Source: a virus. Taken from it: a DNA stretch of 64,000 nt. The notes beneath the pieces were generated by a model, which saw only the letters and a list, made by a program, of their open reading frames with translations, had not been told where the DNA came from and ran no database searches. The DNA lies in IMG/VR virus record IMGVR_UViG_3300021961_008712, positions 105,751 through 169,750 of that record; one strand, 5' to 3'. Shown here one piece after another: positions 1 to 64,000 of this stretch. The first letter of the stretch is position 1. Each line of letters opens with the position of its first letter. A program made the translations under genes and the position numbers.

Positions 1-516
1 GCCAACACATTAGATGAACTTGCTGATGTAAATGATTACAATGCATCTACTATTACTGACGGTTACAGGTTAGCATGGGATAGTGGTAGTCAAGAATGGG
101 CACCAGCACCTAGTAGTACGTTTAAAGGTACAACTCGATTATTTATTTCAACTACCAGAAGTAATAGTTCAACATTTTTCTTCAATTCAATTACCCGTAC
201 AGCAACCGATTCTCCATCACCAGTTGCAGATAGTGCTTTCTTACTTACATCAGCTTTACTTAGTAAAGTTACTATTTACTTAAGAAATGATGCCGCATCA
301 GCAAATGCATGTACAGTGGAGGTATTCAAGAATGCAGATGGAGCAGGTTTTGCATCTGCTTCATCAATTGCTACTGATTCAGGTACGTTAAATACCGATG
401 TAATAACTACATTTAGTTTTACTGGATTATCTTTAGCACAATTTGATTCTATACACATCAAAGTTACGCCTACTATAGCAGGTGGACAATACTACGGTAT
501 AGTAATTATTGAGTAA
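1..516 (+). CDS. C-terminal part of a tail-fibre-like structural protein (5' truncated)
   Basis: The reading frame is open from the first base of the window to the TAA at 514-516, so the start lies upstream. The visible 171 residues begin ANTLDELADVNDYN and contain DGYRLAWDSGSQEWAP. This 'LDELxDV ... DGxxLxWDSGSxxW' pattern is repeated in many phage tail-fibre and neck or baseplate proteins. The rest is rich in Ser, Thr, Ala and beta-forming residues and ends in a short FSFTGLSL...GIVIIE segment. The gene is followed by a promoter and the base-modification operon, so it is probably the last gene of a structural block. The structural call is an inference from composition and motif. Confidence 0.6.
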   Translation, partial: ANTLDELADVNDYNASTITDGYRLAWDSGSQEWAPAPSSTFKGTTRLFISTTRSNSSTFFFNSITRTATDSPSPVADSAFLLTSALLSKVTIYLRNDAASANACTVEVFKNADGAGFASASSIATDSGTLNTDVITTFSFTGLSLAQFDSIHIKVTPTIAGGQYYGIVIIE

Positions 517-520
517 AAAG

Positions 521-549
521 TTGCATATGAAATAAAAAGTTCTTATATT
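521..549 (+). promoter_or_regulatory. Bacteroidota-type promoter P1
   Basis: TTG at 521-523, a 20-base spacer ending in TTCT, and TATATT at 544-549. It drives the queD-queE operon; transcription should start near 556, just ahead of the riboswitch-like leader. Confidence 0.75.
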
Positions 550-561
550 ATTATAATAGAA

Positions 562-598
562 GACAACAGTGTCGTAGCACCACTTTAAAAACACATTT
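562..598 (+). promoter_or_regulatory. preQ1-I-like riboswitch leader, copy 1
   Basis: The 5' leader contains AGTG, the loop TCGTAGCAC, CACT and then the A-rich tail TTAAAAACAC, directly before the ATG at 599. This order (short hairpin, C/A-rich loop with a (T)CGYAGY core, A-rich tail that can fold back into the minor groove) is that of class I preQ1 riboswitches, and the loop closely resembles the well-studied Thermoanaerobacter aptamer. A second copy at 3084-3120 matches at 23 of 25 core positions, and one change (C to T) keeps a pair (G-C to G-U). Both copies head 7-deazaguanine synthesis transcripts. The tail overlaps the A-rich ribosome-entry region, so translational control is likely. 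Confidence 0.65.
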
Positions 599-850
599 AT
601 GAAAACAGAAGAACAAAGGTTATTAGACGAACTCTACGATGTAGAGACAAGAAGAGTATCTAAAATTAAAGATCTCTCCACCTCACCCACACTTGAAGAT
701 TATCCCGACGCAAAAAAACATCAAATTGTGTCGTTTATTAAATCAGGAATTCGTATATTAGGATATATACTTATTCCTTTTGATTTATTTTGGGCAGCAG
801 GAATATTAGTATTATCAGAAGTTGTTGGAATATTAGAAGAGTTGGTATGA
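599..850 (+). CDS. Small membrane protein, first gene of the riboswitch-led operon
   Basis: This 83-residue protein has a charged, probably helical N-terminal half (KTEEQRLLDELYDVETRRV) and a hydrophobic C-terminal half (GIRILGYILIPFDLFWAAGILVLSEVVGIL) consistent with one or two membrane segments. I do not recognise the family. It is the first coding sequence after P1 and the preQ1-like leader, and its stop overlaps the next start (ATGA at 847-850), so it is translationally coupled to the queD-queE operon. A transport or membrane-anchoring role is conceivable but not shown by the sequence. Confidence 0.6.
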   Translation: MKTEEQRLLDELYDVETRRVSKIKDLSTSPTLEDYPDAKKHQIVSFIKSGIRILGYILIPFDLFWAAGILVLSEVVGILEELV

Positions 851-1011
851 TAGAGGTAGTTAAGCACACTTTAGGAATTTGCGGAGAGCATTGGCATCCT
901 AGTGCACTTACAGTATTAGCTAGCAGTCCATTATTTGTAGCTACAGTTAACTACATTAAATGTAAATGCGGCGGATTGTTTAATCATAAAAAAAGTTGTA
1001 ATAATGAGTAA
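847..1011 (+). CDS. Small Cys/His-rich protein
   Basis: This 54-residue protein starts at the ATG that overlaps the preceding stop by four bases, which is preferred over an in-frame ATG at 790 inside the upstream gene. It carries GICGEHWH and KCKCGG, a Cys/His arrangement that could bind one zinc or another metal. The family is not recognised. It overlaps the start of queD (1004) by eight bases, so it belongs to the same transcript and its product is probably made along with the deazaguanine enzymes. Confidence 0.55.
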   Translation: MIEVVKHTLGICGEHWHPSALTVLASSPLFVATVNYIKCKCGGLFNHKKSCNNE

Positions 1012-1474
1012 ATTTCAATCAACAAAAGTATTTGATGGATTTAGTACCTGCTTTAGACAATGGAAAGCAGAAGATACTCATTGTAGGTTTCTACATGGGT
1101 ATGGAGTTTCAATTAAAATTTGGTTCGAAGGTGAATTAGATGAAAGAAACTGGGTATGGGACTTTGGCGGTATGAAAAGAGCTAAAGGTAAAATAGACGG
1201 TTTATCTCCTAAAGAATGGTTTGAGTATATGTTTGACCATACTGTTATTGTAGCAGAAGATGATCCGCAATTAGGAAATTATTTCAGAAAAATGGACCGT
1301 AACGGTACAATCCAACTGCGTGAAGTACCTGCTACTGGAGCAGAGAAGTTTGCCGAATTTGTGTACTCAAAAGTTAATCCTTTTATTGAGGAAGAAACTA
1401 ACGGTAGAGTAACTATTACTAAAGTAGAATTCAGAGAACACGATAAAAATTCAGCTATTTATGTCCCTAGGTAG
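1004..1474 (+). CDS. queD: 6-carboxy-5,6,7,8-tetrahydropterin synthase (QueD-like)
   Basis: QueD converts 7,8-dihydroneopterin triphosphate, the FolE product, into 6-carboxytetrahydropterin, the second step of 7-deazaguanine synthesis. The 156-residue protein has the family signature CRFLHGYG (residues 27-34) with the catalytic Cys27 and the ligand His31. Two usual zinc ligands look changed: the upstream His position reads Cys (FSTCFRQW, Cys16) and the second His of HGH reads Tyr33. The segments WVWDFGGMK and KVEFREH fit the family fold. The end overlaps queE by 14 bases. The identity is well supported, and the altered metal site seems to be a phage-type variant. Confidence 0.85.
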   Translation: MSKFQSTKVFDGFSTCFRQWKAEDTHCRFLHGYGVSIKIWFEGELDERNWVWDFGGMKRAKGKIDGLSPKEWFEYMFDHTVIVAEDDPQLGNYFRKMDRNGTIQLREVPATGAEKFAEFVYSKVNPFIEEETNGRVTITKVEFREHDKNSAIYVPR

Positions 1475-2237
1475 AATAGAAGATTATAATAAAGTACTAC
1501 CCATCGTTGAACTTTATACTGCAGTACAATCTGAAGGTTCTAGACAAGGTTATCCGACTATTGTCATAAGAACAACAGGATGTACTCATAGATGCTACTT
1601 TGGAGAAGGTGGCTGGTGTGATAGCTGGTATACTTCTATTCACCCAGAAAAAGGTAGATATACCTTTAATGATATCATAGATATGTACGATAAAAATCCT
1701 CATATCTCAGAAATGATGTTAACCGGTGGTTCTCCTTCAATGCACGGCAAATTAGTAAACGAATTAACACACCTAGCACATGAAAGAGGTATTTTTATCA
1801 CTATGGAGAACGAAGGTAGTCATTACCTTGAGACCGATTATCCTATTGATCTCCTGTCTATTAGCCCTAAGTTCTCTAATAGTGTTCCTATTATTGGCGT
1901 ATCCACACCTCAAGGTGGTATAGTAGATGATAGAATGGTTAAACAGCATAATAAGTATAGATTAAATTTAGACGCTATTAGAAAGTCAATTGCGTATCAT
2001 AAGGACTACCATATTAAACCGGTATTAGATAAAGACTTAACTATATACAGCGAGGTTAGGCAGTTTTTAGATAGCCTAAATATTCCTAATGAAAAAGTCT
2101 GGATGATGCCAGCTGGAGATACAAGAGTTGCATTATTTGAAACTTATCCTGTAGTTATGGATTTTTGTAGAGATGAAGGTTACAGATTTACAGGAAGAGC
2201 ACACATAATGGCATTTGATACACAACGAGAAGTATGA
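1461..2237 (+). CDS. queE: 7-carboxy-7-deazaguanine synthase (QueE), radical SAM
   Basis: This radical S-adenosylmethionine enzyme turns 6-carboxytetrahydropterin into 7-carboxy-7-deazaguanine (CDG). The 258-residue protein has the QueE-type N-terminus (VELYTAVQSEGSRQGYPT, substrate and SAM region) and the cluster motif GCTHRCYFGEGGWC, with Cys41, Cys45 and Cys53. The CX3CX7C spacing departs from CX3CX2C, as QueE enzymes often do. MLTGGSPSMH is the GGEP-like SAM-binding segment. The gene overlaps queD upstream and a ferredoxin gene downstream (ATGA at 2234-2237); the ferredoxin could supply the electrons needed to cleave SAM. Confidence 0.88.
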   Translation: MSLGRIEDYNKVLPIVELYTAVQSEGSRQGYPTIVIRTTGCTHRCYFGEGGWCDSWYTSIHPEKGRYTFNDIIDMYDKNPHISEMMLTGGSPSMHGKLVNELTHLAHERGIFITMENEGSHYLETDYPIDLLSISPKFSNSVPIIGVSTPQGGIVDDRMVKQHNKYRLNLDAIRKSIAYHKDYHIKPVLDKDLTIYSEVRQFLDSLNIPNEKVWMMPAGDTRVALFETYPVVMDFCRDEGYRFTGRAHIMAFDTQREV

Positions 2238-2488
2238 GTTTTATTATAGGATCAAAATGTATTGGTACTAAAGATGGAGCCTGTATTGCAGTCTGTCCAG
2301 TAGACTGTATTGCAGAAGGAGAAGAATCTATGTACATTAATCCTGAAGTATGCATTGACTGTGGTGCATGTGTCCCGGAATGCCCTGTAGAAGCTATATT
2401 TGATACAGAAGAACAAGCAATCGCAGCCGGAGAATTAGAAGCAGTAAAAAAGAATTATCAATTTTATGGTTTAACATACAAACAATGA
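2234..2488 (+). CDS. 2[4Fe-4S] ferredoxin
   Basis: This 84-residue bacterial-type ferredoxin has two cluster motifs: C9...C17xxxC21xxxC25P and C40xxC43xxC46xxxC50P. The first motif has a longer spacing between its first two cysteines (CIGTKDGAC), as in the seven-iron/Alvin type group, so one cluster could be atypical. It overlaps queE by four bases. Radical SAM enzymes need a low-potential donor, so its placement suggests it serves QueE. A phage FNR-type reductase at 60151 could recharge it. The electron-donor role is inferred from position. Confidence 0.85.
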   Translation: MSFIIGSKCIGTKDGACIAVCPVDCIAEGEESMYINPEVCIDCGACVPECPVEAIFDTEEQAIAAGELEAVKKNYQFYGLTYKQ

Positions 2489-2676
2489 CAGCAGAAGAAT
2501 TTGTTATTTGGTTTAGAGGTTTTGTCAACGGTGCTCACCACTTTAATATTACTCCACAGCAATGGGAGTACTTAAAGGAAAAACTAGATGAAGTAGAAAG
2601 TAAAAATACTCTAGCAGATTACACTGCCGGTAATTGGTTTATTAATAACACATGGGAGAAAACAAAATCTACTTAA
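2485..2676 (+). CDS. Conserved small phage protein
   Basis: A 63-residue protein beginning MTAEEFVIWFRGFVNGAHHFNITP. The pattern 'FVxWxRGFVxxxxxxNxTPxQWxxLKxxLxxV' recurs in many phage genomes as a small protein of unknown function. It overlaps the ferredoxin gene by four bases and the next gene by 25 bases, so it is part of the same operon. Nothing in the sequence indicates a catalytic site; the predicted structure is mostly helical. Confidence 0.65.
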   Translation: MTAEEFVIWFRGFVNGAHHFNITPQQWEYLKEKLDEVESKNTLADYTAGNWFINNTWEKTKST

Positions 2677-3056
2677 CTTGGGAGGATGTCTATGAGCTAT
2701 TAGACAAAATTCATGAACAAACAAAAGGAGAAATCAAATATGTAACCGGTATTCCTAGAGGAGGAATTCTTTTAGCAGTACTTTATTCACATAGATTTAA
2801 TGTACAGTACTTTGAATTTAAAAGTAATCATTATCATGATTTGTTAATTATAGACGATATAGCTGATACAGGAGATACTTTTTTAAACTTAAAAGAAGAC
2901 ATAAAACTACCAAAAACAGCAGCACTTCATTATAAATCCACTTCTAAATTTAAACCTGATTTCTTCGGTAAGGAAGTACCAGGAGATTTCGGTTGGATAG
3001 TCTACCCTTGGGAAAAAAAAGATTCAAAACCAATTCAAGACTATTTGGATAATTGA
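2652..3056 (+). CDS. Phosphoribosyltransferase-like protein
   Basis: A 134-residue type I phosphoribosyltransferase domain. The PRPP-binding motif LLIIDDIADTGDT is at residues 64-76, and a preceding GIPRGGILLA segment matches the family's PPi loop. Such enzymes join purine or pyrimidine bases to PRPP. In this operon a base-salvage or deazapurine phosphoribosylation role is possible but unproven. The start overlaps the upstream gene by 25 bases, and no closer in-frame ATG restores the first beta strand. The family is secure, the substrate unknown. Confidence 0.75.
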   Translation: MGENKIYLTWEDVYELLDKIHEQTKGEIKYVTGIPRGGILLAVLYSHRFNVQYFEFKSNHYHDLLIIDDIADTGDTFLNLKEDIKLPKTAALHYKSTSKFKPDFFGKEVPGDFGWIVYPWEKKDSKPIQDYLDN

Positions 3057-3073
3057 GCAAAAATTCGTATATT
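3045..3073 (+). promoter_or_regulatory. Bacteroidota-type promoter P2 (folE)
   Basis: TTG at 3045-3047, a 20-base spacer ending TTCG, and TATATT at 3068-3073. It lies at the end of the preceding gene; the expected transcript begins near 3080, just before the second riboswitch-like leader. Confidence 0.78.
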
Positions 3074-3083
3074 AAGATATAGA

Positions 3084-3120
3084 TAATGTGTCGCAGTACC
3101 ACTTTAAAAACAAAAAATTA
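3084..3120 (+). promoter_or_regulatory. preQ1-I-like riboswitch leader, copy 2
   Basis: The sequence reads GTG, loop TCGCAGTAC, CAC, then TTTAAAAACA, ending just before the folE ATG at 3121. The loop TCGCAGTA is the same core as in the known type II preQ1-I aptamers. Its near copy precedes 599. Because the GTG at 3088 lies inside this conserved element, folE translation most probably begins at 3121. FolE opens the deazaguanine pathway, which fits feedback by preQ1. Confidence 0.68.
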
Positions 3121-3792
3121 ATGAATAACATTGAATTAGAATTAGTAAAAGAAGGATTTGCAAATGGTGTAGCCCCTGGGTTTCCTCTTACAGAAGTACA
3201 GAAAAGTGAAATGATTGAAGAAGCAGCATATGCTTATGGAAAGTTTCTAGATGCTTTAGGATGTGACTGGAGAAATGACCCTAACTCAGCTGATACTCCT
3301 CGTAGAGTAGCTAAAGCATATGTAAGAGATTTATGGAGAGGACGTTATGATGCAATGACTGAAATTACAGCATTCCCTTCTGATGGGTACAACGGTATCG
3401 TACAGGAGTCAAATATACCGGTGACGTCAATGTGTAGCCACCACCACCAAACAATAGGTGGTCGTGTGAGTATTGCCTATGTACCGTCTGAGAATGGTAA
3501 AGTAGTAGGTCTGTCTAAACTCAACCGTATCGTCGAACACTTTGGACGAAGAGGTGCTATACAAGAGCAACTTACTGTAGCCATTCATAATGCAATCGAT
3601 AAGATTTGTGAAGGTAACCTTGGAGTAGCTGTAATGATTGATGCAACTCATAACTGTGTAAGTTGTAGAGGAGTTAAGCACCAAGGAGCTTCAATGCAGA
3701 CAGCTAAACTATCAGGTTGCTTTCTTAACGAAGATTCTGCAAGAGCTGAGTTTTATAAAAACATAGAATTAGCAGGTAAATGTAGATATTAG
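3121..3792 (+). CDS. folE: GTP cyclohydrolase I
   Basis: FolE converts GTP to 7,8-dihydroneopterin triphosphate, the entry point to folate and to 7-deazaguanine. The 223-residue protein shows SMCSHHHQTIGG (Cys105, His108) and THNCVSCRGVKHQGAS (Cys179), giving the three zinc ligands of the family, plus LSKLNRIVEHFGRR for substrate binding. The ATG at 3121 is chosen over the GTG at 3088, which lies within the riboswitch-like leader and would leave almost no untranslated RNA. The gene has its own promoter P2. Confidence 0.92.
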   Translation: MNNIELELVKEGFANGVAPGFPLTEVQKSEMIEEAAYAYGKFLDALGCDWRNDPNSADTPRRVAKAYVRDLWRGRYDAMTEITAFPSDGYNGIVQESNIPVTSMCSHHHQTIGGRVSIAYVPSENGKVVGLSKLNRIVEHFGRRGAIQEQLTVAIHNAIDKICEGNLGVAVMIDATHNCVSCRGVKHQGASMQTAKLSGCFLNEDSARAEFYKNIELAGKCRY

Positions 3793-3801
3793 GAGTATAT
3801 T

Positions 3802-4527
3802 ATGTTTGAATGGATAAAAGAAAAATATGCGCACCTTGATAAAGACACTGTTCGCTTTAGAGCCGGAAGCCCAAACCCTATTATAAGGTTTGAAAATTTT
3901 CTTCCGGAAACAGAAGCATACAAACTCTATTATGAAAGCCAAAGTATACCAAATGTATACTGGAAAACTTTTGATAGAAATGGAAGTCATATGAAGGAGT
4001 TAAATAAAGTTGAACTTATGCCTATAGCATTCAATATTATTAACTACCTGAATAGCGGACCATTTTTAACTTACTTAGAGACATTAACAGGTATCGAAAG
4101 ACTTATCCCAGATCCCCATTTAATAGGAGCAGGATACAGTAAGAGCTTTAATGGTGATACCTTAAAGATACATACAGATTTTAACTGGAATAACGAATTA
4201 AGCCTTCATCGAGCATTAAGTTTAATAATCTATATTACACCAGAATGGAAGGCTGAATATGGAGGAGCATTGAGCTTTCTCGACAGAGATAGACAGCAAG
4301 AAATTTTTAAAGCTGATTGTTTATTTAATACAGCGTTAATTTGGAGACATGGTAAATATGCTTTTCATGGATACCCAGATCCAATTCAATGTCCATCTCA
4401 TTTGTCGAGAAATACTTTGAGACTGTTTTATTTTGTAAGTACCTCAGAACACAACCCAGATGATCCACCACACCGTAGTTTATACTGGTATGATGAAAAA
4501 TTAAATGAACCTATAGATTTAAAATAA
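3802..4527 (+). CDS. 2-oxoglutarate/Fe(II)-dependent oxygenase-like protein
   Basis: A 241-residue protein resembling prolyl-4-hydroxylase-type dioxygenases. Visible residues are the HxD iron motif in KIHTDFNW, a distal histidine in YAFHGYP, and an arginine in NTLRLFYFV for 2-oxoglutarate. YGGALSFLD between them matches the GGxL turn. Its substrate cannot be told from sequence; phage members are often suspected of modifying proteins or nucleic acid bases. It sits ten bases after folE and just before a glycosyltransferase-like gene. Confidence 0.72.
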   Translation: MFEWIKEKYAHLDKDTVRFRAGSPNPIIRFENFLPETEAYKLYYESQSIPNVYWKTFDRNGSHMKELNKVELMPIAFNIINYLNSGPFLTYLETLTGIERLIPDPHLIGAGYSKSFNGDTLKIHTDFNWNNELSLHRALSLIIYITPEWKAEYGGALSFLDRDRQQEIFKADCLFNTALIWRHGKYAFHGYPDPIQCPSHLSRNTLRLFYFVSTSEHNPDDPPHRSLYWYDEKLNEPIDLK

Positions 4528-4528
4528 A

Positions 4529-5698
4529 ATGATTTACGTAAATTTTGGAAAGAACTCGAGTGAAGACCATAAATGGTATTGGGCAGATAAAGGAGCTAAA
4601 GAATATACAGAATGGACCTCTGCTGACAAAAACCCTATTTTCTATTATGATAGACATGATTTAGCTATGAGAAATCTCGAGTTTAGAGACTTTGTTACAG
4701 AAGAAATGTGGGAACATTTTAGAACTAACGAAGAAGCTCTAATAGTAATTAATTTTGCTGATGATTATATTAACTCAGCAGACTTAGATAGATTTGCCTC
4801 TGATATCAAGCTTAGAAATGTAGATAGTTCTAGAGTTATTTTTGTATTGATGGATCAAAATTTCATTGAGTTTGTAGTTAATGGACTAGCAGCTAGAGGA
4901 ATAAATAATATTTCAGCTGATTACATTAATATTCTCATGAAAAGGGTACCTCCTAGGTATAATGATGAAGCAATAAAGACTCATAAATTCTCAATATTTA
5001 GTAGAAATTATTGGGATTGGAGGTTTGATATTTATTTAGAACTTCTTAAAAGAGGAGTATTAGCAAATACTAATTTCTCTTTTCATAATTACAATCCTTA
5101 TACAAATGAATTATACGATGAGGAAAGACTAAAAGCTGATGCGATTAAAAAGGGACACGTAATAACCCAAGAAGTAGAAGAATTTATTAAAGGTGTACCC
5201 TACGATTTGGGGAGCAGAAGTAACAAATTCTCTGATGTTATTTACGAAGCATTAAACACATCAGACTACCATATAGTTGTTGAATCTCATTTTGATCCTT
5301 TTTTAGGAATAAATTATGAGTTTGCTAAAAAAGACTATAATGAATTAACAATCTCTCCTGGATTTATCACAGAAAAAGTATGGAAACCTATTGCGTGTAA
5401 AAGACCGTTTTTTATTGCAGCAACTCCATTTATTTTGAGAGATTTGAAAAAGTTAGGATATAAAACTTTCGGAGAATTTATTGATGAATCCTATGATGAA
5501 ATCGTAGATGATAAACAAAGATTACTTGCTCTAACTTCTGAAATTGAACGCATAAATAATCTTCCAACCGAAGAGTATAATCAGCTTCTAGCTTCTTTGC
5601 AAAATATAGTAGAGTATAACCATAGTGTATATATTAACCAGTGGGAAAATGTAAATTTTACTAAGTACCCTTTTCTACATGGAATAGTTGTACTTTAA
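4529..5698 (+). CDS. Glycosyltransferase-like protein (GT10-like C-terminal motif)
   Basis: A 389-residue protein. The C-terminal part has FITEKVWKPIACKRPF followed by LRDLKKLGYKTFGEFIDESYDEI, a motif shared by fucosyltransferase-like (GT10-type) proteins found in many large phage genomes, where the Glu-Lys pair binds the nucleotide sugar. The N-terminal third is unassigned. It lies one base after the oxygenase gene. A role in glycosylating a phage or host molecule is likely, but donor and acceptor are unknown. Confidence 0.6.
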   Translation: MIYVNFGKNSSEDHKWYWADKGAKEYTEWTSADKNPIFYYDRHDLAMRNLEFRDFVTEEMWEHFRTNEEALIVINFADDYINSADLDRFASDIKLRNVDSSRVIFVLMDQNFIEFVVNGLAARGINNISADYINILMKRVPPRYNDEAIKTHKFSIFSRNYWDWRFDIYLELLKRGVLANTNFSFHNYNPYTNELYDEERLKADAIKKGHVITQEVEEFIKGVPYDLGSRSNKFSDVIYEALNTSDYHIVVESHFDPFLGINYEFAKKDYNELTISPGFITEKVWKPIACKRPFFIAATPFILRDLKKLGYKTFGEFIDESYDEIVDDKQRLLALTSEIERINNLPTEEYNQLLASLQNIVEYNHSVYINQWENVNFTKYPFLHGIVVL

Positions 5699-5716
5699 AA
5701 TTATTTTTATTATATT
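5688..5716 (+). promoter_or_regulatory. Bacteroidota-type promoter P3
   Basis: TTG at 5688-5690, a 20-base spacer, TATATT at 5711-5716. The downstream ATG is at 5723, about where transcription should begin, so the transcript may be leaderless. Confidence 0.72.
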
Positions 5717-5722
5717 ATAGAT

Positions 5723-6121
5723 ATGGAAATAGATATTAGACCTTGGGGTAGATATGAAGTGTTGCTAGATGCTGAATATACTAAAGTAAAGTTGATTACT
5801 GTAGAACCTCAAAAAAAACTATCGTACCAATCTCATGAAAAGAGACAGGAATATTGGACTGTTGTTCAAGGTACCTTAACTGTAATTCTTGACGATAAAA
5901 CTATTTCTGTACCTACCGGTGATTCTATTCACATTCCTTTAGGCTCTAAACATAGAGCTTGGAATAAGACAGAAACTCCTGTTCAATTTGTAGAAGTACA
6001 AACAGGAACTTATTTTGGAGAAGATGATATCGTAAGATATGAAGATGATTTTGGAAGAGCCGAGTTAGAACATTTAAGAGATGGAAATTATATTGGCGGA
6101 TTAACAATGCCTAAAAGATAA
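5723..6121 (+). CDS. Cupin protein, mannose-6-phosphate isomerase type II-like
   Basis: A 132-residue single cupin domain. It begins RPWGRYEVLLD and has QSHEKRQEYWTVVQG, which carries the metal ligands His and Glu, then GDSIHIPLGSKHRAWN with the last histidine. This matches the C-terminal cupin of bifunctional phosphomannose isomerase/GDP-mannose pyrophosphorylase proteins and stand-alone homologues. It likely isomerises or binds a sugar phosphate, in line with the glycan genes elsewhere in the window. The promoter is immediately upstream and the next gene starts four bases after its stop. Confidence 0.75.
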   Translation: MEIDIRPWGRYEVLLDAEYTKVKLITVEPQKKLSYQSHEKRQEYWTVVQGTLTVILDDKTISVPTGDSIHIPLGSKHRAWNKTETPVQFVEVQTGTYFGEDDIVRYEDDFGRAELEHLRDGNYIGGLTMPKR

Positions 6122-6125
6122 AAAA

Positions 6126-6659
6126 ATGGGTAAACAACTAACATTATTTACAGAAGAAGAAATGGGACCTTGTAGCAAGCATGATAACGAGTATGTACCC
6201 TTTGTTTCAGAAGTAGAAGAATTCAATGCCATATTTGGCAAACCTAATAACTATGAACCAACAATCCCAGCAAAAGCCGAGTGGGAGTTCGTATATAACT
6301 TTATACTCGAAGAATTGGAAGAATATAGACAAGCTTGCGAAGACGGAAACATCGTGGAAGTTTTGGATGCTTTGTGTGATATTACTTATGTTTCCCTTGG
6401 GAACGGTGTTATGTTACACGGCCTTAAGGATAAGATATGGCCAGCGTATCAAGAGGTTCAAGCGAGTAATCTTAGTAAAGCTTGCTCTACTGAAGAAGAA
6501 GCCGCACAGACTGTCACCGTACGAGCTAAAGAACAGGGTGAGCCTTGTCATTATGAAAAAGTTAATGGGAAGTTCATTGTCTACAGAACAAGAGATAGAA
6601 AAGTAATGAAATCAGTTAATTACTTTAGACCAGATTTAACTAAGTACTTTAATGGTTAA
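6126..6659 (+). CDS. MazG-like nucleotide pyrophosphohydrolase
   Basis: A 177-residue all-alpha NTP pyrophosphatase-type protein. The metal-binding pattern ILEELEEYRQA followed by EVLDALCDITYV is the EExxE...ExxD signature of MazG/HisE-like enzymes. A C-terminal extension, with KVNGKFIVYRTRDRKVMKS, resembles that of phage phosphoribosyl-ATP pyrophosphohydrolase-like proteins. It probably removes pyrophosphate from a nucleotide triphosphate, helping to clear unwanted dNTPs or ppGpp. It overlaps the next gene by eight bases. Confidence 0.75.
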   Translation: MGKQLTLFTEEEMGPCSKHDNEYVPFVSEVEEFNAIFGKPNNYEPTIPAKAEWEFVYNFILEELEEYRQACEDGNIVEVLDALCDITYVSLGNGVMLHGLKDKIWPAYQEVQASNLSKACSTEEEAAQTVTVRAKEQGEPCHYEKVNGKFIVYRTRDRKVMKSVNYFRPDLTKYFNG

Positions 6660-6852
6660 TTTAGAAGATCATATAGTAGTAATTGAAGGTAAAAAGTACG
6701 TACCTTATGAACTTGCTGTAGAAGCTTATACTCAAAAGCATGAGTATGAAGAAAATCAAGCTAAATTTGATGCAGCAATGAAATTAATAGAGACCTCAGT
6801 TCAAGATCTTTCACAAGCTTTAAACATCAGTAAACTAACAGGTGAAGAATAA
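6652..6852 (+). CDS. Small hypothetical protein
   Basis: A 66-residue acidic protein, MVNLEDHIVVIEGKKYVPYELAVEAYTQ, with a predicted beta hairpin followed by a long amphipathic helix ending in VQDLSQALNISKLTGEE. No known family is recognised. It overlaps both the MazG-like gene and the next gene by 8-11 bases, which supports it as a real coupled gene. Confidence 0.5.
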   Translation: MVNLEDHIVVIEGKKYVPYELAVEAYTQKHEYEENQAKFDAAMKLIETSVQDLSQALNISKLTGEE

Positions 6853-7393
6853 ACCTATATTAATTTTTGGAGATAGTTTTAGTTCCAACTGGGGCAAAGA
6901 TTCAAGAAGAAGTTGGGTAGATATTATTTCGAAGAAATTTGATGTTGTTAATGTCGCGGAAGCAGGAGTAGGAGAATATAAAATTTTTTCTCAAATAAAG
7001 TCGTTAGATCTGAATAATTTTTCGTATATTATAGGTAATCATACGTCACATTCTCGTGTGCATTCTAGACAGTCAATTCACAATACCGTAATACATGGTA
7101 ATTGTGATTTACTTTATCTAGACAGTATGCACTTAAAAGAAGCAAGATGGTTTTTTGAAAATGTGTATGATGATGATTATTTTAAATTTACTTATGAACT
7201 AATAAGGGATAAGATTAATAGTAAATTACAAGGTTATAGAAGGTTTATTTTTGACCCTTTTTATTCAGAATATAAAGACTCAGTAAGTTTTGTAAATAAG
7301 TGGAAATTTGATTCTAATAATAAAAATCACTTTGATGCAAAAACGAATATTGAGATAGCAGAATTAATAAAAAATAAAATAGTTTATGGTTAG
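6842..7393 (+). CDS. SGNH/GDSL-like hydrolase, copy 1
   Basis: A 183-residue protein with the N-terminal block ILIFGDSFSSNWG, containing the GDS nucleophile, an IIGNHTSHS block III-like Asn, and a C-terminal DPFYS...NHFDAKTNIEIAELI that can hold the Asp-His pair. This is the SGNH hydrolase layout; such enzymes de-acylate sugars or lipids. The best start is the GTG at 6842, which overlaps the previous gene. Three related genes occur at 19632, 52839 and 59248. Confidence 0.65.
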   Translation: MKNKPILIFGDSFSSNWGKDSRRSWVDIISKKFDVVNVAEAGVGEYKIFSQIKSLDLNNFSYIIGNHTSHSRVHSRQSIHNTVIHGNCDLLYLDSMHLKEARWFFENVYDDDYFKFTYELIRDKINSKLQGYRRFIFDPFYSEYKDSVSFVNKWKFDSNNKNHFDAKTNIEIAELIKNKIVYG

Positions 7394-8207
7394 AATAGCT
7401 CACGAGAGTCCTAAAAGCATCTTTGATACTGTACAGAAGTTTACAGATTACGATTATGCATTAGTTCATCTATTTGAAGAAGATGAAGAGTACTTAAATA
7501 TGTTTAAAAAAGCTGTAAGTAGAGGGAGAGAAGTAATTCTCGATAACTCTATTTTTGAGTTAGAAGAAGCTTTTGATGCAGATAGATTTGCATACTGGAT
7601 TAAAGAATTGAGACCTACTTGGTATATTGTTCCGGATGCATTAGAGGATTCTAAGCGAACTATGAATCAAATGGCTGAATGGAATATGAAATACTCAAAC
7701 GTTCCAGGTAAGAAAATTGGAGTTGTTCAGGGTAAGACATATGAGCAAATTAAAGCTTGCTACATCTTTATGGATGAAATCGCAAAGGTAGACATGATTG
7801 CTATCTCTTTTGACTATTCGTATTATACTGAATCTGTCCCTCATCCTAACAAATACGTAAGTTGGATGCTTGGGAGAGTTAAACTACTCGGAGACTTAAT
7901 GAGAGACGGTGTGATAAACGAGAAGAAGCCTCATCACCTATTAGGATGTGGATTACCTCAAGAATTCCAATACTATAAACACTCAGACTATAATTGGCTG
8001 TATTCCTTAGATACCTCTAATCCGGTAGTACACGGTATTAAGGGTATAGAGTATAAAGACCAAGGACTTTGGAGTAAAGAATCGCAGAAACTATTTGAGA
8101 TGATTAATAGTGAAGTAAGTATGGATCAACTTCATCTCATTAAGTATAATATTCAAAAATTTAGATGGTTTACAAATGGGCAGACGGACGTGGATAGCAT
8201 TTTTTAG
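7386..8207 (+). CDS. dpdA: DpdA-like DNA-guanine transglycosylase (TGT family)
   Basis: Proteins of this family exchange guanine for a 7-deazaguanine; the phage DpdA branch acts on DNA. The 273-residue protein aligns by eye with TGT landmarks. ILDNSIFE (Asp53) corresponds to the first catalytic Asp region, IGVVQGKTYEQ (111-121) to the GxVQGGxYxxLR segment, LLGCGLPQEF (185-194) to the GxGxP substrate loop, and YSLDTSNP (Asp209) to the nucleophile Asp segment MFDxVxPTR. The zinc site of tRNA enzymes is not evident, as expected for DpdA. It lies with queF and a formyltransferase in one overlapping gene chain. Confidence 0.75.
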   Translation: MVRIAHESPKSIFDTVQKFTDYDYALVHLFEEDEEYLNMFKKAVSRGREVILDNSIFELEEAFDADRFAYWIKELRPTWYIVPDALEDSKRTMNQMAEWNMKYSNVPGKKIGVVQGKTYEQIKACYIFMDEIAKVDMIAISFDYSYYTESVPHPNKYVSWMLGRVKLLGDLMRDGVINEKKPHHLLGCGLPQEFQYYKHSDYNWLYSLDTSNPVVHGIKGIEYKDQGLWSKESQKLFEMINSEVSMDQLHLIKYNIQKFRWFTNGQTDVDSIF

Positions 8208-8718
8208 TCAGACAGGCGGAGAAATTGCTGACCTATCAGAAAAGCTTGGATTTTGGCCTGATAGAATTATTACAAATGAAAGACCAGATCATCTCAGAAC
8301 TGTAGATCCTAGAATTGAGAAAAGAGGGTACTTTACTTTTAGTAATAAACCAGACCTAGAAGAATATGAAGATCTTCTGGTTTACTTTCCTGGAGCATTA
8401 ATAACTCTTCACGGTTGGTTGAGAATTATGCCTTCTGAAATCTGTGAGAAATTTAGCGTGTTTAATGGGCATCCTGGCTTAATAACATTATATCCAGAAC
8501 TTAAAGGTAAGGATCCTCAAATTAGAGCGTATGAAGGAAAGTATGAAAAAATAGGAGCTGTTTTACATAAAGTTACAGCAGGTGTAGATGAAGGTCCTAT
8601 AATTGCGGAAGATTATTTTCTTAACGAAGGGTTGGAGCTTAACGATATTTTTCGTAAATTAAAAGATATCAGTTTATTTATGTGGTTTGTATACTTAACA
8701 ACGGTTTTAAATGATTAA
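8176..8718 (+). CDS. Formyltransferase-like protein (PurN/Fmt fold)
   Basis: A 180-residue folate-dependent formyltransferase domain. FNGHPGLITLYPELKGKDPQ carries the Asn-x-His pair of the catalytic HxSLLPxxxG-type motif, and GAVLHKVTAGVDEGPIIAED matches the region with the catalytic Asp. The gene overlaps the DpdA-like gene by 32 bases and is followed by queF within the same chain. 7-(Formylamino)methyl-7-deazaguanine has been reported in phage DNA, so formylation of preQ1 or of the modified base is a sensible role. That substrate is an inference. Confidence 0.75.
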   Translation: MGRRTWIAFFSQTGGEIADLSEKLGFWPDRIITNERPDHLRTVDPRIEKRGYFTFSNKPDLEEYEDLLVYFPGALITLHGWLRIMPSEICEKFSVFNGHPGLITLYPELKGKDPQIRAYEGKYEKIGAVLHKVTAGVDEGPIIAEDYFLNEGLELNDIFRKLKDISLFMWFVYLTTVLND

Positions 8719-8893
8719 ATGTATGGATAAAGAATTTTATTTAGTAAGAAAAAACGAAAGCAATGCATTTCAAAGATTAATGACGTTCTTTTTAGAACAA
8801 AATAAAAAATATGGTGCTGATTTCGGAGTAGCAGGAATGTACAATACTTTAAATAGGTTTTATGATAAAAAGAATAGCATTAGTAGGGGCTAG
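8711..8893 (+). CDS. Small hypothetical protein
   Basis: A 60-residue basic protein (KEFYLVRKNESNAFQRLMTFFLEQ...YGADFGVAGMYNTLNRFYDKK). It overlaps its neighbours on both sides (8 and 32 bases). No family is recognised and there is no signal peptide or membrane segment. An alternative start at 8723 would shorten it by four residues. It is supported as a gene mainly by its place in the coupled chain. Confidence 0.45.
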   Translation: MIKCMDKEFYLVRKNESNAFQRLMTFFLEQNKKYGADFGVAGMYNTLNRFYDKKNSISRG

Positions 8894-9383
8894 TAGTACA
8901 GGTAAGACTACTGTCTATGAACTACTTAAAAATAAATTACCTAAATATGAATTCGTAAACGAATCTACTAGAACTGTAGGTAGTTACGGATTTCCTATTA
9001 ATGAAGAAGGTACTGATGCTACTCAACTGGCTATAAGTAGTTTTCATTTAGAAGCTTTACTGCAACCTTATAATCTAGTATTGGATAGGTGTTATATGGA
9101 TTTACTCGTATATTCTAAGTTTATGGATAAATTATCTGTAAAGACATATAACTATATTGAAGATATTTGGAATAGAGTTAAAGGTGAATATACTCACTAT
9201 ATCTACTTTCCTATTGAGTTCGAATCAGTAGATGACGGAGTAAGAAGTGTTAACGAAGAATGGAGAACTAAAATTGATGATGAATTTAAAGCTGTACTAG
9301 AAGGAGTTAGACAGCCTTACTTAACCGTTACTGGTTCTCCTATGCAAAGAGTTGAACAAATATTAAAATTTATAAATGTATAG
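8862..9383 (+). CDS. P-loop ATPase/kinase (AAA_28, NadR-kinase-like)
   Basis: A 173-residue protein with a Walker A motif GASSTGKTT at residues 9-17, a lid-like ESTRTVG segment and a Walker B-like NLVLDRCYMDLLVYSKF. This layout is shared by the kinase domain of NadR and related phage nucleotide kinases, which phosphorylate nucleosides such as nicotinamide riboside. With NadE at 17261 an NAD-salvage role is possible, but a nucleoside or deazaguanosine kinase cannot be excluded. It overlaps the next gene by eight bases. Confidence 0.65.
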   Translation: MIKRIALVGASSTGKTTVYELLKNKLPKYEFVNESTRTVGSYGFPINEEGTDATQLAISSFHLEALLQPYNLVLDRCYMDLLVYSKFMDKLSVKTYNYIEDIWNRVKGEYTHYIYFPIEFESVDDGVRSVNEEWRTKIDDEFKAVLEGVRQPYLTVTGSPMQRVEQILKFINV

Positions 9384-9741
9384 ATACGAAGCAAAACTAG
9401 TCAGAGTAGTAGATGGAGATACTGCCGACGTAATGATCGATCTTGGCTTTGACGTTTGGACTAAAGCTAGATTAAGATTTAATGGAGTAGATACTTGGGA
9501 AAGTAGAACCCGAAATTTAGAAGAAAAAGAAAAAGGTTTACTTGCTAAAGAATTTACTGAATCCTACCTAACACGTAATGATGGAAAATTTCAGATTCAA
9601 TCATTTGGAGTAGGTAAGTACGGTAGAGTGTTAGCAGATATATACATTAAGGGTGAGGAAAAATCTCTAAATCAACTACTAATAGAAAATGGTCATGCGT
9701 ATTTTTACGATGGCGGTACAAAACAAATTTTTAAAGGTTAA
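9376..9741 (+). CDS. Staphylococcal-nuclease-like (thermonuclease) protein
   Basis: A 121-residue SNase domain. VRVVDGDTADVMIDLG holds the calcium-binding Asp, RLRFNGVDTWESR the first catalytic Arg and Glu, and GKYGRVLADIYI the second Arg. Such nucleases cut DNA or RNA with calcium. There is no signal peptide, so it acts inside the cell, perhaps in degrading host nucleic acids that lack the phage base modification. It ends two bases before queF. Confidence 0.82.
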   Translation: MYRYEAKLVRVVDGDTADVMIDLGFDVWTKARLRFNGVDTWESRTRNLEEKEKGLLAKEFTESYLTRNDGKFQIQSFGVGKYGRVLADIYIKGEEKSLNQLLIENGHAYFYDGGTKQIFKG

Positions 9742-9743
9742 TT

Positions 9744-10652
9744 ATGGAAGAAGTAAAGAATTATCAAGACGTTGTAGCAATTGCATCTAAACACTTAGGT
9801 AAGGTAGGCGGTGATGGGTATAAGGATACTTATGATCCTTCACTACTAGTTAAAATTCCTCGTATCTTAAATAGAGAAGGATATGGTCTTTCCGGAAAAG
9901 AATTTGTAGGAGTTGATGTATGGAATGCTTACGAAGTATCAGCTATTACTACTAAAGGTCAACCTGTTGCTGGTATGCTTAAAATCGTATGTCCCGCGAA
10001 TTCGGAATTTCACGTAGAATCTAAGTCTATAAAATTGTATTTAAACTCTTTTAATATGACGCAGATTGGTAGTACTGCTGCTGACTGTATTACCGGTATT
10101 GAAGCTAGAGTAGAGAGAGACTTAAGAGAACTTTTAGAAGCAGACGTTACAGCAAGATTCTTTACCTCAGAAATGGAATTTGAAAGTCTAACTTTCCAGG
10201 GATACGATCCTTTAGATCAAATAACTAACTTAGATGCTATAGACTTTACAGCCTTTAAATCTGATGCTTCTCAACTAGATGTTGAAGAGCATTCATCTAG
10301 TACCGAAATAAAGTACTCCTCTAATTTACTTAGATCAAATTGTAGAGTTACTAATCAACCGGATTGGGGTGATGTGTTTATTCGAATGGAGGGTAAAAAT
10401 ATTCCCACACCAGAATCAGTAGCTAAGTATATTGTTTCTCATAGAACAGTTAGTCACTTCCATGAGGAGATATGTGAAATGATTTTTAAACATTTGATGG
10501 ATGCTTGTAACCCTGATCAGTTAATGGTGGCTTGTTTATATACTCGAAGAGGAGGTATTGATATTAATCCTATTAGAGCTACACACTCATTATATATACC
10601 GGACTTCTTTACTGAGCCTCTATTTACTATTAAGAAGACCCTTAGACAATAA
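9744..10652 (+). CDS. queF: NADPH-dependent preQ0 reductase (QueF, two-domain form)
   Basis: QueF reduces 7-cyano-7-deazaguanine (preQ0) to 7-aminomethyl-7-deazaguanine (preQ1). At 302 residues it is the long YqcD/E. coli-type form. The N-terminal half has VGVDVWNAYEVS and EFHVESKSIKLYLNSFN. The C-terminal half has SNCRVTNQPDWGD with the catalytic Cys200 and Asp207, HFHEEICEMIF with the substrate Glu, and YTRRGGIDINPIR. All key residues are in place. It closes the DpdA-formyltransferase gene chain and shows that this phage handles preQ1, consistent with the preQ1-like riboswitches upstream. Confidence 0.93.
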   Translation: MEEVKNYQDVVAIASKHLGKVGGDGYKDTYDPSLLVKIPRILNREGYGLSGKEFVGVDVWNAYEVSAITTKGQPVAGMLKIVCPANSEFHVESKSIKLYLNSFNMTQIGSTAADCITGIEARVERDLRELLEADVTARFFTSEMEFESLTFQGYDPLDQITNLDAIDFTAFKSDASQLDVEEHSSSTEIKYSSNLLRSNCRVTNQPDWGDVFIRMEGKNIPTPESVAKYIVSHRTVSHFHEEICEMIFKHLMDACNPDQLMVACLYTRRGGIDINPIRATHSLYIPDFFTEPLFTIKKTLRQ

Positions 10653-10662
10653 ATTTAACAGT

Positions 10663-10923
10663 ATGCCAGAAGTACTTATAGAAGAAGAAAAGCAACTAAT
10701 TGCAACTAGAGTACCACCCGGTGATAACTGGGAATTAGTAATCGATCCAGGAACTACTATTGAGGGTTTGGTTATGGCTTTAACTATGTACATGCGTAAA
10801 ACTAAGTTTAAAGGTCATTATAGATTAGAACCCTTAGAAGGTAAACTCTACATAATCAAACAAGAAGAAATCATAGTAGAAGAACCAGAACCAATGCTAT
10901 TCGACTTATATGGTGAATTCTAA
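10663..10923 (+). CDS. Small acidic hypothetical protein
   Basis: An 86-residue protein beginning MPEVLIEEEKQLIATRVPPGDNWEL. The start at 10663 follows queF by ten bases and is preferred to an in-frame ATG inside queF at 10558. The predicted structure is a small alpha/beta domain followed by an acidic tail ending EEPEPMLFDLYGEF. No family is recognised. It overlaps the J-domain gene by one base. Confidence 0.5.
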   Translation: MPEVLIEEEKQLIATRVPPGDNWELVIDPGTTIEGLVMALTMYMRKTKFKGHYRLEPLEGKLYIIKQEEIIVEEPEPMLFDLYGEF

Positions 10924-11492
10924 TGTCCAGACTTTTAAAAAAATATTCTCTCAAGTATCAGTATCTCAAATTAGAGCATGAGGATACAAAAGAATACTTT
11001 TCTACATTAGAAGTTAAGTGGAAAGAAATCTTTGGAAAATATTTTAGTCAAATAAAAACTGAGATCTGGATTAATGAAGAAACAGGTGAAATAAGAGATA
11101 CCCCTCCAGGAGAGGAAGAACCAAAAGTAGCTAAACCAGATAAACTGAAAAAACTATATAGAAAAGCATCTACAAAAGCACACCCAGATAAAGGAGGAAC
11201 AGAAGAGGAATTTGACCGTATAAAATCTTGTTACGAAAATAATGACTTTTTAGGATTACTTTCCTATGCTTCTGAAAAAAATATCAATGTAGAAGTAGAT
11301 GATGAAGATGAAGAGCTTCTCAAAGCCAGTGTATTTGGATTAGAAAAAAGAATACAGACAATTGAAGCATCGCTCATTTGGAATTTTTTTAAAGGTAATA
11401 ACCGTATGAAGGTTAGAGTTATTAGACAGCTCGAACACCAGCACAATATAAAAATAGACGAAAAAGAAATACTAAATCAGTTGGAATCTTGA
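10923..11492 (+). CDS. J-domain protein (DnaJ-like co-chaperone)
   Basis: A 189-residue protein with a central J-domain. LKKLYRKASTKAHPDKGGTEEEFDRIKSCYEN contains helix II, the HPD loop needed to stimulate Hsp70 ATPase, and helix III. The HPDKGG form resembles viral T-antigen J-domains. The N-terminal 75 residues and the C-terminal acidic/helical part are not recognised, and no zinc-finger or DnaJ substrate domain is present. It may recruit host DnaK for phage replication or assembly, alongside the phage GroES/GroEL and Hsp20 downstream. Confidence 0.72.
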   Translation: MSRLLKKYSLKYQYLKLEHEDTKEYFSTLEVKWKEIFGKYFSQIKTEIWINEETGEIRDTPPGEEEPKVAKPDKLKKLYRKASTKAHPDKGGTEEEFDRIKSCYENNDFLGLLSYASEKNINVEVDDEDEELLKASVFGLEKRIQTIEASLIWNFFKGNNRMKVRVIRQLEHQHNIKIDEKEILNQLES

Positions 11493-11509
11493 ATAAAAGT
11501 TCGTATATT
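11481..11509 (+). promoter_or_regulatory. Bacteroidota-type promoter P4
   Basis: TTG at 11481-11483, a 20-base spacer ending TTCG, TATATT at 11504-11509. It overlaps the end of the J-domain gene and serves the HNH-DNA polymerase transcript. Confidence 0.75.
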
Positions 11510-11530
11510 TAAGTATTAATTAGAAAGGTT

Positions 11531-11899
11531 ATGTGTAAAGTTACATGGTGTAACACCCCTATAGAAGAAGAAGCTCATTTTGCCACCAAATACTGTAAAG
11601 TTCATAGACAGTATCAAACTTACGGTAAAAATGCTCCAGTCCGTCCTTGGTTATTTTATAAAACGGAAAAAATAGTGGCAGGTAACTTAAAATGTGAGTG
11701 TTGCGGTTACGATCCAACTCAATTTTACGATAGAGATTTAAAAGAATTAAGTGGCTTATTTGATGTAGATCACATAAATTCTAATATTAAACATACTGAT
11801 GAAGGAGAACAACCTTCTAACTATCAGCTTGTTTGTAAACATTGTCATATACTCAAATCATATGACGAAGGAGATTTTATAAGAAAAGATTTTAGATAA
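11531..11899 (+). CDS. HNH endonuclease-like protein
   Basis: A 122-residue protein with a zinc-binding CECCG, then FDVDHINSN (the catalytic Asp-His), NYQLVCKHCHILKS (the Asn and last Cys/His). This is the HNH fold. An extra Cys/His set lies at the N-terminus (CKVTWCN and YCKVH). It directly precedes the DNA polymerase and may be a free-standing homing or DNA-processing nuclease. The next gene begins one base after its stop. Confidence 0.75.
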   Translation: MCKVTWCNTPIEEEAHFATKYCKVHRQYQTYGKNAPVRPWLFYKTEKIVAGNLKCECCGYDPTQFYDRDLKELSGLFDVDHINSNIKHTDEGEQPSNYQLVCKHCHILKSYDEGDFIRKDFR

Positions 11900-14224
11900 A
11901 TGCAATTAGAAAAAAAGTACTACACAGTCCAAGATAGCGAAACTTTAAAGCTACTATTCCAGCATATTCAAGATTCAGATGTTATAGCAGTCGATACGGA
12001 GACTACCGGACTTAATCCTAGGAAAGATAAAATTGTAGGTTGGTCTGTATCTGGAGAAGAAGGTATAGGTTTCTATCTTCCTACCTTAGTCTGGAACTTT
12101 CAGAAAGATGAATTAGAACTGCAGACTATTGATGATACTTCTACTGAAGTAATTTCTAAAAATTTACTAAAAGCACTGATTGGAAAAAAGCTAGTATTTC
12201 ACAACGCTTCTTTCGACGTTCAGTTTATTAATAACTATTTTGGTATTAACTTACTACCTAGTGTTTGGGTTGATACTGGATTACTTGTTCATACAGTCTA
12301 TGAAGAAGGAGCCTTCGGGTTTGGTAGTCCTTTCGGACTAAAATCTATTGCTATCATGAATCAGGAAGCTCTTGGCCTGAATGTGCAAGAAGCAGCTAAC
12401 CAAGAGCAGTTGGAACTGAAAGAAAGTATTAAGAAAAATGGTGGTTCTGTCACTAAAGAAAGTTTTGAAATTTATAAAGCTGATCTGGATATTCTTAGCA
12501 AGTATGCTTCAGCTGATACTGATCTTACCCTTCGTATTTGTAATCTTTATTTGGGTAAGCTTAGAGACGAAGGTTTGGAAGAATTCTTCTTCAACGAGGA
12601 AGTAATGCCAATCTACCGTGAGGTAACTGTACCTATGGAAGCTTACGGTGTAGATCTTGATATGGAGTTATTAGCTAAAACTTATGCTGAGATTACCGAG
12701 GATCAAGAAAAGAATAAAGAGATTGTAATGAAGTCTCTATTAGCTCTTCCGGAAGTTAAACAGTGGGTAGTAGATACTGCTATGACTAACTACCCTGTAT
12801 CCCATAAAGGTAATTGGGCTCAAAAATTAGTTGAGAGATACTCTCTACCTTTACCTAAATCAGAGAAAACAGGCAAGTATACCCTTACTCAAAAAGCTAT
12901 AGAAGAGTTAGAAGACTCTCCTCAAAAACAGTTTCTTCTTACCGGTGAAAACCATTATATTAGTGAAGTAGAGCAAGCTAGAATTTCTATGAGTCTATGG
13001 AAAGAGCAAAATGATGGAGAATATCTCAATATTCAATCTAAAGCTCACTTAGGTGAAATAGTATTTAAATACATGGGTATTAAACCTAAAGTATCTGGTG
13101 CTAATACCAAGTCTGGTAGAGATAAGTTTGATATGGATATGGTAGAAGAGCTAGCTAAAGAGTATCCTTGGGCAGAAAATCTTCGTATCTACAATAAGCT
13201 CTTAAAAATAAAGTCTACTTATATTGAACGTTTTGTTAACGGTAATGAGGACGGTAAATACTACTTCTACTTTAAGCAGAACGGTACTGTATCAGGTCGA
13301 TATGGATCAGATGCACAACAGCTTCCTAAACCACTTGAACCAGGTGAAGATGCTCCTGTAATAGAGAAGTATGTTAATATTGTTAGAGCATTCCTGATTG
13401 CAGGTAAGGGTAGAAAAGTAATTGATTGTGATTATGAATCTCTAGAACCTCACTGCTTTGCCTCAGTATCCGGTGATGAAAAACTACAAGAGATTTTTAA
13501 CAATAATTACGACTTCTATTCGTATGTAGCAATACAGACTGAAAAACTTGAAGGTGTCTCTGCTGATAAATCTGCTCCTAACTACTTAAAGAAGCTAGAC
13601 CCAGTTAAAAGAAATAAAGCTAAAGCTTATTCGTTAGGGGTTGCATACGGTATGGAAGCTTATGCTCTCAAAATGACGTTAGATGTTGATCAGAAAACTG
13701 CTGAAGGATTAATTAAAGGTTACTTGGATGGGTTTCCTGGTCTTGCTAAATGGAGAGAAAATTCTAGACGCCAAGTTAAGGATGAAGGATATATTAAAAA
13801 CTATGTAGGACGCGTTCGACACTTACCTAGAGTGAAGCAAATTTACTCTAAGTTTGGTGATAGAATGATGGACTGGAGATTTAGAAAAGAACTAGAGCTA
13901 CAATACGGTAAAGATCAAGTAATGCAAGCATATCGAGACTATCGAAACGGACTTAATAACTGCTTAAACTTTCAGTTGCAGTCTCTTGCCGCTGCGGTTG
14001 TTAACCGTGCTGCTCTTGCTATAAACAGAAAAGCAAAAGAACTAGGAGTAGATGCTTGTGTACAAGCTCAGGTACATGACCAGTTGGTTATTAACGTTAG
14101 AGAAGATCAAGCAGAAATGTTTGCTCCTTATGTTAAAGATCTAATGGAAAGTACCACACAGCTTCCTGGAGTTACTTTGAAAGCACCACCTGAAATTTCA
14201 ATTAACTGGAGAGATGGACACTAA
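11900..14224 (+). CDS. polA: DNA polymerase I family (family A) with 3'-5' exonuclease
   Basis: The replicative-type phage DNA polymerase, 774 residues. The N-terminal 3'-5' exonuclease has AVDTETTGL (Asp32, Glu34) and an HNASFDVQF motif; the 5'-3' exonuclease domain is absent, as usual in phage enzymes. Polymerase motif A reads CDYESLEPHCFA (Asp511, Glu516), motif B RNKAKAYSLGVAYGM, and motif C QVHDQLVIN (His726, Asp727, Gln728). Motif C normally reads HDE, so Gln replaces the second acidic residue. Motif A's usual Arg after Glu-Leu is also changed (EPH). Both may affect fidelity or tolerance of modified bases. Confidence 0.92.
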   Translation: MQLEKKYYTVQDSETLKLLFQHIQDSDVIAVDTETTGLNPRKDKIVGWSVSGEEGIGFYLPTLVWNFQKDELELQTIDDTSTEVISKNLLKALIGKKLVFHNASFDVQFINNYFGINLLPSVWVDTGLLVHTVYEEGAFGFGSPFGLKSIAIMNQEALGLNVQEAANQEQLELKESIKKNGGSVTKESFEIYKADLDILSKYASADTDLTLRICNLYLGKLRDEGLEEFFFNEEVMPIYREVTVPMEAYGVDLDMELLAKTYAEITEDQEKNKEIVMKSLLALPEVKQWVVDTAMTNYPVSHKGNWAQKLVERYSLPLPKSEKTGKYTLTQKAIEELEDSPQKQFLLTGENHYISEVEQARISMSLWKEQNDGEYLNIQSKAHLGEIVFKYMGIKPKVSGANTKSGRDKFDMDMVEELAKEYPWAENLRIYNKLLKIKSTYIERFVNGNEDGKYYFYFKQNGTVSGRYGSDAQQLPKPLEPGEDAPVIEKYVNIVRAFLIAGKGRKVIDCDYESLEPHCFASVSGDEKLQEIFNNNYDFYSYVAIQTEKLEGVSADKSAPNYLKKLDPVKRNKAKAYSLGVAYGMEAYALKMTLDVDQKTAEGLIKGYLDGFPGLAKWRENSRRQVKDEGYIKNYVGRVRHLPRVKQIYSKFGDRMMDWRFRKELELQYGKDQVMQAYRDYRNGLNNCLNFQLQSLAAAVVNRAALAINRKAKELGVDACVQAQVHDQLVINVREDQAEMFAPYVKDLMESTTQLPGVTLKAPPEISINWRDGH

Positions 14225-14720
14225 TAAAATATTGATCATAGCAAATATAAGATGTGGAGGAACTACTCTCTTAAGATCACTTGCTTCAAATTATAAATGT
14301 CCTGCAATTTTTGAACCTACTAAGTTAGAAGATTTTGGTAATCATGTAGTAGTTAAAGCAAACGCAGCACAGCATAAAGTCGAAGACCTACTAACCTATT
14401 CAGAGAAGTTTGATAGTGTAATTCTTCTTGATCGAAAAAATAAAGAAGAACAAATTCAATCTGCTACTTGGATGTTTCATCATAATACTTCTAATGTTAA
14501 ATGGAAGTGGAATAAGAAATTAGAAGGAACTCCTGCTAATGAAAAAGCAATTTATGAAGTAGGAGTACATACAGAAAATTTAGGAATCATTAGCGAGAAG
14601 CTAGGTATTGAAATTACATATTATGAGGACATCTATTTTGGAGAAGTATTAGTTAATGGATTTATTCCTCAAATAAGTAAGAAATTGAGACAAGAAGATA
14701 CAAAAAAAATAATAATATAG
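14214..14720 (+). CDS. P-loop sulfotransferase-like protein, copy 1
   Basis: A 168-residue protein. It begins ILIIANIRCGGTTLLRSLASNY, a modified P-loop of the form used by sulfotransferases to bind the 5' phosphate of PAPS (usually RSGTT). The rest does not show a clear kinase lid or Walker B. Related short proteins occur at 44859 and 56925, and an APS kinase is at 43705, so a sulfation role is plausible. It overlaps the polymerase gene by 11 bases and ends at promoter P5. Confidence 0.5.
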   Translation: MDTNKILIIANIRCGGTTLLRSLASNYKCPAIFEPTKLEDFGNHVVVKANAAQHKVEDLLTYSEKFDSVILLDRKNKEEQIQSATWMFHHNTSNVKWKWNKKLEGTPANEKAIYEVGVHTENLGIISEKLGIEITYYEDIYFGEVLVNGFIPQISKKLRQEDTKKIII

Positions 14721-14749
14721 TTGGATAAAATAGTTAAAAACCCTATATT
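14721..14749 (+). promoter_or_regulatory. Bacteroidota-type promoter P5 (hsp20)
   Basis: TTG at 14721-14723, a 20-base spacer, TATATT at 14744-14749. It overlaps a TATATTTATTAATA sequence of a second A/T motif class seen before other genes. Confidence 0.7.
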
Positions 14750-14760
14750 TATTAATATAG

Positions 14761-14776
14761 AAATCGACCCCAGAGC
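14761..14776 (+). repeat. Left arm of an inverted repeat flanking hsp20
   Basis: AAATCGACCCCAGAGC. Its inverse complement recurs at 15248-15264 with a ten-base perfect core (ACCCCAGAGC/GCTCTGGGGT) and a further five-base match after a one-base offset. This arm lies just downstream of the hsp20 promoter; the other overlaps the groES promoter. A shared operator for the chaperone genes is the likeliest reading. Confidence 0.6.
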
Positions 14777-14828
14777 GCTTTCTTATGTTTAACCCGACGA
14801 TCTTAGGACGTCACAAATTTTAAATGAT

Positions 14829-15239
14829 ATGAGTACATTATTTTATGAACGTAATCCGTTCGACATTTTAGTTAGGAATTTTTTCCAAGAAGCCGGGGCT
14901 TACAGACCTCTGGCAGAATCCAAATTACCCCACCCAGTAGATATTTACGAGAGAGACAACGGTCTAGGACTAGATATAGCTTGTACAGGGATCTCAAAAG
15001 AAGATATCGAAATTCTAATTGAGGGTAATATAATCAGAGTAAATTACGATAAACCGAAAGACGAAGATCAAGGCGAATTTATACATAAAGGTATCGCTAA
15101 AAGATCTTTTAATTTAGGTTGGAAGATTGATAGTAGGTTTGACTTAAATAAAGCAACAGCTGAGTTTAAGAATGGCTTACTTCAAATTATTATTCCTTTT
15201 GCTAAAGGATCAGAGCCAAAAACTTTGAAAATTAGCTAA
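14829..15239 (+). CDS. Small heat-shock protein (Hsp20/alpha-crystallin)
   Basis: A 136-residue Hsp20-family chaperone that holds unfolded proteins without ATP. The alpha-crystallin domain covers about residues 35-130: PHPVDIYERDNGLGLDIACTG, the loop ISKEDIEILIEGNIIRVNY, and the family signature FKNGLLQIIIPF near the end. A short C-terminal tail EPKTLKIS supplies the IxI-like element used for oligomer contacts. It has its own promoter and an 80-base leader with short hairpins, and is followed by groES. Phage Hsp20 genes are common in marine myoviruses. Confidence 0.88.
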   Translation: MSTLFYERNPFDILVRNFFQEAGAYRPLAESKLPHPVDIYERDNGLGLDIACTGISKEDIEILIEGNIIRVNYDKPKDEDQGEFIHKGIAKRSFNLGWKIDSRFDLNKATAEFKNGLLQIIIPFAKGSEPKTLKIS

Positions 15240-15247
15240 ATTTTATT

Positions 15248-15264
15248 GCTCTGGGGTTTGATTT
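15248..15264 (+). repeat. Right arm of the hsp20-flanking inverted repeat
   Basis: GCTCTGGGGTTTGATTT, inverse complement of 14761-14776. The TTG of the groES promoter (15258-15260) lies within this arm, so a protein bound here would block that promoter. Confidence 0.6.
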
Positions 15265-15285
15265 CTAAATTAAAGTTCTTATATT
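15258..15285 (+). promoter_or_regulatory. Bacteroidota-type promoter P6 (groES-groEL)
   Basis: TTG at 15258-15260, a 19-base spacer ending TTCT, TATATT at 15280-15285, then the leader AATATAAATAAAAAGTTTT before the groES ATG at 15305. Confidence 0.72.
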
Positions 15286-15304
15286 AATATAAATAAAAAG
15301 TTTT

Positions 15305-15613
15305 ATGGATAAAAAGTTATTACCGTCAAATGACAGATTGTTAATTCGCCCTATAGATGAAGGCGAAAAAACGTACGGAAATATTGTAATTCCCGATATG
15401 GGAAAAGAAAAGCCGGAGATGGGAGAGGTCCTCGCCACAGGCAAAGGCAGACTATCAGAGTTTGGCCATTTTATTCCAGTTAATCATAAAGTAGGTGATA
15501 TTGTACTAATACCTAAAATTGGTACTCTAAGAATCGATTTTGAGGGAGAGGAATACTTTATAGCACAAGATAGAGAAATTTTAGCAGTTGTAAGAACCAC
15601 AGAAGATGAATAA
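15305..15613 (+). CDS. groES: Co-chaperonin GroES
   Basis: A 102-residue GroES: DRLLIRPIDEGEKTYGNIVIPD (mobile loop that binds GroEL), KPEMGEVLATGKGR, KVGDIVLIPKIGT and EREILAVV-like C-terminus (REILAVVRT). It caps the GroEL ring during folding. It overlaps the groEL start by eight bases. Phage versions can tailor the chamber to large capsid proteins. The family call is secure. Confidence 0.92.
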   Translation: MDKKLLPSNDRLLIRPIDEGEKTYGNIVIPDMGKEKPEMGEVLATGKGRLSEFGHFIPVNHKVGDIVLIPKIGTLRIDFEGEEYFIAQDREILAVVRTTEDE

Positions 15614-17261
15614 AGAATTAGTTTTTAATCACGAAGCAAGACAGCAACTCTCACAAGGAGTAGAAAAATTAGCAAAGACTGTCGTTTGCACACTTGGACC
15701 TGCCGGTAGAAATGTAATTATTGAGCAGGAAGCAGGTAACCCTACTTCTACTAAAGACGGTGTTACTGTAGCTAAATCTATTAACTTAAAACATCCAGTA
15801 GAAGATATCGGAGCTCAGTTAGTAAAGCAGGCATCTATTAAGACAGGTGATCAAGCTGGAGACGGTACTACTACCTCTACCTTACTAGCAAGAGAAATTT
15901 TTCAAAAAGGTTTAGGTACCATTGGAAATAATAATGCAGTAGAAGTAAAAAAAGGAATTGAATTTGCTACTAAAACAGCAGTAGAATATTTACAAAAGAC
16001 ATCTAAAGATATAACGGACGAAGAGCAGCTAAAACAAGTCGCTACTATTTCAGCTAATAACGATAATGAAGTTGGTGAGTTAATTTCCGCTGCCATGGAT
16101 AAAGTAGGGCAAGATGGAGTCGTTACTATTGAGGAATCAAAAACAGGAGAGACCTACCTTGAAACGGTAGAAGGAATGCAATTTAGCAGAGGTTATAAGT
16201 CTCCTTATTTTGTTACTGACAATGGCTCTATGACAGCTGTTCTTCGTGATCCGTTAATCTTAATTACAGATAAAAGATTAAACGCAGTAAAAGAATTACT
16301 TCCTATCCTAGAAGCAGTCTCTCAACAGAACAAGTCACTATTAGTTATTGCAGATGATATTGATGGAGAGGCATTATCTACTATGGTAGTTAATAAGATG
16401 AGAGGTATTTTACCTGTAGTAGCAGTAAAAGCTCCTGACTTTGGAGATAGAAAAAAAGCTTCTTTAGAAGATATTGCAATCTTGACCGGAGGAACAGTAG
16501 TATCGGATCAAAAAGGTATGAGACTAGATAAGTTTCAACCCGAATGGTTAGGTAAAGCCGGTAAGGTTACTGTAACTAAAGATAAGACTACTATTATTGA
16601 TGCTAAAGGAAAAGATGTTGATATTGAAGAAAGAATTATTGATATCAAAAATCAAATCGATGATTCTAATTCCCCTTTTGAAAAAGAAAATTTACAAGAT
16701 AGATTAGGCAAGCTTGTAGGTGGTGTGGCCGTAGTACATGTCGGTGGTTATACAGAAGTAGAGTTAAAAGAGAAAAAAGATAGAGTAGATGATGCTCTCC
16801 ACGCCACCAGAGCTGCTTTAGAAGAAGGTATTCTTCCTGGAGGAGGAGTAGCGTTACTAAATGCAAGTACCTACCTACTTAATTTAAAAAAGAAAGGTGA
16901 ATTCAAAACAAAGACAGCTAGTGAGCAAGTAGGTATTCAAATACTTACAGAGGCTATTCAAGCTCCCTTTACTCAGATTTTGTACAATGCCGGTAAACAG
17001 AGAGAAGAAGTAGAAGATATTCAGAAACTAATTAACTCTAAAACAAAAGATGATTGGTACGGTTATAATTCGAGAAAAGAAGAGTATGCTGATATGTTTA
17101 AAGAAGGTATTATAGACCCAACTAAGGTTACGCGTCTAGCTTTGGAGAATGCAGTTTCTGTTGCTGGTACAATGTTAATTACTGAAGCAGTAGTATCAGT
17201 TGAGAGAGATGAAGAAAATACTAAGAAACAACCAGACGCACAACAAATGCTATTAGGATAA
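15606..17261 (+). CDS. groEL: Chaperonin GroEL
   Basis: A 551-residue GroEL. It shows TLGPAGRNVIIEQ, the ATP-site AGDGTTTSTLLAREI, the apical segment KSPYFVTDNGS, LVGGVAVVHVGGYTEVE, and ALEEGILPGGGVALL near the C-terminal equatorial domain. The usual Gly-Gly-Met tail is missing; the protein ends DAQQMLLG. A short insertion-like stretch (GKQREEVEDIQKLINSKTKDDW) precedes the YNSRKEEYADM region. Phage-encoded GroEL together with GroES is uncommon. It should fold phage proteins independently of the host rings. The nadE start overlaps its stop by one base. Confidence 0.95.
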   Translation: MNKELVFNHEARQQLSQGVEKLAKTVVCTLGPAGRNVIIEQEAGNPTSTKDGVTVAKSINLKHPVEDIGAQLVKQASIKTGDQAGDGTTTSTLLAREIFQKGLGTIGNNNAVEVKKGIEFATKTAVEYLQKTSKDITDEEQLKQVATISANNDNEVGELISAAMDKVGQDGVVTIEESKTGETYLETVEGMQFSRGYKSPYFVTDNGSMTAVLRDPLILITDKRLNAVKELLPILEAVSQQNKSLLVIADDIDGEALSTMVVNKMRGILPVVAVKAPDFGDRKKASLEDIAILTGGTVVSDQKGMRLDKFQPEWLGKAGKVTVTKDKTTIIDAKGKDVDIEERIIDIKNQIDDSNSPFEKENLQDRLGKLVGGVAVVHVGGYTEVELKEKKDRVDDALHATRAALEEGILPGGGVALLNASTYLLNLKKKGEFKTKTASEQVGIQILTEAIQAPFTQILYNAGKQREEVEDIQKLINSKTKDDWYGYNSRKEEYADMFKEGIIDPTKVTRLALENAVSVAGTMLITEAVVSVERDEENTKKQPDAQQMLLG

Positions 17262-18013
17262 TGAAATACAGTTTTATAGTAGATTGGCTTAAGGAGTATA
17301 GTACTTCTAATAATGATAGAAACTTTGTAGTAGGTGTATCGGGCGGTATTGACTCCGCCCTTACTTCTACCCTCTGCGCTGAAACCGGTATTACAACTTA
17401 TGTTGTTTCAATGCCAATTAAACAAGGACATAGAGAAGTTCAACTAGCGGAGGACCATATTGAATGGTTAGTAAACAAATATCCAAATGTTATTCCGTTA
17501 AAATACGAATTAGACAAAGTGTATGAGCAATTTACATCTCTATTCGAAAACGTAAATGATTTAGCAAACGCTAATTCTAGATCAAGAATTCGAATGACCA
17601 CACTTTACCATATTGCTCAAGTTACCCATTCACTAGTAGTAGGAACTGGTAATAAAGTAGAAGACTTTGGAATTGGATTTTTTACCAAATATGGCGATGG
17701 CGGCGTAGATATCTCACCCATAGCTGATCTAATGAAATCAGAAGTTAAAGAAGCAGCTTGTGAGTATCAATTACTATTAGATATTATAGATGCTAAGCCT
17801 ACTGATGGTTTATGGGATGATAGCCGAACCGATGAAGATCAAATTGGTGCTACTTATGATGAATTAGAATGGGCTATGACATTTGGAGGTAAAAAAACAG
17901 GACTAAAAAAAAGACAAAAAGAAGTACTTAATATCTTCTACGGACTCCAGATTCAAAATAAACATAAAATGAATCCTATTCCTATCTGTCTAAAACCACA
18001 AGATGTTAAGTAA
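17261..18013 (+). CDS. nadE: NAD synthetase (NadE, ammonia-dependent type)
   Basis: NadE amidates nicotinate adenine dinucleotide to NAD with ATP. The 250-residue protein has the PP-loop VGVSGGIDSALTS, then LVVGTGNKVEDFGIGFFTKYGDGGVDISPIADL and the substrate loop PTDGLWDDSRTDEDQIGATYDELE, all specific to NadE. There is no glutaminase domain, so it uses ammonia. It is coupled to groEL by a one-base overlap and overlaps the next gene by 11. With the NadR-like kinase and a nucleotidyltransferase at 44506 it may support the NAD pool during infection. Confidence 0.93.
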   Translation: MKYSFIVDWLKEYSTSNNDRNFVVGVSGGIDSALTSTLCAETGITTYVVSMPIKQGHREVQLAEDHIEWLVNKYPNVIPLKYELDKVYEQFTSLFENVNDLANANSRSRIRMTTLYHIAQVTHSLVVGTGNKVEDFGIGFFTKYGDGGVDISPIADLMKSEVKEAACEYQLLLDIIDAKPTDGLWDDSRTDEDQIGATYDELEWAMTFGGKKTGLKKRQKEVLNIFYGLQIQNKHKMNPIPICLKPQDVK

Positions 18014-18494
18014 GAGAGAATTAATACTTATTCTTTTTGTTGCAGTAGCAGTCTTAGTTAGACTACTACCCCATCCGCCTAATTTTACACCCGTTACTGC
18101 ACTTGCTATTTTTGGTGCAACAACGTTTAATAATAAAGCTTTAGGAACTATATTACCATTAATAGCATTAGGTATATCCGATATATTTCTAGGGTTTAGT
18201 ACAATTACATTTTGGGTCTACGGATCTTTTATTCTTATTAGTTTGCTATCTATATACTGGAAAGAGGTTAAATTACAATATGTTTTACTAAGTTCCTCAG
18301 TATTTTTTATAGTAACAAATTTTGGAGTATGGATTTTAGGTTACCCTAAATCATTAGAAGGATTGGTCTTATGTTATACATTAGCAATACCATTTTTTCT
18401 AAATTCGGTACTAGGAGATTTATTTTTCACCTACGTACTTAAATACAGTTTCAAAACAGTAGAATCTAAATTAAAATTAAAATTATGTCATTAA
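18003..18494 (+). CDS. Integral membrane protein, DUF6580-like
   Basis: A 163-residue protein with about five hydrophobic segments. The N-terminal VRLLPHPPNFTPVTALAIFGATTF followed by LGTILPLIALGISDIFLGF matches a membrane family common in Bacteroidota (DUF6580), which resembles the substrate-binding subunits of ECF transporters. Its position right after nadE would fit vitamin uptake, such as a nicotinate or other precursor, but the substrate is not shown. It overlaps both neighbours. Confidence 0.62.
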   Translation: MLSKRELILILFVAVAVLVRLLPHPPNFTPVTALAIFGATTFNNKALGTILPLIALGISDIFLGFSTITFWVYGSFILISLLSIYWKEVKLQYVLLSSSVFFIVTNFGVWILGYPKSLEGLVLCYTLAIPFFLNSVLGDLFFTYVLKYSFKTVESKLKLKLCH

Positions 18495-18658
18495 AACAAG
18501 AATTATTTGAACAAATTGCAACACAGTTTGCAATCCTAGAGGAAAACAACAACGGTAGTACTAAAGCTTCTCAAGCAAGAGCTAGAAAAGCAGCAGGCGA
18601 ACTTAAAAAATTAATTACTCCTTACAAAAAAGCCAATATGGACGAAGCCAAAGGCTAA
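18485..18658 (+). CDS. Histone H1-like DNA-binding protein
   Basis: A 57-residue protein, too short for many gene callers, reading MSLKQELFEQIATQFAIL ... KASQARARKAAGELKKLIT. This matches the short Hc1/histone-H1-like proteins of Bacteroidota, whose consensus has the same ARARKAAGEIKKL core. It is Lys/Ala-rich and presumably binds DNA. It overlaps the end of the membrane gene by ten bases and stops two bases before the next gene. A phage copy could compact or shield DNA. Confidence 0.65.
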   Translation: MSLKQELFEQIATQFAILEENNNGSTKASQARARKAAGELKKLITPYKKANMDEAKG

Positions 18659-18660
18659 GA

Positions 18661-19623
18661 ATGAAAACCGTATTATTACATAAGATGTGTGCCGGCCTTG
18701 GAGAAGTTTTCCATAGTTGGTACACTCTTATTAATATAGCAAGAGTCCAAAAGCAAAAAGGACACCATATTGAATTAATTATAGATTACTCACACCAGCT
18801 TGATAGATACTTTCCTCCCGGAACGTTAGATCTATTCTTTGATCTTGATAAACTTCAGAGAGATTACTTTGATGAAATTATAATTTCCGAAACACCAGTT
18901 GAGTTAGATAACCCTACTATGAATTGGGGGAATAATTGGATGTTAAAAACAGAAGATGAAACAGGTCTATCAGAATTTTATTTACTTAGTGCTGAAGCTT
19001 TAGTTAGAGAAGGTAGACGTACAGCTGTATTTCCTGAAATTACTACTGAGTTTGCTAGGAACTATGTAGATAATATCATTAAGGTACATAATTTAGAAAT
19101 TAACCAAGCTCACCATATTAGATTAATAGACGGATATGAAAGAGAACAAGAAGTTTCTAAAATCGTAGACTTAGTTCTTCCTAACCTAGAAGATAACGAC
19201 ATAGTATTAAGTAATAGCTCTATAGTTAAAAAAGCTGTTAAAGAAAGAAGCGATAAAAAATTACTCTCTATACACAACCCTGTAGAAGGAATACTCAGTA
19301 ATCATTTTACAATACTCCCTAGAGAAGTGCCTAAAGACCTTCAATTTGTTAAAACTCTTTATACCTACTTGGATATGATAGTTCTTACAAAAGGAAAACA
19401 TTTTCATAAGTATACAATTTATGATGACAATTTCTGGTCTTCATTCTTATTTTATACAGCATTAAAACAACCTAACTATACAGAACACCAAATCTCTAAG
19501 GATCTCATACAAGGTACTTGGATTAATAGTCATCTTGCAGATAGTAGTTATTTAGGTGCTTTAGAGAAAGAGCTGCAGGGGCGCTTTTCTCTCTCTCGAC
19601 GAAGTCGCCACGCGCGAATTTAA
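18661..19623 (+). CDS. Hypothetical protein, possible glycosyltransferase-like
   Basis: A 320-residue protein beginning MKTVLLHKMCAGLGEVFHSWYTLINIARVQKQKGHHIELII, a Rossmann-like opening as in GT-B glycosyltransferases and similar proteins. A second Rossmann-like part begins near NDIVLSNSSIVKKA. No catalytic motif is certain. The last 20 residues (ELQGRFSLSRRSRHARI) are encoded by a GC-rich stretch unlike the rest of the gene, so the original C-terminus may have been replaced. Confidence 0.5.
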   Translation: MKTVLLHKMCAGLGEVFHSWYTLINIARVQKQKGHHIELIIDYSHQLDRYFPPGTLDLFFDLDKLQRDYFDEIIISETPVELDNPTMNWGNNWMLKTEDETGLSEFYLLSAEALVREGRRTAVFPEITTEFARNYVDNIIKVHNLEINQAHHIRLIDGYEREQEVSKIVDLVLPNLEDNDIVLSNSSIVKKAVKERSDKKLLSIHNPVEGILSNHFTILPREVPKDLQFVKTLYTYLDMIVLTKGKHFHKYTIYDDNFWSSFLFYTALKQPNYTEHQISKDLIQGTWINSHLADSSYLGALEKELQGRFSLSRRSRHARI

Positions 19624-19631
19624 TAAAAGTT

Positions 19632-20213
19632 ATGAATAGATTACTTACTTTTGGATGTAGTTTAACAGAGGGTATTGGACTTGCCAATAAAGACACTCAG
19701 GTATGGGGTCGATTAGTTAGTGATCAACTTAATCTTGATCACGAAAATCAAGGTGAAGGTGGTAGTAGTAACAAGTATATTGCACATAAGATTCTAAACT
19801 TTAATTTTGATCCTAGCGATACTGTCATAGTGTTATGGTCATACCTCCATAGATATTGCGTAATTCAAGATGATTTAACAACAGTTGATTTTCTACCAGT
19901 AAATAAAGATGCTCGGTCAAAGAGGTTTTACAGAGAGTACTTCAGTGAATATGATTCGACCTTTATGAATATGGTATTCATCAACTACACATACAATTAC
20001 TTGAATAGCAAGAACATTAACTTTTACTTTGGATTTACCACTACACCATTAATTAGTCTAGTAGAAAATAGTAAGAGAGTCTTCCCGTTTGTTTACGATG
20101 CATATTACAACAAGTACCCAAAAGGACTTGATAACTTACACATGGGGGAAGAAGGCAATAAAGCATTCGCCAATAAAGTCACAACTTACCTCTTACCAAA
20201 ACAAATTATTTAA
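19632..20213 (+). CDS. SGNH/GDSL-like hydrolase, copy 2
   Basis: A 193-residue protein with LLTFGCSLTEGIGL in place of GDS (Gly-Cys-Ser), ENQGEGGSSNKY (block II Gly), TVIVLWSYLHR (block III-like) and LDNLHMGEEGNKAFANKV with the Asp-x-x-His pair. The Asp before Ser is Cys here, as in many phage members. It has the common AAAAGTTATG start context. Probably an esterase or de-acetylase acting on a glycan, or a structural relic of the fold. Confidence 0.65.
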   Translation: MNRLLTFGCSLTEGIGLANKDTQVWGRLVSDQLNLDHENQGEGGSSNKYIAHKILNFNFDPSDTVIVLWSYLHRYCVIQDDLTTVDFLPVNKDARSKRFYREYFSEYDSTFMNMVFINYTYNYLNSKNINFYFGFTTTPLISLVENSKRVFPFVYDAYYNKYPKGLDNLHMGEEGNKAFANKVTTYLLPKQII

Positions 20214-20218
20214 AATAG

Positions 20219-20247
20219 TTGTTTATGAACAGAATATTTCGTATATT
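20219..20247 (+). promoter_or_regulatory. Bacteroidota-type promoter P7
   Basis: TTG at 20219-20221, a 20-base spacer ending TTCG, TATATT at 20242-20247. The first ATG downstream is at 20258. Confidence 0.73.
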
Positions 20248-20315
20248 GAAATAATAAATGGATAACCTCAAAAAAATCAAGTTCATATTTTTCGAAGAAA
20301 GTTGGAATCACGACA

Positions 20316-20504
20316 ATGGGAAAGAGCAAGAAGAACAAGCGAGACCTAATCGGAGACGAGAAGTACACAATGGGGGAGCTAAGCCAATTAGCCCGCCGCA
20401 AGATGATGCAAAAGAATCACGGAGATGATTCAAAATATAACCGTAAACAAACTAAACGTAATGTTTGGAAAACCTACGACGACGAGGAGGACGATGACTA
20501 TTAG
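20316..20504 (+). CDS. Small charged hypothetical protein
   Basis: A 62-residue protein, MGKSKKNKRDLIGDEKYTM..., basic at the start and ending in an acidic tail DDEEDDDY. The composition suggests a nucleic-acid-associated or partner-binding small protein. Its 5' half is overlapped by another open frame starting at the promoter-proximal ATG 20258 and running to 20428 (56 codons, Arg/Pro-rich toward the end). Which frame is used first, or whether a frameshift joins MDNLKKIKFIFFEES to this protein, is unclear. Confidence 0.5.
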   Translation: MGKSKKNKRDLIGDEKYTMGELSQLARRKMMQKNHGDDSKYNRKQTKRNVWKTYDDEEDDDY

Positions 20505-20696
20505 ATGAAAGCTTTTGAGAGAGATACAAGGTTAGTACATGCACATAACCCTACAGGAATATTAGTTAAACTTTTAACAAAACAATTATGTCAGACACAG
20601 TCAAAAAATGGCACGAAATGCAGGAGGACTTACAAGAAAATGCTAGTGCGTTTGCGTACCAATTGCAGAAGAGCCAACCTACTAAAGAGGAAGTAG
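20505..20696 (+). CDS. Doubtful small protein, coupled to the upstream stop
   Basis: The ATG at 20505 follows the preceding stop directly. The first 27 codons (MKAFERDTRLVHAHNPTGIL...) read plausibly. Beyond 20588 the frame runs inside a better-supported gene and becomes Arg/Lys/Cys-rich, as expected for an out-of-frame shadow. It could be the remnant of a longer gene truncated by a frameshift, or a short coupled leader peptide. Confidence 0.25.
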   Translation: MKAFERDTRLVHAHNPTGILVKLLTKQLCQTQSKNGTKCRRTYKKMLVRLRTNCRRANLLKRK

Positions 20697-20788
20697 TTAG
20701 AAAAAAAGCGTTTACCCTTCTTTGTAACTACGATGAAGAGGTAATAAGACTTGCCGTTAAAATTCTAGACGGTATAGGAGCAGAGTAA
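20588..20788 (+). CDS. Small helical hypothetical protein
   Basis: A 66-residue acidic/helical protein (MSDTVKKWHEMQEDLQENASAFAYQLQK ... NYDEEVIRLAVKILDGIGAE). A coiled-coil-like N-terminal helix is followed by a second helix; no family is recognised. The start is preceded by AAAACAATT, typical of the A-rich leaders here. It ends one base before the next gene. Confidence 0.55.
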   Translation: MSDTVKKWHEMQEDLQENASAFAYQLQKSQPTKEEVVRKKAFTLLCNYDEEVIRLAVKILDGIGAE

Positions 20789-20789
20789 T

Positions 20790-21311
20790 ATGAATAAAGA
20801 GGAAGTCGTACAATTAAGACTACTTGCGGAAGAGCATAGGAGGCTTCCTAGGAAGGACCACTACGATATGAAGTGGGTGACCGAAGAAAACTTTCCGGAA
20901 TATCGCGAGGATCTTGAGACAGTCATACAACTGTTACACGCACAATTAGACTGGGATGGAATCCCGGACTGGGAAGATTTAACGCAAAGGTTTGCCGCAA
21001 AGTCATTCTGTCTTCTTTTCTACTATAATAATAAATGTATAGGATGGAATTGGATTAATGAAAGCCTAACATATGATTGGAAGACTACCGTTCAACCTTT
21101 AGAAGAAGGAGCATTTTACGGCGGTGGTTTCTTTGTATCAAATCTTGTAGACAGACCTGCTGATGCTGGACTAAGTAACTATAATATGGTCTTTGCAGAA
21201 TTATTTGACGCAGGGTACAAAGTAGCTTACGGATACTGTGATGCTTGGAACCGTGTTGCATTAAAAGTAAATTATGCAAACGGAGTCAAAAAATTTGACT
21301 TTATAAAATAG
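20790..21311 (+). CDS. GNAT-like N-acetyltransferase
   Basis: A 173-residue protein. The central FCLLFYYNNKCIGWNWINESLTYDW corresponds to beta strands 2-4 of the GNAT fold, GGGFFVSNLVDRPADAGLSNYNMVFAELF to the acetyl-CoA-binding strand-helix, and KVAYGYCDAWNRVALKVNYANGVKKF to the C-terminal Asn/Ala-rich segment. The canonical RxxGxG/A loop is degenerate. Phage members lie near glycan genes and may acetylate amino-sugars; here the substrate is unknown. Confidence 0.6.
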   Translation: MNKEEVVQLRLLAEEHRRLPRKDHYDMKWVTEENFPEYREDLETVIQLLHAQLDWDGIPDWEDLTQRFAAKSFCLLFYYNNKCIGWNWINESLTYDWKTTVQPLEEGAFYGGGFFVSNLVDRPADAGLSNYNMVFAELFDAGYKVAYGYCDAWNRVALKVNYANGVKKFDFIK

Positions 21312-21962
21312 ATGATATACTGTACATTGATCTACGGAAAACAATGGCATGAAAAATTTGCGTCAAATATAGTTAGAGAGGCACAAACTCACGATATTTA
21401 TATTTTGACAGACCATCCAGAATATTTTTCCGAATGTTCAAATGTCACAGAATACACAAGACCTGTTTTTAGTTATTATGAGAAGTTAAACTGGGTTTTA
21501 GCTTTAACTAAACAACTAAAACAGAGAGTTACATACGTAGATGCTAATTGGATTTTCAACTTAACAGATTCTATTAATATAGAGGAAGACCTAATTTATA
21601 CACATAGATTCTCAGAGATATCTAGACTCAGGATTACACCTAAAGATAGAGATAAATTAAGAGACCTTTTTGTAGAAGCAGAGTATCCTTGGCAAGATAA
21701 TGAGTATATATCAGAAAAGGTAATATCTATTCCTTATCTTCCTAAATTAATAGACAAAATAATTGAGGATATAAAATATCTTCAACCTTCTTTTGAAAAT
21801 GTCTTTGATGACAAATCAAACGTTGGTAAAAAAATTAAAAGATATACTGAATTCGGTATTGGGTTTTTGGAAGGAGCAGCATTAACTGCGGTTGCAAATC
21901 GATACAATATAAAGTACAATTGCAAAAAAAATTTAATTAGAAGAAAGGACCTACTAATGTAG
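21312..21962 (+). CDS. Putative glycosyltransferase-like protein
   Basis: A 216-residue protein beginning MIYCTLIYGKQWHEKFASNIV, with YYEKLNWVLALTKQL and VTYVDANWIF. The opening strand-helix and the VDAN sequence where GT-A enzymes have DxD suggest a small nucleotide-sugar-binding protein similar to the DUF6492-type gene at 46384. The usual second acidic residue is Asn. It starts directly after the GNAT gene's stop. The assignment is tentative. Confidence 0.4.
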   Translation: MIYCTLIYGKQWHEKFASNIVREAQTHDIYILTDHPEYFSECSNVTEYTRPVFSYYEKLNWVLALTKQLKQRVTYVDANWIFNLTDSINIEEDLIYTHRFSEISRLRITPKDRDKLRDLFVEAEYPWQDNEYISEKVISIPYLPKLIDKIIEDIKYLQPSFENVFDDKSNVGKKIKRYTEFGIGFLEGAALTAVANRYNIKYNCKKNLIRRKDLLM

Positions 21963-21982
21963 GGCCGTAAAGGATAAACGTA

Positions 21983-21995
21983 GATATTTATTAAC
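21983..21995 (+). promoter_or_regulatory. Late-type A/T motif candidate
   Basis: GATATTTATTAAC, 26 bases before the gene at 22021. Similar C/ATATTTATTA sequences precede genes at 30237, 34979, 39134, 50225 and 52087. Possible late-phage promoter; no TTG partner. Confidence 0.35.
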
Positions 21996-22020
21996 ATAAG
22001 ACAATTTAATAAACTTAATT

Positions 22021-23430
22021 ATGAAAGGAACACTAATATCTTTCGATTTTGTAAAGGACTCAAACGGGGATTTAAAGTTCCTGGAAATGAATACTGACAC
22101 AACCATTTCCCAGCCGGACTTGGATAATCACATTTCCTGGACTTCTCTAATAGACGTTATGTCCAGTTCTAACAGCACGACATTAGATATAATTTACAAA
22201 CCCGAGATTCACAACCATATTGTGGCAAGTTTAGAAGCAGCTGTTCAAGCATCTGCTCCGTTTATTACTACAGTTAATAAACACCAAGAAGATCTTCACT
22301 CAAATTTCCCTACAGCTGTTGAAGATTCAGCTGAGAAGTTTATTTTGAGAATGGCTTATGATGATAACGCTATCATCGACTCGTACTACTGTAAAGAAGC
22401 AGATAAAGCTGTTAGACTTTTTACAGAATATAATTCTGCTAGCTTAGCAGTAAATTACTTCTACAGCGGTAGTGACGCTGAAATTAACAATCTTCTAGAA
22501 GTTAACAACCCAGCTTGGTACCCAGATGTAGTAATAAAAAAGAAACAAGGTGTTCTTGATAACCTAGAGTTTATTAAAGTCTTAGATGCTGCAGGATGGG
22601 AAGAAGTTAAAACTACTTATAAAGAAGACTATATAATCGAAAATTACCACGTTTCACCAGAAGCTGAAGCAGATGGAGTTGTTCAATCTTTCCGTCACTT
22701 ATGTGTTGCATTTGGAGGAGGATTAGAACAGGCTCACCTAGGTACATTTATTCAATGTGCTCAATTTAGTACTCCTGATAATTTAACAACTGAAGGAGCA
22801 ACTTCTTATTTGCTTCCTAAGAAACATTACTACGAATATTCTACTAGTACACCAAAAGAGAAAAGCAGATTACATGGTGTATACTTTACAGATAGATTTA
22901 TGTCAGGCTCAGGAGAGCCAATCGAAAGTGAAGACATTACTGCAGGTACTGTAATGAAGTCTTACTATATTCCAACTATTCCAGATACAGATGATCCTAC
23001 TAAGTATTCTTCTTGGTCTCATAGTGGAAAAGTACTTCCTGCAGGATCACAAGCTACTTCATCTTTAGCTGCATCTCAGCCTTTATTCTTCCAAGATAAG
23101 CAAGGTGTGGTATTCGAATTGAAGCCATCAGGTAGTACAAGTCCTGTATATTTAGGAATGAATGCTGCTGTTATTACATATAACACAGGATCAGATTCTT
23201 ATGCTTTCAGAAGCGTTGTTAACTTAAATTCTGACAAAGATTTCTTATTTGACTTAAATGGAAGTTTAGTTCCTATTGAGTATAATAACTTTGTAGTACT
23301 TAATCAGCCTACAGGTAGCTTCATCGTAGCAGATACTGAACCTTTCGATTTGCTTGTTGTTGATACAGATGCTGATCCAGATATCATTGCAGTAGCAATC
23401 CACAACGCAAAAATTGAACCACCTAAATAA
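22021..23430 (+). CDS. Probable virion-associated protein with an ATP-grasp-like N-terminal motif
   Basis: A 469-residue protein. The first 35 residues, MKGTLISFDFVKDSNGDLKFLEMNTDTTIS, resemble the terminal 'DFI...G.xxFLEiNTxxx' segment of ATP-grasp enzymes, a pattern I associate with large marine phage proteins thought to be structural. The rest is Ser/Thr/Asp-rich and beta-like, with YNTGSDSYAFRSVVNLNSDKDF and a C-terminal repeat-poor domain. It is preceded by a late-type A/T motif. Function is uncertain. Confidence 0.45.
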   Translation: MKGTLISFDFVKDSNGDLKFLEMNTDTTISQPDLDNHISWTSLIDVMSSSNSTTLDIIYKPEIHNHIVASLEAAVQASAPFITTVNKHQEDLHSNFPTAVEDSAEKFILRMAYDDNAIIDSYYCKEADKAVRLFTEYNSASLAVNYFYSGSDAEINNLLEVNNPAWYPDVVIKKKQGVLDNLEFIKVLDAAGWEEVKTTYKEDYIIENYHVSPEAEADGVVQSFRHLCVAFGGGLEQAHLGTFIQCAQFSTPDNLTTEGATSYLLPKKHYYEYSTSTPKEKSRLHGVYFTDRFMSGSGEPIESEDITAGTVMKSYYIPTIPDTDDPTKYSSWSHSGKVLPAGSQATSSLAASQPLFFQDKQGVVFELKPSGSTSPVYLGMNAAVITYNTGSDSYAFRSVVNLNSDKDFLFDLNGSLVPIEYNNFVVLNQPTGSFIVADTEPFDLLVVDTDADPDIIAVAIHNAKIEPPK

Positions 23431-23438
23431 TAGTAGAT

Positions 23439-23597
23439 ATGAATAAGCCAATTGCACCAGAATTAATTTATAGAAAAAAGTCTACTGCAGCTCCATTGAC
23501 TTCTAATCCTCGTACTCCTATTTACGGCGAAGTAGAGAAGATTAAAGAGACAGTGAACTTCATGCTTAAATCTATTGTACAGAAACACGCTGGATAA
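23439..23597 (+). CDS. Small hypothetical protein
   Basis: A 52-residue protein, MNKPIAPELIYRKKSTAAPL ... GEVEKIKETVNFMLKSIVQK, eight bases after the large protein upstream. It has a disordered N-terminal half and a C-terminal helix. Its tight placement and natural composition support it as a gene; it may be a partner of the upstream protein. Confidence 0.5.
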   Translation: MNKPIAPELIYRKKSTAAPLTSNPRTPIYGEVEKIKETVNFMLKSIVQKHAG

Positions 23598-23598
23598 G

Positions 23599-23627
23599 TT
23601 GTAATTCTGATCTTTATTTCGTATATT
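23599..23627 (+). promoter_or_regulatory. Bacteroidota-type promoter P8
   Basis: TTG at 23599-23601, a 20-base spacer ending TTCG, TATATT at 23622-23627, followed within seven bases by the ATG at 23634. A leaderless transcript is predicted. Confidence 0.75.
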
Positions 23628-23633
23628 TAATGT

Positions 23634-24128
23634 ATGGAAAAAGGTCAGAAACTATACAACCCAGTTCATTCTGAAGAGTGGTTAACTTCCTTTTTAAAGA
23701 AGCACTACTACAAAAAGCCTTATGATAGGTTTATGTGGTGGCGAAGTTATTCACCTAAAACTAAACCTCTACATAAGAGACAGCCTCTAGTAGATAAGAT
23801 TAAAAATGGGGACTACGACATGGGACCTTTTTCTTATGAACTTCAACTTGTAGAACATAAGCTAAACAAAACATATCAAGAGGTACATCCTGACATGGGA
23901 ATGTTTTTAGAAAAGGAATCCGTAAATCTTGCCAGACGTAAACGACTCTTTGATGACTTTACGAAAGATGAGAAGACAAAATTAGAAGCTATCTTTCACG
24001 ATTTTAAAATTGAATTCGGCATTTCTAGAGAACAAATTGAAAATGACTTTGACGATGGAAATTTCGATGACCTAATCGACTACTATTATTATTGTGAAAA
24101 AAAATATAATAAAAAGTTGTTTCGTTAA
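23634..24128 (+). CDS. Hypothetical protein
   Basis: A 164-residue protein rich in Tyr, Trp and Lys in its first half (WLTSFLKKHYYKKPYDRFMWWRSYSP) and acidic toward the end (FDDGNFDDLIDYYYY). Mostly helical by composition, with no membrane segment or recognised motif. Served by promoter P8 and apparently monocistronic, since P9 begins inside its last codons. Confidence 0.5.
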   Translation: MEKGQKLYNPVHSEEWLTSFLKKHYYKKPYDRFMWWRSYSPKTKPLHKRQPLVDKIKNGDYDMGPFSYELQLVEHKLNKTYQEVHPDMGMFLEKESVNLARRKRLFDDFTKDEKTKLEAIFHDFKIEFGISREQIENDFDDGNFDDLIDYYYYCEKKYNKKLFR

Positions 24129-24145
24129 AAAAACATTCGTACATT
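24117..24145 (+). promoter_or_regulatory. Bacteroidota-type promoter P9
   Basis: TTG at 24117-24119, a 20-base spacer ending TTCG, TACATT at 24140-24145, overlapping a TATATTTATTAATAA late-type motif. It precedes the gene at 24186. Confidence 0.62.
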
Positions 24146-24185
24146 ATATTTATTAATAACAATATTGTTAACTTAAAATTAAATT

Positions 24186-24473
24186 ATGAAAACAATTGCA
24201 ATTATTTTACTTCTCACTGCAGTAGCTGGTGCCGTAGTATATTTCGGTACTAAATACTTCGGTTTAGCTAAGGATGAAGACAAAGACGGAATTCCAGACA
24301 AACTAGAAGACACTGCAAAGAAAGTAAATCAAGCAGCCCAAAGGGTGAAGAAAGAGTTTAATGATGCGAAAGCTCAAGCTCAAGGTAACCGTAAAAGAGG
24401 AAGAAAGCCAAGTCAGAAACCTAATCAAGGTGGAACAACAGCTCCAAAAAATAAAAACTATTACGGATCTTAA
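24186..24473 (+). CDS. Single-pass membrane protein with basic tail
   Basis: A 95-residue protein with an N-terminal membrane anchor (TIAIILLLTAVAGAVVYFGTKYF), an acidic Asp-Lys stretch DEDKDGIPDKLED resembling a thrombospondin type 3-like calcium loop, a helical linker, and a Lys/Arg/Gln-rich tail (NRKRGRKPSQKPNQGG). Likely anchored in the inner membrane with the tail outside. The family is unknown. Confidence 0.5.
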   Translation: MKTIAIILLLTAVAGAVVYFGTKYFGLAKDEDKDGIPDKLEDTAKKVNQAAQRVKKEFNDAKAQAQGNRKRGRKPSQKPNQGGTTAPKNKNYYGS

Positions 24474-24487
24474 TTAATCGTAAGATT

Positions 24488-24709
24488 ATGAATCAAAACA
24501 TAAACGTAGATTTCAACCAAACCGTTCCAGTAACTTGTGAAGAATGTAGTTCGCCGTACTTTAAGCAGACTCTTGTTATTAGACAAATACCAGGGATCCT
24601 TGTTGGTCAAAAAGAAACTTCATACATCCCCATTCCCGTCTTCTCGTGTGATAAATGCGGACATGTCAATGAAGCATTCCAACCAAAGCAAGGAGCCTCC
24701 TTGGACTAA
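24488..24709 (+). CDS. Small zinc-ribbon protein, conserved in phages
   Basis: A 73-residue protein with two CxxC pairs: TCEECSSPYFKQ and FSCDKCGHVNEAF, separated by a hydrophobic segment and IPIPV. This arrangement forms a four-Cys zinc ribbon and is typical of a small protein found in T4-like marine phages, often near structural genes. Its role is unknown. A terminator follows about 50 bases after its stop. Confidence 0.65.
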   Translation: MNQNINVDFNQTVPVTCEECSSPYFKQTLVIRQIPGILVGQKETSYIPIPVFSCDKCGHVNEAFQPKQGASLD

Positions 24710-24757
24710 GTATAATTACGCAGGTCTTCAAGACGAAATTTATGATTGAAACAAATT

Positions 24758-24781
24758 AAGGGACTTTATGTCCCTTTTTTT
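24758..24781 (+). terminator. Rho-independent terminator
   Basis: AAGGGAC at 24758-24764 pairs perfectly with GTCCCTT at 24770-24776 across a five-base loop, followed by a T-run to 24781. It is the only clear intrinsic terminator in the window and separates the preceding genes from the exported-protein block. Confidence 0.88.
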
Positions 24782-24928
24782 GTGTGCTTTACGATACTAA
24801 GTATATTTATAAGTATACCCGAAAAGTGCGATAAACCGGCTGATTTCTACGGTAAAAGTACACACTAGTTATTCCCAACTTTTATACTAAAGAGTTTTAA
24901 AGTGTTTTAAACAAACTAGAATAACTAT
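24782..24928 (+). promoter_or_regulatory. Leader of the exported-protein block with a 9-bp inverted repeat
   Basis: This gene-free stretch holds a TATATTTAT motif (24802-24810) and the inverted repeat TAGTTATTC (24866-24874)/GAATAACTA (24919-24927). The right arm ends one base before the ATG at 24929, so the folded RNA could hide the start, or the repeat could be an operator. No TTG-N20-TATATT promoter is seen here. Confidence 0.45.
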
Positions 24929-25396
24929 ATGAGAAAATTACTAGTGTTACTATGTTTAGTTTTTAGTTCTAATAGTTTTGCTCAAGAACTAAACGTAGTA
25001 GACGTACAGAATCGAATACAAATAGGAGACCTGGCAGGTAATCGTGATCTGTCTTTTGGTGTTAAAAACGTATTGGAAGAAGTCATTCAGGATAAAGGCT
25101 ACGACCTCAATCCAAAATCCCCCAACACTCTAGAAGTAGAACTACTTTATTTTGATGTTCAAAAAGGATCATTGCAATTAGGTGCATATGGTAAGAACAT
25201 AGATGTATATCAAATCATAGCTAGAGGAACAGCAATTATAGACGGTAAATCAAAAACAGCTGTAGCTAAAGGCACAGCTAAATCTATATCTACATCTACC
25301 CTTATTTTAGATCAGGGAGGAAATTTCTCACAAGCTAACGTTTCCACAGCTATAAAAAAATTATGTGAAGACTTAATAAAAAATCTTAAACTATGA
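24929..25396 (+). CDS. Exported periplasmic protein, YajG/CsgG-neighbour type
   Basis: A 155-residue protein with a Sec signal peptide (MRKLLVLLCLVFSSNSFA, cleavage before QELN). The mature part has GVKNVLEEVIQDKGYDL, a beta-rich centre and VSTAIKKLCEDLIKNL. This alpha/beta layout (short helix, beta strands, terminal helix) resembles small periplasmic proteins such as YajG and the helper domains of CsgG-like systems. It overlaps the next gene by four bases and begins the exported block. Confidence 0.6.
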   Translation: MRKLLVLLCLVFSSNSFAQELNVVDVQNRIQIGDLAGNRDLSFGVKNVLEEVIQDKGYDLNPKSPNTLEVELLYFDVQKGSLQLGAYGKNIDVYQIIARGTAIIDGKSKTAVAKGTAKSISTSTLILDQGGNFSQANVSTAIKKLCEDLIKNLKL

Positions 25397-27069
25397 AAAC
25401 ACTTTTGTATCTACTTTATTTTTTATTTCCTATATCTGTTTTAGCACAGCAGGGATATGTAAGCCATAGCTATACTAATGCAGTACCGGAAGGAGGGTTT
25501 GTTGTAGGAGATACGCTTACAGTAAAAATAGAAATAATAGATAACAGTAGTAACATTACACCAGACCATACTATGTTGGACTTCCAGTGGAATAATAAAC
25601 TATTACAGTTTGTTGATATAACCTGGAATACTACTGAACTGCCCTCAGATGTTCAAAAGAACTGGTCTAATTGGACAGGGTACTCTTTTAATGAACTAAC
25701 TACTCACGAAGGCGTAGCAGTAGCATCAAGCGAATTATCCATTCAGTATGAACATGGATGGTTAAACAGAGGTGGTTCTTATTCTGATGCTAGCGACTGG
25801 ACAGTAGGTAGAATAACACTTCAATCTGCTAGTGATTTACCCCTTTCAACTCCACTTGCTGAATTTAGATTTATACTTAAAGATAGACAAGGTACTAACT
25901 ACGGAGATTATACTAATATTACGAACTTAAACTGGGCCAAAGTAGAGGATATAGCAGGGGGATCTGGACTATATGTAATTCATGCAGGTACTGAAAAGAT
26001 TAGTGTAAATAATGTAGGAGGAGTAGGCGCAGGAAATATAACAATAAACTTAAATTCTGCAGCAGCAGCATCACATGCTACAGACTTTACATATAAGATA
26101 TACCAGACAGATGCAAATAATAATGAAACAGTAGCAGCATCTGGAGACTTTGATGCAAACGGACAAATAATTACCAATACTTTAGTATTAGGAGAGACCT
26201 ATAATATTGACATTAAAGTAGATGATAATGCAACCTGGTTAAATGATGTTATGACAGTAACAGATGCATATCTAATATTTCAAGAAGCACTTTCTGTTGG
26301 AACAACACCAGGAGGTCAACAAAATGCATTTACAAAGAGTATTCAATACCTACTAGGAGAATTAAATAATTCTGGAAATGTAACATTTGAGGATTCTTAC
26401 ATTGCTTTAGCTCATATTAGCGGTGTAGAAACTAATAGCACTTGGTATACTTCTACTACTAATGGAGCTAAAAATATTTGGGGAGACACAGGACAATACG
26501 GTGTAAGTACAAATGAATACTACTTTGGTCAAAAGAAAGTATTTACTTTAGACGGTACTACTACTTTTAATTTTGGCCACGGTCTCGTAGGTGATGTGGA
26601 TTTTTCACATGGATTTGAACCAACAGCTGACGTACAAACTAACTCATCTGCTAAAAACTATGCTCCACAGACAATGCTATCTAGAGCTCAGAATCCTGTA
26701 ACAGCTAATTTAGATATAGTCTCTGAATTAGTAAACGGTAAAGTAGTTTTGACTATTAATTTAGCAGAAGCGGGAATAGTAGGTACACAGTTTGATATAA
26801 GATACGACAATACAGTTTTAACTTTCGAATCTGCTAATTTTGATACAGGAAATGAAATGACTAATTTTAGTAACCATAATGCTAATCTGTCTAAAATTTT
26901 CGTAGGCTCTTTGGATGGCACAGGAGAAAGTACTATTAAAACAGGTGCACCGTATAAGTTAGTTTTTGTACCTAATCAAGCATTACAGAATACTGCAGGA
27001 TTAGTAAGCTTCTTTTTCACAGAAGGAGTAAAAGGAGATGGAACAAAAGTAAAATTTAACATGCAATAA
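25393..27069 (+). CDS. Secreted cohesin/dockerin-like protein
   Basis: A 558-residue protein with a signal peptide (MKTLLYLLYFLFPISVLAQ). The mature protein begins with a cohesin-like beta domain (VPEGGFVVGDTLTVKIEII, LDFQWNNKLLQFVDI). A central part has VNDVMTVTDAYLIF-like and NSGNVTFEDSYIALAHISG segments, which resemble dockerin calcium-loop helices. The C-terminus is another cohesin-like domain (GIVGTQFDIRYDNTVLTFESANF). It lacks an obvious type IX secretion tail. It is probably delivered to the periplasm or cell surface as part of the adjoining CsgG-like locus; its binding partner is unknown. Confidence 0.6.
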   Translation: MKTLLYLLYFLFPISVLAQQGYVSHSYTNAVPEGGFVVGDTLTVKIEIIDNSSNITPDHTMLDFQWNNKLLQFVDITWNTTELPSDVQKNWSNWTGYSFNELTTHEGVAVASSELSIQYEHGWLNRGGSYSDASDWTVGRITLQSASDLPLSTPLAEFRFILKDRQGTNYGDYTNITNLNWAKVEDIAGGSGLYVIHAGTEKISVNNVGGVGAGNITINLNSAAAASHATDFTYKIYQTDANNNETVAASGDFDANGQIITNTLVLGETYNIDIKVDDNATWLNDVMTVTDAYLIFQEALSVGTTPGGQQNAFTKSIQYLLGELNNSGNVTFEDSYIALAHISGVETNSTWYTSTTNGAKNIWGDTGQYGVSTNEYYFGQKKVFTLDGTTTFNFGHGLVGDVDFSHGFEPTADVQTNSSAKNYAPQTMLSRAQNPVTANLDIVSELVNGKVVLTINLAEAGIVGTQFDIRYDNTVLTFESANFDTGNEMTNFSNHNANLSKIFVGSLDGTGESTIKTGAPYKLVFVPNQALQNTAGLVSFFFTEGVKGDGTKVKFNMQ

Positions 27070-27070
27070 T

Positions 27071-27439
27071 ATGAAAAAATTATCAATACTATTATTAATA
27101 TTAGTAGCAGGCTGTATAACAGATCCTATTGAAGACTTTAAGTACACTATTGAAACTCCCGAATCACTAATGATAGAAGATTTCAAAGGTATAAAATTAG
27201 AGTCCTATATAGTTACTGAAGAAGTTAGAATAAATGCTAAGCTACCCACGGCTGGTAAATATAGAATTAAGATAAGAAATTTTACTAGTACAGTAGTAAG
27301 TCAAGAAATCATAAACGGAGATGCAGGAGACAATATTCTGAATGTTTATGTTAGAACTTTAGAGCCAAGCTCTTATACAATAGAACTATTAACTGAAGAC
27401 AATCTTCTAGTTGGAAGATCTGCTTTCGCAATTAATTAA
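27071..27439 (+). CDS. Lipoprotein
   Basis: A 122-residue protein with a lipobox: MKKLSILLLILVAGC, Cys15 being the lipidated residue. The mature part is beta-rich, with KLPTAGKYRIKIRNFTSTVVSQEIINGDAGDN and NVYVRTLEPSSYTIELL, like a small Ig-like domain of the T9SS-sorting-domain type (…GxYxIxLxxxDNxLVGR). It starts one base after the preceding gene and is likely anchored in the outer membrane with the other exported proteins. Confidence 0.65.
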   Translation: MKKLSILLLILVAGCITDPIEDFKYTIETPESLMIEDFKGIKLESYIVTEEVRINAKLPTAGKYRIKIRNFTSTVVSQEIINGDAGDNILNVYVRTLEPSSYTIELLTEDNLLVGRSAFAIN

Positions 27440-27443
27440 AAAG

Positions 27444-27722
27444 ATGGAAGAAAAATCAGAAGGCGGCTTTTTTAGCCAAATTAAAAACCAGGTAATAACT
27501 ACGGTTGGCGTTATTATAACTGCCGCTGGAGGATTGGTTGTTACTAACATGGAAACTATCTTTGGTGTTCAATCAGAACCAGAGAAAGTAGAAGTGGTAA
27601 ACGATAGTAAAAGCCCTATAAAGGAAAGCAGCAAAGATACTATCGTAGTTATTCAAAAAACAGAGAAGCCAGTTCTAGTGAAACCGGCTCCTCAGAAAAA
27701 AGAAAGAGAACTTGATTGGTAA
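27444..27722 (+). CDS. Small membrane protein with basic tail
   Basis: A 92-residue protein. The ATG at 27444 is chosen over one at 27411 inside the lipoprotein gene. A single membrane segment (VITTVGVIITAAGGLVVTN) follows a short cytoplasmic head; the tail is Lys/Glu/Pro-rich (ESSKDTIVVIQKTEKPVLVKPAPQKKE). The topology suggests an inner-membrane protein reaching into the periplasm, perhaps linking the membrane with exported partners. Confidence 0.5.
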   Translation: MEEKSEGGFFSQIKNQVITTVGVIITAAGGLVVTNMETIFGVQSEPEKVEVVNDSKSPIKESSKDTIVVIQKTEKPVLVKPAPQKKERELDW

Positions 27723-27739
27723 CCTTTAATTTAACAACT

Positions 27740-27964
27740 ATGACACAAGCTATTAAATTCGTCACAACCCCTTTCATTGAAATATATGAAGAAATTTTCA
27801 AACAGCCAACTTTAGGCTTAAAAATCTTACAAAGTCTTATATTCCTCTGGGTAACAGGATTATTTTTACTCTTTGTTGTCGGATGGACAACATTAGTAGT
27901 CGCTATGATTATTGGTAAAGCTGATTTTAGTAACGCTACGTTTGGGGTATTTGATTACCTGTGA
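27740..27964 (+). CDS. Small membrane protein
   Basis: A 74-residue protein with one long hydrophobic region (LQSLIFLWVTGLFLLFVVGWTTLVVAMIIG) after an amphipathic head (FVTTPFIEIYEEIF). The ATG at 27740 is chosen over 27716, which overlaps the previous gene. It overlaps the CsgG-like gene by four bases (GTGA), indicating coupling. The function is unknown. Confidence 0.5.
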   Translation: MTQAIKFVTTPFIEIYEEIFKQPTLGLKILQSLIFLWVTGLFLLFVVGWTTLVVAMIIGKADFSNATFGVFDYL

Positions 27965-28683
27965 TTAAATACATTACTACAGTACTGCTTGCGGTATTAT
28001 CCTGTAGTAGTACTTTTGCCCAAGTTGTCGGGAAAACAACAACGGAGTCTTATCAATCTGACTTTGAAAAAAAAGCCTCAATATATTCAATACCAGAATA
28101 CAATGGTGAACCCGTTCCTGTTGCTCTCCTAGACATAGGTGTATCAGAAGAAGTTTTAAATCAGTACCCAGAACTTAGAGACGGTAGAGTAGGTCTTGGA
28201 CTTACTAATATTACTGTTGCATTCTTAGATGAAACCTTTAGATTCGAATTTGTAGAAACTAGAGAAGAAATCAAAGATAGAATGGTAACGCAGTATAAGG
28301 CATCTCAAAAAGGGTTTACTGCAAACCAAACTAATATAGTTGGTAAAATTACATTAGCTAAATACTTCTGCTATGTAGAGGTATATGACTACTCTGTATC
28401 TGAAGATGAAACTGTAAACTTAAAAGACGGTATAGAAAATACTTTAGTAACAAGATTAGGACTACAAGTTCGTATGGTTGATGCTGAAACAGGATTATAT
28501 ATGACTGGTTCAGGATTAGGAGATGCGATTACTAAGAGAGAACTGACATTCTTAAACGATTCCAATTTAGATGAAGTACAATTTAACTCTTCATCAGTAG
28601 GTGTTGCTACTAGAAAAGCTCTAGAAACAGCAGTAGCTAAAATTGTAAAAAGAATGATTCAGAAGAAAGTCTTTGATCATTAA
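27961..28683 (+). CDS. CsgG-like outer-membrane secretion protein
   Basis: A 240-residue protein starting at GTG, with a signal peptide (ITTVLLAVLSCSSTFAQ). A Cys in the signal region (SCSS) may be a weak lipobox. The mature part shows VPVALLDIGVSEE, a central variable part, LVTRLGLQVRMVDAETGLYMTGSG and a final helix VGVATRKALETAVAKIVKRM. This is the CsgG pattern; CsgG forms the nonameric curli export pore in the outer membrane. It sits amid exported proteins, so it may export one of them. The transmembrane hairpins are not certain by eye. Confidence 0.62.
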   Translation: MIKYITTVLLAVLSCSSTFAQVVGKTTTESYQSDFEKKASIYSIPEYNGEPVPVALLDIGVSEEVLNQYPELRDGRVGLGLTNITVAFLDETFRFEFVETREEIKDRMVTQYKASQKGFTANQTNIVGKITLAKYFCYVEVYDYSVSEDETVNLKDGIENTLVTRLGLQVRMVDAETGLYMTGSGLGDAITKRELTFLNDSNLDEVQFNSSSVGVATRKALETAVAKIVKRMIQKKVFDH

Positions 28684-28688
28684 TTGTT

Positions 28689-30191
28689 ATGAGAAGGTTA
28701 CTACTCGTTTTATTATTTGCTGCAATAGGTACGGGCAAGAGCTATTCACAGGCTCTTGTCCAAACCTACGTAGATAGATGTACAGGACAAGTACACGTTT
28801 TTTCTGTACCTATGACCGGTCAAACAGTAGTAGCTTTTTATAATAAATCCAGAACTTTTACTGCTCAAGAATTTACTGACGGTACCTTACAGGCATGGTT
28901 AGAACAAACCTATCAGTGGTGGTCTGCATTATCTCCTTGTTCTACAAATCAAGCTAACACTACAACAACTCAACAAACCACAACACAGGCAACTAGTCAA
29001 GCAACAACCGCAGCAACTAATGCTACTCAAAATACTACAACAAATGCAACAACAGGATCAACAAACACAAACAGTACAGCAACCACTGGAGGAACTTCCT
29101 CAGGGGACACCAGTTCCGGAAGTACAGGAAGCGGAACTGAAAGTGGGTCTTCTAACTCGAATTCGGGTTCAAGCTCTTCAGATACAGGTGGTACTTCTGG
29201 AGATGGTAATAGCGGGGATGGAGGTTCATCCGGAGACGGAGGAGGCTCTAGCGGAGAAGAAGGCTCTGGTGGAGGAGAAGAAACTAAAAATGAAGAATCT
29301 AATGAACAAAAGTCTGAAGAAAGCTCTGAAGAAAGCTCTGAAGAAAAAGAAGAAGTAGAAAAAGAAGAGAGTTCAGAAGAAGAAGAAGAAAAGAAAGAAG
29401 AATCATCGGAAGACTCCTCAGAAGAAGAAGAAAAGAAAGAAGAAAAGAAAAAGAAATTAGCTCCTCCAGTCATAGCTGCTAACTTAGTAACAATGTCCAT
29501 GCTTGATGGTACTTTATCTCAAGCAGCATCTTTTGGGTATTCTCAATCATCTCTTACAGGTCTAGATACCTATAACGTAAATGGAATGTTATGGTCAAAC
29601 CTTCAACAATACAGTATCAACCTATCTAAAAGCCATGTATTTTTCAACTATGATAAACCGAGAGAAGTTAAAATTAAAAATGCTTTTGGAGAAGAAGAAA
29701 TTTTAGGAACAGTACTTGAAAGAGGTTCTATTCTCAAGGTTCAATCTATATCTGCAGGATACATGAAAATGTTTACTACTGATATCATAACAGTAGGAAT
29801 TAGTGATGTATTCTTAGGACAAAAAGATAACTTCTGGAAAGGTTTTGCAGGAGGATGGGCATTTACTGGAATGGTAATGTTCATGGATGAAGTTAACCCC
29901 TTATTTACATCAGCTATAACAGTGTTTGGTACTAAACCATTCATTGTACCTTTCTACAAAAGACTAACCGTAGCACCAATGTTAGCATATTCAGCTACGC
30001 CCTTAACGGTGGATCTTAAAACTAGACAGGGATATTATGATATCAATGGCTCATATGTAATTGGTAGCAATTTTGACTTTAACCTTACTCAGAGATTTAA
30101 AGCTAATATAGGGTTTACTACAATTGGTTCAACTATTAAGGACGTTCCACTGAGCTGGGCTATTACGGTTGGCTCTAGATTCGCTTTTTAG
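28689..30191 (+). CDS. Outer-membrane barrel-like protein with long low-complexity linker
   Basis: A 500-residue protein with a signal peptide (MRRLLLVLLFAAIGTGKSYSQ). A small N-terminal domain of about 75 residues (TYVDRCTGQVHVF...WWSALSPC) is followed by a Thr/Gln-, then Gly/Ser-, then Glu/Ser/Lys-rich linker (DNA about 28950-29455). The C-terminal 240 residues have alternating hydrophobic strands, NIGFTTIGSTIKDVPLSW and a final Phe (VGSRFAF), as in outer-membrane beta-barrels. It ends the exported block. The linker could bridge membranes or bind a surface; the function is unknown. Confidence 0.6.
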   Translation: MRRLLLVLLFAAIGTGKSYSQALVQTYVDRCTGQVHVFSVPMTGQTVVAFYNKSRTFTAQEFTDGTLQAWLEQTYQWWSALSPCSTNQANTTTTQQTTTQATSQATTAATNATQNTTTNATTGSTNTNSTATTGGTSSGDTSSGSTGSGTESGSSNSNSGSSSSDTGGTSGDGNSGDGGSSGDGGGSSGEEGSGGGEETKNEESNEQKSEESSEESSEEKEEVEKEESSEEEEEKKEESSEDSSEEEEKKEEKKKKLAPPVIAANLVTMSMLDGTLSQAASFGYSQSSLTGLDTYNVNGMLWSNLQQYSINLSKSHVFFNYDKPREVKIKNAFGEEEILGTVLERGSILKVQSISAGYMKMFTTDIITVGISDVFLGQKDNFWKGFAGGWAFTGMVMFMDEVNPLFTSAITVFGTKPFIVPFYKRLTVAPMLAYSATPLTVDLKTRQGYYDINGSYVIGSNFDFNLTQRFKANIGFTTIGSTIKDVPLSWAITVGSRFAF

Positions 30192-30193
30192 AA

Positions 30194-30203
30194 CTATTTA
30201 TAT
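30194..30203 (+). promoter_or_regulatory. Late-type A/T motif candidate
   Basis: CTATTTATAT, just after the preceding stop and 33 bases before the gene at 30237. Same class as 34945, 50201 and 52075. Confidence 0.35.
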
Positions 30204-30236
30204 TAAAGTAAGTTTCACTAATTAAATTCGTTACAT

Positions 30237-30500
30237 ATGTTAAAACGTATAAAAACTTCAATTAGAAACATTATGGCATTTAAAGAAATTTTTAAAGACA
30301 ATAACGACTACAACGAAAAAACCGTAATCGGTTTTATGTCGTTCGCAATAATGGTAATTTTTGCCTTTGCAGATATTATCACAGGTTTTGTTGGTAAAGA
30401 TTTAGTAGTACAAGAATTTATTTATAATTCCTTTACTATTATTACTTTAGGTAGCTTTGGTATTGCTGGATTAGAAAAATTTGCAGGTAAAAAAGAATAA
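30237..30500 (+). CDS. Holin candidate
   Basis: An 87-residue protein with a basic N-terminus and two hydrophobic segments, VIGFMSFAIMVIFAFADIITGFV and FIYNSFTIITLGSFGIAGL. It lies 12 bases before the endolysin gene. The size, two membrane helices and the neighbour fit a class II holin that forms lesions in the inner membrane to time lysis. There is no sequence signature to prove it; it could be another membrane protein. Confidence 0.55.
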   Translation: MLKRIKTSIRNIMAFKEIFKDNNDYNEKTVIGFMSFAIMVIFAFADIITGFVGKDLVVQEFIYNSFTIITLGSFGIAGLEKFAGKKE

Positions 30501-30512
30501 ACTAAACTAACT

Positions 30513-31436
30513 ATGTTGTTAAAAATTGGCTCAAAAGGAGAACTTGTAAAGGACGTACAAGAGGTAGTTGGTGTTACAGCCGATGGTCACTTTGGTCCTG
30601 GTACGGAAGCTGCAGTAAAAAAATGGCAAGCAGCTAATGGATTGACTGCCGATGGATTAGTAGGAAGGGGAACGTTAGGTAAAATGGGCTTAGCCGATAC
30701 TGATGCCTCATTAGCCGTAGAAGCTTCAACTAAACCTACTGGAAACTATACTAAAAATAAGTACACTACATCAAACGGATTAGAAGTAGTAGAGTATTTT
30801 ATGCCTAGTGATGAATATTTACCTGGCCCAGTAAAACCTGAGTGGGTATTTTTACACCATACTGCCGGATGGCATAACCCTTACCAGACAGTTAAAGCTT
30901 GGGATGCTGATACTATTGGAAAAATAGCTACTGAGTTTGTAATGGGTGGACCGTCAGTTAAAGGAAATGATGATCAATACGACGGAGAAATGGTACAAGC
31001 ATTTCCGGCTGGCAATTGGGGCTACCATTTAGGTAAAAACGGTTCTCAAACTATGCATAAAAATTCTGTAGGTATAGAAGTATGTAACTTTGGATACGTA
31101 GTTAATGGAAAGACATATGCTGGAGCATCTGTTGATTCTTCACAGATAGTTAAATTAGCTAAACCTTTCCGCGGACATACAGATTGGCATAGATACTCAG
31201 ATAAGCAAATAGAGGTATTGCAAAAATGGATACTTTGGATTGCAGAAAGAGACAGCATAGATGTACGAGCAGGACTTCCTGCTTTGATTAAAAAGAATGG
31301 AGCAGACGCTTTTGAATTCAACGAAGATGCTTATTATGGAAAAGTAAAAGGTCTGTGGACTCATACTAATACACGTAAAGATAAAGTAGACATGTTCCCT
31401 CAACAGGAATTAATGGACATGTTAGTTGGATTGTAA
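30513..31436 (+). CDS. Endolysin: N-acetylmuramoyl-L-alanine amidase with peptidoglycan-binding domain
   Basis: A 307-residue protein with two domains. Residues 1-62 form a PG_binding_1 domain (GSKGELVKDVQEVVGV, DGHFGPGTEAAVKKWQA, DGLVGRGTLGKMG). Residues about 90-240 form an Amidase_2 domain with WVFLHHTAGWHNP, NWGYHLGK and GIEVCNFG, giving the zinc histidines. It cleaves the bond between muramic acid and the stem peptide. No signal peptide is seen, so it relies on the holin. It may also act late in release. Confidence 0.88.
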   Translation: MLLKIGSKGELVKDVQEVVGVTADGHFGPGTEAAVKKWQAANGLTADGLVGRGTLGKMGLADTDASLAVEASTKPTGNYTKNKYTTSNGLEVVEYFMPSDEYLPGPVKPEWVFLHHTAGWHNPYQTVKAWDADTIGKIATEFVMGGPSVKGNDDQYDGEMVQAFPAGNWGYHLGKNGSQTMHKNSVGIEVCNFGYVVNGKTYAGASVDSSQIVKLAKPFRGHTDWHRYSDKQIEVLQKWILWIAERDSIDVRAGLPALIKKNGADAFEFNEDAYYGKVKGLWTHTNTRKDKVDMFPQQELMDMLVGL

Positions 31437-31454
31437 AAGATTTATTACTATATT
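31426..31454 (+). promoter_or_regulatory. Bacteroidota-type promoter P10
   Basis: TTG at 31426-31428, a 20-base spacer, TATATT at 31449-31454, seven bases before the ATG at 31461. A leaderless transcript is predicted. Confidence 0.7.
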
Positions 31455-31460
31455 AATTAT

Positions 31461-31829
31461 ATGAAGAACAAAGGTATATTAGGATACATGCTGTTCATGG
31501 TACTTGGTATCGTGGTAGCATGGTTGTATTTTAACCAAACTAAGATAGATATTGATATTGAGTCTTATGAAACTCAAATTAATATACTCCGAGAAGAGGT
31601 TGACTCCCTATCCGCTAAGAATGATAGCTTACAAATAGAAGCTGTATCGTTAAAAGGAAAACTAAACGAATACGATACGAAAATTAAAACTCTTAATACT
31701 AGAATATATGTTATCAAACAAGAAACTCAAGTTAAGCTTGATGCTATTGATCAGTTTGGTGATGACGAGCTCGAGCGCTTTTTCGCAGAACGCTACGCTG
31801 CCGACTCAATCGCTAACGGACAGCAGTAA
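31461..31829 (+). CDS. Membrane-anchored coiled-coil protein, inner spanin candidate
   Basis: A 122-residue protein with an N-terminal membrane segment (GYMLFMVLGIVVAWLYF) and a long coiled coil (INILREEVDSLSAKNDSLQIEAVSLKGKL...). It ends DDELERFFAERYAADSIANG, a segment seen in many Bacteroidota coiled-coil proteins. It resembles an Rz-type i-spanin, and its 3' third overlaps another gene in a different frame with a signal peptide, as Rz1 does with Rz. It lies just downstream of the endolysin. Confidence 0.55.
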   Translation: MKNKGILGYMLFMVLGIVVAWLYFNQTKIDIDIESYETQINILREEVDSLSAKNDSLQIEAVSLKGKLNEYDTKIKTLNTRIYVIKQETQVKLDAIDQFGDDELERFFAERYAADSIANGQQ

Positions 31830-32157
31830 AATACAGCTCACAAAGCCTATTGCTAGATTAGTGATAAAGGACTTGGTGAAGTATGACGGTACATTATTGC
31901 AGCTACAAACATTGCAGCAAATTATAGAAGAAACTAATAGTAAGTTACTTACTCAATCTGATTTAGTTACAAATCTAGAGTTTCAAATTGTAAATTACAA
32001 TTCGCAAATCAGAGCATTAGACGATCAAATTAGATTAGAAGTTCAATTGAGACAAGAGTTTGAAAAAGTACTTAAGCGGGAGAAAAGGAAGTCAGCTATT
32101 TATAAAGTAACATCTATCGTAGGTGCTACAGCTACTCTCTTACTTCTAGTAAAATGA
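31708..32157 (+). CDS. Exported coiled-coil protein nested in the upstream gene, outer spanin candidate
   Basis: A 149-residue protein whose first 40 codons lie within the preceding gene in another frame. It has a Sec signal peptide (LSLMLLISLVMTSSSAFSQ), a coiled-coil middle (LQTLQQIIEETNSKLLTQSDLV) and a C-terminal membrane segment (VTSIVGATATLLLLV). There is no lipobox, so it would not be a classical Rz1 lipoprotein. The nested arrangement beside the endolysin nevertheless suggests a spanin-like pair for outer-membrane disruption. Confidence 0.5.
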   Translation: MLSNKKLKLSLMLLISLVMTSSSAFSQNATLPTQSLTDSSKIQLTKPIARLVIKDLVKYDGTLLQLQTLQQIIEETNSKLLTQSDLVTNLEFQIVNYNSQIRALDDQIRLEVQLRQEFEKVLKREKRKSAIYKVTSIVGATATLLLLVK

Positions 32158-33269
32158 TTAAAAGATTAAAAGCAAACATTTTTCCATCGATAATAGCTCT
32201 TTCAGCATTATCGGTCTCTTTATCTGCAGCATTTTATTCTGTTAGTGGACTATCAAAACTATTTGCCGGAGCTAGCTTTGAAGTAATAATAATGGCTGCC
32301 TCTTTAGAAGTAGCTAAATTAGTTATTGCATCCCTACTATACCAGTATTGGGACACGTTGAATAAACTTCTCAGAACGTATCTTACTGTATCTGCTGCAG
32401 TATTAGTATTGATTACTAGTATGGGTATATATGGATTTTTGAGTGCGGCATATCAAGAATCATACTCTAAACTTAATGTCAGTTTAAACGAAATTTCGTT
32501 TCTTGAAAGTAAAGCTAAATTCTATGAGGATGATGTTATAAGATACGATGCTGAGCTTGAAAGAATATCTAACAATATAGGTACTTTATCATCTGCTAAA
32601 TCTCAACAAATTCAATATACTGATGCAGATGGAACAGTTAGAAACACTGTATCAACTGCAGAACTAAGACTAGCACAGTCTCGTATTGCAACTGAAGAGG
32701 TAAACAGACAAGAAGTAAACAAAAAGCGAACGATTGCTGCTGATAGTCTACAGAAGTATAGAGTTGAAATATTAGAACTTCAAAACAATTCAGAACTTGC
32801 CGCAGAGTTAGGCCCACTGCAATACCTTTCCGGACTTACCGGAGCTCCAATGGATAAAATTATTAATATTTTACTGTTGGTTATAATATTTGTATTTGAT
32901 CCTTTAGCTATATCATTGGTAGTAGCAGCAAACTTTGCATTTGATCAAGCCAATAAAAAGAACCTCTATAATGAGTATGAAGATGAAATAGAGCCTGATT
33001 TATGGGATGATGAGCCATGGGAAGATGATTTACCAGATGAAGCTAACGGTAACGAAGGAGAACATTATGATATAGATATTAATGATGTAGAACTTAAAGT
33101 TAGCGATGATTGGCAAATTCGTAATGAAGATGATACAGAAATTACTGAAAAAAAAGTAAAAAGAGTTTTACAGAAGACACCTACTAGAAAAAGAGTTGAA
33201 TTTACTGACGGCTCAGAAGGGTGGGTTAATAAAGCAGATGAAAATGACAACAAAATTACTTACTTCTAG
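32154..33269 (+). CDS. Multi-pass membrane and coiled-coil protein
   Basis: A 371-residue protein. Four hydrophobic segments are visible: SIIALSALSVSLSAAFYSV, VIIMAASLEVAKLVIASLLY, LTVSAAVLVLITSMGIYGF and ILLLVIIFVFDPLAISLVV. Between the third and fourth lies a long coiled coil (SFLESKAKFYEDDVIRYDAELERI...), and the C-terminus is acidic and cytoplasmic. Similar 'coil-containing' membrane proteins occur in many large phages with no known role. It overlaps the spanin-like gene by four bases. Confidence 0.55.
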   Translation: MIKRLKANIFPSIIALSALSVSLSAAFYSVSGLSKLFAGASFEVIIMAASLEVAKLVIASLLYQYWDTLNKLLRTYLTVSAAVLVLITSMGIYGFLSAAYQESYSKLNVSLNEISFLESKAKFYEDDVIRYDAELERISNNIGTLSSAKSQQIQYTDADGTVRNTVSTAELRLAQSRIATEEVNRQEVNKKRTIAADSLQKYRVEILELQNNSELAAELGPLQYLSGLTGAPMDKIINILLLVIIFVFDPLAISLVVAANFAFDQANKKNLYNEYEDEIEPDLWDDEPWEDDLPDEANGNEGEHYDIDINDVELKVSDDWQIRNEDDTEITEKKVKRVLQKTPTRKRVEFTDGSEGWVNKADENDNKITYF

Positions 33270-33292
33270 TAGGTTTATAACAAGTTTGTTCG

Positions 33293-33298
33293 TATATT
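33293..33298 (+). promoter_or_regulatory. TATATT element of a weak promoter P11
   Basis: TTCGTATATTAAAT, 30 bases before the ATG at 33329. The expected -33 position reads TAG rather than TTG, so only the -7 part matches the class. Confidence 0.5.
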
Positions 33299-33328
33299 AA
33301 ATTTTAAGTTATAATAAAAAGGTAAATA

Positions 33329-33547
33329 ATGGCACAGTTTAGAGTTATTCGTATGCTCGAAAAGACCTTCGAAGCACAGAAAGAAAGGGCGCTACTCACT
33401 TTAGAACTTCTTACCGAACATCCCGCAGGTATAGGAGATCACTCTACTCAAGATTTTTATAATAATGCAGAAGAAGCAATTAAAGCGTTGGCAGAAGCCG
33501 ATGACGTTTTACAAGCAATTTCTAATTACTTCGGAGACAATGTCTGA
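33329..33547 (+). CDS. Small helical hypothetical protein
   Basis: A 72-residue protein (MAQFRVIRMLEKTFEAQKERALLTLELL ... NAEEAIKALAEADDVLQAISNYF), predicted to be two or three helices with a coiled-coil tendency. The family is not recognised. It overlaps the next gene by eight bases and shares promoter P11. Confidence 0.5.
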   Translation: MAQFRVIRMLEKTFEAQKERALLTLELLTEHPAGIGDHSTQDFYNNAEEAIKALAEADDVLQAISNYFGDNV

Positions 33548-33926
33548 TAGAGAAATTATGAATGCAAAGAGGGGCATACCAGGTAAGTACCCTACAGCAG
33601 TAGAAACGTTAAAAAACGAATATCCAACAATCTATAATGGATATAAACAGATTATTGATGAACAGTTTGAACTGTTTGCTAAAAAGCATTTAGACTACGG
33701 TATGGGAAATATCTCAGCTGGTACTGAGCTATCTAACGCTCAAGAAAAAGAGTTTGCTATGACAGGTTTATGGTATAGACTTTCAGATAAGATCAATAGA
33801 TGGAAGAATATGATCATAACGAATAGAGGTCCACAAAACGAATCTCTTTTAGATACTTTTCAAGACATTACAAACTACGGAATTATTGCTCAATTAGTAC
33901 ATAAGGGCATGTGGAAGAAAGACTAA
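33540..33926 (+). CDS. DUF1599-like protein (nucleotide-modification-associated domain 1)
   Basis: A 128-residue helical protein. The ATG at 33540 is chosen over 33465, which lies deep in the previous gene. It contains FELFAKKHLDYGMGN, LWYRLSDKINRWKNMI and ESLLDTFQDITNYGIIAQLV, the pattern of DUF1599/Nmad1, a domain found in phages and linked by context to modified nucleotides. Its presence suits the deazaguanine pathway at the start of the window. Its biochemical role is not known. Confidence 0.7.
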   Translation: MSDREIMNAKRGIPGKYPTAVETLKNEYPTIYNGYKQIIDEQFELFAKKHLDYGMGNISAGTELSNAQEKEFAMTGLWYRLSDKINRWKNMIITNRGPQNESLLDTFQDITNYGIIAQLVHKGMWKKD

Positions 33927-33933
33927 GTTCTGG

Positions 33934-33962
33934 TTGGAATTCTGCTAAAAATTTCGTATCTT
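33934..33962 (+). promoter_or_regulatory. Bacteroidota-type promoter P12
   Basis: TTG at 33934-33936, a 20-base spacer ending TTCG, TATCTT at 33957-33962. A leader of about 57 bases follows before the nuclease gene. Confidence 0.72.
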
Positions 33963-34026
33963 ATGTGTAAGATTAAGTGCTAGGGCTATATCAAGCGTTG
34001 GCTAGTATAAACTAATATTAATGGTT

Positions 34027-34941
34027 ATGGCCAAAAAATTATCGGGTAAAGTAAAAGAAGTTTGGGAAAGTAAGATTAAACAAACTCCTTCTCAATACAC
34101 CCATATTTCATATAGCTCTCTTAGTACATATAGTAAATGTCCTAAACTATGGGAACTTCAATACCTTCGCAATGTTGTTCCCTTCACTCAGTCTATCTAT
34201 ACCTGTTTTGGTACTGCAATGCATGAAACTATTCAAGAATGGTTAACTGTAATGTACCACGAATCAGTTAAAGCCGCTAATGCTATAGATTTAGATAAGT
34301 TACTATATGCTAATATGGTCAAAGCATATAAGATTGGAAAAGCTCAAATGGGACACGAACACTTTTCGTCAGCAGATGAGCTTAATCAATTCTTTATAGA
34401 CGGTAAACATATACTTGACTTCTTAAAAAAGAAACGCTCAGCATACTTCAGTAGTAAAACTATGATGCTTGCAGGTGTAGAGACCTTACTATATCAAGAG
34501 TTACGTCCTGGTGTAGCATTCAAAGGACTTGTAGATTTAGTATTCTATAATCCTAATAGTGATTCATGGACTATTATGGATATTAAAACCTCTACAATGG
34601 GCTGGCGTGATAATCAGAAGAAAAATCCTAATGTAACAGCACAAGTTATTCTTTATAAGGAGTTCTTTTCTAAGCAATTCGATATAGATAAATCTAAGAT
34701 AGACGTTCAGTACTTTATAGTAAAACGTAGAGTTCCTGCAGAAGCTGATTTCCCTGCCATGACCAAACGTGTACAGGAATTCTCTCCTGCTGCAGGTCCT
34801 AGAAAGTCTAAGCAAGTACTAGACTTACTGAATAAGTTTATTGATGACGTAGTTGCTGATGATGGTTCCTTTATAGATAAAGAATATAAATGTAATAATC
34901 CATTAGGAAAATGTTCTGATTGTAGCCCTTTTTTAAATTAA
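34027..34941 (+). CDS. PD-(D/E)XK nuclease (RecB/Cas4-like)
   Basis: A 304-residue protein. ISYSSLSTYSKCPKLWELQYLRN is the N-terminal motif with the first Cys, FGTAMHETIQEWL matches the motif I helix, VAFKGLVDLVFYN and WTIMDIKTSTMGWRD give the Asp...Asp-x-Lys catalytic core, and CNNPLGKCSDCSPF supplies three more Cys, together enough for an AddB/Cas4-type iron-sulfur cluster. It is a DNA end-processing exonuclease candidate for recombination or packaging. The ATG at 34027 in the GGTTATGG context is preferred over 34021. Confidence 0.8.
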   Translation: MAKKLSGKVKEVWESKIKQTPSQYTHISYSSLSTYSKCPKLWELQYLRNVVPFTQSIYTCFGTAMHETIQEWLTVMYHESVKAANAIDLDKLLYANMVKAYKIGKAQMGHEHFSSADELNQFFIDGKHILDFLKKKRSAYFSSKTMMLAGVETLLYQELRPGVAFKGLVDLVFYNPNSDSWTIMDIKTSTMGWRDNQKKNPNVTAQVILYKEFFSKQFDIDKSKIDVQYFIVKRRVPAEADFPAMTKRVQEFSPAAGPRKSKQVLDLLNKFIDDVVADDGSFIDKEYKCNNPLGKCSDCSPFLN

Positions 34942-34944
34942 AGA

Positions 34945-34960
34945 CTATTTATATATAAAT
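34945..34960 (+). promoter_or_regulatory. Late-type A/T motif candidate
   Basis: CTATTTATATATAAAT, between the nuclease stop and the gene at 34979. Part of the recurring CTATTTATA class; self-complementary in part. Confidence 0.35.
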
Positions 34961-34978
34961 ATATAAGTATATATAGTT

Positions 34979-35176
34979 ATGAAAGAAGAGAAACTTACAT
35001 CAGTAAAAATTACACAGCCATTATTTGACGAGTTTAAAATGGCATCCTTACAGAACAACTTTTCGTTTAAAAAGCTTGCAGATAGAGCAATTTTTCTTTA
35101 TCTTACTAATAAGGAATTCCGTGAATTAATTCATAAACAAACAAATTTAAAATTAAAAGTTACGAATGAAAGATAA
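34979..35176 (+). CDS. Small DNA-binding-like regulator (ribbon-helix-helix type)
   Basis: A 65-residue protein: KLTSVKITQPLFDEFKMASLQNNFSFKKLADRAIFLYL. A short beta strand followed by two helices fits a ribbon-helix-helix repressor and also resembles a small phage protein common next to nucleases. No DNA target is visible. It overlaps the following glycosyltransferase by 11 bases. Confidence 0.5.
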   Translation: MKEEKLTSVKITQPLFDEFKMASLQNNFSFKKLADRAIFLYLTNKEFRELIHKQTNLKLKVTNER

Positions 35177-36608
35177 GTTTTTACCTTTACCGAAAAACGA
35201 GCGTAAAAAAATCTTACTGCTGTGTGATGATATAAGAATGCATTCTGGTATCGGTACAATGGCAAGAGAATTTGTGCTTGGTACAGCACACCATTTCAAC
35301 TGGTTTAATGTTGGAGCAGCAATTAAACACGGAGATAAAGGTAAAGTATTAGACCTTTCAGAAGACATTAACAAGACATTAGGAATGACTGATGCAGATG
35401 TTAGGGTTCTTCCTTATGATGGGTATGGTGATCCAATGCTTATACGTACGCTTCTTAAGCAGGAAAAACCAGATGCTATTTTTATCTTTACAGATCCTAG
35501 ATACTGGGTATGGTTATTTGAAATAGAAAGAGAAGTTCGAACTCAAGTACCTATTATATGGTTAAATATTTGGGATGATTATCCCGCTCCTAATTACAAT
35601 AAACATTATTACGATTCAGTTGATGCTTTATTAGCAATCTCTCAACAAACTCAAGTAATTAATGAATTAGTATTAAAAGAAAAAATAGATACAAAAATCT
35701 CAGAATATATTCCTCACGGTATTAATCATGAACTTTTCAAACCTATTGAGGATAAGAATTCAAAAGAGTTTTTAGATTTTAAGAATGGAGTACTACATAA
35801 TAAAGATTATGATTTTATAGTATTCTTCAATTCTAGAAACATTCATAGAAAAAGACCAGGAGACGTAATACTATCTTATAGAATGTTCTGTGATATGATA
35901 GGCAAAGAGAAAGCAGCTAAGTGTGCTCTTATAATGCATACGGCTTCTGTGGATCCTAACGGTACAGACTTAAATGCAGTCAAAGCAGCTATATGCCCTC
36001 CAGATTACGTAAACGTATATTTTTCTCAGAGCAAGATTAACCCTGCTCAAATGAATGGCCTATATAACTTAGCTGATTTAACTCTTCTCATTTCCTCTAA
36101 CGAAGGTTGGGGGCTATCATTAACTGAATCAATGATGGCAGGTACTATGATTGCAGCTAATGTAACAGGAGGAATGCAAGATCAAATGAGATTCGAAGAT
36201 GATAATGGTAACTGGGTTAAGCTATCTAAAGACTTTCCTTCTAACCATAGAGGTACGTATAAGAAGTGTGGTGCTTGGGCTGAGCCTATTTTTCCTAATA
36301 ACATTTCATTAGCAGGTTCTCCTCCTACACCGTATATTTTTGATGATAGATGCTCACCAGAAGACACTGCTAAAGCTATTTTAAATGTTTATGTATTATC
36401 TCCTGAAGAGAGAAACGAAAGAGGATTAAAAGGTAGAGAGTGGGCTATGTCTGAAGAAGCAGGCTTCACAGGAGAGAAAATGAGTAATAGAATTATTAAT
36501 GCTGTGGATAAAAGTATTGAATCGTTTGTACCTAGGTCTAATTTTGATTTAGTTATTGCCGATGAAAGACCCTCAGTAATGGTTGAACATAAATTAGCAG
36601 GTTATTGA
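35166..36608 (+). CDS. Glycosyltransferase, GT4/GT1 type
   Basis: A 480-residue GT-B enzyme. The N-terminal domain begins KKILLLCDDIRMHSGIGTMAREFV, where GIG contacts the acceptor. The C-terminal nucleotide-sugar site shows VFFNSRNIHRKRP and LLISSNEGWGLSLTESMMAGTMIAANVTGG, the Glu-x7-Glu motif typical of GT4. It transfers a sugar from a nucleotide or lipid donor. It starts the glycan locus and ends one base before a second GT4 gene. Confidence 0.82.
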   Translation: MKDKFLPLPKNERKKILLLCDDIRMHSGIGTMAREFVLGTAHHFNWFNVGAAIKHGDKGKVLDLSEDINKTLGMTDADVRVLPYDGYGDPMLIRTLLKQEKPDAIFIFTDPRYWVWLFEIEREVRTQVPIIWLNIWDDYPAPNYNKHYYDSVDALLAISQQTQVINELVLKEKIDTKISEYIPHGINHELFKPIEDKNSKEFLDFKNGVLHNKDYDFIVFFNSRNIHRKRPGDVILSYRMFCDMIGKEKAAKCALIMHTASVDPNGTDLNAVKAAICPPDYVNVYFSQSKINPAQMNGLYNLADLTLLISSNEGWGLSLTESMMAGTMIAANVTGGMQDQMRFEDDNGNWVKLSKDFPSNHRGTYKKCGAWAEPIFPNNISLAGSPPTPYIFDDRCSPEDTAKAILNVYVLSPEERNERGLKGREWAMSEEAGFTGEKMSNRIINAVDKSIESFVPRSNFDLVIADERPSVMVEHKLAGY

Positions 36609-36609
36609 T

Positions 36610-37902
36610 ATGAATAAAACAAGAATAACAGTCAGTTGTCCAATAGATACATATTCTGGATATGGAGCAAGATCAAGAGACCTAGTTAAAGCTATTCTTG
36701 CTACAGGCAAGTATGATGTTACGATTTTAAGCCAACGTTGGGGTAATACTAGATTTGGATATCTAAAAGACCATAATGAACAAGAATTACAGAGTTTAAT
36801 TATACCAAACCTATCCGCTCAACCTGAAGTATGGATCCAGATTACTGTTCCAAACGAGTTTCAGCCTGTTGGTAAATATAATATTGGTGTAACTGCAGGC
36901 ATAGAAACAACCTTATGTCATCATACATGGATTGAAGGATGTAATAGAATGAATCTAATTTTAACATCTTCTAATCACTCTATGAAGGTATTCCAAGAAG
37001 CTAAGATAGATATTTTAGACCCTAAAACAAATCAGAAAATTAAGGAACTTACATTAGAAAAACCTATTGAAGTATTATTAGAAGGAGTTGATACAACTAA
37101 ATATTTTCCAACTAAAGATTCCTCAACATCTGAAGTTGCTACTGCATTGGGTTCTATTAAAGAACAGTTCTGTTATTTAGCTGTAGGTCATTGGATGCAA
37201 GGAGACTTTGGACACGATAGAAAGAATATCGGCTATACAGTTAAATCGTTCCTAGAATCATTTAAAAATAAACAAGTTAAACCAGCATTAATTCTTAAAA
37301 CTAGCCAGGCTAACTCTTCAATATTAGATAGAGAAAGAATTTTAGACAAGATAGATGCAATTAAAAAAACAGTTAAAGGTACTTTACCTAATGTGTACTT
37401 ACTTCACGGAGAGATATCTGATGAAGATATGAATACTCTCTATAATCATCCTAAAGTAAAAGTGATGGTAAGCCACACTAAAGGTGAAGGGTATGGCAGG
37501 CCTTTAGCTGAATTTGCTGCAGTAGGGAAACCTATCATAGCATCAGGTTGGTCAGGACAAACAGACTTTTTACATAGAGAAGAGAGTATACTAATAGGAG
37601 GTCAATTAGAAAAACTGCACCCATCCTCAGTACAAAAAGATATACTACTAGCAGAGTCTATGTGGTTTACTCCTAGTGATGTAGATGTTAATAAGGCCTA
37701 TAAGCAGACGTATAAACACTATAAAGATTGTATAGCAGGTGCTAGAAAACAGAAAAGAAGAATTCTTGATGGATTTACTTTCGAAAAAATGCAACAAATT
37801 CTTGATGAGATTCTAGATAAAAATATTCCTGAATTTCCTAAAGAGATTAAGTTGACATTACCAAAATTAGATTTACCTAAATTAGAAAAAATAGATGGAT
37901 AA
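36610..37902 (+). CDS. Glycosyltransferase, GT4 type
   Basis: A 430-residue GT-B enzyme beginning TRITVSCPIDTYSGYGARSRDLVKAIL, with YLAVGHWMQGDFGHDRKN and VMVSHTKGEGYGRPLAEFAAVGKPIIASGWSG. The last is the Glu-x7-Glu nucleotide-sugar motif. It is a companion to the preceding gene and probably adds the next sugar. It overlaps a zinc-ribbon gene by eight bases. Confidence 0.82.
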   Translation: MNKTRITVSCPIDTYSGYGARSRDLVKAILATGKYDVTILSQRWGNTRFGYLKDHNEQELQSLIIPNLSAQPEVWIQITVPNEFQPVGKYNIGVTAGIETTLCHHTWIEGCNRMNLILTSSNHSMKVFQEAKIDILDPKTNQKIKELTLEKPIEVLLEGVDTTKYFPTKDSSTSEVATALGSIKEQFCYLAVGHWMQGDFGHDRKNIGYTVKSFLESFKNKQVKPALILKTSQANSSILDRERILDKIDAIKKTVKGTLPNVYLLHGEISDEDMNTLYNHPKVKVMVSHTKGEGYGRPLAEFAAVGKPIIASGWSGQTDFLHREESILIGGQLEKLHPSSVQKDILLAESMWFTPSDVDVNKAYKQTYKHYKDCIAGARKQKRRILDGFTFEKMQQILDEILDKNIPEFPKEIKLTLPKLDLPKLEKIDG

Positions 37903-38344
37903 ATTAGTTGACTGTACTAGATGTGGCGGCAATGCTTGCTATGAACAGGTTATTAATGAAGAAGTAACTACATGGATGTGTATGGGATGTGGATTTACCA
38001 CTTCTACAATACTTACAGAAGGAAGTGCCTTACATAATAACTTAATAGAAACCGCTCCAGAATTATATAAAGACCTATTAGTTGTAGATAAGAATAATAG
38101 AGTTTGGGCCCCTTCTACTATCACTATTCCAAAAAAAGGAATGGTATTTGCTGATGGTACCGAAAAAAGAAACTGGACTTGGACTGCTGTAAAAGCTGTA
38201 AAATTAACCAAAGAAGAGATTGATTCTAAAAAATACCCAGAAGGTAATGAATGGAGAATGGATATGCAAAATAAAAAATCCTTTAACTCTAATGACTTTA
38301 TGGACGCTATGGATCATATTGGATTCTTTCAAGTAGAGCTATGA
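37895..38344 (+). CDS. Zinc-ribbon protein
   Basis: A 149-residue protein with an N-terminal zinc ribbon: DCTRCGGNACYEQ and WMCMGCGFTTS. The rest has no recognised motif; KGMVFADGTEKRNWTWTAVKAVKL suggests a small beta domain also found in phage proteins of unknown function. It overlaps both neighbouring glycosyltransferase genes. Confidence 0.55.
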   Translation: MDKLVDCTRCGGNACYEQVINEEVTTWMCMGCGFTTSTILTEGSALHNNLIETAPELYKDLLVVDKNNRVWAPSTITIPKKGMVFADGTEKRNWTWTAVKAVKLTKEEIDSKKYPEGNEWRMDMQNKKSFNSNDFMDAMDHIGFFQVEL

Positions 38345-38964
38345 AAATAAGTTATGCAATAACTGTTTGTAATGAAAAGAAGGAAGTAAAGCGATTGGTG
38401 GACTTTCTTTTATTCTATAAACGTCCAATAGACGAAATAGTTGTATTGTATGACCAGAAAAACGGAGATGATGCAGTCATCAGAATGCTCACTAAGATGA
38501 ATAAGCTGCCTAACTTCCAAGTATGGAGAGGATTTTTTGATAATGACTTTGCTGCTTGGAAGAATAAGCTTAAAGATTACTGCAAAGGAGATTACATATT
38601 TCAGATAGATGCTGATGAAATACCTAACAAAGCTCTTATTAAAAATCTTCCTACTATATTGACATCAAACCCAGATAATGAAGTATACTTAGTACCTAGA
38701 GTAAATACAGTCAAAGGTCTAACACAAGAACATGTTGATCGATGGAGATGGAACGTAAGCGATAAAGGTTGGATAAATTGGCCAGACTATCAGTGGCGCA
38801 TTTGGAAAAATAAATCTGAGATAATTTGGAAGAATAGGGTACATGAAAAACTTGATGGTTTTAAAACATACTCCCTTTTTCCTGCTCAAGAAGAGTTAGC
38901 TTTATATCATCCAAAAGATATAGAACGTCAAGAAAAACAGAACGCTTATTACGATACATTATGA
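38341..38964 (+). CDS. Glycosyltransferase family 2-like protein
   Basis: A 207-residue GT-A enzyme: ISYAITVCNEKKEVKRLVDFL, VVLYDQKNGDDA, and DYIFQIDADEIPNKALI with the Asp-x-Asp metal site. VHEKLDGF and an aromatic-rich WPDYQWRIWK segment fit the beta-1,4-glucosyltransferase-type GT2 group (LgtF/WaaE-like). It overlaps the next small gene by four bases. Donor and acceptor unknown. Confidence 0.78.
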   Translation: MKISYAITVCNEKKEVKRLVDFLLFYKRPIDEIVVLYDQKNGDDAVIRMLTKMNKLPNFQVWRGFFDNDFAAWKNKLKDYCKGDYIFQIDADEIPNKALIKNLPTILTSNPDNEVYLVPRVNTVKGLTQEHVDRWRWNVSDKGWINWPDYQWRIWKNKSEIIWKNRVHEKLDGFKTYSLFPAQEELALYHPKDIERQEKQNAYYDTL

Positions 38965-39119
38965 TTAAAATAGATGTTAAAATCGGCGATACTATTATGA
39001 CTGGTCGATTTAAAAATAAAAGAGTAAAAGTTAAAACTATTGAATACGATGAATTTGGTATGCCTATTATAAATGGTAGACCTGCATGTACTTTTAGATT
39101 AGTTCCAAACCCAAGATAG
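38961..39119 (+). CDS. Small conserved phage protein
   Basis: A 52-residue protein, MIKIDVKIGDTIMTGRFKNKRVKVKTIEYDEFGMPIINGRPACTFRL in outline (GDTIMTGRFKNKRV, GMPIINGRPA). The 'VGDxIxxGRFKNKxVxVKxI...NGR' pattern recurs as a small beta protein in many myoviruses and may be an RNA-binding-like beta barrel. The function is unknown. It overlaps the upstream glycosyltransferase by four bases. Confidence 0.6.
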   Translation: MIKIDVKIGDTIMTGRFKNKRVKVKTIEYDEFGMPIINGRPACTFRLVPNPR

Positions 39120-39121
39120 CC

Positions 39122-39130
39122 ATATTTATT
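39122..39130 (+). promoter_or_regulatory. Late-type A/T motif candidate
   Basis: ATATTTATTA starting just after the preceding stop, only a few bases before the ATG at 39134. Same class as 21983 and 52075. Confidence 0.3.
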
Positions 39131-39133
39131 ATT

Positions 39134-39724
39134 ATGGAATATAAAGAAGCACTATCATTAGCAGACGGAGTAAAAGGTTCCTTGATCGAATTAGGATTCG
39201 GTAAAGGTAACAGCTTGAAAGAGTTCATAGGATATATGAATAATTTAGATATTAGTAAACGTAATATTTGGATATATGAATCTTTCGATGGATATAATAC
39301 TCCAACTGTAGAAGACAAGGGTGCATTTAAAAAAGGAGAATTTAAAAGACCTCCTCATCCTGCTTACGATATTCAGCATACAATCAATACAGAAGTAAAA
39401 CTAGTAAAAGGGTATATAGAAGAAACACTTCCAAAGAATTACGATAAAAGTCAAGTAGCTATTATACATTCACATTTGATTAGTTACTCAAGTACTTTGC
39501 ATGGATTAAATAGTTTCTCTAAGTACTTGATTCCTGGCGGCATTATTGTAGTTACTGACTATGAAGCTTTTCCTGGGACTAAACAAGCAGTTGATGAATT
39601 TATTGCCCAACATAACCCTCACTATAGATTAGTAGAAGCTAATAGTAATTTTGCACTAATTAAAAGGGTACCTGTTAAAGATTTTAAAACTAAAGTACAA
39701 AGATCGAGATCGTCTATGACTTAG
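39134..39724 (+). CDS. TylF/macrocin-O-methyltransferase-like protein
   Basis: A 196-residue class I methyltransferase. GSLIELGFGKGNSLKEFI is the SAM-binding glycine loop, WIYESFDGYNTP the acidic second strand, and VAIIHSHLISYSSTLHGLNSF with IVVTDYEAFPGTKQAVDEF corresponds to the TylF metal region (usually hxDxDxY; the first Asp is replaced by His-Ser-His here). It probably methylates a sugar hydroxyl. Promoter P13 starts at its last codon. Confidence 0.7.
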   Translation: MEYKEALSLADGVKGSLIELGFGKGNSLKEFIGYMNNLDISKRNIWIYESFDGYNTPTVEDKGAFKKGEFKRPPHPAYDIQHTINTEVKLVKGYIEETLPKNYDKSQVAIIHSHLISYSSTLHGLNSFSKYLIPGGIIVVTDYEAFPGTKQAVDEFIAQHNPHYRLVEANSNFALIKRVPVKDFKTKVQRSRSSMT

Positions 39725-39753
39725 TTGGTTATGACATAAATTTTTCGTATATT
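39725..39753 (+). promoter_or_regulatory. Bacteroidota-type promoter P13
   Basis: TTG at 39725-39727, a 20-base spacer ending TTCG, TATATT at 39748-39753. The ATG at 39759 is six bases on, so the message of the nonulosonate genes may be leaderless. Confidence 0.77.
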
Positions 39754-39758
39754 GTAAT

Positions 39759-40061
39759 ATGGTTATATATGTAGACATCGATGAAACTATTGCTGATTAT
39801 TTACCAGATCAGGATAGAAGAGCTTATGATAAAGCTACACCAATTCATATCAATATAGACAAGATAAACAAGCTCTATGACGAAGGTCATGAGATCACTT
39901 ACTGGACTGCAAGAGGTACTCTTTCCGGAATAGACTGGTATGATGTTACTAAAAAGCAGCTTGATGAGTGGGGATGTAAATATCATAATTTGATCACAGG
40001 TCAAAAGCCTGCATACGATTTATTAATTTGTGATAAAAGTAAACGAATAGAAGAGCTATAA
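39759..40061 (+). CDS. HAD-like phosphatase
   Basis: A 100-residue HAD-fold protein. VIYVDIDETIADYL carries the nucleophile Asp and acid/base Asp, EITYWTARGTLSG the motif II Thr, and YDLLICDKSKR the end region with Lys. Short HAD proteins of this type sit in capsule and sialic-acid loci. It may dephosphorylate a sugar phosphate such as the nonulosonate 9-phosphate. It overlaps the next gene by one base. Confidence 0.72.
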   Translation: MVIYVDIDETIADYLPDQDRRAYDKATPIHINIDKINKLYDEGHEITYWTARGTLSGIDWYDVTKKQLDEWGCKYHNLITGQKPAYDLLICDKSKRIEEL

Positions 40062-40378
40062 TGAGTCAGATTTATATTACTAAAAAGAAAAGATTTGATT
40101 CTTTAGCTGAGGGTCATATTAAGAATATAGATATACAGTACGTAACTAAAGGAGTAGAAGTAGTTGAAGTATATACAAAAGATCAAGTAGAGTTAGTACA
40201 GGAATACGATGAAGAGAAGGACTATGCTCTATATAAACCGATTGCTCCAGGACGAAAAGTTATCCTACGACCATATGAAATTTTAGTTCTATACCCAGAA
40301 GATTTACACATCCCAGGTTTAGCTCTAGACGAAGAAGAAGAAGTAGAAAAAGTAGTTATTAAAATACCATACAAATGA
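40061..40378 (+). CDS. YhcH/YjgK/YiaL-family protein
   Basis: A 105-residue cupin-like protein. AEGHIKNIDIQYVTKGVE, QEYDEEKDYALYKP and LYPEDLHIPGLALDEEEEVEKVVIKIPYK match the YhcH family, whose members work in sialic acid metabolism, probably helping anomer conversion. The typical 'EVHRKYIDIQY' opening is shortened here. It overlaps neuB by four bases, which supports a role with nonulosonic acids. Confidence 0.75.
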   Translation: MSQIYITKKKRFDSLAEGHIKNIDIQYVTKGVEVVEVYTKDQVELVQEYDEEKDYALYKPIAPGRKVILRPYEILVLYPEDLHIPGLALDEEEEVEKVVIKIPYK

Positions 40379-41226
40379 AAAGAACCTACATTATAGGCGA
40401 GATTGGAATTAATCATCAAGGAGATATTAATATAGCAAAGAGGCTTATTGATATTGCCGCAGCATCTGGATGTGATGCTGTAAAATTTCAGAAAAGGAAC
40501 CCGGACGTTTGTGTGCCAGAGGCACAAAAGAACAAACCGAGAAGCTGGCAAGGAGTGGATATGACATATCTTGAGTACAAATACAAAGTCGAATTCGGCA
40601 AGGAAGAGTATGATGAGATTGATCGTTACTGCAAGCAACAAGGCATTGCCTGGTCAGCTTCTCCCTGGGATCTTGATTCTGTAGACTTTCTAGAACAGTA
40701 CAACTTACCATTCATCAAAATTCCCTCAGCTTCCTTAACCGACGATGCACTACTAACTGCATGTGTTAAAAGGTTTCCTAGAGTAATTTTCTCTACAGGT
40801 ATGTCGACTGAGGAGGAAATTGATCATGCAGTAGACACATTGAGAAAAGCTAAGTTCTACTTTAAAAAGACAGAACCAATAGGGCTACTTCATTGTAATT
40901 CTACTTACCCTGCCCCTATAAATGAATTGAATCTATCTGCTATTAAAACACTAGCTGATAAGTATCCTGATTTTGAAATAGGATACTCAGGTCATGAGTT
41001 TAGGTTAGGTACTTCCGTTGCTGCAGTTTACTTAGGAGCTTCAATTATAGAAAGACATATCACTTTAGATAGAACAATGGAAGGCTCAGATCACATGGCA
41101 TCTGTTGAACCTCAAGGATTATTTAAACTTGTATCTGGTATTAGAGAACTAGAACAAGCTTATGGTGATGGTATAATTAAAGTAACTGAATCAGAAAAAC
41201 CTGTAAGGGAAAAACTTAGAGGATAA
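40375..41226 (+). CDS. neuB: Nonulosonate (N-acetylneuraminate-like) synthase
   Basis: NeuB-type enzymes condense phosphoenolpyruvate with a six-carbon amino-sugar to give a sialic, legionaminic or pseudaminic acid. The 283-residue protein has YIIGEIGINHQGDINIAKRL, DAVKFQKRNPD, IAWSASPWDLDSVDFL, FIKIPSASLTDDALL, LLHCNSTYPAP and ERHITLDRTMEGSDHMAS. All are in the catalytic barrel. The C-terminal antifreeze-like SAF domain of ordinary NeuB (about 60 residues) is missing. Which nine-carbon acid is made cannot be read from the sequence. Confidence 0.9.
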   Translation: MKRTYIIGEIGINHQGDINIAKRLIDIAAASGCDAVKFQKRNPDVCVPEAQKNKPRSWQGVDMTYLEYKYKVEFGKEEYDEIDRYCKQQGIAWSASPWDLDSVDFLEQYNLPFIKIPSASLTDDALLTACVKRFPRVIFSTGMSTEEEIDHAVDTLRKAKFYFKKTEPIGLLHCNSTYPAPINELNLSAIKTLADKYPDFEIGYSGHEFRLGTSVAAVYLGASIIERHITLDRTMEGSDHMASVEPQGLFKLVSGIRELEQAYGDGIIKVTESEKPVREKLRG

Positions 41227-42311
41227 TGAATATTCTACATTTAGGAGTATTTGACAGGAACATTGGAGATAATATTGCTCTAGCTCATGTAGAATACTCT
41301 TTAAATAAGTACATAGGAGAGGTAGGAGTATATAAAGTTAATTTAGAATCATTCTGGAGACATGATAACTCTTTAGAATATACTAGAAGCGTCTATAACC
41401 AGTTTGTAGGTAAGATAGATGCTATACTAGTTGGAGGCGGAGGCCTGATAGAATACAGTGGTTATGAAAATAAGAAGAGCGGTTGGAAGTTGCCTTTTTG
41501 GCATGAGACTTTAAAGTTTATAAAAGTACCTATATACTACTATGGCTTGGGAGTCAATACCTTTAGAGGAGGAGAGGAATACTCTGAAGAGGCAAAAAAA
41601 GCATTAACAGACACTATAAATCATGCCACAGCTTTCTCAGTAAGAAACGATGGATCATATGAAAAGTTAGCTAACTGGATTAAACTAGATAAAAAAACTC
41701 TTTCTAAAGTTGAAGTCGTACCAGACCCAGGACTACTACATTTAGATGGATTTGGAATAGAAAGAAAGCAAACAGTTACTAACTTAGGCTTTCAACCAGC
41801 GATAAATGTTAACTCTGGTATTAATATACATCGTTTTGGAGAGAATGGATTATCTCAACTAATAAAGAGGTTTGAGAATACTCCTTCTTATCCTCATACT
41901 GCTAATGATTTTCTATTTGGTAAACCAGTAGTGCAGAGGTATGAATTTTTAAGACATTATAAATACTTTGACAAGTTTCATGAATTTTTATATCAATATC
42001 CTAAATCAGATTACGTAGTCTCTATGAGAGGTCACGGACAGATGATAACTATGGGAATGAACATACCTGGGATTTATTTGAGTTCACAAGATAAAGTTAG
42101 AGACTTCTCCTTACTTAATGGTTTTAAAGACTATGATGTAGATATGAGAGAGGAACATTGGCCTGAAATCCTTGAGGAATGTATTGCTAAAATGACAGAA
42201 CCTAATTCTAAATACCTAGAAAATTGGTACGATATTAGAGATGAATTTATTAATGATTGTCATAAAATAGATGAAAATTGGATTAAAAAACATTTTGATT
42301 CTATTGGATAA
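41226..42311 (+). CDS. Polysaccharide pyruvyl transferase family protein
   Basis: A 361-residue protein of the CsaB/WcaK family. It shows NILHLGVFDRNIGDNIAL, DAILVGGGGLIEYSGY, VPIYYYGLGVNTF, TAFSVRNDGSYEKL and YVVSMRGHGQMITMGMNIPGIYLSSQDK, the last being the conserved RxH...G substrate region. These enzymes move a pyruvyl group from phosphoenolpyruvate to a sugar as a ketal. It overlaps neuB by one base and may decorate the same glycan. Confidence 0.82.
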   Translation: MNILHLGVFDRNIGDNIALAHVEYSLNKYIGEVGVYKVNLESFWRHDNSLEYTRSVYNQFVGKIDAILVGGGGLIEYSGYENKKSGWKLPFWHETLKFIKVPIYYYGLGVNTFRGGEEYSEEAKKALTDTINHATAFSVRNDGSYEKLANWIKLDKKTLSKVEVVPDPGLLHLDGFGIERKQTVTNLGFQPAINVNSGINIHRFGENGLSQLIKRFENTPSYPHTANDFLFGKPVVQRYEFLRHYKYFDKFHEFLYQYPKSDYVVSMRGHGQMITMGMNIPGIYLSSQDKVRDFSLLNGFKDYDVDMREEHWPEILEECIAKMTEPNSKYLENWYDIRDEFINDCHKIDENWIKKHFDSIG

Positions 42312-42322
42312 TTTACTATATT
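42295..42322 (+). promoter_or_regulatory. Bacteroidota-type promoter P14
   Basis: TTG at 42295-42297, a 19-base spacer, TATATT at 42317-42322, nine bases before the ATG at 42331. Confidence 0.62.
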
Positions 42323-42330
42323 AAGATAAT

Positions 42331-43035
42331 ATGAACTTTCAAAAAAAATATACAGACAGAGACATTTTAATCATCGGAGGTGGAACATCTACGTTAGATA
42401 GAAAATGGGAAAATATAATTGACGATAAGACTTTTATATGGACCTGTAATGATTTCTATTTGAATGATAGAGTATGTAAGCAGAACATTGACTTATATCA
42501 GCTTGCCTATACTACTGAGTTAGATAATCCAAAACTAATTAAAAAGTTAAAAGATAATAAACCGTTTGTATACTATGAGTTTGATCACTATAGACAAAAA
42601 TACAAAGAACCGGAATTCAAACAATTTGAATCAAATATTGGTTTTGGCGTACCAGGAATGAATATAGATATGGGAGAATGGTTTTATCGACCTGCACAGA
42701 AATCAGGAGCGGTTCTTAGATTAATTTTACTAGCACAAGTTACTAATGCTAAAAATATCTATTTTGTAGGCTATGACGGGTTTAATAAAAGTTTTTCTAA
42801 TAAGCATGCTTTTACTGGGCATGTAGGTCTGAAAGATACAGATCATAGAAGAGATTACGATGGTAATGAATTATCATATGTTAATGTTTTTGAAGATGCT
42901 TACAAACTATTAGCACATAATAAAGCATGTAAGAAATTACAAAACTTAGGAGAGGGATTAGATTATAATTTAGGTACAAGAATAAGTCAGCAATATTTTC
43001 CATTAAGACCAGAAGTATATGAAGCCATTAGATAG
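42331..43035 (+). CDS. DUF115/sialyltransferase-fold-like protein
   Basis: A 234-residue protein with ILIIGGGTSTLDRKWENI at the start, a nucleotide-binding glycine loop, TFIWTCNDFYLNDR and AKNIYFVGYDGFNKSF. This matches DUF115/MptE-like and GT42-like sialyltransferase folds, which use CMP-activated or phosphorylated substrates. It lies between neuB and the CMP-sugar synthetase, so a sialyltransferase-like role is an appealing inference. A related protein is encoded at 45603. Confidence 0.6.
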   Translation: MNFQKKYTDRDILIIGGGTSTLDRKWENIIDDKTFIWTCNDFYLNDRVCKQNIDLYQLAYTTELDNPKLIKKLKDNKPFVYYEFDHYRQKYKEPEFKQFESNIGFGVPGMNIDMGEWFYRPAQKSGAVLRLILLAQVTNAKNIYFVGYDGFNKSFSNKHAFTGHVGLKDTDHRRDYDGNELSYVNVFEDAYKLLAHNKACKKLQNLGEGLDYNLGTRISQQYFPLRPEVYEAIR

Positions 43036-43708
43036 CATAGCAATTATAGTACAATCAAGACTTAACAGTCAAAGAGTACCTCAGAAGATGATTAGACCTT
43101 TTGCAGGTACTACTTTATTTGATTTAGTTTTGTCAAAAGTTAAACAAGCTCTTCCTAGTAAACAAGAGCATATATGGGCTTCTGTTTATGAACCTGAGTT
43201 AGTAGATATTGCTAAAAGACAAGGAGTAAATGTATTTGGTAGAAGCAGGGCATCAGCCAACAACGATAATTCTCTACAGATGATTTACGAATGGCATGAT
43301 AAACTTCCTAGTGAATACAAATATGTAATGCTCGTTTCAGGATGTAACCCTCTTCTTAAACCAGAAACAATTAGAGATTTTTATAATAAGTTTAATGCTC
43401 AAGAGGAAGAGAACTTATTTGCAGTAATAGAAAAGAAACAATACTATTGGAATAAAGAAGGTGCTTTAGTTACTCCATGGCCAGAAGATCAGACGATTAT
43501 GAACACTAAAGCAGTAGAGCCAACATATGAAGCAGCTCATGTACTCTATGCATCTAGATTAGATATTATTAAGGATAATAGATTTATGGGTGACTTTCAA
43601 GCACCAGGTGGAATAAAGTTATTTACTATGCCAGAATTAGAAGCTTTTGATATTGACTATGAATGGCAATTTACAGTTGGAGAAAAACTATTTAAAGAGG
43701 GATTATGA
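43019..43708 (+). CDS. neuA: CMP-nonulosonate cytidylyltransferase-like protein
   Basis: A 229-residue nucleotidyltransferase. IAIIVQSRLNSQRVPQKMIRPFAGTTLFDLVLSKV is the family's N-terminal CTP-binding loop, and YVMLVSGCNPLLKPETIRDFY holds the segment that usually reads L(V/Q)PTSP; DIDYEWQF near the end is the metal-binding Asp-x-Asp. NeuA, SpsF and KdsB proteins share these. With neuB and YhcH nearby it probably activates a nonulosonic acid with CMP. It overlaps genes on both sides. Confidence 0.8.
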   Translation: MKPLDSIAIIVQSRLNSQRVPQKMIRPFAGTTLFDLVLSKVKQALPSKQEHIWASVYEPELVDIAKRQGVNVFGRSRASANNDNSLQMIYEWHDKLPSEYKYVMLVSGCNPLLKPETIRDFYNKFNAQEEENLFAVIEKKQYYWNKEGALVTPWPEDQTIMNTKAVEPTYEAAHVLYASRLDIIKDNRFMGDFQAPGGIKLFTMPELEAFDIDYEWQFTVGEKLFKEGL

Positions 43709-44166
43709 TTTATTGGTTTACAGGACAACCGGGAGCAGGTAAAAGCGTTTTAGCTAAGATGTTACATAAAATTAAACCTGATGCCTTTATGATAGATGGA
43801 GATGATATGAGAGCATTATTCTCTAATAAAGACTATTCTATTAAAGGAAGAGTAGAAAATGTCAGCACAGCTCAACGAATTGCACACTACCTTAATAATC
43901 AAGGTAAAGATGTAATTGTAGCGCTAGTTGCTCCTTACATAGATCAAAGAGAAGATTTCAAGATTCTAATGAATGATGAAATTATAGAAATATATGTACA
44001 TACTTCTGAAGCTAGAGAAAGAGACCATTTTAAAGCTATTGCATATATAGCTCCAGAAGGAAATTATATCGACATTGATACAACAGTCGATGAACCTGAA
44101 GAGAGTTTTAATAAATTATTATCCTTAATAGCAGCAAGATGGAAAAAAAGAATACCTACTTCGTAG
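43705..44166 (+). CDS. cysC: Adenylylsulfate (APS) kinase-like protein
   Basis: A 153-residue P-loop kinase. FTGQPGAGKSVLAKML is the Walker A region (Gly7-Ser14) and FMIDGDDMRALFSNKDYS the DGDxxR motif that binds APS. EIYVHTSEARERDHF matches the usual 'EVxVxTPLxxCExRD'. The product PAPS is the sulfate donor of sulfotransferases; three sulfotransferase-like genes are in this window. Several conserved residues after the lid are changed, so another substrate is possible. Confidence 0.72.
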   Translation: MIYWFTGQPGAGKSVLAKMLHKIKPDAFMIDGDDMRALFSNKDYSIKGRVENVSTAQRIAHYLNNQGKDVIVALVAPYIDQREDFKILMNDEIIEIYVHTSEARERDHFKAIAYIAPEGNYIDIDTTVDEPEESFNKLLSLIAARWKKRIPTS

Positions 44167-44522
44167 ATATAGATGGCACTATATTCTTCTACAGACAGTT
44201 TGATACATATCTAACTTCTGATGCTCAAGTTATCAAGAAGTCTAAATTATTTTTACAACAAGTAAGAGATGAAGGGCACACAATTGTACTAACAACAGCA
44301 CGGCCAAACGATTTAAGAATACACACAGAATACGAATTACAAATAAATAATATTCCGTACGACCATTTAGTAATGGGAATCGGAAGAGGAACCCGCTACT
44401 TAATTAACGACATAGACCCAAATACACCTAACCTAAAGAGAGCAATTGGAGTTAATATACTCAGAGACTCAGGCATAGCTCCAATCTCTCTCAAAGAACA
44501 CTATTATGAAGAAGAAATTTAG
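44139..44522 (+). CDS. HAD-like phosphatase
   Basis: A 127-residue HAD protein. TYFVDIDGTIFFYRQF has the two motif I Asp residues, HTIVLTTARPNDLR the motif II Thr, and TRYLINDIDPNTP the motif III-IV acidic residues. It may be a sugar-phosphate or nucleotide phosphatase. It overlaps the APS kinase-like gene by 28 bases and the next by 17, so it lies within a coupled set. Confidence 0.75.
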   Translation: MEKKNTYFVDIDGTIFFYRQFDTYLTSDAQVIKKSKLFLQQVRDEGHTIVLTTARPNDLRIHTEYELQINNIPYDHLVMGIGRGTRYLINDIDPNTPNLKRAIGVNILRDSGIAPISLKEHYYEEEI

Positions 44523-44862
44523 CCTTTATATCGGTAGATGGCAACCCTGGCATCCAGGACATAGATGGTTGATAGACCAAAGACTCAAAGAAGGAAAAAA
44601 TGTATGGATTGCAATTAGGGATGTTGAACCAAGTGAGAACCAACCATGGACTGCTCATGAAGTACTGATGAATTTAGAAAAAGAACTTATTGACCTAATT
44701 CAAGAAGGTAAAATATTTATTAGCATAGTACCTGATATAGAATCGGTTAACTATGGAAGAGGAGTAGGTTATGAAGTTATCGAACACATTCCTCCAGATA
44801 ATATTAAAGAAATCTCTGCCACTAAAATTAGAGAGCAGATGAGAAATGATGGAAAATTATGA
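44506..44862 (+). CDS. Cytidylyltransferase-like nucleotidyltransferase
   Basis: A 118-residue HxGH-type nucleotidyltransferase. FSLYIGRWQPWHPGHRWLIDQR contains the HxGH motif, and EISATKIREQM the ISSTxIR signature at the end. Related enzymes join nucleotides to nicotinamide mononucleotide, glycerol phosphate or sulfate-linked substrates. At 118 residues it is short for the family. It lies beside the APS kinase-like gene, so an activating role for sulfate or a sugar phosphate is conceivable. Confidence 0.7.
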   Translation: MKKKFSLYIGRWQPWHPGHRWLIDQRLKEGKNVWIAIRDVEPSENQPWTAHEVLMNLEKELIDLIQEGKIFISIVPDIESVNYGRGVGYEVIEHIPPDNIKEISATKIREQMRNDGKL

Positions 44863-45413
44863 AAACATTAATTCTTGCTTTACCTAGAACTGGTTCTACT
44901 TCCTTGTTTAAGCAAATGGTCCACGAGACTAAGGCTTTAGGTATATTTAACCCTTATCAGAATAGTAATGATATTCAAACGGAAATTCCTTGGGATACTA
45001 ATATGCCGTTAATTGTAAAGCAGAATATTATTTACCCTCCTGAATTGGATATTAATGAGAAAGTAAAATTTTATATTGAATTTGCTTCCAAGTTTGACAA
45101 AGTAAGATATCTTTATAGAGAAGATATAGTAGCTCATGCAGAGAGTTTTGCATGGATGAACCAAGGCAACGAATACCATAGGTTCATGTCCGATAGGGAA
45201 GGCTTTACATCCGATGAAAAGTATATAATAAAGCGAGAGCAAATTTCTGAAGAACAAATGAATTGGGCTATAGGCCAGATCTATGCTAATGACTTAGTTT
45301 TAAGAAGGGTATGTGCTAATCTAGGAGGTAAGTTAGAAGCATATGAAGATTTATTTGACATTTGGGGCCCTGGTAGATATAGACAACTAAAAGAAGAGAG
45401 TAGATTAATTTAA
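44859..45413 (+). CDS. Sulfotransferase-like protein, copy 2
   Basis: A 184-residue protein opening TLILALPRTGSTSLFKQMVHET, the PRTGST/RSGST-type P-loop that binds PAPS in sulfotransferases. FDKVRYLYREDIVAHAESFAWM recalls the 3'-phosphate-binding 'RxxxxxxxSxxxxW' segment. It is four bases into the end of the preceding gene, and APS kinase lies 0.7 kb upstream. Transfer of sulfate to a glycan is the likeliest role. The catalytic base is not certain. Confidence 0.65.
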   Translation: MKTLILALPRTGSTSLFKQMVHETKALGIFNPYQNSNDIQTEIPWDTNMPLIVKQNIIYPPELDINEKVKFYIEFASKFDKVRYLYREDIVAHAESFAWMNQGNEYHRFMSDREGFTSDEKYIIKREQISEEQMNWAIGQIYANDLVLRRVCANLGGKLEAYEDLFDIWGPGRYRQLKEESRLI

Positions 45414-45640
45414 TGGTTTCAGTTAAACGACACATACTTAAAACTATTACTTGGAGAATTATCGGTACAATAGATACGATGATTCTTTCCTGGATTATTA
45501 CAGGTTCACTTAAAATTGGAATGGCAATAGGAGGAGTAGAAGTAATAACAAAAATGGTTTTATATTATTTCCATGAAAGAGCATGGTACAGATTTAGCAG
45601 TTATGGAGTTGAAAAAAATAATACAGAAAACTCAAGATAG
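45413..45640 (+). CDS. DUF2061 membrane protein
   Basis: A 75-residue protein with SVKRHILKTITWRIIGTIDTMILSWIITGSLKIGMAIGGVEVITKMVLYYFHERAWYRF in outline (LKTITWRIIGTIDTMILS, KIGMAIGGVEVITKM, YYFHERAWYR). This is the DUF2061 signature, a two-helix membrane domain that in bacteria often neighbours or fuses with APS kinase. Its place after the kinase and sulfotransferase-like genes repeats that association. The function is unknown. Confidence 0.85.
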   Translation: MVSVKRHILKTITWRIIGTIDTMILSWIITGSLKIGMAIGGVEVITKMVLYYFHERAWYRFSSYGVEKNNTENSR

Positions 45641-46394
45641 TTACGAGAGAATAAACTTACTCAAAGATGTATTTAAAGGTGAGACTGTTTATATAGTTAC
45701 CCCTGGTCCTTCTCTCACTACTTTAGATAGAAATAAGTTAGTTGAAAAACTTAAAGGTAAACCTGTCTTGGCTTGTAAACAAGCCTATGATTATGTTAAA
45801 GAAGTAGCTACATTTCATTTAATGTCCTGCTACTCTTATCAACCATACGAATACTATTCAGATGATACGATTGTACATTGGCAGCTGACAGCAATGAATA
45901 TGCCTCACGAAATCAATCGAATTAATAATGAGTGGAAATCTCCTGCTGATATACTAATACCTTGTTATTCTACTCCTTGGGTAGATATGTACAATACTAC
46001 AGCATATAGTAGAAGATTTTCTCAGTTTGAAACTTACTCAACAGGAAAAATAATATGGGGTCCAGGTATAATGTATGAGTCTGGTTTTCCGCTAGCTATG
46101 CATCTAGGAGCTAAAGAAATAGTAACGATTGGTTGGGATATAGGAGATTTGTCTAAATTTGAAAATAACCCTAGACATAAGTTAGGAGATGATTTATGGA
46201 TCAAAGAACATGCTCAAAGTCTATATAAAACCCATGCCGGATCAGGACCCGATTATGAAGAATTGAAAGAGACTATAGACTCTACAAAAGAAATGTATGA
46301 TTACTTCTTGGAAAAACAAATTAAAGTTCGTATATTATCTAATACAAGCCCAGCAGATAGCAGATTTGAACGTGTTACTTTAGATGAATTATAA
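45603..46394 (+). CDS. DUF115/sialyltransferase-fold-like protein, second copy
   Basis: A 263-residue protein with GETVYIVTPGPSLTTLDRNKLV as nucleotide-binding loop and SGFPLAMHLGAKEIVTIGWDIG as the matching C-terminal segment; compare with the gene at 42331. DDxWIKEHAQ precedes a final helix. The start at 45603 sits in the GTTATGG context; an upstream ATG at 45573 would overlap DUF2061 by 68 bases. It is likely a glycan-modifying enzyme. A promoter is embedded near its 3' end. Confidence 0.58.
   Translation: MELKKIIQKTQDSYERINLLKDVFKGETVYIVTPGPSLTTLDRNKLVEKLKGKPVLACKQAYDYVKEVATFHLMSCYSYQPYEYYSDDTIVHWQLTAMNMPHEINRINNEWKSPADILIPCYSTPWVDMYNTTAYSRRFSQFETYSTGKIIWGPGIMYESGFPLAMHLGAKEIVTIGWDIGDLSKFENNPRHKLGDDLWIKEHAQSLYKTHAGSGPDYEELKETIDSTKEMYDYFLEKQIKVRILSNTSPADSRFERVTLDEL
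46308..46336 (+). promoter_or_regulatory. Bacteroidota-type promoter P15 inside a coding region
   Basis: TTG at 46308-46310, a 20-base spacer ending TTCG, TATATT at 46331-46336, all within the end of the upstream gene. It is 48 bases before the gene at 46384. Confidence 0.65.
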
Positions 46395-47199
46395 ACTAGC
46401 AATATACATAAAGACTTTTAGTAGAGACTTTAATCGTCTTGAAGTACTTGTTCAATCTATTCACAAATACAACAAGAGTAACATACCAGTATTTATCTCC
46501 TGCCCCAGAGACCAATCGGGTTCTTTATTTTCATTTATCGGTAAGGAAAATTATACCTATATACCTGATGAATATATTTTTACTCCATTACATAACCTTT
46601 CTGGATGGGAAGACCAGATGCTAATAAAGCTTTATGCTCATAAAGCAATACCTGCATCTAATATTTTAATTCTAGATTCTGATTGTTATTTTATCAAAGA
46701 TTTTTATGAATCAGATTTTATAGCATATGACGATGTACCTTATACTATCATACACGAAAATAAACAAGTAGCAGAATATGAATCAGTATTAAAGAATGGA
46801 GTTTATAATGAGACTGGTTATGCTAAGGCTGTAAGAGCTTATAGACAAATATTTGGAGGTAAGTCAAATAAAATATACGACTACGGACCTAATCCTCACT
46901 TATGGTCTGCAAAAGTATTAAATCATTTTGAAGAGCATTACCTTAAAGCAAATAATTTAACTCTAGAAAACTTTTGCTTAGCAATGAAAGGTCAATTTAA
47001 TATTCATTTTAGAGAAACCTTAACATACGGAGAGTATTTGCTAGCTGCTAAACCTATCGATATTATTCCTTGCGGACCTTTCTTTAAAGTTTACCACTGG
47101 AAAGAGATGTGGAATTTCGAAAACGGAACAGGTTTAGAATTAGAAGAGAATATTAAACAAAATTACTTAGGAGTAATTAAACAGTCAAATTGGTCATGA
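46384..47199 (+). CDS. DUF6492-like glycosyltransferase
   Basis: A 271-residue GT-A-like protein: LAIYIKTFSRDFNRLEVLVQSIHKY, SGWEDQMLIKLYAHKAI, ILILDSDCYFIKDF with the Asp-x-Asp metal site, and PNPHLWSAKVLNHFE. This matches the DUF6492 group of putative glycosyltransferases. It has its own intragenic promoter P15 and overlaps the next gene by four bases. Confidence 0.7.
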   Translation: MNYKLAIYIKTFSRDFNRLEVLVQSIHKYNKSNIPVFISCPRDQSGSLFSFIGKENYTYIPDEYIFTPLHNLSGWEDQMLIKLYAHKAIPASNILILDSDCYFIKDFYESDFIAYDDVPYTIIHENKQVAEYESVLKNGVYNETGYAKAVRAYRQIFGGKSNKIYDYGPNPHLWSAKVLNHFEEHYLKANNLTLENFCLAMKGQFNIHFRETLTYGEYLLAAKPIDIIPCGPFFKVYHWKEMWNFENGTGLELEENIKQNYLGVIKQSNWS

Positions 47200-48080
47200 T
47201 ATTAATTCAAGTACATCATATGTGGTATGAAACTAACATGATACAGGAGTGTTGGGATTCAATTTTAGCAGCAAAGAAAGCAGCTCCAAAAGTAGATGTT
47301 AGAGTTAAGATTTGTCTAAATAAACAAACTTATATAGAAAAGCCTCAAGCAGGTTTTGATGTTGATGGTTTTTTTAGCAGACATTTAAATCATCCTCTGT
47401 TTAAGGATGCTAGTACTGAAATTACAATTAAGACAGATAAGCATCCATTCTATAACATAGCTGACTGGAGAAGAGAAGTATATGACCCAGAGGCTAAATA
47501 TACAGTTTGGGGTGAAACTGATACAATTGTACCTAGAGACTTATTTGCAATCCTAGATATGGTTGATATTAAAACCAGACACATATTAACTTTTGCCTCT
47601 AGGCCGATGTGGGACAACAGTTGGGATATAGTTACTCATGAAAGACTTCAAGGTTATTCTAAACCTTGTCAGTGTAAGGGGGAACATAAAGCTGATTGTA
47701 TTGAATTACTTGATGCTCCTCTAAAATATAAGGACCACATTACTCAAAAAGAGTTAGATAAGTTTAATGACGAATCAGGCGATATTAAAATACAACAAGT
47801 ACCTCATAAGATTGACGGAAGCTTAGTCTGTATTTCAGGTAATATGCAAACACCATTCATAGCTCCCGGTATGCACTTTGTTAGAGAGGATACTTGCTTA
47901 GAGCATTTCTGTAGAATTAATAATATACCTCAGTGCTGTATTACCTCTAGACTAAAAGGACATAACTACAAGCATCCAAACAAGAGAGTAGGAACAGATG
48001 CTACAAGAAATGATGAAGTATTTAGACAATATGCAGACGCTAGTATAGCTGCAATGAATAACTTTTTAACAGCATTATGA
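47196..48080 (+). CDS. Putative glycosyltransferase (GT-A-like)
   Basis: A 294-residue protein beginning MILIQVHHMWYETNMIQECWDSIL. YTVWGETDTIVPRDLFAIL has a Glu-x-Asp in the position of the metal-binding DxD, and CQCKGEHKADC plus other Cys residues suggest a structural metal site. I read it as a nucleotide-sugar transferase by position among similar genes, with modest certainty. The start at 47196 gives the usual four-base overlap. Confidence 0.5.
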   Translation: MILIQVHHMWYETNMIQECWDSILAAKKAAPKVDVRVKICLNKQTYIEKPQAGFDVDGFFSRHLNHPLFKDASTEITIKTDKHPFYNIADWRREVYDPEAKYTVWGETDTIVPRDLFAILDMVDIKTRHILTFASRPMWDNSWDIVTHERLQGYSKPCQCKGEHKADCIELLDAPLKYKDHITQKELDKFNDESGDIKIQQVPHKIDGSLVCISGNMQTPFIAPGMHFVREDTCLEHFCRINNIPQCCITSRLKGHNYKHPNKRVGTDATRNDEVFRQYADASIAAMNNFLTAL

Positions 48081-48913
48081 TAACACACTGTATTAGTACA
48101 TATAGAAACTTAAATTACCTAAAACTAGCTGTAGAATCGGTTAGAAAACATTCTTATTATAAAGATGCACCATTTATAATACACTCAGATGAATCTAATG
48201 ATGACGGGACTAACGAATGGCTGATAGAAAATAAAGATAAGTTTAACTTAACTCCTATCATTAAAGATCTTAACCCATCAGGGATAGGACCAGGAATGAA
48301 TATTTGTGCTGAACATGTAGAGACAGAATACATTAACTTTCTTCACTCAGACTTTTATGTCACTGAAAATTGGGACTTAGAACTAATGAAAATACATGAG
48401 CAGTTTCCAGATAAAAAACTTTGGGTTAATTCGTTTCGTATAGAACCGAATATGTTTGGTGACCGAGACAGGTGGGGTACTCACTTTGTTCCTAAAGAAG
48501 CTTTTGGAGCATATTATAATGATTTTCAAGCTGAGCTTCTATTAGGTTATGCCAAAGTAATAATAGACCTTAATAGAGATGTTACTATACCCAAAGGTGA
48601 AGGAGTATCTGGTCTGGTGAAGAAAAGCGTATGGGATGAGACAGGAGGAAATGATGATAGGTTTGCTCCTACTAGTTGGGACGACTACGACCTCTTTTGG
48701 AGAATGCTTCAGAATGGAGTAGAATTCATTATGCCAGTTAATTCTATTGTATGGCACTTTGGAGCTAGAGGTTCACATAGACTTGAAGAAAATAAAGGAA
48801 AGACTTCTGCAAGGCAAAAAAAGCATGAACAAATTAATGCTAGAAAGTTTTATGATAAATGGGGAGGATTCCCTGAGTTTGATACATACGGAATGATATG
48901 CGGCATACAGTAA
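48077..48913 (+). CDS. Glycosyltransferase family 2
   Basis: A 278-residue GT2 enzyme: THCISTYRNLNYLKLAVESVRKHS, IIHSDESNDDGTNEWL (the donor-binding Asp), INFLHSDFYVTENWD with the second acidic site, and DRFAPTSWDDYDLFWRMLQNG, a typical acceptor motif (ED/DD...WR). It overlaps its neighbours by 4 and 16 bases and is closely related in layout to the next gene. Confidence 0.82.
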   Translation: MITHCISTYRNLNYLKLAVESVRKHSYYKDAPFIIHSDESNDDGTNEWLIENKDKFNLTPIIKDLNPSGIGPGMNICAEHVETEYINFLHSDFYVTENWDLELMKIHEQFPDKKLWVNSFRIEPNMFGDRDRWGTHFVPKEAFGAYYNDFQAELLLGYAKVIIDLNRDVTIPKGEGVSGLVKKSVWDETGGNDDRFAPTSWDDYDLFWRMLQNGVEFIMPVNSIVWHFGARGSHRLEENKGKTSARQKKHEQINARKFYDKWGGFPEFDTYGMICGIQ

Positions 48914-50046
48914 TAATACCTTCTCATAATACATTAGAGCACTTGAAGAATACTTACAAGAGCGTAATAAAGTATGGAAATGGAGCAAAGATGATCATCA
49001 TAGATGATGCTTCCACAGACGGTACTAAAGAGTGGCTAACAGAATACTTTCTCAATGATGTATACAATGATGTAGAAGTAATTATCTCAAAGCAGAGACG
49101 AGGACACACGTACTGGTACGATGAAGGAATGAGGAGAGCAGATACAGAAATAGTATCCATTCTACACTCAGACATGATAATTGGACCTAATTACTTTGAC
49201 AACATGCTCAAGCATCTTAAAAGAGGAAAAGTAGTTTGTGCTACCAGAATAGAACCGCCGATTCATCCTGCAGGTAGAGAGAAAATAGTTAGAAATTTTG
49301 GTGATGAAGCTAAAGATTTCTTGTGGGATACTTTTGAAAAATTTGTACTAAAAGAAAAAGAAGAGCAGAAAGATGTCACAACTCAAGGCATGTTTGCTCC
49401 ATGGATGCTTTATAAAGAAGATCATTTATCGATAGGAGGACATGATCAAAGATTTGCCCCTTATGGATACGAAGACTCAGATATATTCAATAGATGGATT
49501 TTAGCTGGATACGAAATGGTACAATCCAGAGATGCTCTTTGTTATCATATGACTTGCAGAGGTCATAGATGGAATGCAGGAGTAGGAATAGAGAATTCTG
49601 ATTATAGGTCTACGATGGATAGATGTAGAAGAGAATATATTCGTAAGTGGGGCGATTGGATTCATAATGATGAATATCAAATGCCTATAATTTATCCTAG
49701 ATATAACAGAGGTATAGTTCTTAAAAATGGAAATATAAACCTAGTCACTGAGCTTGAACCTTGGGCTGATACCCTATATACTGATTTTGCATTCGAAGAG
49801 TACATCGTATCAGAACAGGCAAAAACAGTAGTTAATTTAAAAGAAAAGGTATTACCGTTGGAGCATTCAAAAAATAACCATATATTTATAGAAGTAGACG
49901 GTAATAATATAACCCAACAGGATTTTATTTACATTCAACAGCTATCAGCAATACTCTCTAACAGTAAGCCAGCAGCTGGAGAGTTTAAGTTAGGCAATTT
50001 AAAGTTATTAATTATTAAATACCATGAAGAAAAAATACACAGTTGA
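48898..50046 (+). CDS. Glycosyltransferase family 2
   Basis: A 382-residue GT2 enzyme: TVIIPSHNTLEHLKNTYKSV, MIIIDDASTDGTKEWLTEYF, IVSILHSDMIIGPNYFDNML, and DQRFAPYGYEDSDIFNRWILAGYE. A C-terminal 120-residue extension is unassigned. The similarity to the gene upstream suggests duplication. It overlaps a small downstream gene by 23 bases. Confidence 0.82.
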   Translation: MRHTVIIPSHNTLEHLKNTYKSVIKYGNGAKMIIIDDASTDGTKEWLTEYFLNDVYNDVEVIISKQRRGHTYWYDEGMRRADTEIVSILHSDMIIGPNYFDNMLKHLKRGKVVCATRIEPPIHPAGREKIVRNFGDEAKDFLWDTFEKFVLKEKEEQKDVTTQGMFAPWMLYKEDHLSIGGHDQRFAPYGYEDSDIFNRWILAGYEMVQSRDALCYHMTCRGHRWNAGVGIENSDYRSTMDRCRREYIRKWGDWIHNDEYQMPIIYPRYNRGIVLKNGNINLVTELEPWADTLYTDFAFEEYIVSEQAKTVVNLKEKVLPLEHSKNNHIFIEVDGNNITQQDFIYIQQLSAILSNSKPAAGEFKLGNLKLLIIKYHEEKIHS

Positions 50047-50200
50047 GTTCACTTACTCCAATGGACAGAAAGAAGAAGTAGTTTTTGAAACAGACAATAT
50101 TAAGTGGAGTATGGATCAGTGGATCAGAAATAGAAGTATTGCTAAAAGAAAAATTATAGACGAAAACGCAACAGATAGTAAGCAGATGCTTTTCGGCTAG
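50024..50200 (+). CDS. Small hypothetical protein
   Basis: A 58-residue basic protein, MKKKYTVEFTYSNGQKEEVVFETDN..., a beta hairpin followed by a basic helix (WIRNRSIAKRKIIDE). It overlaps the end of the glycosyltransferase gene by 23 bases. Similar small basic proteins are common in phages. The function is unknown. Confidence 0.5.
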   Translation: MKKKYTVEFTYSNGQKEEVVFETDNIKWSMDQWIRNRSIAKRKIIDENATDSKQMLFG

Positions 50201-50214
50201 CTATTTATTATAAA
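50201..50214 (+). promoter_or_regulatory. Late-type A/T motif candidate
   Basis: CTATTTATTATAAA, immediately after a stop codon and before the gene at 50225. Closest in form to 52075. Confidence 0.35.
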
Positions 50215-50224
50215 TCAGTATTCG

Positions 50225-50596
50225 ATGAAAAAATTAGAAAATTATATTAAAAGTGTCATTTCAGAAGCAGCAAAAATTAATTTTGCCGGACACTCTTTCA
50301 TTTTGAAAGTAGATACGAATGAGGACCCTCAGAAAAAAGGAGTTAAGGTTCAATTTCTTCCTACTGAGTTTGGTTCTATCACGCCCACAGAACAGAATGA
50401 TATTGCTATTGAATTAGAAACTCGATTAGAAAAAGGCTTAGGTGAGTTTGATATGAGAGTTGAAAGAGATAGAAACTTAAAAGATAAGACAATTATAGGA
50501 TTCTTTATTTATATAGAATACTTCGATAGAATTATTAGAAAAGCTCTATCAGGTCAAAACCCAGGTCAGGTTGAAGCTGAACCAGAGGCAGTGTAG
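50225..50596 (+). CDS. Hypothetical protein
   Basis: A 123-residue protein of mixed alpha/beta type (MKKLENYIKSVISEAAKINFAGHSF, VKVQFLPTEFGSITPTEQNDIAIEL, IIGFFIYIEYFDRIIRKAL). Its opening resembles the N-terminal 'MKxLExYIxxxIxE' helix seen in T4-like capsid or neck-associated small proteins, but no firm match is claimed. Confidence 0.45.
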   Translation: MKKLENYIKSVISEAAKINFAGHSFILKVDTNEDPQKKGVKVQFLPTEFGSITPTEQNDIAIELETRLEKGLGEFDMRVERDRNLKDKTIIGFFIYIEYFDRIIRKALSGQNPGQVEAEPEAV

Positions 50597-50624
50597 ATAT
50601 TTTACAACCTAAACGTAGAACATA

Positions 50625-51035
50625 ATGGCACCAAGAAAACCAATCCAGGCTTTGAGACAAGTTCTACATTCGATTCATAAAGTAGGTTATAGAATTAGAA
50701 GTGTTTCACCTGATAAAGAGAGTATGAACAAAGCGTCTTTTATTAGAATACTTACTAATCTTAAGAAGATTGAAGATAGGAGAGATTTCATGCAGGATGA
50801 AATCGGAATGGATATGACAATGTACGAAGAGACTTTCTTCCAAGTTATAGAAGATTTATTTAAAATAACATTTGGTAAAGAGCAATGCGCATTAATTCAA
50901 ATGTACCTTTACCAATTAGTACCTGATAAAGAATGGGACGGTACTATCACAATAGAAAAAGATAAAAAAGAACTTCAAGTTAACTTTAGAACACCAGAAG
51001 ATGTTTGGAAAGTTCTCAAAGAAATATCTTCATAA
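50625..51035 (+). CDS. Hypothetical protein
   Basis: A 136-residue basic to neutral helical protein (MAPRKPIQALRQVLHSIHKVGYRIRS ... DLFKITFGKEQCALIQMYLYQL). It contains a probable DNA-binding basic start and a C-terminal beta/helix tail (TITIEKDKKELQVNFRTPEDVW). The family is not recognised. It lies 28 bases after the previous gene with no promoter between. Confidence 0.45.
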   Translation: MAPRKPIQALRQVLHSIHKVGYRIRSVSPDKESMNKASFIRILTNLKKIEDRRDFMQDEIGMDMTMYEETFFQVIEDLFKITFGKEQCALIQMYLYQLVPDKEWDGTITIEKDKKELQVNFRTPEDVWKVLKEISS

Positions 51036-51039
51036 ACAG

Positions 51040-51068
51040 TTGGAATTCTGATTCTTTTTTCTTATCTT
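51040..51068 (+). promoter_or_regulatory. Bacteroidota-type promoter P16
   Basis: TTG at 51040-51042, a 20-base spacer ending TTCT, TATCTT at 51063-51068; shares the TTGGAATTCTG start with P12. Confidence 0.72.
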
Positions 51069-51092
51069 TATGTTTAAATCAATAAAAGTTAT

Positions 51093-51440
51093 ATGAAGAC
51101 ACCTCTTACTATGATTCCTTGTCCCAAATGCGGTGAGGACTTTCCAGAACTTAGAAAAACTCAATACGGATACAATTTCTGTGTAAATTGTTCAGGTGTA
51201 GAGAAAAAAGTTGGAATTACCACAGTTGAAGGAACTGGAGATCATACTTACAACGATCTTATTATTATGGATGCTTCTAAAGCTAGACGAATAGCTGAAC
51301 TGGAAGCATACTATAAGGGCGACAAAAAAACCTTACTAGAAATGCAAAATTGGGATGAGGAAGATGATACAGCAGTATCACAATCCCTAAAAGAAAGTAT
51401 CAATAGAGTTCTTGATGATGAACTCGAAGATTACGATTAA
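51093..51440 (+). CDS. Zinc-finger protein (DksA/TraR-like ribbon)
   Basis: A 115-residue protein with IPCPKCGEDFPELRKTQYGYNFCVNCSG, a four-Cys finger like that of DksA/TraR proteins. The rest is an acidic helical tail, with the order reversed relative to DksA. It may bind RNA polymerase or DNA, which would suit host takeover. It overlaps the next gene by one base. Confidence 0.6.
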   Translation: MKTPLTMIPCPKCGEDFPELRKTQYGYNFCVNCSGVEKKVGITTVEGTGDHTYNDLIIMDASKARRIAELEAYYKGDKKTLLEMQNWDEEDDTAVSQSLKESINRVLDDELEDYD

Positions 51441-52072
51441 TGGCTAGACCCTCAAAAATTATACTGAAAGAAGATATAGAACGAGCTATGAAAAGAACCC
51501 GTTCTAATATGGCAGCAGCCAGATATCTTCGTGTGTCTTATGATCATTATAAGAAGTACGCTAAGATGTATAAGAACGATGAGGGAGTTAGTTTATTAGA
51601 AGCTCATAAAAATCAAGAAGGAAAAGGTATTCCTAAATTTGCTCTAAAAGGTAAAGATAAGATTCCTTTAATGGACCTATTGGAAGGTAGAGTTCCGATA
51701 GAACATTTCGATGCTCAGGATATCAAAAGAAGACTAATATTCGAAGGCATGATTGAAGAGAGATGTGCTTCCTGTGACTTTTCAGAAAGAAGAGTTACTG
51801 ATGCTAAAGTACCTGTTATTCTTAGCTTTAAAGATGGTAACAAAAAAAATTGGCATTTAGACAACCTTGAGTTTCTCTGCTATAATTGTTCATTTCTGTA
51901 TGCAGCATCGCCTATTGAAGAGAAACAAGCAGAGGCAATGGAAGACTACGTTAAAACACGTAATGATGAGCCTGATTGGGAGTTAGATGAGCATCATATA
52001 GCTCATTTAAAAGAATTAGGACTATACGACGAAGAAGATAACTCCGGTGAGGAGTATATTTCTAGATTGTAA
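51440..52072 (+). CDS. HNH-like protein with N-terminal HTH, probably degenerate
   Basis: A 210-residue protein. Residues 1-45 (IERAMKRTRSNMAAARYLRVSYDHYKKY) look like a helix-turn-helix of the type found in HNH homing nucleases. Residues about 110-155 (RCASCDFSERRV, WHLDNLEFLCYNCSFLY) have the zinc Cys pairs and Asn of an HNH domain, but the DH pair is replaced (LSFKDGNKKN) and the final His is Ser. It may therefore bind DNA without cutting. Confidence 0.58.
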   Translation: MARPSKIILKEDIERAMKRTRSNMAAARYLRVSYDHYKKYAKMYKNDEGVSLLEAHKNQEGKGIPKFALKGKDKIPLMDLLEGRVPIEHFDAQDIKRRLIFEGMIEERCASCDFSERRVTDAKVPVILSFKDGNKKNWHLDNLEFLCYNCSFLYAASPIEEKQAEAMEDYVKTRNDEPDWELDEHHIAHLKELGLYDEEDNSGEEYISRL

Positions 52073-52074
52073 AA

Positions 52075-52087
52075 CTATTTATTTATA
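52075..52087 (+). promoter_or_regulatory. Late-type A/T motif candidate
   Basis: CTATTTATTTATA just after the HNH-like stop and abutting the ATG at 52087. Confidence 0.3.
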
Positions 52088-52239
52088 TGGCAAAGAAGAA
52101 AACTAACAAGCTTTCAACTTTCAAAAAACAAAAACCTCTTGAAAGAAAAGTGGCTGACCAGCTGGTTAAGACACATGAACGTAATGAAAAGTTACGTGAA
52201 AAGTCAATCTCTACAGACTTTTTAAAATTCTTTAATTAA
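52087..52239 (+). CDS. Small basic protein
   Basis: A 50-residue Lys-rich protein (MAKKKTNKLSTFKKQKPLERKVADQLVK ... STDFLKFFN). Short Lys-rich proteins of this sort may bind nucleic acid or be scaffold fragments. It begins directly after a late-type A/T motif and ends 11 bases before the next gene. The family is not recognised. Confidence 0.5.
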   Translation: MAKKKTNKLSTFKKQKPLERKVADQLVKTHERNEKLREKSISTDFLKFFN

Positions 52240-52250
52240 AAACAACTATT

Positions 52251-52838
52251 ATGAAAAACTTATCCGTATTAGGAGGAGGAATGATTATCTTTGGATTAAT
52301 CGTCGCCTTTACACCAATATCAAGAAGTTTCAATAAAGTCGAAATACTTTCTTTTTTAGAACCAAGACCCGTTGAATTAATAGATATTGAAATAGAAGCA
52401 CCAGACATACTTGAAGACTACAGAAGTCATGATGCATTTCTAGAAGCAATAGGATTTAGAGAATCTGGCAATAGCTATACAGCTGTAAATAGATTTGGAT
52501 ACATGGGAAGATACCAGTTTGGTATGAAAACCCTCAGAGCATTAGGATATGAAGGAACTAGAGACGAATTTTTAGTTTCTCCTCACATTCAAGAGCATGC
52601 AATGCGAGAATTACTGTTGCATAATCAAAATAAACTTCGTAAATTAATAGAAGAGTATGATGGTGAAATAGTTCATGGAATAGAAATAACAGAATCAGGA
52701 ATATTAGCAGCAGCACATCTAGCCGGTGTTAGTAATGTTAAAAAGTTTTTTAACAAAGGAAAAGAATTCAGAGACGGTTTTGGAACTTCAATGACTTCTT
52801 ACATGGTTAAGTTTTCTGGTTATAACTTAGATTTATAA
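52251..52838 (+). CDS. Membrane-anchored lytic transglycosylase-like protein
   Basis: A 195-residue protein with an N-terminal signal anchor (LGGGMIIFGLIVAFTPIS). FLEAIGFRESGNSYTAVNRFGYMGRYQFGMKTLRALGY has the catalytic Glu in the ESxGxY... layout of SLT-type lysozyme-like domains, and SGILAAAHLAGVSNVKKFF the C-terminal helix. It probably cuts the glycan strands of peptidoglycan at the cell envelope, for lysis or as a virion enzyme. The next gene starts immediately. Confidence 0.72.
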   Translation: MKNLSVLGGGMIIFGLIVAFTPISRSFNKVEILSFLEPRPVELIDIEIEAPDILEDYRSHDAFLEAIGFRESGNSYTAVNRFGYMGRYQFGMKTLRALGYEGTRDEFLVSPHIQEHAMRELLLHNQNKLRKLIEEYDGEIVHGIEITESGILAAAHLAGVSNVKKFFNKGKEFRDGFGTSMTSYMVKFSGYNLDL

Positions 52839-53588
52839 ATGGCAGTAAAAAAGATTATCTTCTTAGGGGATACATTTACAAGAGGTGATGGAGCTGAATG
52901 GCCCGGAATGTTTCCTAAATTAGGAGCATTACCAAATGATTTTAAACAGAACAATTGGCAGCTTAGACTTAGAAAAGAAGTAAATGACTTTAGTCAGCTA
53001 GCTAGAGATTTTAACGAATTTTATGGACCTAGGCTTGTTAAGAATAGTGAGTACGTAATAGAGACTAGAAAGGAAAACGGATGGACTAAAAGAGTAGCAG
53101 AACACTTTAAGGTTCCATTTAAAAACTATTCTAATAACTTTAAGTCTATAGGAGAATATCTTCCATTTTTAAATTACCACAGCGACGATGATTTAAAAGA
53201 TTGTTTAGTTGTAGGAGGTATTTTACCTATTTTCTCTGATCTAACGTTTAACCACTCTAATAAAAGTCAGTTAAAAAATATCACAATACCTTATTTTGCT
53301 TCACAGCTTCTTCTTATAAAAGAGTTTGTAGAAAATAGAGGAGGAATCTTTATTTACTTTCATACATTTGACTTTCCAGAAGAGCTATATAATCCAGAAT
53401 ATAATCCTTATTTACTTGAGCTTAGACCGTTATTATTACTAGACGGCCTTTTAGAGAATAATATTGGACAGTCTTTCAGGTATAGGAAATTTGATGGTAT
53501 TCATTACGACCTAGGTGGTCAAAAAGAAATAGCAAAAATTATTATAGATCAGTTGGAATCCTCAGAGTTTATTCATATATTTAGGTAA
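52839..53588 (+). CDS. SGNH/GDSL-like hydrolase, copy 3
   Basis: A 249-residue protein: IIFLGDTFTRGDGAEWPG (GDT in place of GDS), a middle part with FKNYSNNFKSIGEYL, and KFDGIHYDLGGQKEIAKIII, the Asp-x-x-His block. The nucleophile Ser is Thr here, so activity is uncertain. It starts right after the transglycosylase stop, suggesting joint action on the envelope. Confidence 0.62.
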   Translation: MAVKKIIFLGDTFTRGDGAEWPGMFPKLGALPNDFKQNNWQLRLRKEVNDFSQLARDFNEFYGPRLVKNSEYVIETRKENGWTKRVAEHFKVPFKNYSNNFKSIGEYLPFLNYHSDDDLKDCLVVGGILPIFSDLTFNHSNKSQLKNITIPYFASQLLLIKEFVENRGGIFIYFHTFDFPEELYNPEYNPYLLELRPLLLLDGLLENNIGQSFRYRKFDGIHYDLGGQKEIAKIIIDQLESSEFIHIFR

Positions 53589-53604
53589 GTTAAAATTAAA
53601 GGTT

Positions 53605-53928
53605 ATGGCAGAAAAAAGAGGACTAGAGCAACTTAATCTGATCAATGATTATAATATGGCTGGTTGCTTAGAGATTTATAACTCTGAGTTAGGAGGATGG
53701 TACAGGGTAACTTGTAAGGATTTTAGATCATTTAATGGGCCTAGACGAATTACCGAACCTGAATATGTAGAGCACGGTAATGTAAATGTTCCTATGGTAA
53801 CTTACGAATACTACGGTCCAGTCTTTGCTTGGGGTACTAATACAGTCGTAGAGTATTCCGACACAGGTTCATTAGAGAAGAGTGCAATTTGGGAACAAGC
53901 AAGAAAGATATCTAACCAAAGAGGTTAA
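53605..53928 (+). CDS. Hypothetical protein
   Basis: A 107-residue, mainly beta-strand protein (MAGCLEIYNSELGGWYRVTCKDFRSFNGPRR, VTYEYYGPVFAWGTNT). It has the AAAGGTTATGG start context common in this genome. A virion-associated role is possible since similar short beta proteins occur near phage structural genes, but no family is recognised. Confidence 0.45.
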   Translation: MAEKRGLEQLNLINDYNMAGCLEIYNSELGGWYRVTCKDFRSFNGPRRITEPEYVEHGNVNVPMVTYEYYGPVFAWGTNTVVEYSDTGSLEKSAIWEQARKISNQRG

Positions 53929-54224
53929 TGAAAAAACTAAATTTTAATACTACAGAGGAATTTGAACAGCTATTCAATAAGAAAAATGAAGCAGTTACAG
54001 ATGCTATTGTTCAAGCAATAGAACTAGCTATTACGGAACGTAAAAGTACTGCTAAGGTATTTAGTATCACATTTGCTGATTATGACCTATGTTATGAGAT
54101 TTCACTTCCAAAAGTTGAATGGGTCGGATCTCTTGATTCTTGTTTAAATTTTTACCATGATAATAATTGTGTTGATAAAGCTATCGATACTTGGAAATTA
54201 AGAGAAGCAGCAAAAACATTATGA
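53928..54224 (+). CDS. Hypothetical protein
   Basis: A 98-residue protein (FNTTEEFEQLFNKKNEAVTDAIVQAIELAI, SITFADYDLCYEISLP) with two helices and a beta hairpin. It shares one base with the upstream stop and four with the next gene. The family is unknown. Confidence 0.45.
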   Translation: MKKLNFNTTEEFEQLFNKKNEAVTDAIVQAIELAITERKSTAKVFSITFADYDLCYEISLPKVEWVGSLDSCLNFYHDNNCVDKAIDTWKLREAAKTL

Positions 54225-55426
54225 AAGTAGTTCAGAGTTATATTCCATTTAATAGTTTTCTACAACCAGAAGCAATTATAGAAAAAGAGTATGCTTACTT
54301 AGCTTTACTAAGCTCTCTTCAACTTAAAAAGCTTTATGGAAATGTAACATTGTATACATCTGAAAAGCTAGCCAACCTTTTTTCAAGTATGGACTTTCCG
54401 TATGAATATAATACTTCAATAGACGGAGAGAAAGCTAATTACTTTGCCGCTGCCAAGTTAAGAACGTTCATGGATCAAAAAGAACCATTCATCCATTATG
54501 ATTTAGATACATTAGTATTTGAAAAACCAGACATAGATAGTAAGAAATCTCCATTTATATTTTCTCATCCTGATATGCCCAACAATGGCTTTTGGAAAAA
54601 GGATAGAGTTATTCCTAAGTTAAAGCACAAAGCAATTAATGCTCTTGTACAGGATGTATGGTTTCATAACCTGATGGAATCGTATCTACTTGCATACTAC
54701 AATACCTCTTGGCTACCAGATGGCTATCCAAGTCACTTAATAGACCCTAACAATATTCCTAATATGAATATTATAGCGGTTAAAGATTATAAGACTTTTC
54801 AAGCTGCTACAAAGATAGCAATGGAAATTGCAGATAAGAACGAAAAGATTTTTCACAATAACTGGTTGGCTTCTAACTTTATAGAGCAGTTAACTATTCC
54901 GTTGTACTTAGAGGCTATGAGCAAAGAGTATAGACAAGCATTAGAAGACCATAAAAAGAAAGACCCTGCCGGTTCTCCATTTATGTTTGAACAAGACCCA
55001 TTCACGGTTCCAGCTCTAGGAACATCAGAAGAGGAAGTTAATAAACAACGCTTACAAATACCAGAATTTCCTTTTGTATTCCAGAACTTCTATGCATGTG
55101 GAGAATGTCTAGACTGGCATAAAAAAGTTACTGAAATTAATACAAAAGAAGATTTACTTAAGAACATAAACTTATCTAGAGTCAAATATGCCCATATAGG
55201 AGGAGCAAATAAAGTCTTTGCTTTGTGGCAGTCTATGATTATTCAAACTATTTTAGAAGAGTATGGCGAAGAGGTACTTTTCAAAGTTACTGAACATTAT
55301 AGAAAGATAGATGCTCTAAGTAATAAATCCTATCAACTTTCTGATGGAGAAAAAGCATATGAGAATCTGACAGGTAATCCACTCTTCACAAAAACTTTCA
55401 TGAACAAGAAAAAAAGTTTGTTCTAA
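54221..55426 (+). CDS. DUF6734-like putative glycosyltransferase
   Basis: A 401-residue protein, starting at the ATG that overlaps the upstream stop by four bases (54191 lies upstream in frame). YLALLSSLQLKKLYGNVTLYT and PFIHYDLDTLVFEKP, with a Asp-Leu-Asp metal motif, are GT8-like features and typical of DUF6734. A long helical C-terminus includes KYAHIGGANK, which resembles the HxGxxKPW segment of GT8 enzymes. A sugar-transfer role is likely. Confidence 0.6.
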   Translation: MKVVQSYIPFNSFLQPEAIIEKEYAYLALLSSLQLKKLYGNVTLYTSEKLANLFSSMDFPYEYNTSIDGEKANYFAAAKLRTFMDQKEPFIHYDLDTLVFEKPDIDSKKSPFIFSHPDMPNNGFWKKDRVIPKLKHKAINALVQDVWFHNLMESYLLAYYNTSWLPDGYPSHLIDPNNIPNMNIIAVKDYKTFQAATKIAMEIADKNEKIFHNNWLASNFIEQLTIPLYLEAMSKEYRQALEDHKKKDPAGSPFMFEQDPFTVPALGTSEEEVNKQRLQIPEFPFVFQNFYACGECLDWHKKVTEINTKEDLLKNINLSRVKYAHIGGANKVFALWQSMIIQTILEEYGEEVLFKVTEHYRKIDALSNKSYQLSDGEKAYENLTGNPLFTKTFMNKKKSLF

Positions 55427-55428
55427 AG

Positions 55429-55457
55429 TTGCCTGACTGCGTTTTTTTTCGTATATT
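55429..55457 (+). promoter_or_regulatory. Bacteroidota-type promoter P17
   Basis: TTG at 55429-55431, a 20-base spacer ending TTCG, TATATT at 55452-55457; leader of about 32 bases to ATG 55496 with the AAAAGTTATG context. Confidence 0.76.
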
Positions 55458-55495
55458 TAAGTAAGTTAAAAGATCAATAATTAAAAATAAAAGTT

Positions 55496-56341
55496 ATGTC
55501 AAACGATGTTATGTTAAGTTTCGCCGATACTCAAAACTACATGAGTAAAGAACAATTAAGAGATGCCTGTCCATTAGCATTTGCTAGTAAACCTACTAAC
55601 CCTGATGTTAGCGGTAAGTATTTATTTGTAAATACTGAAACAATAGTAAATGACTTAGAAAAGCTAGGATGGCTACCAGTCCAGGCTGCTCAAAGGGCAA
55701 GTAGAGGTAAGTCTACTATCTTCTCTAAGCATATGATTGCCTTCCAAAATCCTGAGATTATGATCAAAGGTAAAGATGGAGATGATGCCTACCCTAGAAT
55801 TATTATGACAAACAGTCATGATGGTATGCAAGCATTTAAGTTTAGTGTTGGTATATTTCGATTAGTTTGTTCAAATGGTCTAGTAGTTGCTGATGAGCAG
55901 TTTAGCGATTTTAAAATCAAACATAAAGGATATACATTTGATGAACTTAGAACAGTAGTTAACCAAGCTGTTAACGATTTGCCTAACAAAGTTCAGGTAT
56001 TGAATGATATGAAAAATAGAATTCTTACCAGAGAAGAAAAAGAGCAATTAGCTATCGATGCTATGCTCATTAGAGCAGGTATTAAACCTAATAGCGATAA
56101 AGCTAAAGAGTTTAACTACGATGCTGAAACTATCGAAGATATTCTTGAGCCTAAAAGAACGGCTGACCAAGGAGATAATCTTTGGAAAGTATTCAACGTT
56201 ATCCAAGAGAAGATTACTCAAGGTGAGTTTCATGCTGCTCTAAAAGGAGCAAAAGTTAGAAAAGTTAGAAAGATCAAATCTTTTGAAAAGGATCTTAAGG
56301 TTAATAAGGAGCTATTCCAACTAGCTACTACTCTGATTTGA
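55496..56341 (+). CDS. DUF932-type phage/plasmid protein
   Basis: A 281-residue protein. LEKLGWLPVQAAQRASRGKSTIFSKHMIAF, PRIIMTNSHDGMQAFKFSVGIFRLVCSNGLVV and FDELRTVVNQAV are the conserved blocks of DUF932, a family common in plasmids and phages and thought to be linked to DNA or anti-defence functions. No catalytic residues are known. It ends with the TTGA overlap that starts the next gene. Confidence 0.8.
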   Translation: MSNDVMLSFADTQNYMSKEQLRDACPLAFASKPTNPDVSGKYLFVNTETIVNDLEKLGWLPVQAAQRASRGKSTIFSKHMIAFQNPEIMIKGKDGDDAYPRIIMTNSHDGMQAFKFSVGIFRLVCSNGLVVADEQFSDFKIKHKGYTFDELRTVVNQAVNDLPNKVQVLNDMKNRILTREEKEQLAIDAMLIRAGIKPNSDKAKEFNYDAETIEDILEPKRTADQGDNLWKVFNVIQEKITQGEFHAALKGAKVRKVRKIKSFEKDLKVNKELFQLATTLI

Positions 56342-56934
56342 AATTCAAAATTATAAACAGGCAGGCAGATGCTGCTAGAAAGCAGCATTCTGTCGAGCAG
56401 TTTAAGAAGCAAGGTATTGAAATAGAAGTTTTTAATAACATCGACTATCGATACCTGCTTCAAAACTCTCTAACAGCTCATCTATTCCGGAAAGCTGATT
56501 ATTGGGATCATGATTGTAATCAAGAAGGAGTAATGTCCTGTAACTTAGGACATATGATGCTTTGGTTAGAATGTTTTGCTACAAATGAACCTTATGCTAT
56601 ATTTGAAGACGACCTTTGGGCATTCGATCCTATTGATTTTGATTGGAACGAATTAGTTAAACAAGACTTCGATATACACATTATCAGTAAAGCATTTAGA
56701 TGCGATCAGTATATTATTAAACCGGAAGCAGCTAGAAGACTCTTTGATTGGTTTTTGATAAACGGATGGGAGAGAACTTTAGATTTTCATTTACAAGATT
56801 TTAAAGAAGATCCAAGCTTAGGTTTTAAAGTTACTCAAGGAGAGACATTATATTTCTCTCAAGATATTTTAAGAATACCCTCTCAACTTCAAAATATAGG
56901 AAGAGAGCCTTTAAATAAGCGACCATGGGAATAA
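56338..56934 (+). CDS. Glycosyltransferase family 25 (LPS-type)
   Basis: A 198-residue protein with a TTG start that overlaps the DUF932 stop (TTGA). It has KIINRQADAARKQHSVEQFKKQGIEIEVFN, CNLGHMMLWLECFATNEPYAIFEDD with the metal acidic cluster, and DFHLQDF. These match GT25 galactosyltransferases of lipooligosaccharide synthesis. It overlaps the next gene by ten bases. Confidence 0.8.
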   Translation: MKFKIINRQADAARKQHSVEQFKKQGIEIEVFNNIDYRYLLQNSLTAHLFRKADYWDHDCNQEGVMSCNLGHMMLWLECFATNEPYAIFEDDLWAFDPIDFDWNELVKQDFDIHIISKAFRCDQYIIKPEAARRLFDWFLINGWERTLDFHLQDFKEDPSLGFKVTQGETLYFSQDILRIPSQLQNIGREPLNKRPWE

Positions 56935-57437
56935 CATCCTATCAACAAGTACTTGCAGCATCACTTAACTGGGATAAAATTCTAGTATCAGGAGTACAGA
57001 GATCAGGTACTACTATAGCTGCATACACTCTTGCTAAGGCATTAGGGTACAGGTTTGTAGATGAGATAGAATTCCATGCTCATAATACTGAAGAGTTTGA
57101 CAATATAATGAACTCAGATGAAAAATGTGTAATTCAATGTCCTGCTCTACTACACTATATTAAGAAGTATCAAGATAGTGCTTTAGTAGTTATTATGGAT
57201 AGAGAAAAAGAAGATATTGTAGCTTCTATGATAAAGCACAACTGGTTTAATGATCATGGATTATTTGAATTTAGACAGTATTCTAATGACGAACTTACTG
57301 ACCCGTCTCAAATTATAGATATAAAATCTAGTTACTCTAAACAGTTAAAGCATATGAAGCTTAACTATAGTGACTTAAAAGAATCTGAGTACTTTATTTC
57401 AACTAGAAAAGACTGGCATATTAAACAAATTAAATAA
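56925..57437 (+). CDS. P-loop sulfotransferase-like protein, copy 3
   Basis: A 170-residue protein. NWDKILVSGVQRSGTTIAAYTLAKALG is a clear RSGTT P-loop as in sulfotransferases and some kinases; ALVVIMDREKEDIVASMIKHNWF resembles the PAPS 3'-phosphate-binding strand-helix with Arg and Ser. Together with copies 1 and 2 and the APS kinase-like gene it suggests sulfation. It shares a base with the next gene. Confidence 0.6.
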   Translation: MGITSYQQVLAASLNWDKILVSGVQRSGTTIAAYTLAKALGYRFVDEIEFHAHNTEEFDNIMNSDEKCVIQCPALLHYIKKYQDSALVVIMDREKEDIVASMIKHNWFNDHGLFEFRQYSNDELTDPSQIIDIKSSYSKQLKHMKLNYSDLKESEYFISTRKDWHIKQIK

Positions 57438-58663
57438 TGGAAATGAAAAGGTTATATTTTTTACTAACTCTTGCCTTACTAGGATGTGAGAAAGAGAACT
57501 TTCTGGAACCAATACTTCCAGTAACTACCGATTGTATTACCTGTTATGATAGGTTTATCAACTACAATCAACCATCATGGAAGCTAGACTTTCCTATGAT
57601 ACACAAAAAGTACTATCACTCAGTAACTCCTAATGGACCTGATTGGGGACCCCCTATAGATTTTCTAGTAGTAGACTATGATCATGATGGATATCTAGAC
57701 GCTGTAACCGGAGACTCAGACTACACAGCAGGATTTGCTGGTCAATCTACAAGACGTAAATTTAAATTCTTTAAAGGAGATGCTGATGGTAATCTAGTAT
57801 TAGATACTAGACCAGAGTATATGAACCATGTAGGTCCTAATTTTGGAGCAAGATCTTTTATAGGAGATTATAACCTAGACGGAAAACCAGATTTAGTATT
57901 CGTTGGTTCTGGACATGACGACCAAACCGGTCAATCAACAGAATCATGGAAAGATGCTCCTATAATTTTTATGAGTAATGCAGAAGGATTCTACGATAGA
58001 AGAACATACCCAGAAGCAGCAGGTTCATACCATCACGGCTCTTCAGCTGATATCGATAATGATGGAGATTTAGACATAGTACTTCCTAGATGGGCATTAA
58101 TGCGTAATAGAGGTGATGGTACTTTTGACGTTGAACCCTTCCCAATCGAAACTGAGGATGATCCTACAACTTTGGAACTAGCAGACTTAAACAGAGATGG
58201 AATCATAGAATTTATTTATGGTTCAGGAACAATGTATCAACCTCCAGGTGTATATAGACACCAATCCTGGATTGCTAATATTGGAGGACCTAAAAAGATT
58301 ATTCCTCATGTAGATAATTTTGGTATCTTTCTTGATGCTGATTTTATAGACTTAGACGGAGATGGTACTTTAGAAATATTAGTCGATAGAGCCACAGATC
58401 AGAACCACCCAAAAGGACATTGGAGAGGATGGTACATACAAGTACTAAAAGTTACTGACACTGAAGTCTTAGATGTTACTGATACGTACATAGAAGATAA
58501 TGAGTATGTCTGCGGAAACAACTGCGACCAGTTAGGTCAGACTTGGGTTCATTGGTTTAACATTTCCACAGATAAGTTTGGAGATACTTATTACTTTGCT
58601 GATGATGGAATATCTAAAGCTAGATGGAAGTTAGTCAATGGAAAATTTAAAAGAGTACTTTGA
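57437..58663 (+). CDS. FG-GAP/VCBS-repeat lipoprotein
   Basis: A 408-residue surface lipoprotein. MEMKRLYFLLTLALLGCEKEN shows a lipobox with Cys17. At least five repeats with calcium-binding loops are seen: DYDHDGYLDAV, DYNLDGKPDLV, DIDNDGDLDIV, DLNRDGIIEFI and DLDGDGTLEIL. They build an integrin-like beta-propeller. Such lipoproteins are common in Bacteroidota, so the gene may have come from a host. It could mask or alter host receptors, but that is only a guess. Confidence 0.82.
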   Translation: MEMKRLYFLLTLALLGCEKENFLEPILPVTTDCITCYDRFINYNQPSWKLDFPMIHKKYYHSVTPNGPDWGPPIDFLVVDYDHDGYLDAVTGDSDYTAGFAGQSTRRKFKFFKGDADGNLVLDTRPEYMNHVGPNFGARSFIGDYNLDGKPDLVFVGSGHDDQTGQSTESWKDAPIIFMSNAEGFYDRRTYPEAAGSYHHGSSADIDNDGDLDIVLPRWALMRNRGDGTFDVEPFPIETEDDPTTLELADLNRDGIIEFIYGSGTMYQPPGVYRHQSWIANIGGPKKIIPHVDNFGIFLDADFIDLDGDGTLEILVDRATDQNHPKGHWRGWYIQVLKVTDTEVLDVTDTYIEDNEYVCGNNCDQLGQTWVHWFNISTDKFGDTYYFADDGISKARWKLVNGKFKRVL

Positions 58664-58687
58664 TCTTAAAATTATTTTTCGTATATT
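58660..58687 (+). promoter_or_regulatory. Bacteroidota-type promoter P18
   Basis: TTG at 58660-58662, a 19-base spacer ending TTCG, TATATT at 58682-58687, then a short A-rich leader to ATG 58706. Confidence 0.72.
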
Positions 58688-58705
58688 AAATTAAATAAAA
58701 AAGTT

Positions 58706-58894
58706 ATGATAGAATTATATTACGTACCTAGTACAAAAATTAATGCCAAGGTTGTTGATTTAGTAATCACCGGTTATAATATTCAAATAGATAATTATAA
58801 TTATGAAAGGTTATCTAGGAAACCAAAAGGGAGAGTAATTAAACGAAAGTTACAAAACGGTAACACAGGAGAAAGGATTTTAATTTATGCTTAG
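58706..58894 (+). CDS. Small basic hypothetical protein
   Basis: A 62-residue beta-rich basic protein (MIELYYVPSTKINAKVVDLVITGYNIQIDNYN ... PKGRVIKRKLQNGNTGERILIYA). No family recognised. It follows promoter P18 with the AAAAAGTTATG start context and overlaps the next gene by eight bases. Confidence 0.5.
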   Translation: MIELYYVPSTKINAKVVDLVITGYNIQIDNYNYERLSRKPKGRVIKRKLQNGNTGERILIYA

Positions 58895-59246
58895 AATTGG
58901 AGACCTAGGTCTAGGAATGCTGACTTTTTTTATAGCGCATTTCTTAACCTTTTACCAACTAAACGGACAGTTTTTAAAAACGTCTTGGTTTAGAGATAAT
59001 GAAATAGTAGTAGCATTGTGCGGAGCTATTCTATCGTTCTTCTACATATGGGGAACAAAATACACAGTACAAGGTATGGATGGATTGCTCTGGCCAGCTA
59101 GATTTATTGGCTTTAGTATAGGTATGTTACTATATGCTCTTTTAATTAATTACCATTTTAACGAAGGTATGAATGCAAAAACTTGGGTAAGTCTATCTCT
59201 TTGTGTACTTCTAATTTGTATTCAGGTATTCTGGAAAGTAAAATAA
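58887..59246 (+). CDS. Four-helix membrane protein
   Basis: A 119-residue hydrophobic protein with four probable membrane segments (GLGMLTFFIAHFLTFYQL, IVVALCGAILSFFYIWG, FIGFSIGMLLYALLINY, WVSLSLCVLLICIQVF). The family is not recognised; similar small membrane proteins occur in marine T4-like phages. It ends one base before an SGNH gene. Confidence 0.5.
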   Translation: MLRIGDLGLGMLTFFIAHFLTFYQLNGQFLKTSWFRDNEIVVALCGAILSFFYIWGTKYTVQGMDGLLWPARFIGFSIGMLLYALLINYHFNEGMNAKTWVSLSLCVLLICIQVFWKVK

Positions 59247-59247
59247 T

Positions 59248-59928
59248 ATGGCAACACTGCATATTTTTGGAGATAGTTTTAGTAGATGCGATGGTACTTA
59301 TGATCCTGTATATATAGAAAATAAGAATAATCGACTTCTATGGCATGAGTATATTCAAAAAGAATTAGGTTATGAAAATAGGCTAGTGTATGCTGGACAA
59401 GGATGGAGTAATTCTGAGATCTTTATGACTTTACTTGAAAGTTTAGACAGAATGGAAAAAGGAGATTTAGTAATTGTAGGCCAGACATTTATGGAAAGAA
59501 CACCGTTTATTATTTCTACCCCAGACAGGATTAAAGATTCATGTCAAGAAGCTTGGTTAAATAGAGTAGGAGGAATTAATGTAGGAGTAGATCAAACATT
59601 CCCACAGTGGTTTCAGGATGAGTATGTGAAAGAGTTCTTGCACTACATGGGAGATGCATTTGTAAGCACCCAAGCCTATATAGCAAATGTTAAATTAAAA
59701 GCTCATAAAGGATGGTTTATGTATTACAAGCATAGATATGACCTACTAGGCAAACACCTTAGAAATTTAGGAATTAACTACCTATGGTGGTCTGTAGCAG
59801 ATGAAGCACCTAATTTTGAAACTATAAAATATGCCACAAAGGGAAAGAGTTTAGATGGACATTGGTCTTGGGATGGGCAATATAAATTTGGATTAAAACT
59901 TTTAAAACAGATTAAACCCTTACATTAA
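59248..59928 (+). CDS. SGNH/GDSL-like hydrolase, copy 4
   Basis: A 226-residue protein with ATLHIFGDSFSRCDGTY (intact GDS), VYAGQGWSNSEIF (block II Gly), LVIVGQTFMER (block III-like) and DGHWSWDGQYKFGLKLL with an Asp-x-x-His-like end. It is probably an esterase acting on an envelope or virion glycan. It is the best-preserved of the four SGNH copies along with 6842. Confidence 0.68.
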   Translation: MATLHIFGDSFSRCDGTYDPVYIENKNNRLLWHEYIQKELGYENRLVYAGQGWSNSEIFMTLLESLDRMEKGDLVIVGQTFMERTPFIISTPDRIKDSCQEAWLNRVGGINVGVDQTFPQWFQDEYVKEFLHYMGDAFVSTQAYIANVKLKAHKGWFMYYKHRYDLLGKHLRNLGINYLWWSVADEAPNFETIKYATKGKSLDGHWSWDGQYKFGLKLLKQIKPLH

Positions 59929-59932
59929 CATA

Positions 59933-60154
59933 ATGAATATACTACAATCAATACAGCTTACTTTGCTTTATTTTGCAATAGGATATATTTGGATGTCCTT
60001 TATTGAATACACTGTTGTAGGCAAAGTACCGGGTAAAGCAGGAGAACCTTTTACAGCCAGGGATAGAGCATATCAAATTTGTCTTTGGCCTGTGAGTATG
60101 TTAATCTTTATTTACAATTTTATTAAATATATGTTAGAGGAATTATTTCTATGA
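59933..60154 (+). CDS. Small membrane protein
   Basis: A 73-residue protein with two hydrophobic segments (IQLTLLYFAIGYIWMSFIEY and LWPVSMLIFIYNFIKYML) and a charged loop between (GKAGEPFTARDRAYQ). It overlaps the reductase gene by four bases. Unknown family; possibly a membrane partner of the reductase. Confidence 0.5.
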   Translation: MNILQSIQLTLLYFAIGYIWMSFIEYTVVGKVPGKAGEPFTARDRAYQICLWPVSMLIFIYNFIKYMLEELFL

Positions 60155-60861
60155 ATGTACTAGTACTTGAAGAGATTATTAAGGTAACAGAACGCAACTG
60201 GAGGTTTATTTTTCAAGATCCATTGTATGATCAATTAAACTTTATACCCGGTCAGCTAATTCAGTTAGTAAGTAAACCCGGTAAAGAAGGATCAGTAATT
60301 AGAAACTACTCTGTTGCATCATGGCCTGACGGCACTAACAGGCTTGAACTTGTCATTACATACCTAGAAGGAGGAGCTATGTCAGAATACCTATTCGGAG
60401 AAGCTAAGGTAGGAGATGAATTTGTCTACAGAGGACCAATGGGTATATTTACTCTTCCTGATGATTTAACAGAAAGAGAAATTTATATGGTTAGCACAGG
60501 ATCTGGAGTATCTCCATTTAGGTCTATGATTAATCATATTGCCGAAAATAATATTCCTTTTAAAAAGATTAAATTATTTTTTGGTACTAGAACTCAAAAG
60601 GATTTACTCTATAGAGAAGAGTTTGAAGCATTAGAAAAACTACTTCCTAATTTTGAATATGTACCTTGCCTATCTCAGGAACTCTGGTCTGGTCATAACG
60701 GCTATGTACATACAGCTTACTTACCTGAACTTACTATTTTAGATGAAAAACCACTTTTTTATTTTTGTGGTTGGACAAAGATGATTGATGAGGGAAGAGA
60801 TTATTTAAGCTTGCTAGACTATAAAATGAAAGAGGATATTAGAGTAGAAATTTTTGGATAA
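60151..60861 (+). CDS. Ferredoxin/flavodoxin-NADP reductase (FNR family)
   Basis: A 236-residue FAD- and NAD(P)H-binding reductase. GQLIQLVSKPG and RNYSVASWPD bind FAD, and YLEGGAMSEYLFGEAKVGDEF and GPMGIFTL complete the first domain. VSTGSGVSPFRSMI is the nucleotide-binding loop, and KIKLFFGTRTQKDLLYREEF and FYFCGWTKMIDEG end the second domain. It could recharge the phage ferredoxin at 2234, which in turn could serve QueE. That link is an inference over a 58-kb distance. Confidence 0.85.
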   Translation: MNVLVLEEIIKVTERNWRFIFQDPLYDQLNFIPGQLIQLVSKPGKEGSVIRNYSVASWPDGTNRLELVITYLEGGAMSEYLFGEAKVGDEFVYRGPMGIFTLPDDLTEREIYMVSTGSGVSPFRSMINHIAENNIPFKKIKLFFGTRTQKDLLYREEFEALEKLLPNFEYVPCLSQELWSGHNGYVHTAYLPELTILDEKPLFYFCGWTKMIDEGRDYLSLLDYKMKEDIRVEIFG

Positions 60862-61388
60862 TGAAACAAGAACTTATTTTATTTTCAAAAGAAGATTGTG
60901 ATTGGCTTTTGACTAAGGCTGGAGAATATGAACAAAGTGGTGTTGCATATGCTCCTACTAAAGAAGATGCACTAACTAGAAAAGGTAAAATCAACGAAAA
61001 AGACAGAATATCATATCAATGTGATATGGGACAGCCAACAGGAGAACTCTATGACCTGCTTGTTGACAGATTAAAGCCTTTCGATATTGCTCATTTAGAG
61101 AACTCTTTTATAGGATTTGTTAGATACTTTAAAGGAGGATTTTTTACTAAGCATGTAGACGGTCCTGAAAGGGCTGCTACTGTAATTATTCAATTGAGTG
61201 AATCAGACGATTATACTGGAGGTAATTTAGTAGTTAGAGATAAAATTGTTGGTAGAGAAAAAGGTAACACAGTTATATTTGATACTCAAACAACCCACGA
61301 ACTTACAGAAGTGTTTTCCGGAACAAGAGACGCTCTGGTAATCTGGGTAGACAGAAATAGCATTCAGAAAAAGAGAACAATACTATGA
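60861..61388 (+). CDS. 2-oxoglutarate/Fe(II)-dependent oxygenase
   Basis: A 175-residue dioxygenase: FVRYFKGGFFTKHVDGPER has the HxD iron motif, DDYTGGNLVVR the GGxL turn, NTVIFDTQTTHELTEV the distal His, and GTRDALVIWVDR the 2-oxoglutarate Arg. It has no obvious substrate domain. It shares one base with the reductase gene, so the pair may act together. A second oxygenase is at 3802. Confidence 0.82.
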   Translation: MKQELILFSKEDCDWLLTKAGEYEQSGVAYAPTKEDALTRKGKINEKDRISYQCDMGQPTGELYDLLVDRLKPFDIAHLENSFIGFVRYFKGGFFTKHVDGPERAATVIIQLSESDDYTGGNLVVRDKIVGREKGNTVIFDTQTTHELTEVFSGTRDALVIWVDRNSIQKKRTIL

Positions 61389-61834
61389 TAACCTGGGAAG
61401 AATATTTCAGGAATATAGCCAATACAGTTAAGACTAAGTCAAAAGATATCAATACTCAGATTGGAGCTGTAATTGTAGGAGTAGATAATGAAATAGTTTC
61501 TACAGGCTATAATTCCTTCCCTAGAGGCTTAGATGATAATGCAGCTCATCGTCAAGAAAAGCCTGAAAAATATTTCTGGTTTGAACACGCAGAACGAAAT
61601 GCAATCTATAATGCTGCTAGGATAGGAGCATCTACTAAAGGAACTACAATGTACTTATCAAACTGGTTTCCTTGTGCAGATTGTGCTAGAGGAATTATCA
61701 ATGCCGGCATTACACAGCTATTTTGTGAAAAACCCGAAGATAGTAGAAAGTCCTCTTCTTATATAGAATCATTTAAACGTAGCAAGGAAATGCTAATAGA
61801 AGCAGGAGTAAAGTTAACTTTTTACAAAAAATAG
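61385..61834 (+). CDS. dCMP deaminase
   Basis: A 149-residue zinc-dependent deaminase: STGYNSFPRGLDDN, WFEHAERNAIYNAAR (His-Ala-Glu active site) and WFPCADCARGIINAGI (the two Cys zinc ligands). It converts dCMP to dUMP for thymidylate synthesis, a common phage function. It overlaps the oxygenase gene by four bases. Confidence 0.9.
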   Translation: MITWEEYFRNIANTVKTKSKDINTQIGAVIVGVDNEIVSTGYNSFPRGLDDNAAHRQEKPEKYFWFEHAERNAIYNAARIGASTKGTTMYLSNWFPCADCARGIINAGITQLFCEKPEDSRKSSSYIESFKRSKEMLIEAGVKLTFYKK

Positions 61835-61863
61835 TTGCCTCCCTGCGTAATTGTTCGTATATT
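61835..61863 (+). promoter_or_regulatory. Bacteroidota-type promoter P19
   Basis: TTG at 61835-61837, a 20-base spacer ending TTCG, TATATT at 61858-61863; ATG at 61889 follows in the AAAGGTTATG context. Confidence 0.78.
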
Positions 61864-61888
61864 TAGTTATATAAAAAGAATAAAGGTT

Positions 61889-62620
61889 ATGACAAAAGCA
61901 CAAATCGTTGATATCAAGATCAACAAATTAGAAACACAGCTTGAACAAGCTAATGAGGTTCGTCAAGAGTTTGAAAAAGCTCGAGGAGATAAGTACTTTG
62001 AAATTATTCAGAAGTATTTTGGAGGAGAGTTTTCTCTTGAAGATGTTTACATTAAACATAATTGGGGTACCTCTTATGAAGTTCTTCGTCCTAAAGAAGG
62101 ATATAGTTACGATAAAGAATTAATGACTATTCGTATTGATGATAGTTGGAAGACTAGTGAATTTGAAGAAATTAAGACTTCTATGTACTCAACTAGTGAA
62201 AATGGAGTTTGGGAATTAGAAAGACTTATCACCTGTGGTGAAGTAGCTAAAGTTATTCTTGATTTTAGTGACGATATTATTGCAGAGTTCAATACTGTTC
62301 GTGATGAATTTAAAACAAGCATTTCAGAGTCTAGCTCTAATGTATGGAAACTAGAACGAGATATCAAACAACTTACAGAAGATAAAAATCAGTTCGAACT
62401 AGAACGAAAAATGGATCTTCTTGAAACTACCGGTATAGAGTTTTCTAAGCCTGTCAATCTAGATGTTAGATGGGACTGGACTGTACGAAACATCAATAAA
62501 GCTAGAATTATTGCTAAGACTAAATCTGGCAAATCAGCATCTTTAACTCTTGAAACTATTCATGGTGAAGTTAAAGTTGAAAATGTAAGGATAGATAAAA
62601 TTAATTCAATATTAGTATAA
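61889..62620 (+). CDS. Coiled-coil hypothetical protein
   Basis: A 243-residue protein. The N-terminus is a coiled coil (DIKINKLETQLEQANEVRQEFEKAR), the middle is alpha/beta, a second coiled coil lies at NVWKLERDIKQLTEDKNQFELERK, and the C-terminal 55 residues form a beta domain (RIIAKTKSGKSASLTLETIHGEVKVENVRI). The start follows promoter P19; an in-frame ATG at 61835 lies inside the promoter. The family is unknown. Confidence 0.5.
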   Translation: MTKAQIVDIKINKLETQLEQANEVRQEFEKARGDKYFEIIQKYFGGEFSLEDVYIKHNWGTSYEVLRPKEGYSYDKELMTIRIDDSWKTSEFEEIKTSMYSTSENGVWELERLITCGEVAKVILDFSDDIIAEFNTVRDEFKTSISESSSNVWKLERDIKQLTEDKNQFELERKMDLLETTGIEFSKPVNLDVRWDWTVRNINKARIIAKTKSGKSASLTLETIHGEVKVENVRIDKINSILV

Positions 62621-62636
62621 TTGTTCATAACCTGGA

Positions 62637-62653
62637 AGGGGGCTTCGGCCCCT
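62637..62653 (+). other. UUCG-tetraloop hairpin before the tRNA cluster
   Basis: AGGGGGC-TTCG-GCCCCT forms a stable six-pair hairpin with a UUCG loop and no T-run, eight bases before tRNA-Leu. It may be a processing or stabilising element rather than a terminator. Confidence 0.6.
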
Positions 62654-62661
62654 AACCAAAT

Positions 62662-62747
62662 GCCTCGGTGGTGGAATAGGTAGACACGCCGGACTTAAAA
62701 TCCTGTGGGCTGTAGAGCCCGTGCCGGTTCGACCCCGGCCCGAGGTA
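62662..62747 (+). tRNA. tRNA-Leu (TAA)
   Basis: A class II tRNA of 86 bases. Acceptor GCCTCGG/CCGAGGT, D-loop with AATAGGTAGA, anticodon loop CTTAAAA giving TAA, a long variable arm TGTGGGCTGTAGAGCCCGT, and T-arm GCCGG-TTCGACC-CCGGC. It reads the TTA codon, which is very common in these AT-rich genes. Confidence 0.9.
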
Positions 62748-62764
62748 CTAAAAAAATAAAAGAC

Positions 62765-63028
62765 ATGACATTTAAAAATTTAAGTTTTACCGACCATCCA
62801 GTTATACCTGGAGCAATTCAAGCAGCTATTATTTGTAATAATGGCAAAAGAATTAGCATTGTAGCTGGAACTAATTTATACAGTCATAGTAAAGGCGGAA
62901 TAAGAGCTGCTGTTGATAATCCAGAAGAAGTGATTAGCTTCGAGGTCCTTGTAGAGGGTGAGGAAGATGTGAGAGGTTTTCAAAGTAGGCAAGATATAGA
63001 TAATATACTTGCTGTGAATAATCTCTAG
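62765..63028 (+). CDS. Small hypothetical protein within the tRNA cluster
   Basis: An 87-residue protein (MTFKNLSFTDHPVIPGAIQAAIICNNG, GGIRAAVDNPEEVISFEVLV). An in-frame ATG at 62705 would lie inside tRNA-Leu, so 62765 is used. The alpha/beta form is unrecognised. It separates tRNA-Leu from the other tRNAs. Confidence 0.5.
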   Translation: MTFKNLSFTDHPVIPGAIQAAIICNNGKRISIVAGTNLYSHSKGGIRAAVDNPEEVISFEVLVEGEEDVRGFQSRQDIDNILAVNNL

Positions 63029-63035
63029 AAAACAG

Positions 63036-63109
63036 GGACCAGTAGCTCAGCTGGATAGAGCATCTGCCTTCTAAGCAGACGGTCGCAGGTTCGAGTCCTG
63101 CCTGGTTCA
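63036..63109 (+). tRNA. tRNA-Arg (TCT)
   Basis: A 74-base tRNA: acceptor GGACCAG/CTGGTTC, D-loop AGCTGGATAG, anticodon loop CTTCTAA giving TCT, T-arm GCAGG-TTCGAGT-CCTGC. It reads AGA, the dominant arginine codon in this genome. Confidence 0.92.
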
Positions 63110-63114
63110 CACAT

Positions 63115-63186
63115 TGATCTATGGTGTAATTGGCAACACGACAGATTTTGGTTCTGTAATTTAAGGTTCGAGTCCTTATAGATCAA
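63115..63186 (+). tRNA. tRNA-Gln (TTG)
   Basis: A 72-base tRNA: acceptor TGATCTA/TAGATCA, D-arm GTGTAATTGGCAACAC, anticodon arm ACAGA-TTTTGGT-TCTGT giving TTG, T-arm TAAGG-TTCGAGT-CCTTA. It reads CAA. Confidence 0.9.
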
Positions 63187-63189
63187 CAC

Positions 63190-63266
63190 CCGGACGTATC
63201 CCCTCGGTCTTATACGCCGCAGAAAGGGTAATTGGTCACATGTGGGTTCAACCCCCACCGTCCGGA
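63190..63266 (+). tRNA. tRNA-like gene with abnormal central region, possible anticodon TAT
   Basis: The seven-pair acceptor CCGGACG/CGTCCGG and T-arm GTGGG-TTCAACC-CCCAC are perfect and the total length (77) is normal. Between them, a hairpin CGGT-CTTATAC-GCCG comes too early for an anticodon arm, only eight bases after the acceptor, and a D-loop-like GGGTAATTGGTCAC comes after it. If the hairpin is the anticodon arm the anticodon is TAT (Ile). The order is unlike standard tRNAs. Confidence 0.55.
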
Positions 63267-63278
63267 CCCGTGATATAC

Positions 63279-63421
63279 TGTAAGGTGTTGAAATTGGCAG
63301 ACATGCCCTCCTGTCTCGGGGGTGAGGAACATCTGATAAACAAAGGATAATGGGTTGACCACAATGCATGCAATGTCCTTTGGCTAAAGACCTCGTGGTG
63401 GTTCGAATCCATCCCTTACAG
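63279..63421 (+). tRNA. tRNA with an enlarged variable region, anticodon probably GTC
   Basis: Acceptor TGTAAGG/CCTTACA and T-arm GGTGG-TTCGAAT-CCATC are sound. The anticodon arm CCCTC-CTGTCTC-GGGGG gives GTC (Asp), with a D-loop AAATTGGCAGA. The gene is 143 bases long because about 73 bases lie between the anticodon and T arms. These contain TGAGG/CCTCG and a perfect seven-pair stem CAAAGGA/TCCTTTG. It may be a giant variable arm or a small inserted element. Confidence 0.55.
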
Positions 63422-63446
63422 CCTAGTAAATTAAACAGTAAAAATG

Positions 63447-63475
63447 TTGTATCTTATCAGTTTTTTTCTTATCTT
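63447..63475 (+). promoter_or_regulatory. Bacteroidota-type promoter P20
   Basis: TTG at 63447-63449, a 20-base spacer ending TTCT, TATCTT at 63470-63475, 50 bases before the last gene. Confidence 0.7.
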
Positions 63476-63525
63476 ATTGATATTAACTAAGCTTCCTAGA
63501 GGCTATAAAATTAAAAGGTTTTAGT

Positions 63526-64000
63526 ATGCAAACATTTCTACCCTATAGAAATTTTAAAAAATCTCTCGAATGTTTAGACGATAAACGTCTAGGAAAACAG
63601 AGAGTTGAAACATTTCAGATATTAAATAATCTGTTAGGACGTCCAAAAAAGGACGGTACTCCATATAAAGGCTGGACTAATCATCCTTGTTGTGTAATGT
63701 GGAGAGGCTACGAAGATGCTCTTAAGTTATATCTTAATGAGAGTATTAACGTCTGGATAGCTAGAGGTAAGAATAATACAATGGCATATGAAGAGTTTGA
63801 TGTATTTAGAATTAAGATGCCTTGGTGGTTGGGTAACGAAACCTTTCATTCCTCTCACAGAGCTAACCTTCTTAGAAAGGATCCAGAATACTATAGTCAG
63901 TTTGGTTGGACTGAAGATCCTGCTGATCCCTATGTCTGGCATGATAAAGATAACAAATGGTACAAACAACATGTAGGTATCCCTAAGAGGGAATATTTTA
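63526..64000 (+). CDS. Pyrimidine-dimer DNA glycosylase-like protein (MSMEG_6728 type), 3' truncated
   Basis: 158 codons are visible before the window ends. MQTFLPYRNFKKSLECLDDKRLGKQRVETFQIL, then WTNHPCCVMWRGYEDALKLYL, and MPWWLGNETFHSSHRANLLRKDPEYYSQFGW match a family annotated as pyrimidine-dimer DNA glycosylase/endonuclease V-like (CLDDKRLGKQRVE is the typical opening). It may repair UV damage in phage DNA, though activity of this subfamily is not firmly established. Promoter P20 lies upstream. Confidence 0.75.
   Translation, partial: MQTFLPYRNFKKSLECLDDKRLGKQRVETFQILNNLLGRPKKDGTPYKGWTNHPCCVMWRGYEDALKLYLNESINVWIARGKNNTMAYEEFDVFRIKMPWWLGNETFHSSHRANLLRKDPEYYSQFGWTEDPADPYVWHDKDNKWYKQHVGIPKREYF

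Follow-up and report, generated by a model that had tools for sequence, protein, structure and literature searches.

A conserved phage module combining a predicted CsgG-fold protein, an outer-membrane barrel and a cohesin-dockerin adhesin: a candidate surface display system in viruses of Flavobacterium-like bacteria

Introduction

The 'curli' genes of phages have been a puzzle since the pelagimyophages, and roles in lysis, uptake and sibling capture have all been proposed. Two groups of related phage genes are known separately, namely the CsgFG operons of pelagimyophages and of phage Melnitz (PMC7029224, PMC9004378) and the cargo proteins of the type IX secretion system (T9SS) in other phages (PMC7468147, PMC6949934). 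Like the module described here, the CsgFG operons consist of a phage CsgG-fold protein within a small conserved set that has no curli subunits. However, those operons encode recognisable CsgG and CsgF, whereas our module, which has neither a PF03783 match nor CsgF, encodes two CsgG-fold paralogues together with an inner-membrane protein, a barrel and an adhesin with cohesin and dockerin domains. The 'Cryophage' (PMC7468147) and the crAss-like BACON contigs (PMC6949934) share with the module phage proteins carrying T9SS type A sorting domains, PA14 proteins included. There, such cargo is encoded by isolated variable genes, whereas the module is a fixed envelope set with the cohesin on the sorting-domain protein and dockerins on its partners.

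Several other systems resemble parts of the module. PelC rings dock beneath the PelB barrel (PMC12141448), and FapF has a 12-strand barrel whose N-terminal periplasmic part is attached through a disordered linker (PMC5557850). The module likewise places a predicted CsgG-fold periplasmic protein beside an outer-membrane barrel with 12 strands and a disordered linker, but it has no Pel or Fap substrates and no sequence relation to these systems. The cellulosome-type scaffold, in which one surface-anchored cohesin protein is combined with dockerin partners, is matched by three adjacent proteins of the Flavobacterium phage immuto (gp013-gp015), one partner of which bears a lectin domain; unlike the cellulosome, the module is phage-encoded, has a single cohesin and no enzymes, and its pairing, which in cohesin-dockerin scaffolds depends on calcium, is predicted from the domains. 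Finally, a reading of the module as a shield has a parallel in Llp, the superinfection-exclusion lipoprotein of phage T5 (PMC9586334). Llp is sent to the host outer membrane and keeps phages from adsorbing in vain to infected cells and debris, but it is a single small periplasmic lipoprotein with FhuA as its target and not a seven-gene set. When we searched the open-licence literature, no description of the module, or of the function of the immuto module, was found.

Results

Organization of the module

The window, i.e. the whole stretch of DNA that was analysed, is the terminal 64 kb of a viral record 169,750 bases long. Seven open reading frames lie on one strand between 24929 and 30191, and neighbours overlap or are spaced by about 20 bases at most (Table 1). 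The seven packed genes of the preliminary description were thus all present, and their signal peptides, lipobox and transmembrane segments agreed with it. Family alignments favoured the starts at 27444 for TM2 and 27740 for TM27, and a TTG start of TM2 at 27411 is less likely. A terminator-like hairpin appears to set the module apart from the upstream Zn-finger gene (24488). Downstream, a holin-like gene (30237), an amidase endolysin gene (30513) and two Rz-like genes (31461 and 31708) follow, and the module therefore does directly precede lysis genes in the window, as had been noted. No defence-system model matched, Rfam gave no match, and a generic Bacteroidota -7 box occurred at chance level.

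Table 1 Features of the module and its upstream region in the window.
Feature	Position	Strand	Description
Intrinsic-terminator-like hairpin + T run	24758..24776	+	3' of upstream Zn-finger gene
TATTTATA	24804..24811	+	late-promoter-like motif 5' of module
Yaj	24929..25396	+	exported periplasmic protein (predicted), 155 aa, short paralogue of CSGG
COH6	25393..27069	+	exported adhesin (predicted), 558 aa, dockerin + cohesin-like domains
LIP	27071..27439	+	lipoprotein (predicted), 122 aa, lipobox VAGC then acidic residues
TM2	27444..27722	+	inner-membrane protein (predicted), one TM
TM27	27740..27964	+	small membrane protein (predicted)
CSGG	27961..28683	+	exported CsgG-fold periplasmic protein (predicted), 240 aa, GTG start
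OMP	28689..30191	+	exported (predicted), 500 aa, N-terminal domain + linker + outer-membrane barrel

Conservation and distribution

Three IMG/VR searches with CSGG and its alignments yielded 103 loci after deduplication, with the window and immuto counted in. At the 75 loci with full context, OMP was always present (75/75), TM2 was found at 72 and Yaj at 55, and OMP lay at most three genes downstream of CSGG in 74. The order TM2-CSGG-OMP was retained in 72-75 of these 75 loci, so the gene order, which had been proposed as a check in relatives, was not variable. In the converse IMG/VR search, for which the fused adhesin found in most relatives was used as the query, CSGG was present at every locus with room for it (70/70), and CSGG, OMP and TM2 were all present at every locus with at least 2.6 kb downstream (61/61). 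Among the 47 distinct loci of this search, 36 were absent from the CSGG-query set. The same content and order were thus found in more than 100 distinct viral loci, and this recurrence is far from chance.

The module is essentially viral, because the only isolates with the CSGG family among 50,697 phage records were the immuto phages of Flavobacterium sp. LMO8, and 84,980 bacterial and archaeal genomes gave three matches, all of which were MAG contigs. An origin as a host-derived operon was rejected, since the single match in 301 Flavobacteriaceae genomes came from the same MAG and was the phage-bearing contig itself. A distant DNA search in phages gave no match.

CSGG and its paralogue

When the window CSGG was examined by profile search, PF03783 gave no match above the curated cut-off, and comparison by hhalign with the CsgG proteins of E. 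coli and flavobacteria was not significant and not above the controls; the same search recovers CsgG in 25 of 101 Flavobacteriaceae. Membership in the CsgG family was therefore dropped, and the fold alone was kept. With 15 homologues, AlphaFold2 produced five models, of which one was acceptable (pLDDT 73.9, against 37-45 for the rest). Its top Foldseek match was CsgG 4uv2 (E 2.8e-8, probability 1.00, with TM-scores of just 0.4-0.5), followed by PelC, GNA1162 and FlgT, and a structure match in BFVD was a phage CsgG (E 2e-8). These results support a CsgG fold for CSGG at moderate model confidence. The CsgG likeness that had been recognised from the letters alone was thus recovered by structure prediction as a fold, but not by the PF03783 search as family membership.

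A strict lipobox was found in 13 of 104 members of the CSGG family, and the signal of the window CSGG ends in FA-Q, which is of the signal-peptidase-I type. The two membrane-spanning beta-hairpins of CsgG (24 and 38 aa in the E. coli protein) correspond to loops of 20-24 and 27-29 aa, which mostly contain 5-9 charged residues each; about one third is charged. No CsgA/B/E/F Pfam match was found among the proteins neighbouring CSGG. Without a PF03783 match, a clear lipobox or such partners, and with hairpins that are short and charged, CSGG is not supported as the curli-type export pore suggested at the outset, and it is probably located in the periplasm. Yaj is a paralogue of CSGG (BLAST E 7e-7; hhalign probability 98), and it matched Pfam Lipoprotein_16 below the cut-off (E 4e-4).

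OMP and small membrane proteins

The barrel-like outer-membrane protein of the preliminary description was borne out by a confident 12-strand AlphaFold2 model of OMP, for which Foldseek returned the porins KdgM, NanC and OmpG as well as FapF. Its N-terminal domain has two invariant Cys, and the linker is disordered, rich in Ser/Thr/Glu and very variable in length. FapF-type amyloid exporters are trimers of plugged 12-strand barrels with an N-terminal coiled coil; in OMP, a charged helix before the barrel was modelled at low confidence, and the claim of a 'plug' was therefore withheld. TM2 has a Pro/Lys-rich tail that ends in an invariant C-terminal Trp, and at other loci the place of TM27 is occupied by holin-like small transmembrane proteins.

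Adhesin and its two anchors

COH6 contains a dockerin (aa 283-355; local dockerin HMM, E 2e-17) and a cohesin-like domain (about aa 454-528), for which the Pfam Cohesin score was below the cut-off (E 0.0015, 19.1 bits; cut-off 24.1). Relatives exceed this cut-off, the immuto homologue with 36.7 bits, and the initial assignment of a secreted cohesin/dockerin-like protein could thus be upheld. COH6 is colinear with the immuto adhesin, which is made in two parts, gp014 with the dockerin and gp015 with the cohesin and a T9SS sorting domain (TIGR04183, 44.8 bits; cut-off 23), while gp013 combines a C-type lectin with a dockerin. Across the whole immuto genome, dockerins occur in gp013 and gp014 only and a cohesin in gp015 only, all within the module. 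Most relatives encode an adhesin of ~630 aa with Ig-like, dockerin, cohesin and C-terminal T9SS sorting domains, and TIGR04183 was found in 10/10 relatives with the fused adhesin. Variable glycan-binding domains (C-type lectin, LamG, PA14/GLEYA) occupy one position in the module across loci; a lectin domain could not be recognised in the window module.

In the window genome TIGR04183 (Por_Secre_tail) had no match, and COH6 is without a T9SS sorting domain. In this lineage COH6 corresponds to the first ~540 residues of the fused adhesin and the domain of LIP to its sorting domain. When LIP was compared with T9SS sorting domains by hhalign, the probability was 87, against 1 or less for 16 control families, and LIP would thus be T9SS-sorting-domain-like in fold only. 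Among 77 loci with enough sequence, 48 had the T9SS type without LIP, 28 had LIP without the T9SS type and one had a diverged LIP. The T9SS sorting domain and LIP never occur together (48 loci with the one, 29 with the other), and on the simplest reading they would be two alternative anchors of one scaffold. The surface-export signal of Bacteroidetes lipoproteins (LES) is K-(D/E)2 after the lipid Cys, and the LIP family resembles LES lipoproteins in its acidic enrichment at +3 (19/33) and +4 (25/33), compared with a background of 11% (PMC5080379). In the window LIP the corresponding sequence is CITDPIED, which fits LES only partially and is a weak surface-export signal.

Position of the module and late motif

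The window (1-56 kb) and immuto (30-64 kb) are colinear. In the window the module lies exactly between the Zn-finger gene and the holin-like gene, which in immuto adjoin each other (43106 and 43386, within 43.1-43.7 kb). The immuto module (gp013-gp019) is found at 10.5-16.4 kb, next to ribonucleotide reductase and nuclease genes. The module moves as a single piece: in phages that are colinear elsewhere, it is found at two places in the genome.

In immuto, TATTTATA occurs within 70 bp of 15/42 starts in the structural region and 4/74 others (Fisher p 4e-5), which is to be taken as indicative because the starts were selected manually in the annotation and part of the same data had served to discover the motif. 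The motif is AT-rich, and the minus-strand control gave 15 vs 30 matches. It is located just 5' of gp013 and of the holin-like gene in immuto, and before the module (24804) and before the holin-like gene (30195) in the window. This arrangement suggests that the module is expressed late in infection.

Discussion

The module may well be a phage-specific, late-expressed trans-envelope apparatus which displays a cohesin-dockerin scaffold on the infected cell, and we hold this reading with middling confidence. It is drawn because the parts address the inner membrane, the periplasm, the outer membrane and the surface, and because they are inseparable from the adhesin. The parts would be exported by the host Sec system, with TM2 placed in the inner membrane and its tail in the periplasm, the CsgG-fold paralogues CSGG and Yaj acting in the periplasm, and OMP forming a 12-strand barrel on a long periplasmic leash. 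Jointly, they would deliver and anchor the scaffold on the outer face, with or without glycan-binding partners; complex formation and the surface location of the products are predicted from their domains and signals. In most relatives, the type A sorting domain would anchor the scaffold through the host T9SS, and in the window lineage anchoring is probably by lipid, since the sorting-type domain is a separate lipoprotein. The dedicated envelope machine first proposed thus stands as regards parts for both membranes, an adhesive protein, the CsgG fold and the conserved order, but not as a curli-type export pore.

A dedicated export pore would differ from surface display in the adhesin's way across the membrane. 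CSGG would oligomerise like CsgG in the outer membrane, or dock beneath OMP, and export the adhesin without the T9SS. The structural matches to CsgG, PelC and FapF types, the constant adjacency of CSGG and OMP, and the host Flavobacteriaceae CsgG proteins of ~480 aa with a following barrel-like sequence are in line with such a pore, and the window and other LIP-type loci, in which the adhesin is without a T9SS signal, favour this reading most. However, CSGG is without a clear lipobox, the loops that would match the hairpins of the CsgG barrel are reduced in length, with about a third of their residues charged, and most relatives have the T9SS signal yet retain CSGG and OMP, and we regard a pore as rather unlikely. 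The scaffold might instead glue infected cells or debris to particles or neighbouring hosts. This 'sibling capture' was proposed for pelagimyophage curli genes (PMC7029224), and C-type lectin, LamG and PA14/GLEYA as variable adhesive domains at one position would suit it, but no clumping was observed with the csgFG-carrying methylophage Melnitz (PMC9004378); adhesion or aggregation as the main function is doubtful in our estimation.

A device which opens the outer membrane or times its breakage at lysis, another early proposal, appears improbable. The late motif, the place of the module immediately before the window's lysis genes and a holin- or endolysin-like gene near the module in 63/75 loci are consistent with it, but the linkage is not fixed as in a lysis cassette. 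The whole immuto module lies ~27 kb from the holin and endolysin genes, and the flanking synteny closes exactly where the window has the module, which indicates that the module is not intrinsic to lysis and weakens the proposal. In addition, an Rz-like pair and a motif of its own are present in the window lysis region, and cohesin, dockerin and lectin parts have no known lysis role. Least probable by far is decoration of released virions by cohesin-dockerin pairing: the late motif is common to module and structural genes, but the immuto lectin is unrelated to tail proteins, the candidate decorating proteins bear signal peptides, and decoration is disfavoured because no cohesin, dockerin or lectin was found elsewhere in immuto. 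Receptor masking through a domain common to the tail fibres was also considered, and no homology was found.

As for the benefit of surface display, the most likely, though speculative, possibility is a coat on the infected cell and its debris that keeps progeny or competing phages from binding. The shielding and the superinfection exclusion raised at the outset may be served by such a coat. A coat that hides surface glycans is preferred because the module appears to act late and a large glycosyltransferase island is present in the phage; as a benefit, adhesion is almost equally likely. Tentatively, and with more doubt than belief, we suggest a self-contained trans-envelope display system evolved by phages, in which CsgG-fold paralogues and a barrel, together with host T9SS or lipid anchoring, would build a cellulosome-like coat on infected cells. 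To our knowledge, such a phage display system has no cellular counterpart.

In conclusion, surface remodelling is indicated for this module, because its CsgG-fold protein is inseparable from the adhesin in more than 100 loci and can be moved away from the lysis genes, and the cultured pair of immuto and Flavobacterium sp. LMO8 makes the question testable. If true, the module would exemplify clearly how phages use the host's type IX secretion system together with conserved accessory genes. Viruses of Flavobacterium-like bacteria may thus remodel their hosts with a sticky, sugar-binding surface scaffold, which has not so far been described as a system.

In every inspected member of the TM2 family, the inner-membrane proteins of the envelope module, the last residue is a Trp preceded by a Pro/charged tail, an ending that resembles a docking peptide. 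The curli CsgG proteins of host Flavobacteriaceae (L171-L174) are about 480 aa long and carry extra barrel-like sequence C-terminal to the CsgG domain. Exported proteins are also encoded near the module in relatives. A DNA/RNA non-specific endonuclease lies close to it in many loci. In the periplasm this enzyme could break down superinfecting phage DNA, and the exported HExxH-type protein is possibly a small metallopeptidase.

In the cultured relative immuto (NC_055915), the motif around TTAGGTATCAATAATTAAAA recurs upstream in 11-14 of 29 gaps between small genes (28-77 kb) and is nearly absent from structural-region gaps; it is probably an early promoter class. The QueD, QueE, FolE and DpdA homologues of the window suggest 7-deazaguanine modification of DNA. 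The glycosyltransferase island, part of which is also present in immuto (gp181-gp169), probably lets the phage rewrite host surface polysaccharide as well.

Features in the window and in related loci
Feature	Position	Remark
QueD, QueE, FolE, DpdA homologues	1004-8207	70-76% to immuto
GroES + GroEL	15305-17261	phage-encoded
TM2	27444-27722 (+)	
Glycosyltransferase island, polysaccharide pyruvyl transferase, GtrB-like protein	35166-50046	
FG-GAP repeat (beta-propeller) protein	57437-58663	
Exported DNA/RNA non-specific endonuclease	L006:7419-7967 and relatives	Pfam E 6e-24
Exported HExxH-type protein, ~150 aa	L054:11604-12056 and relatives	32 members, module-linked
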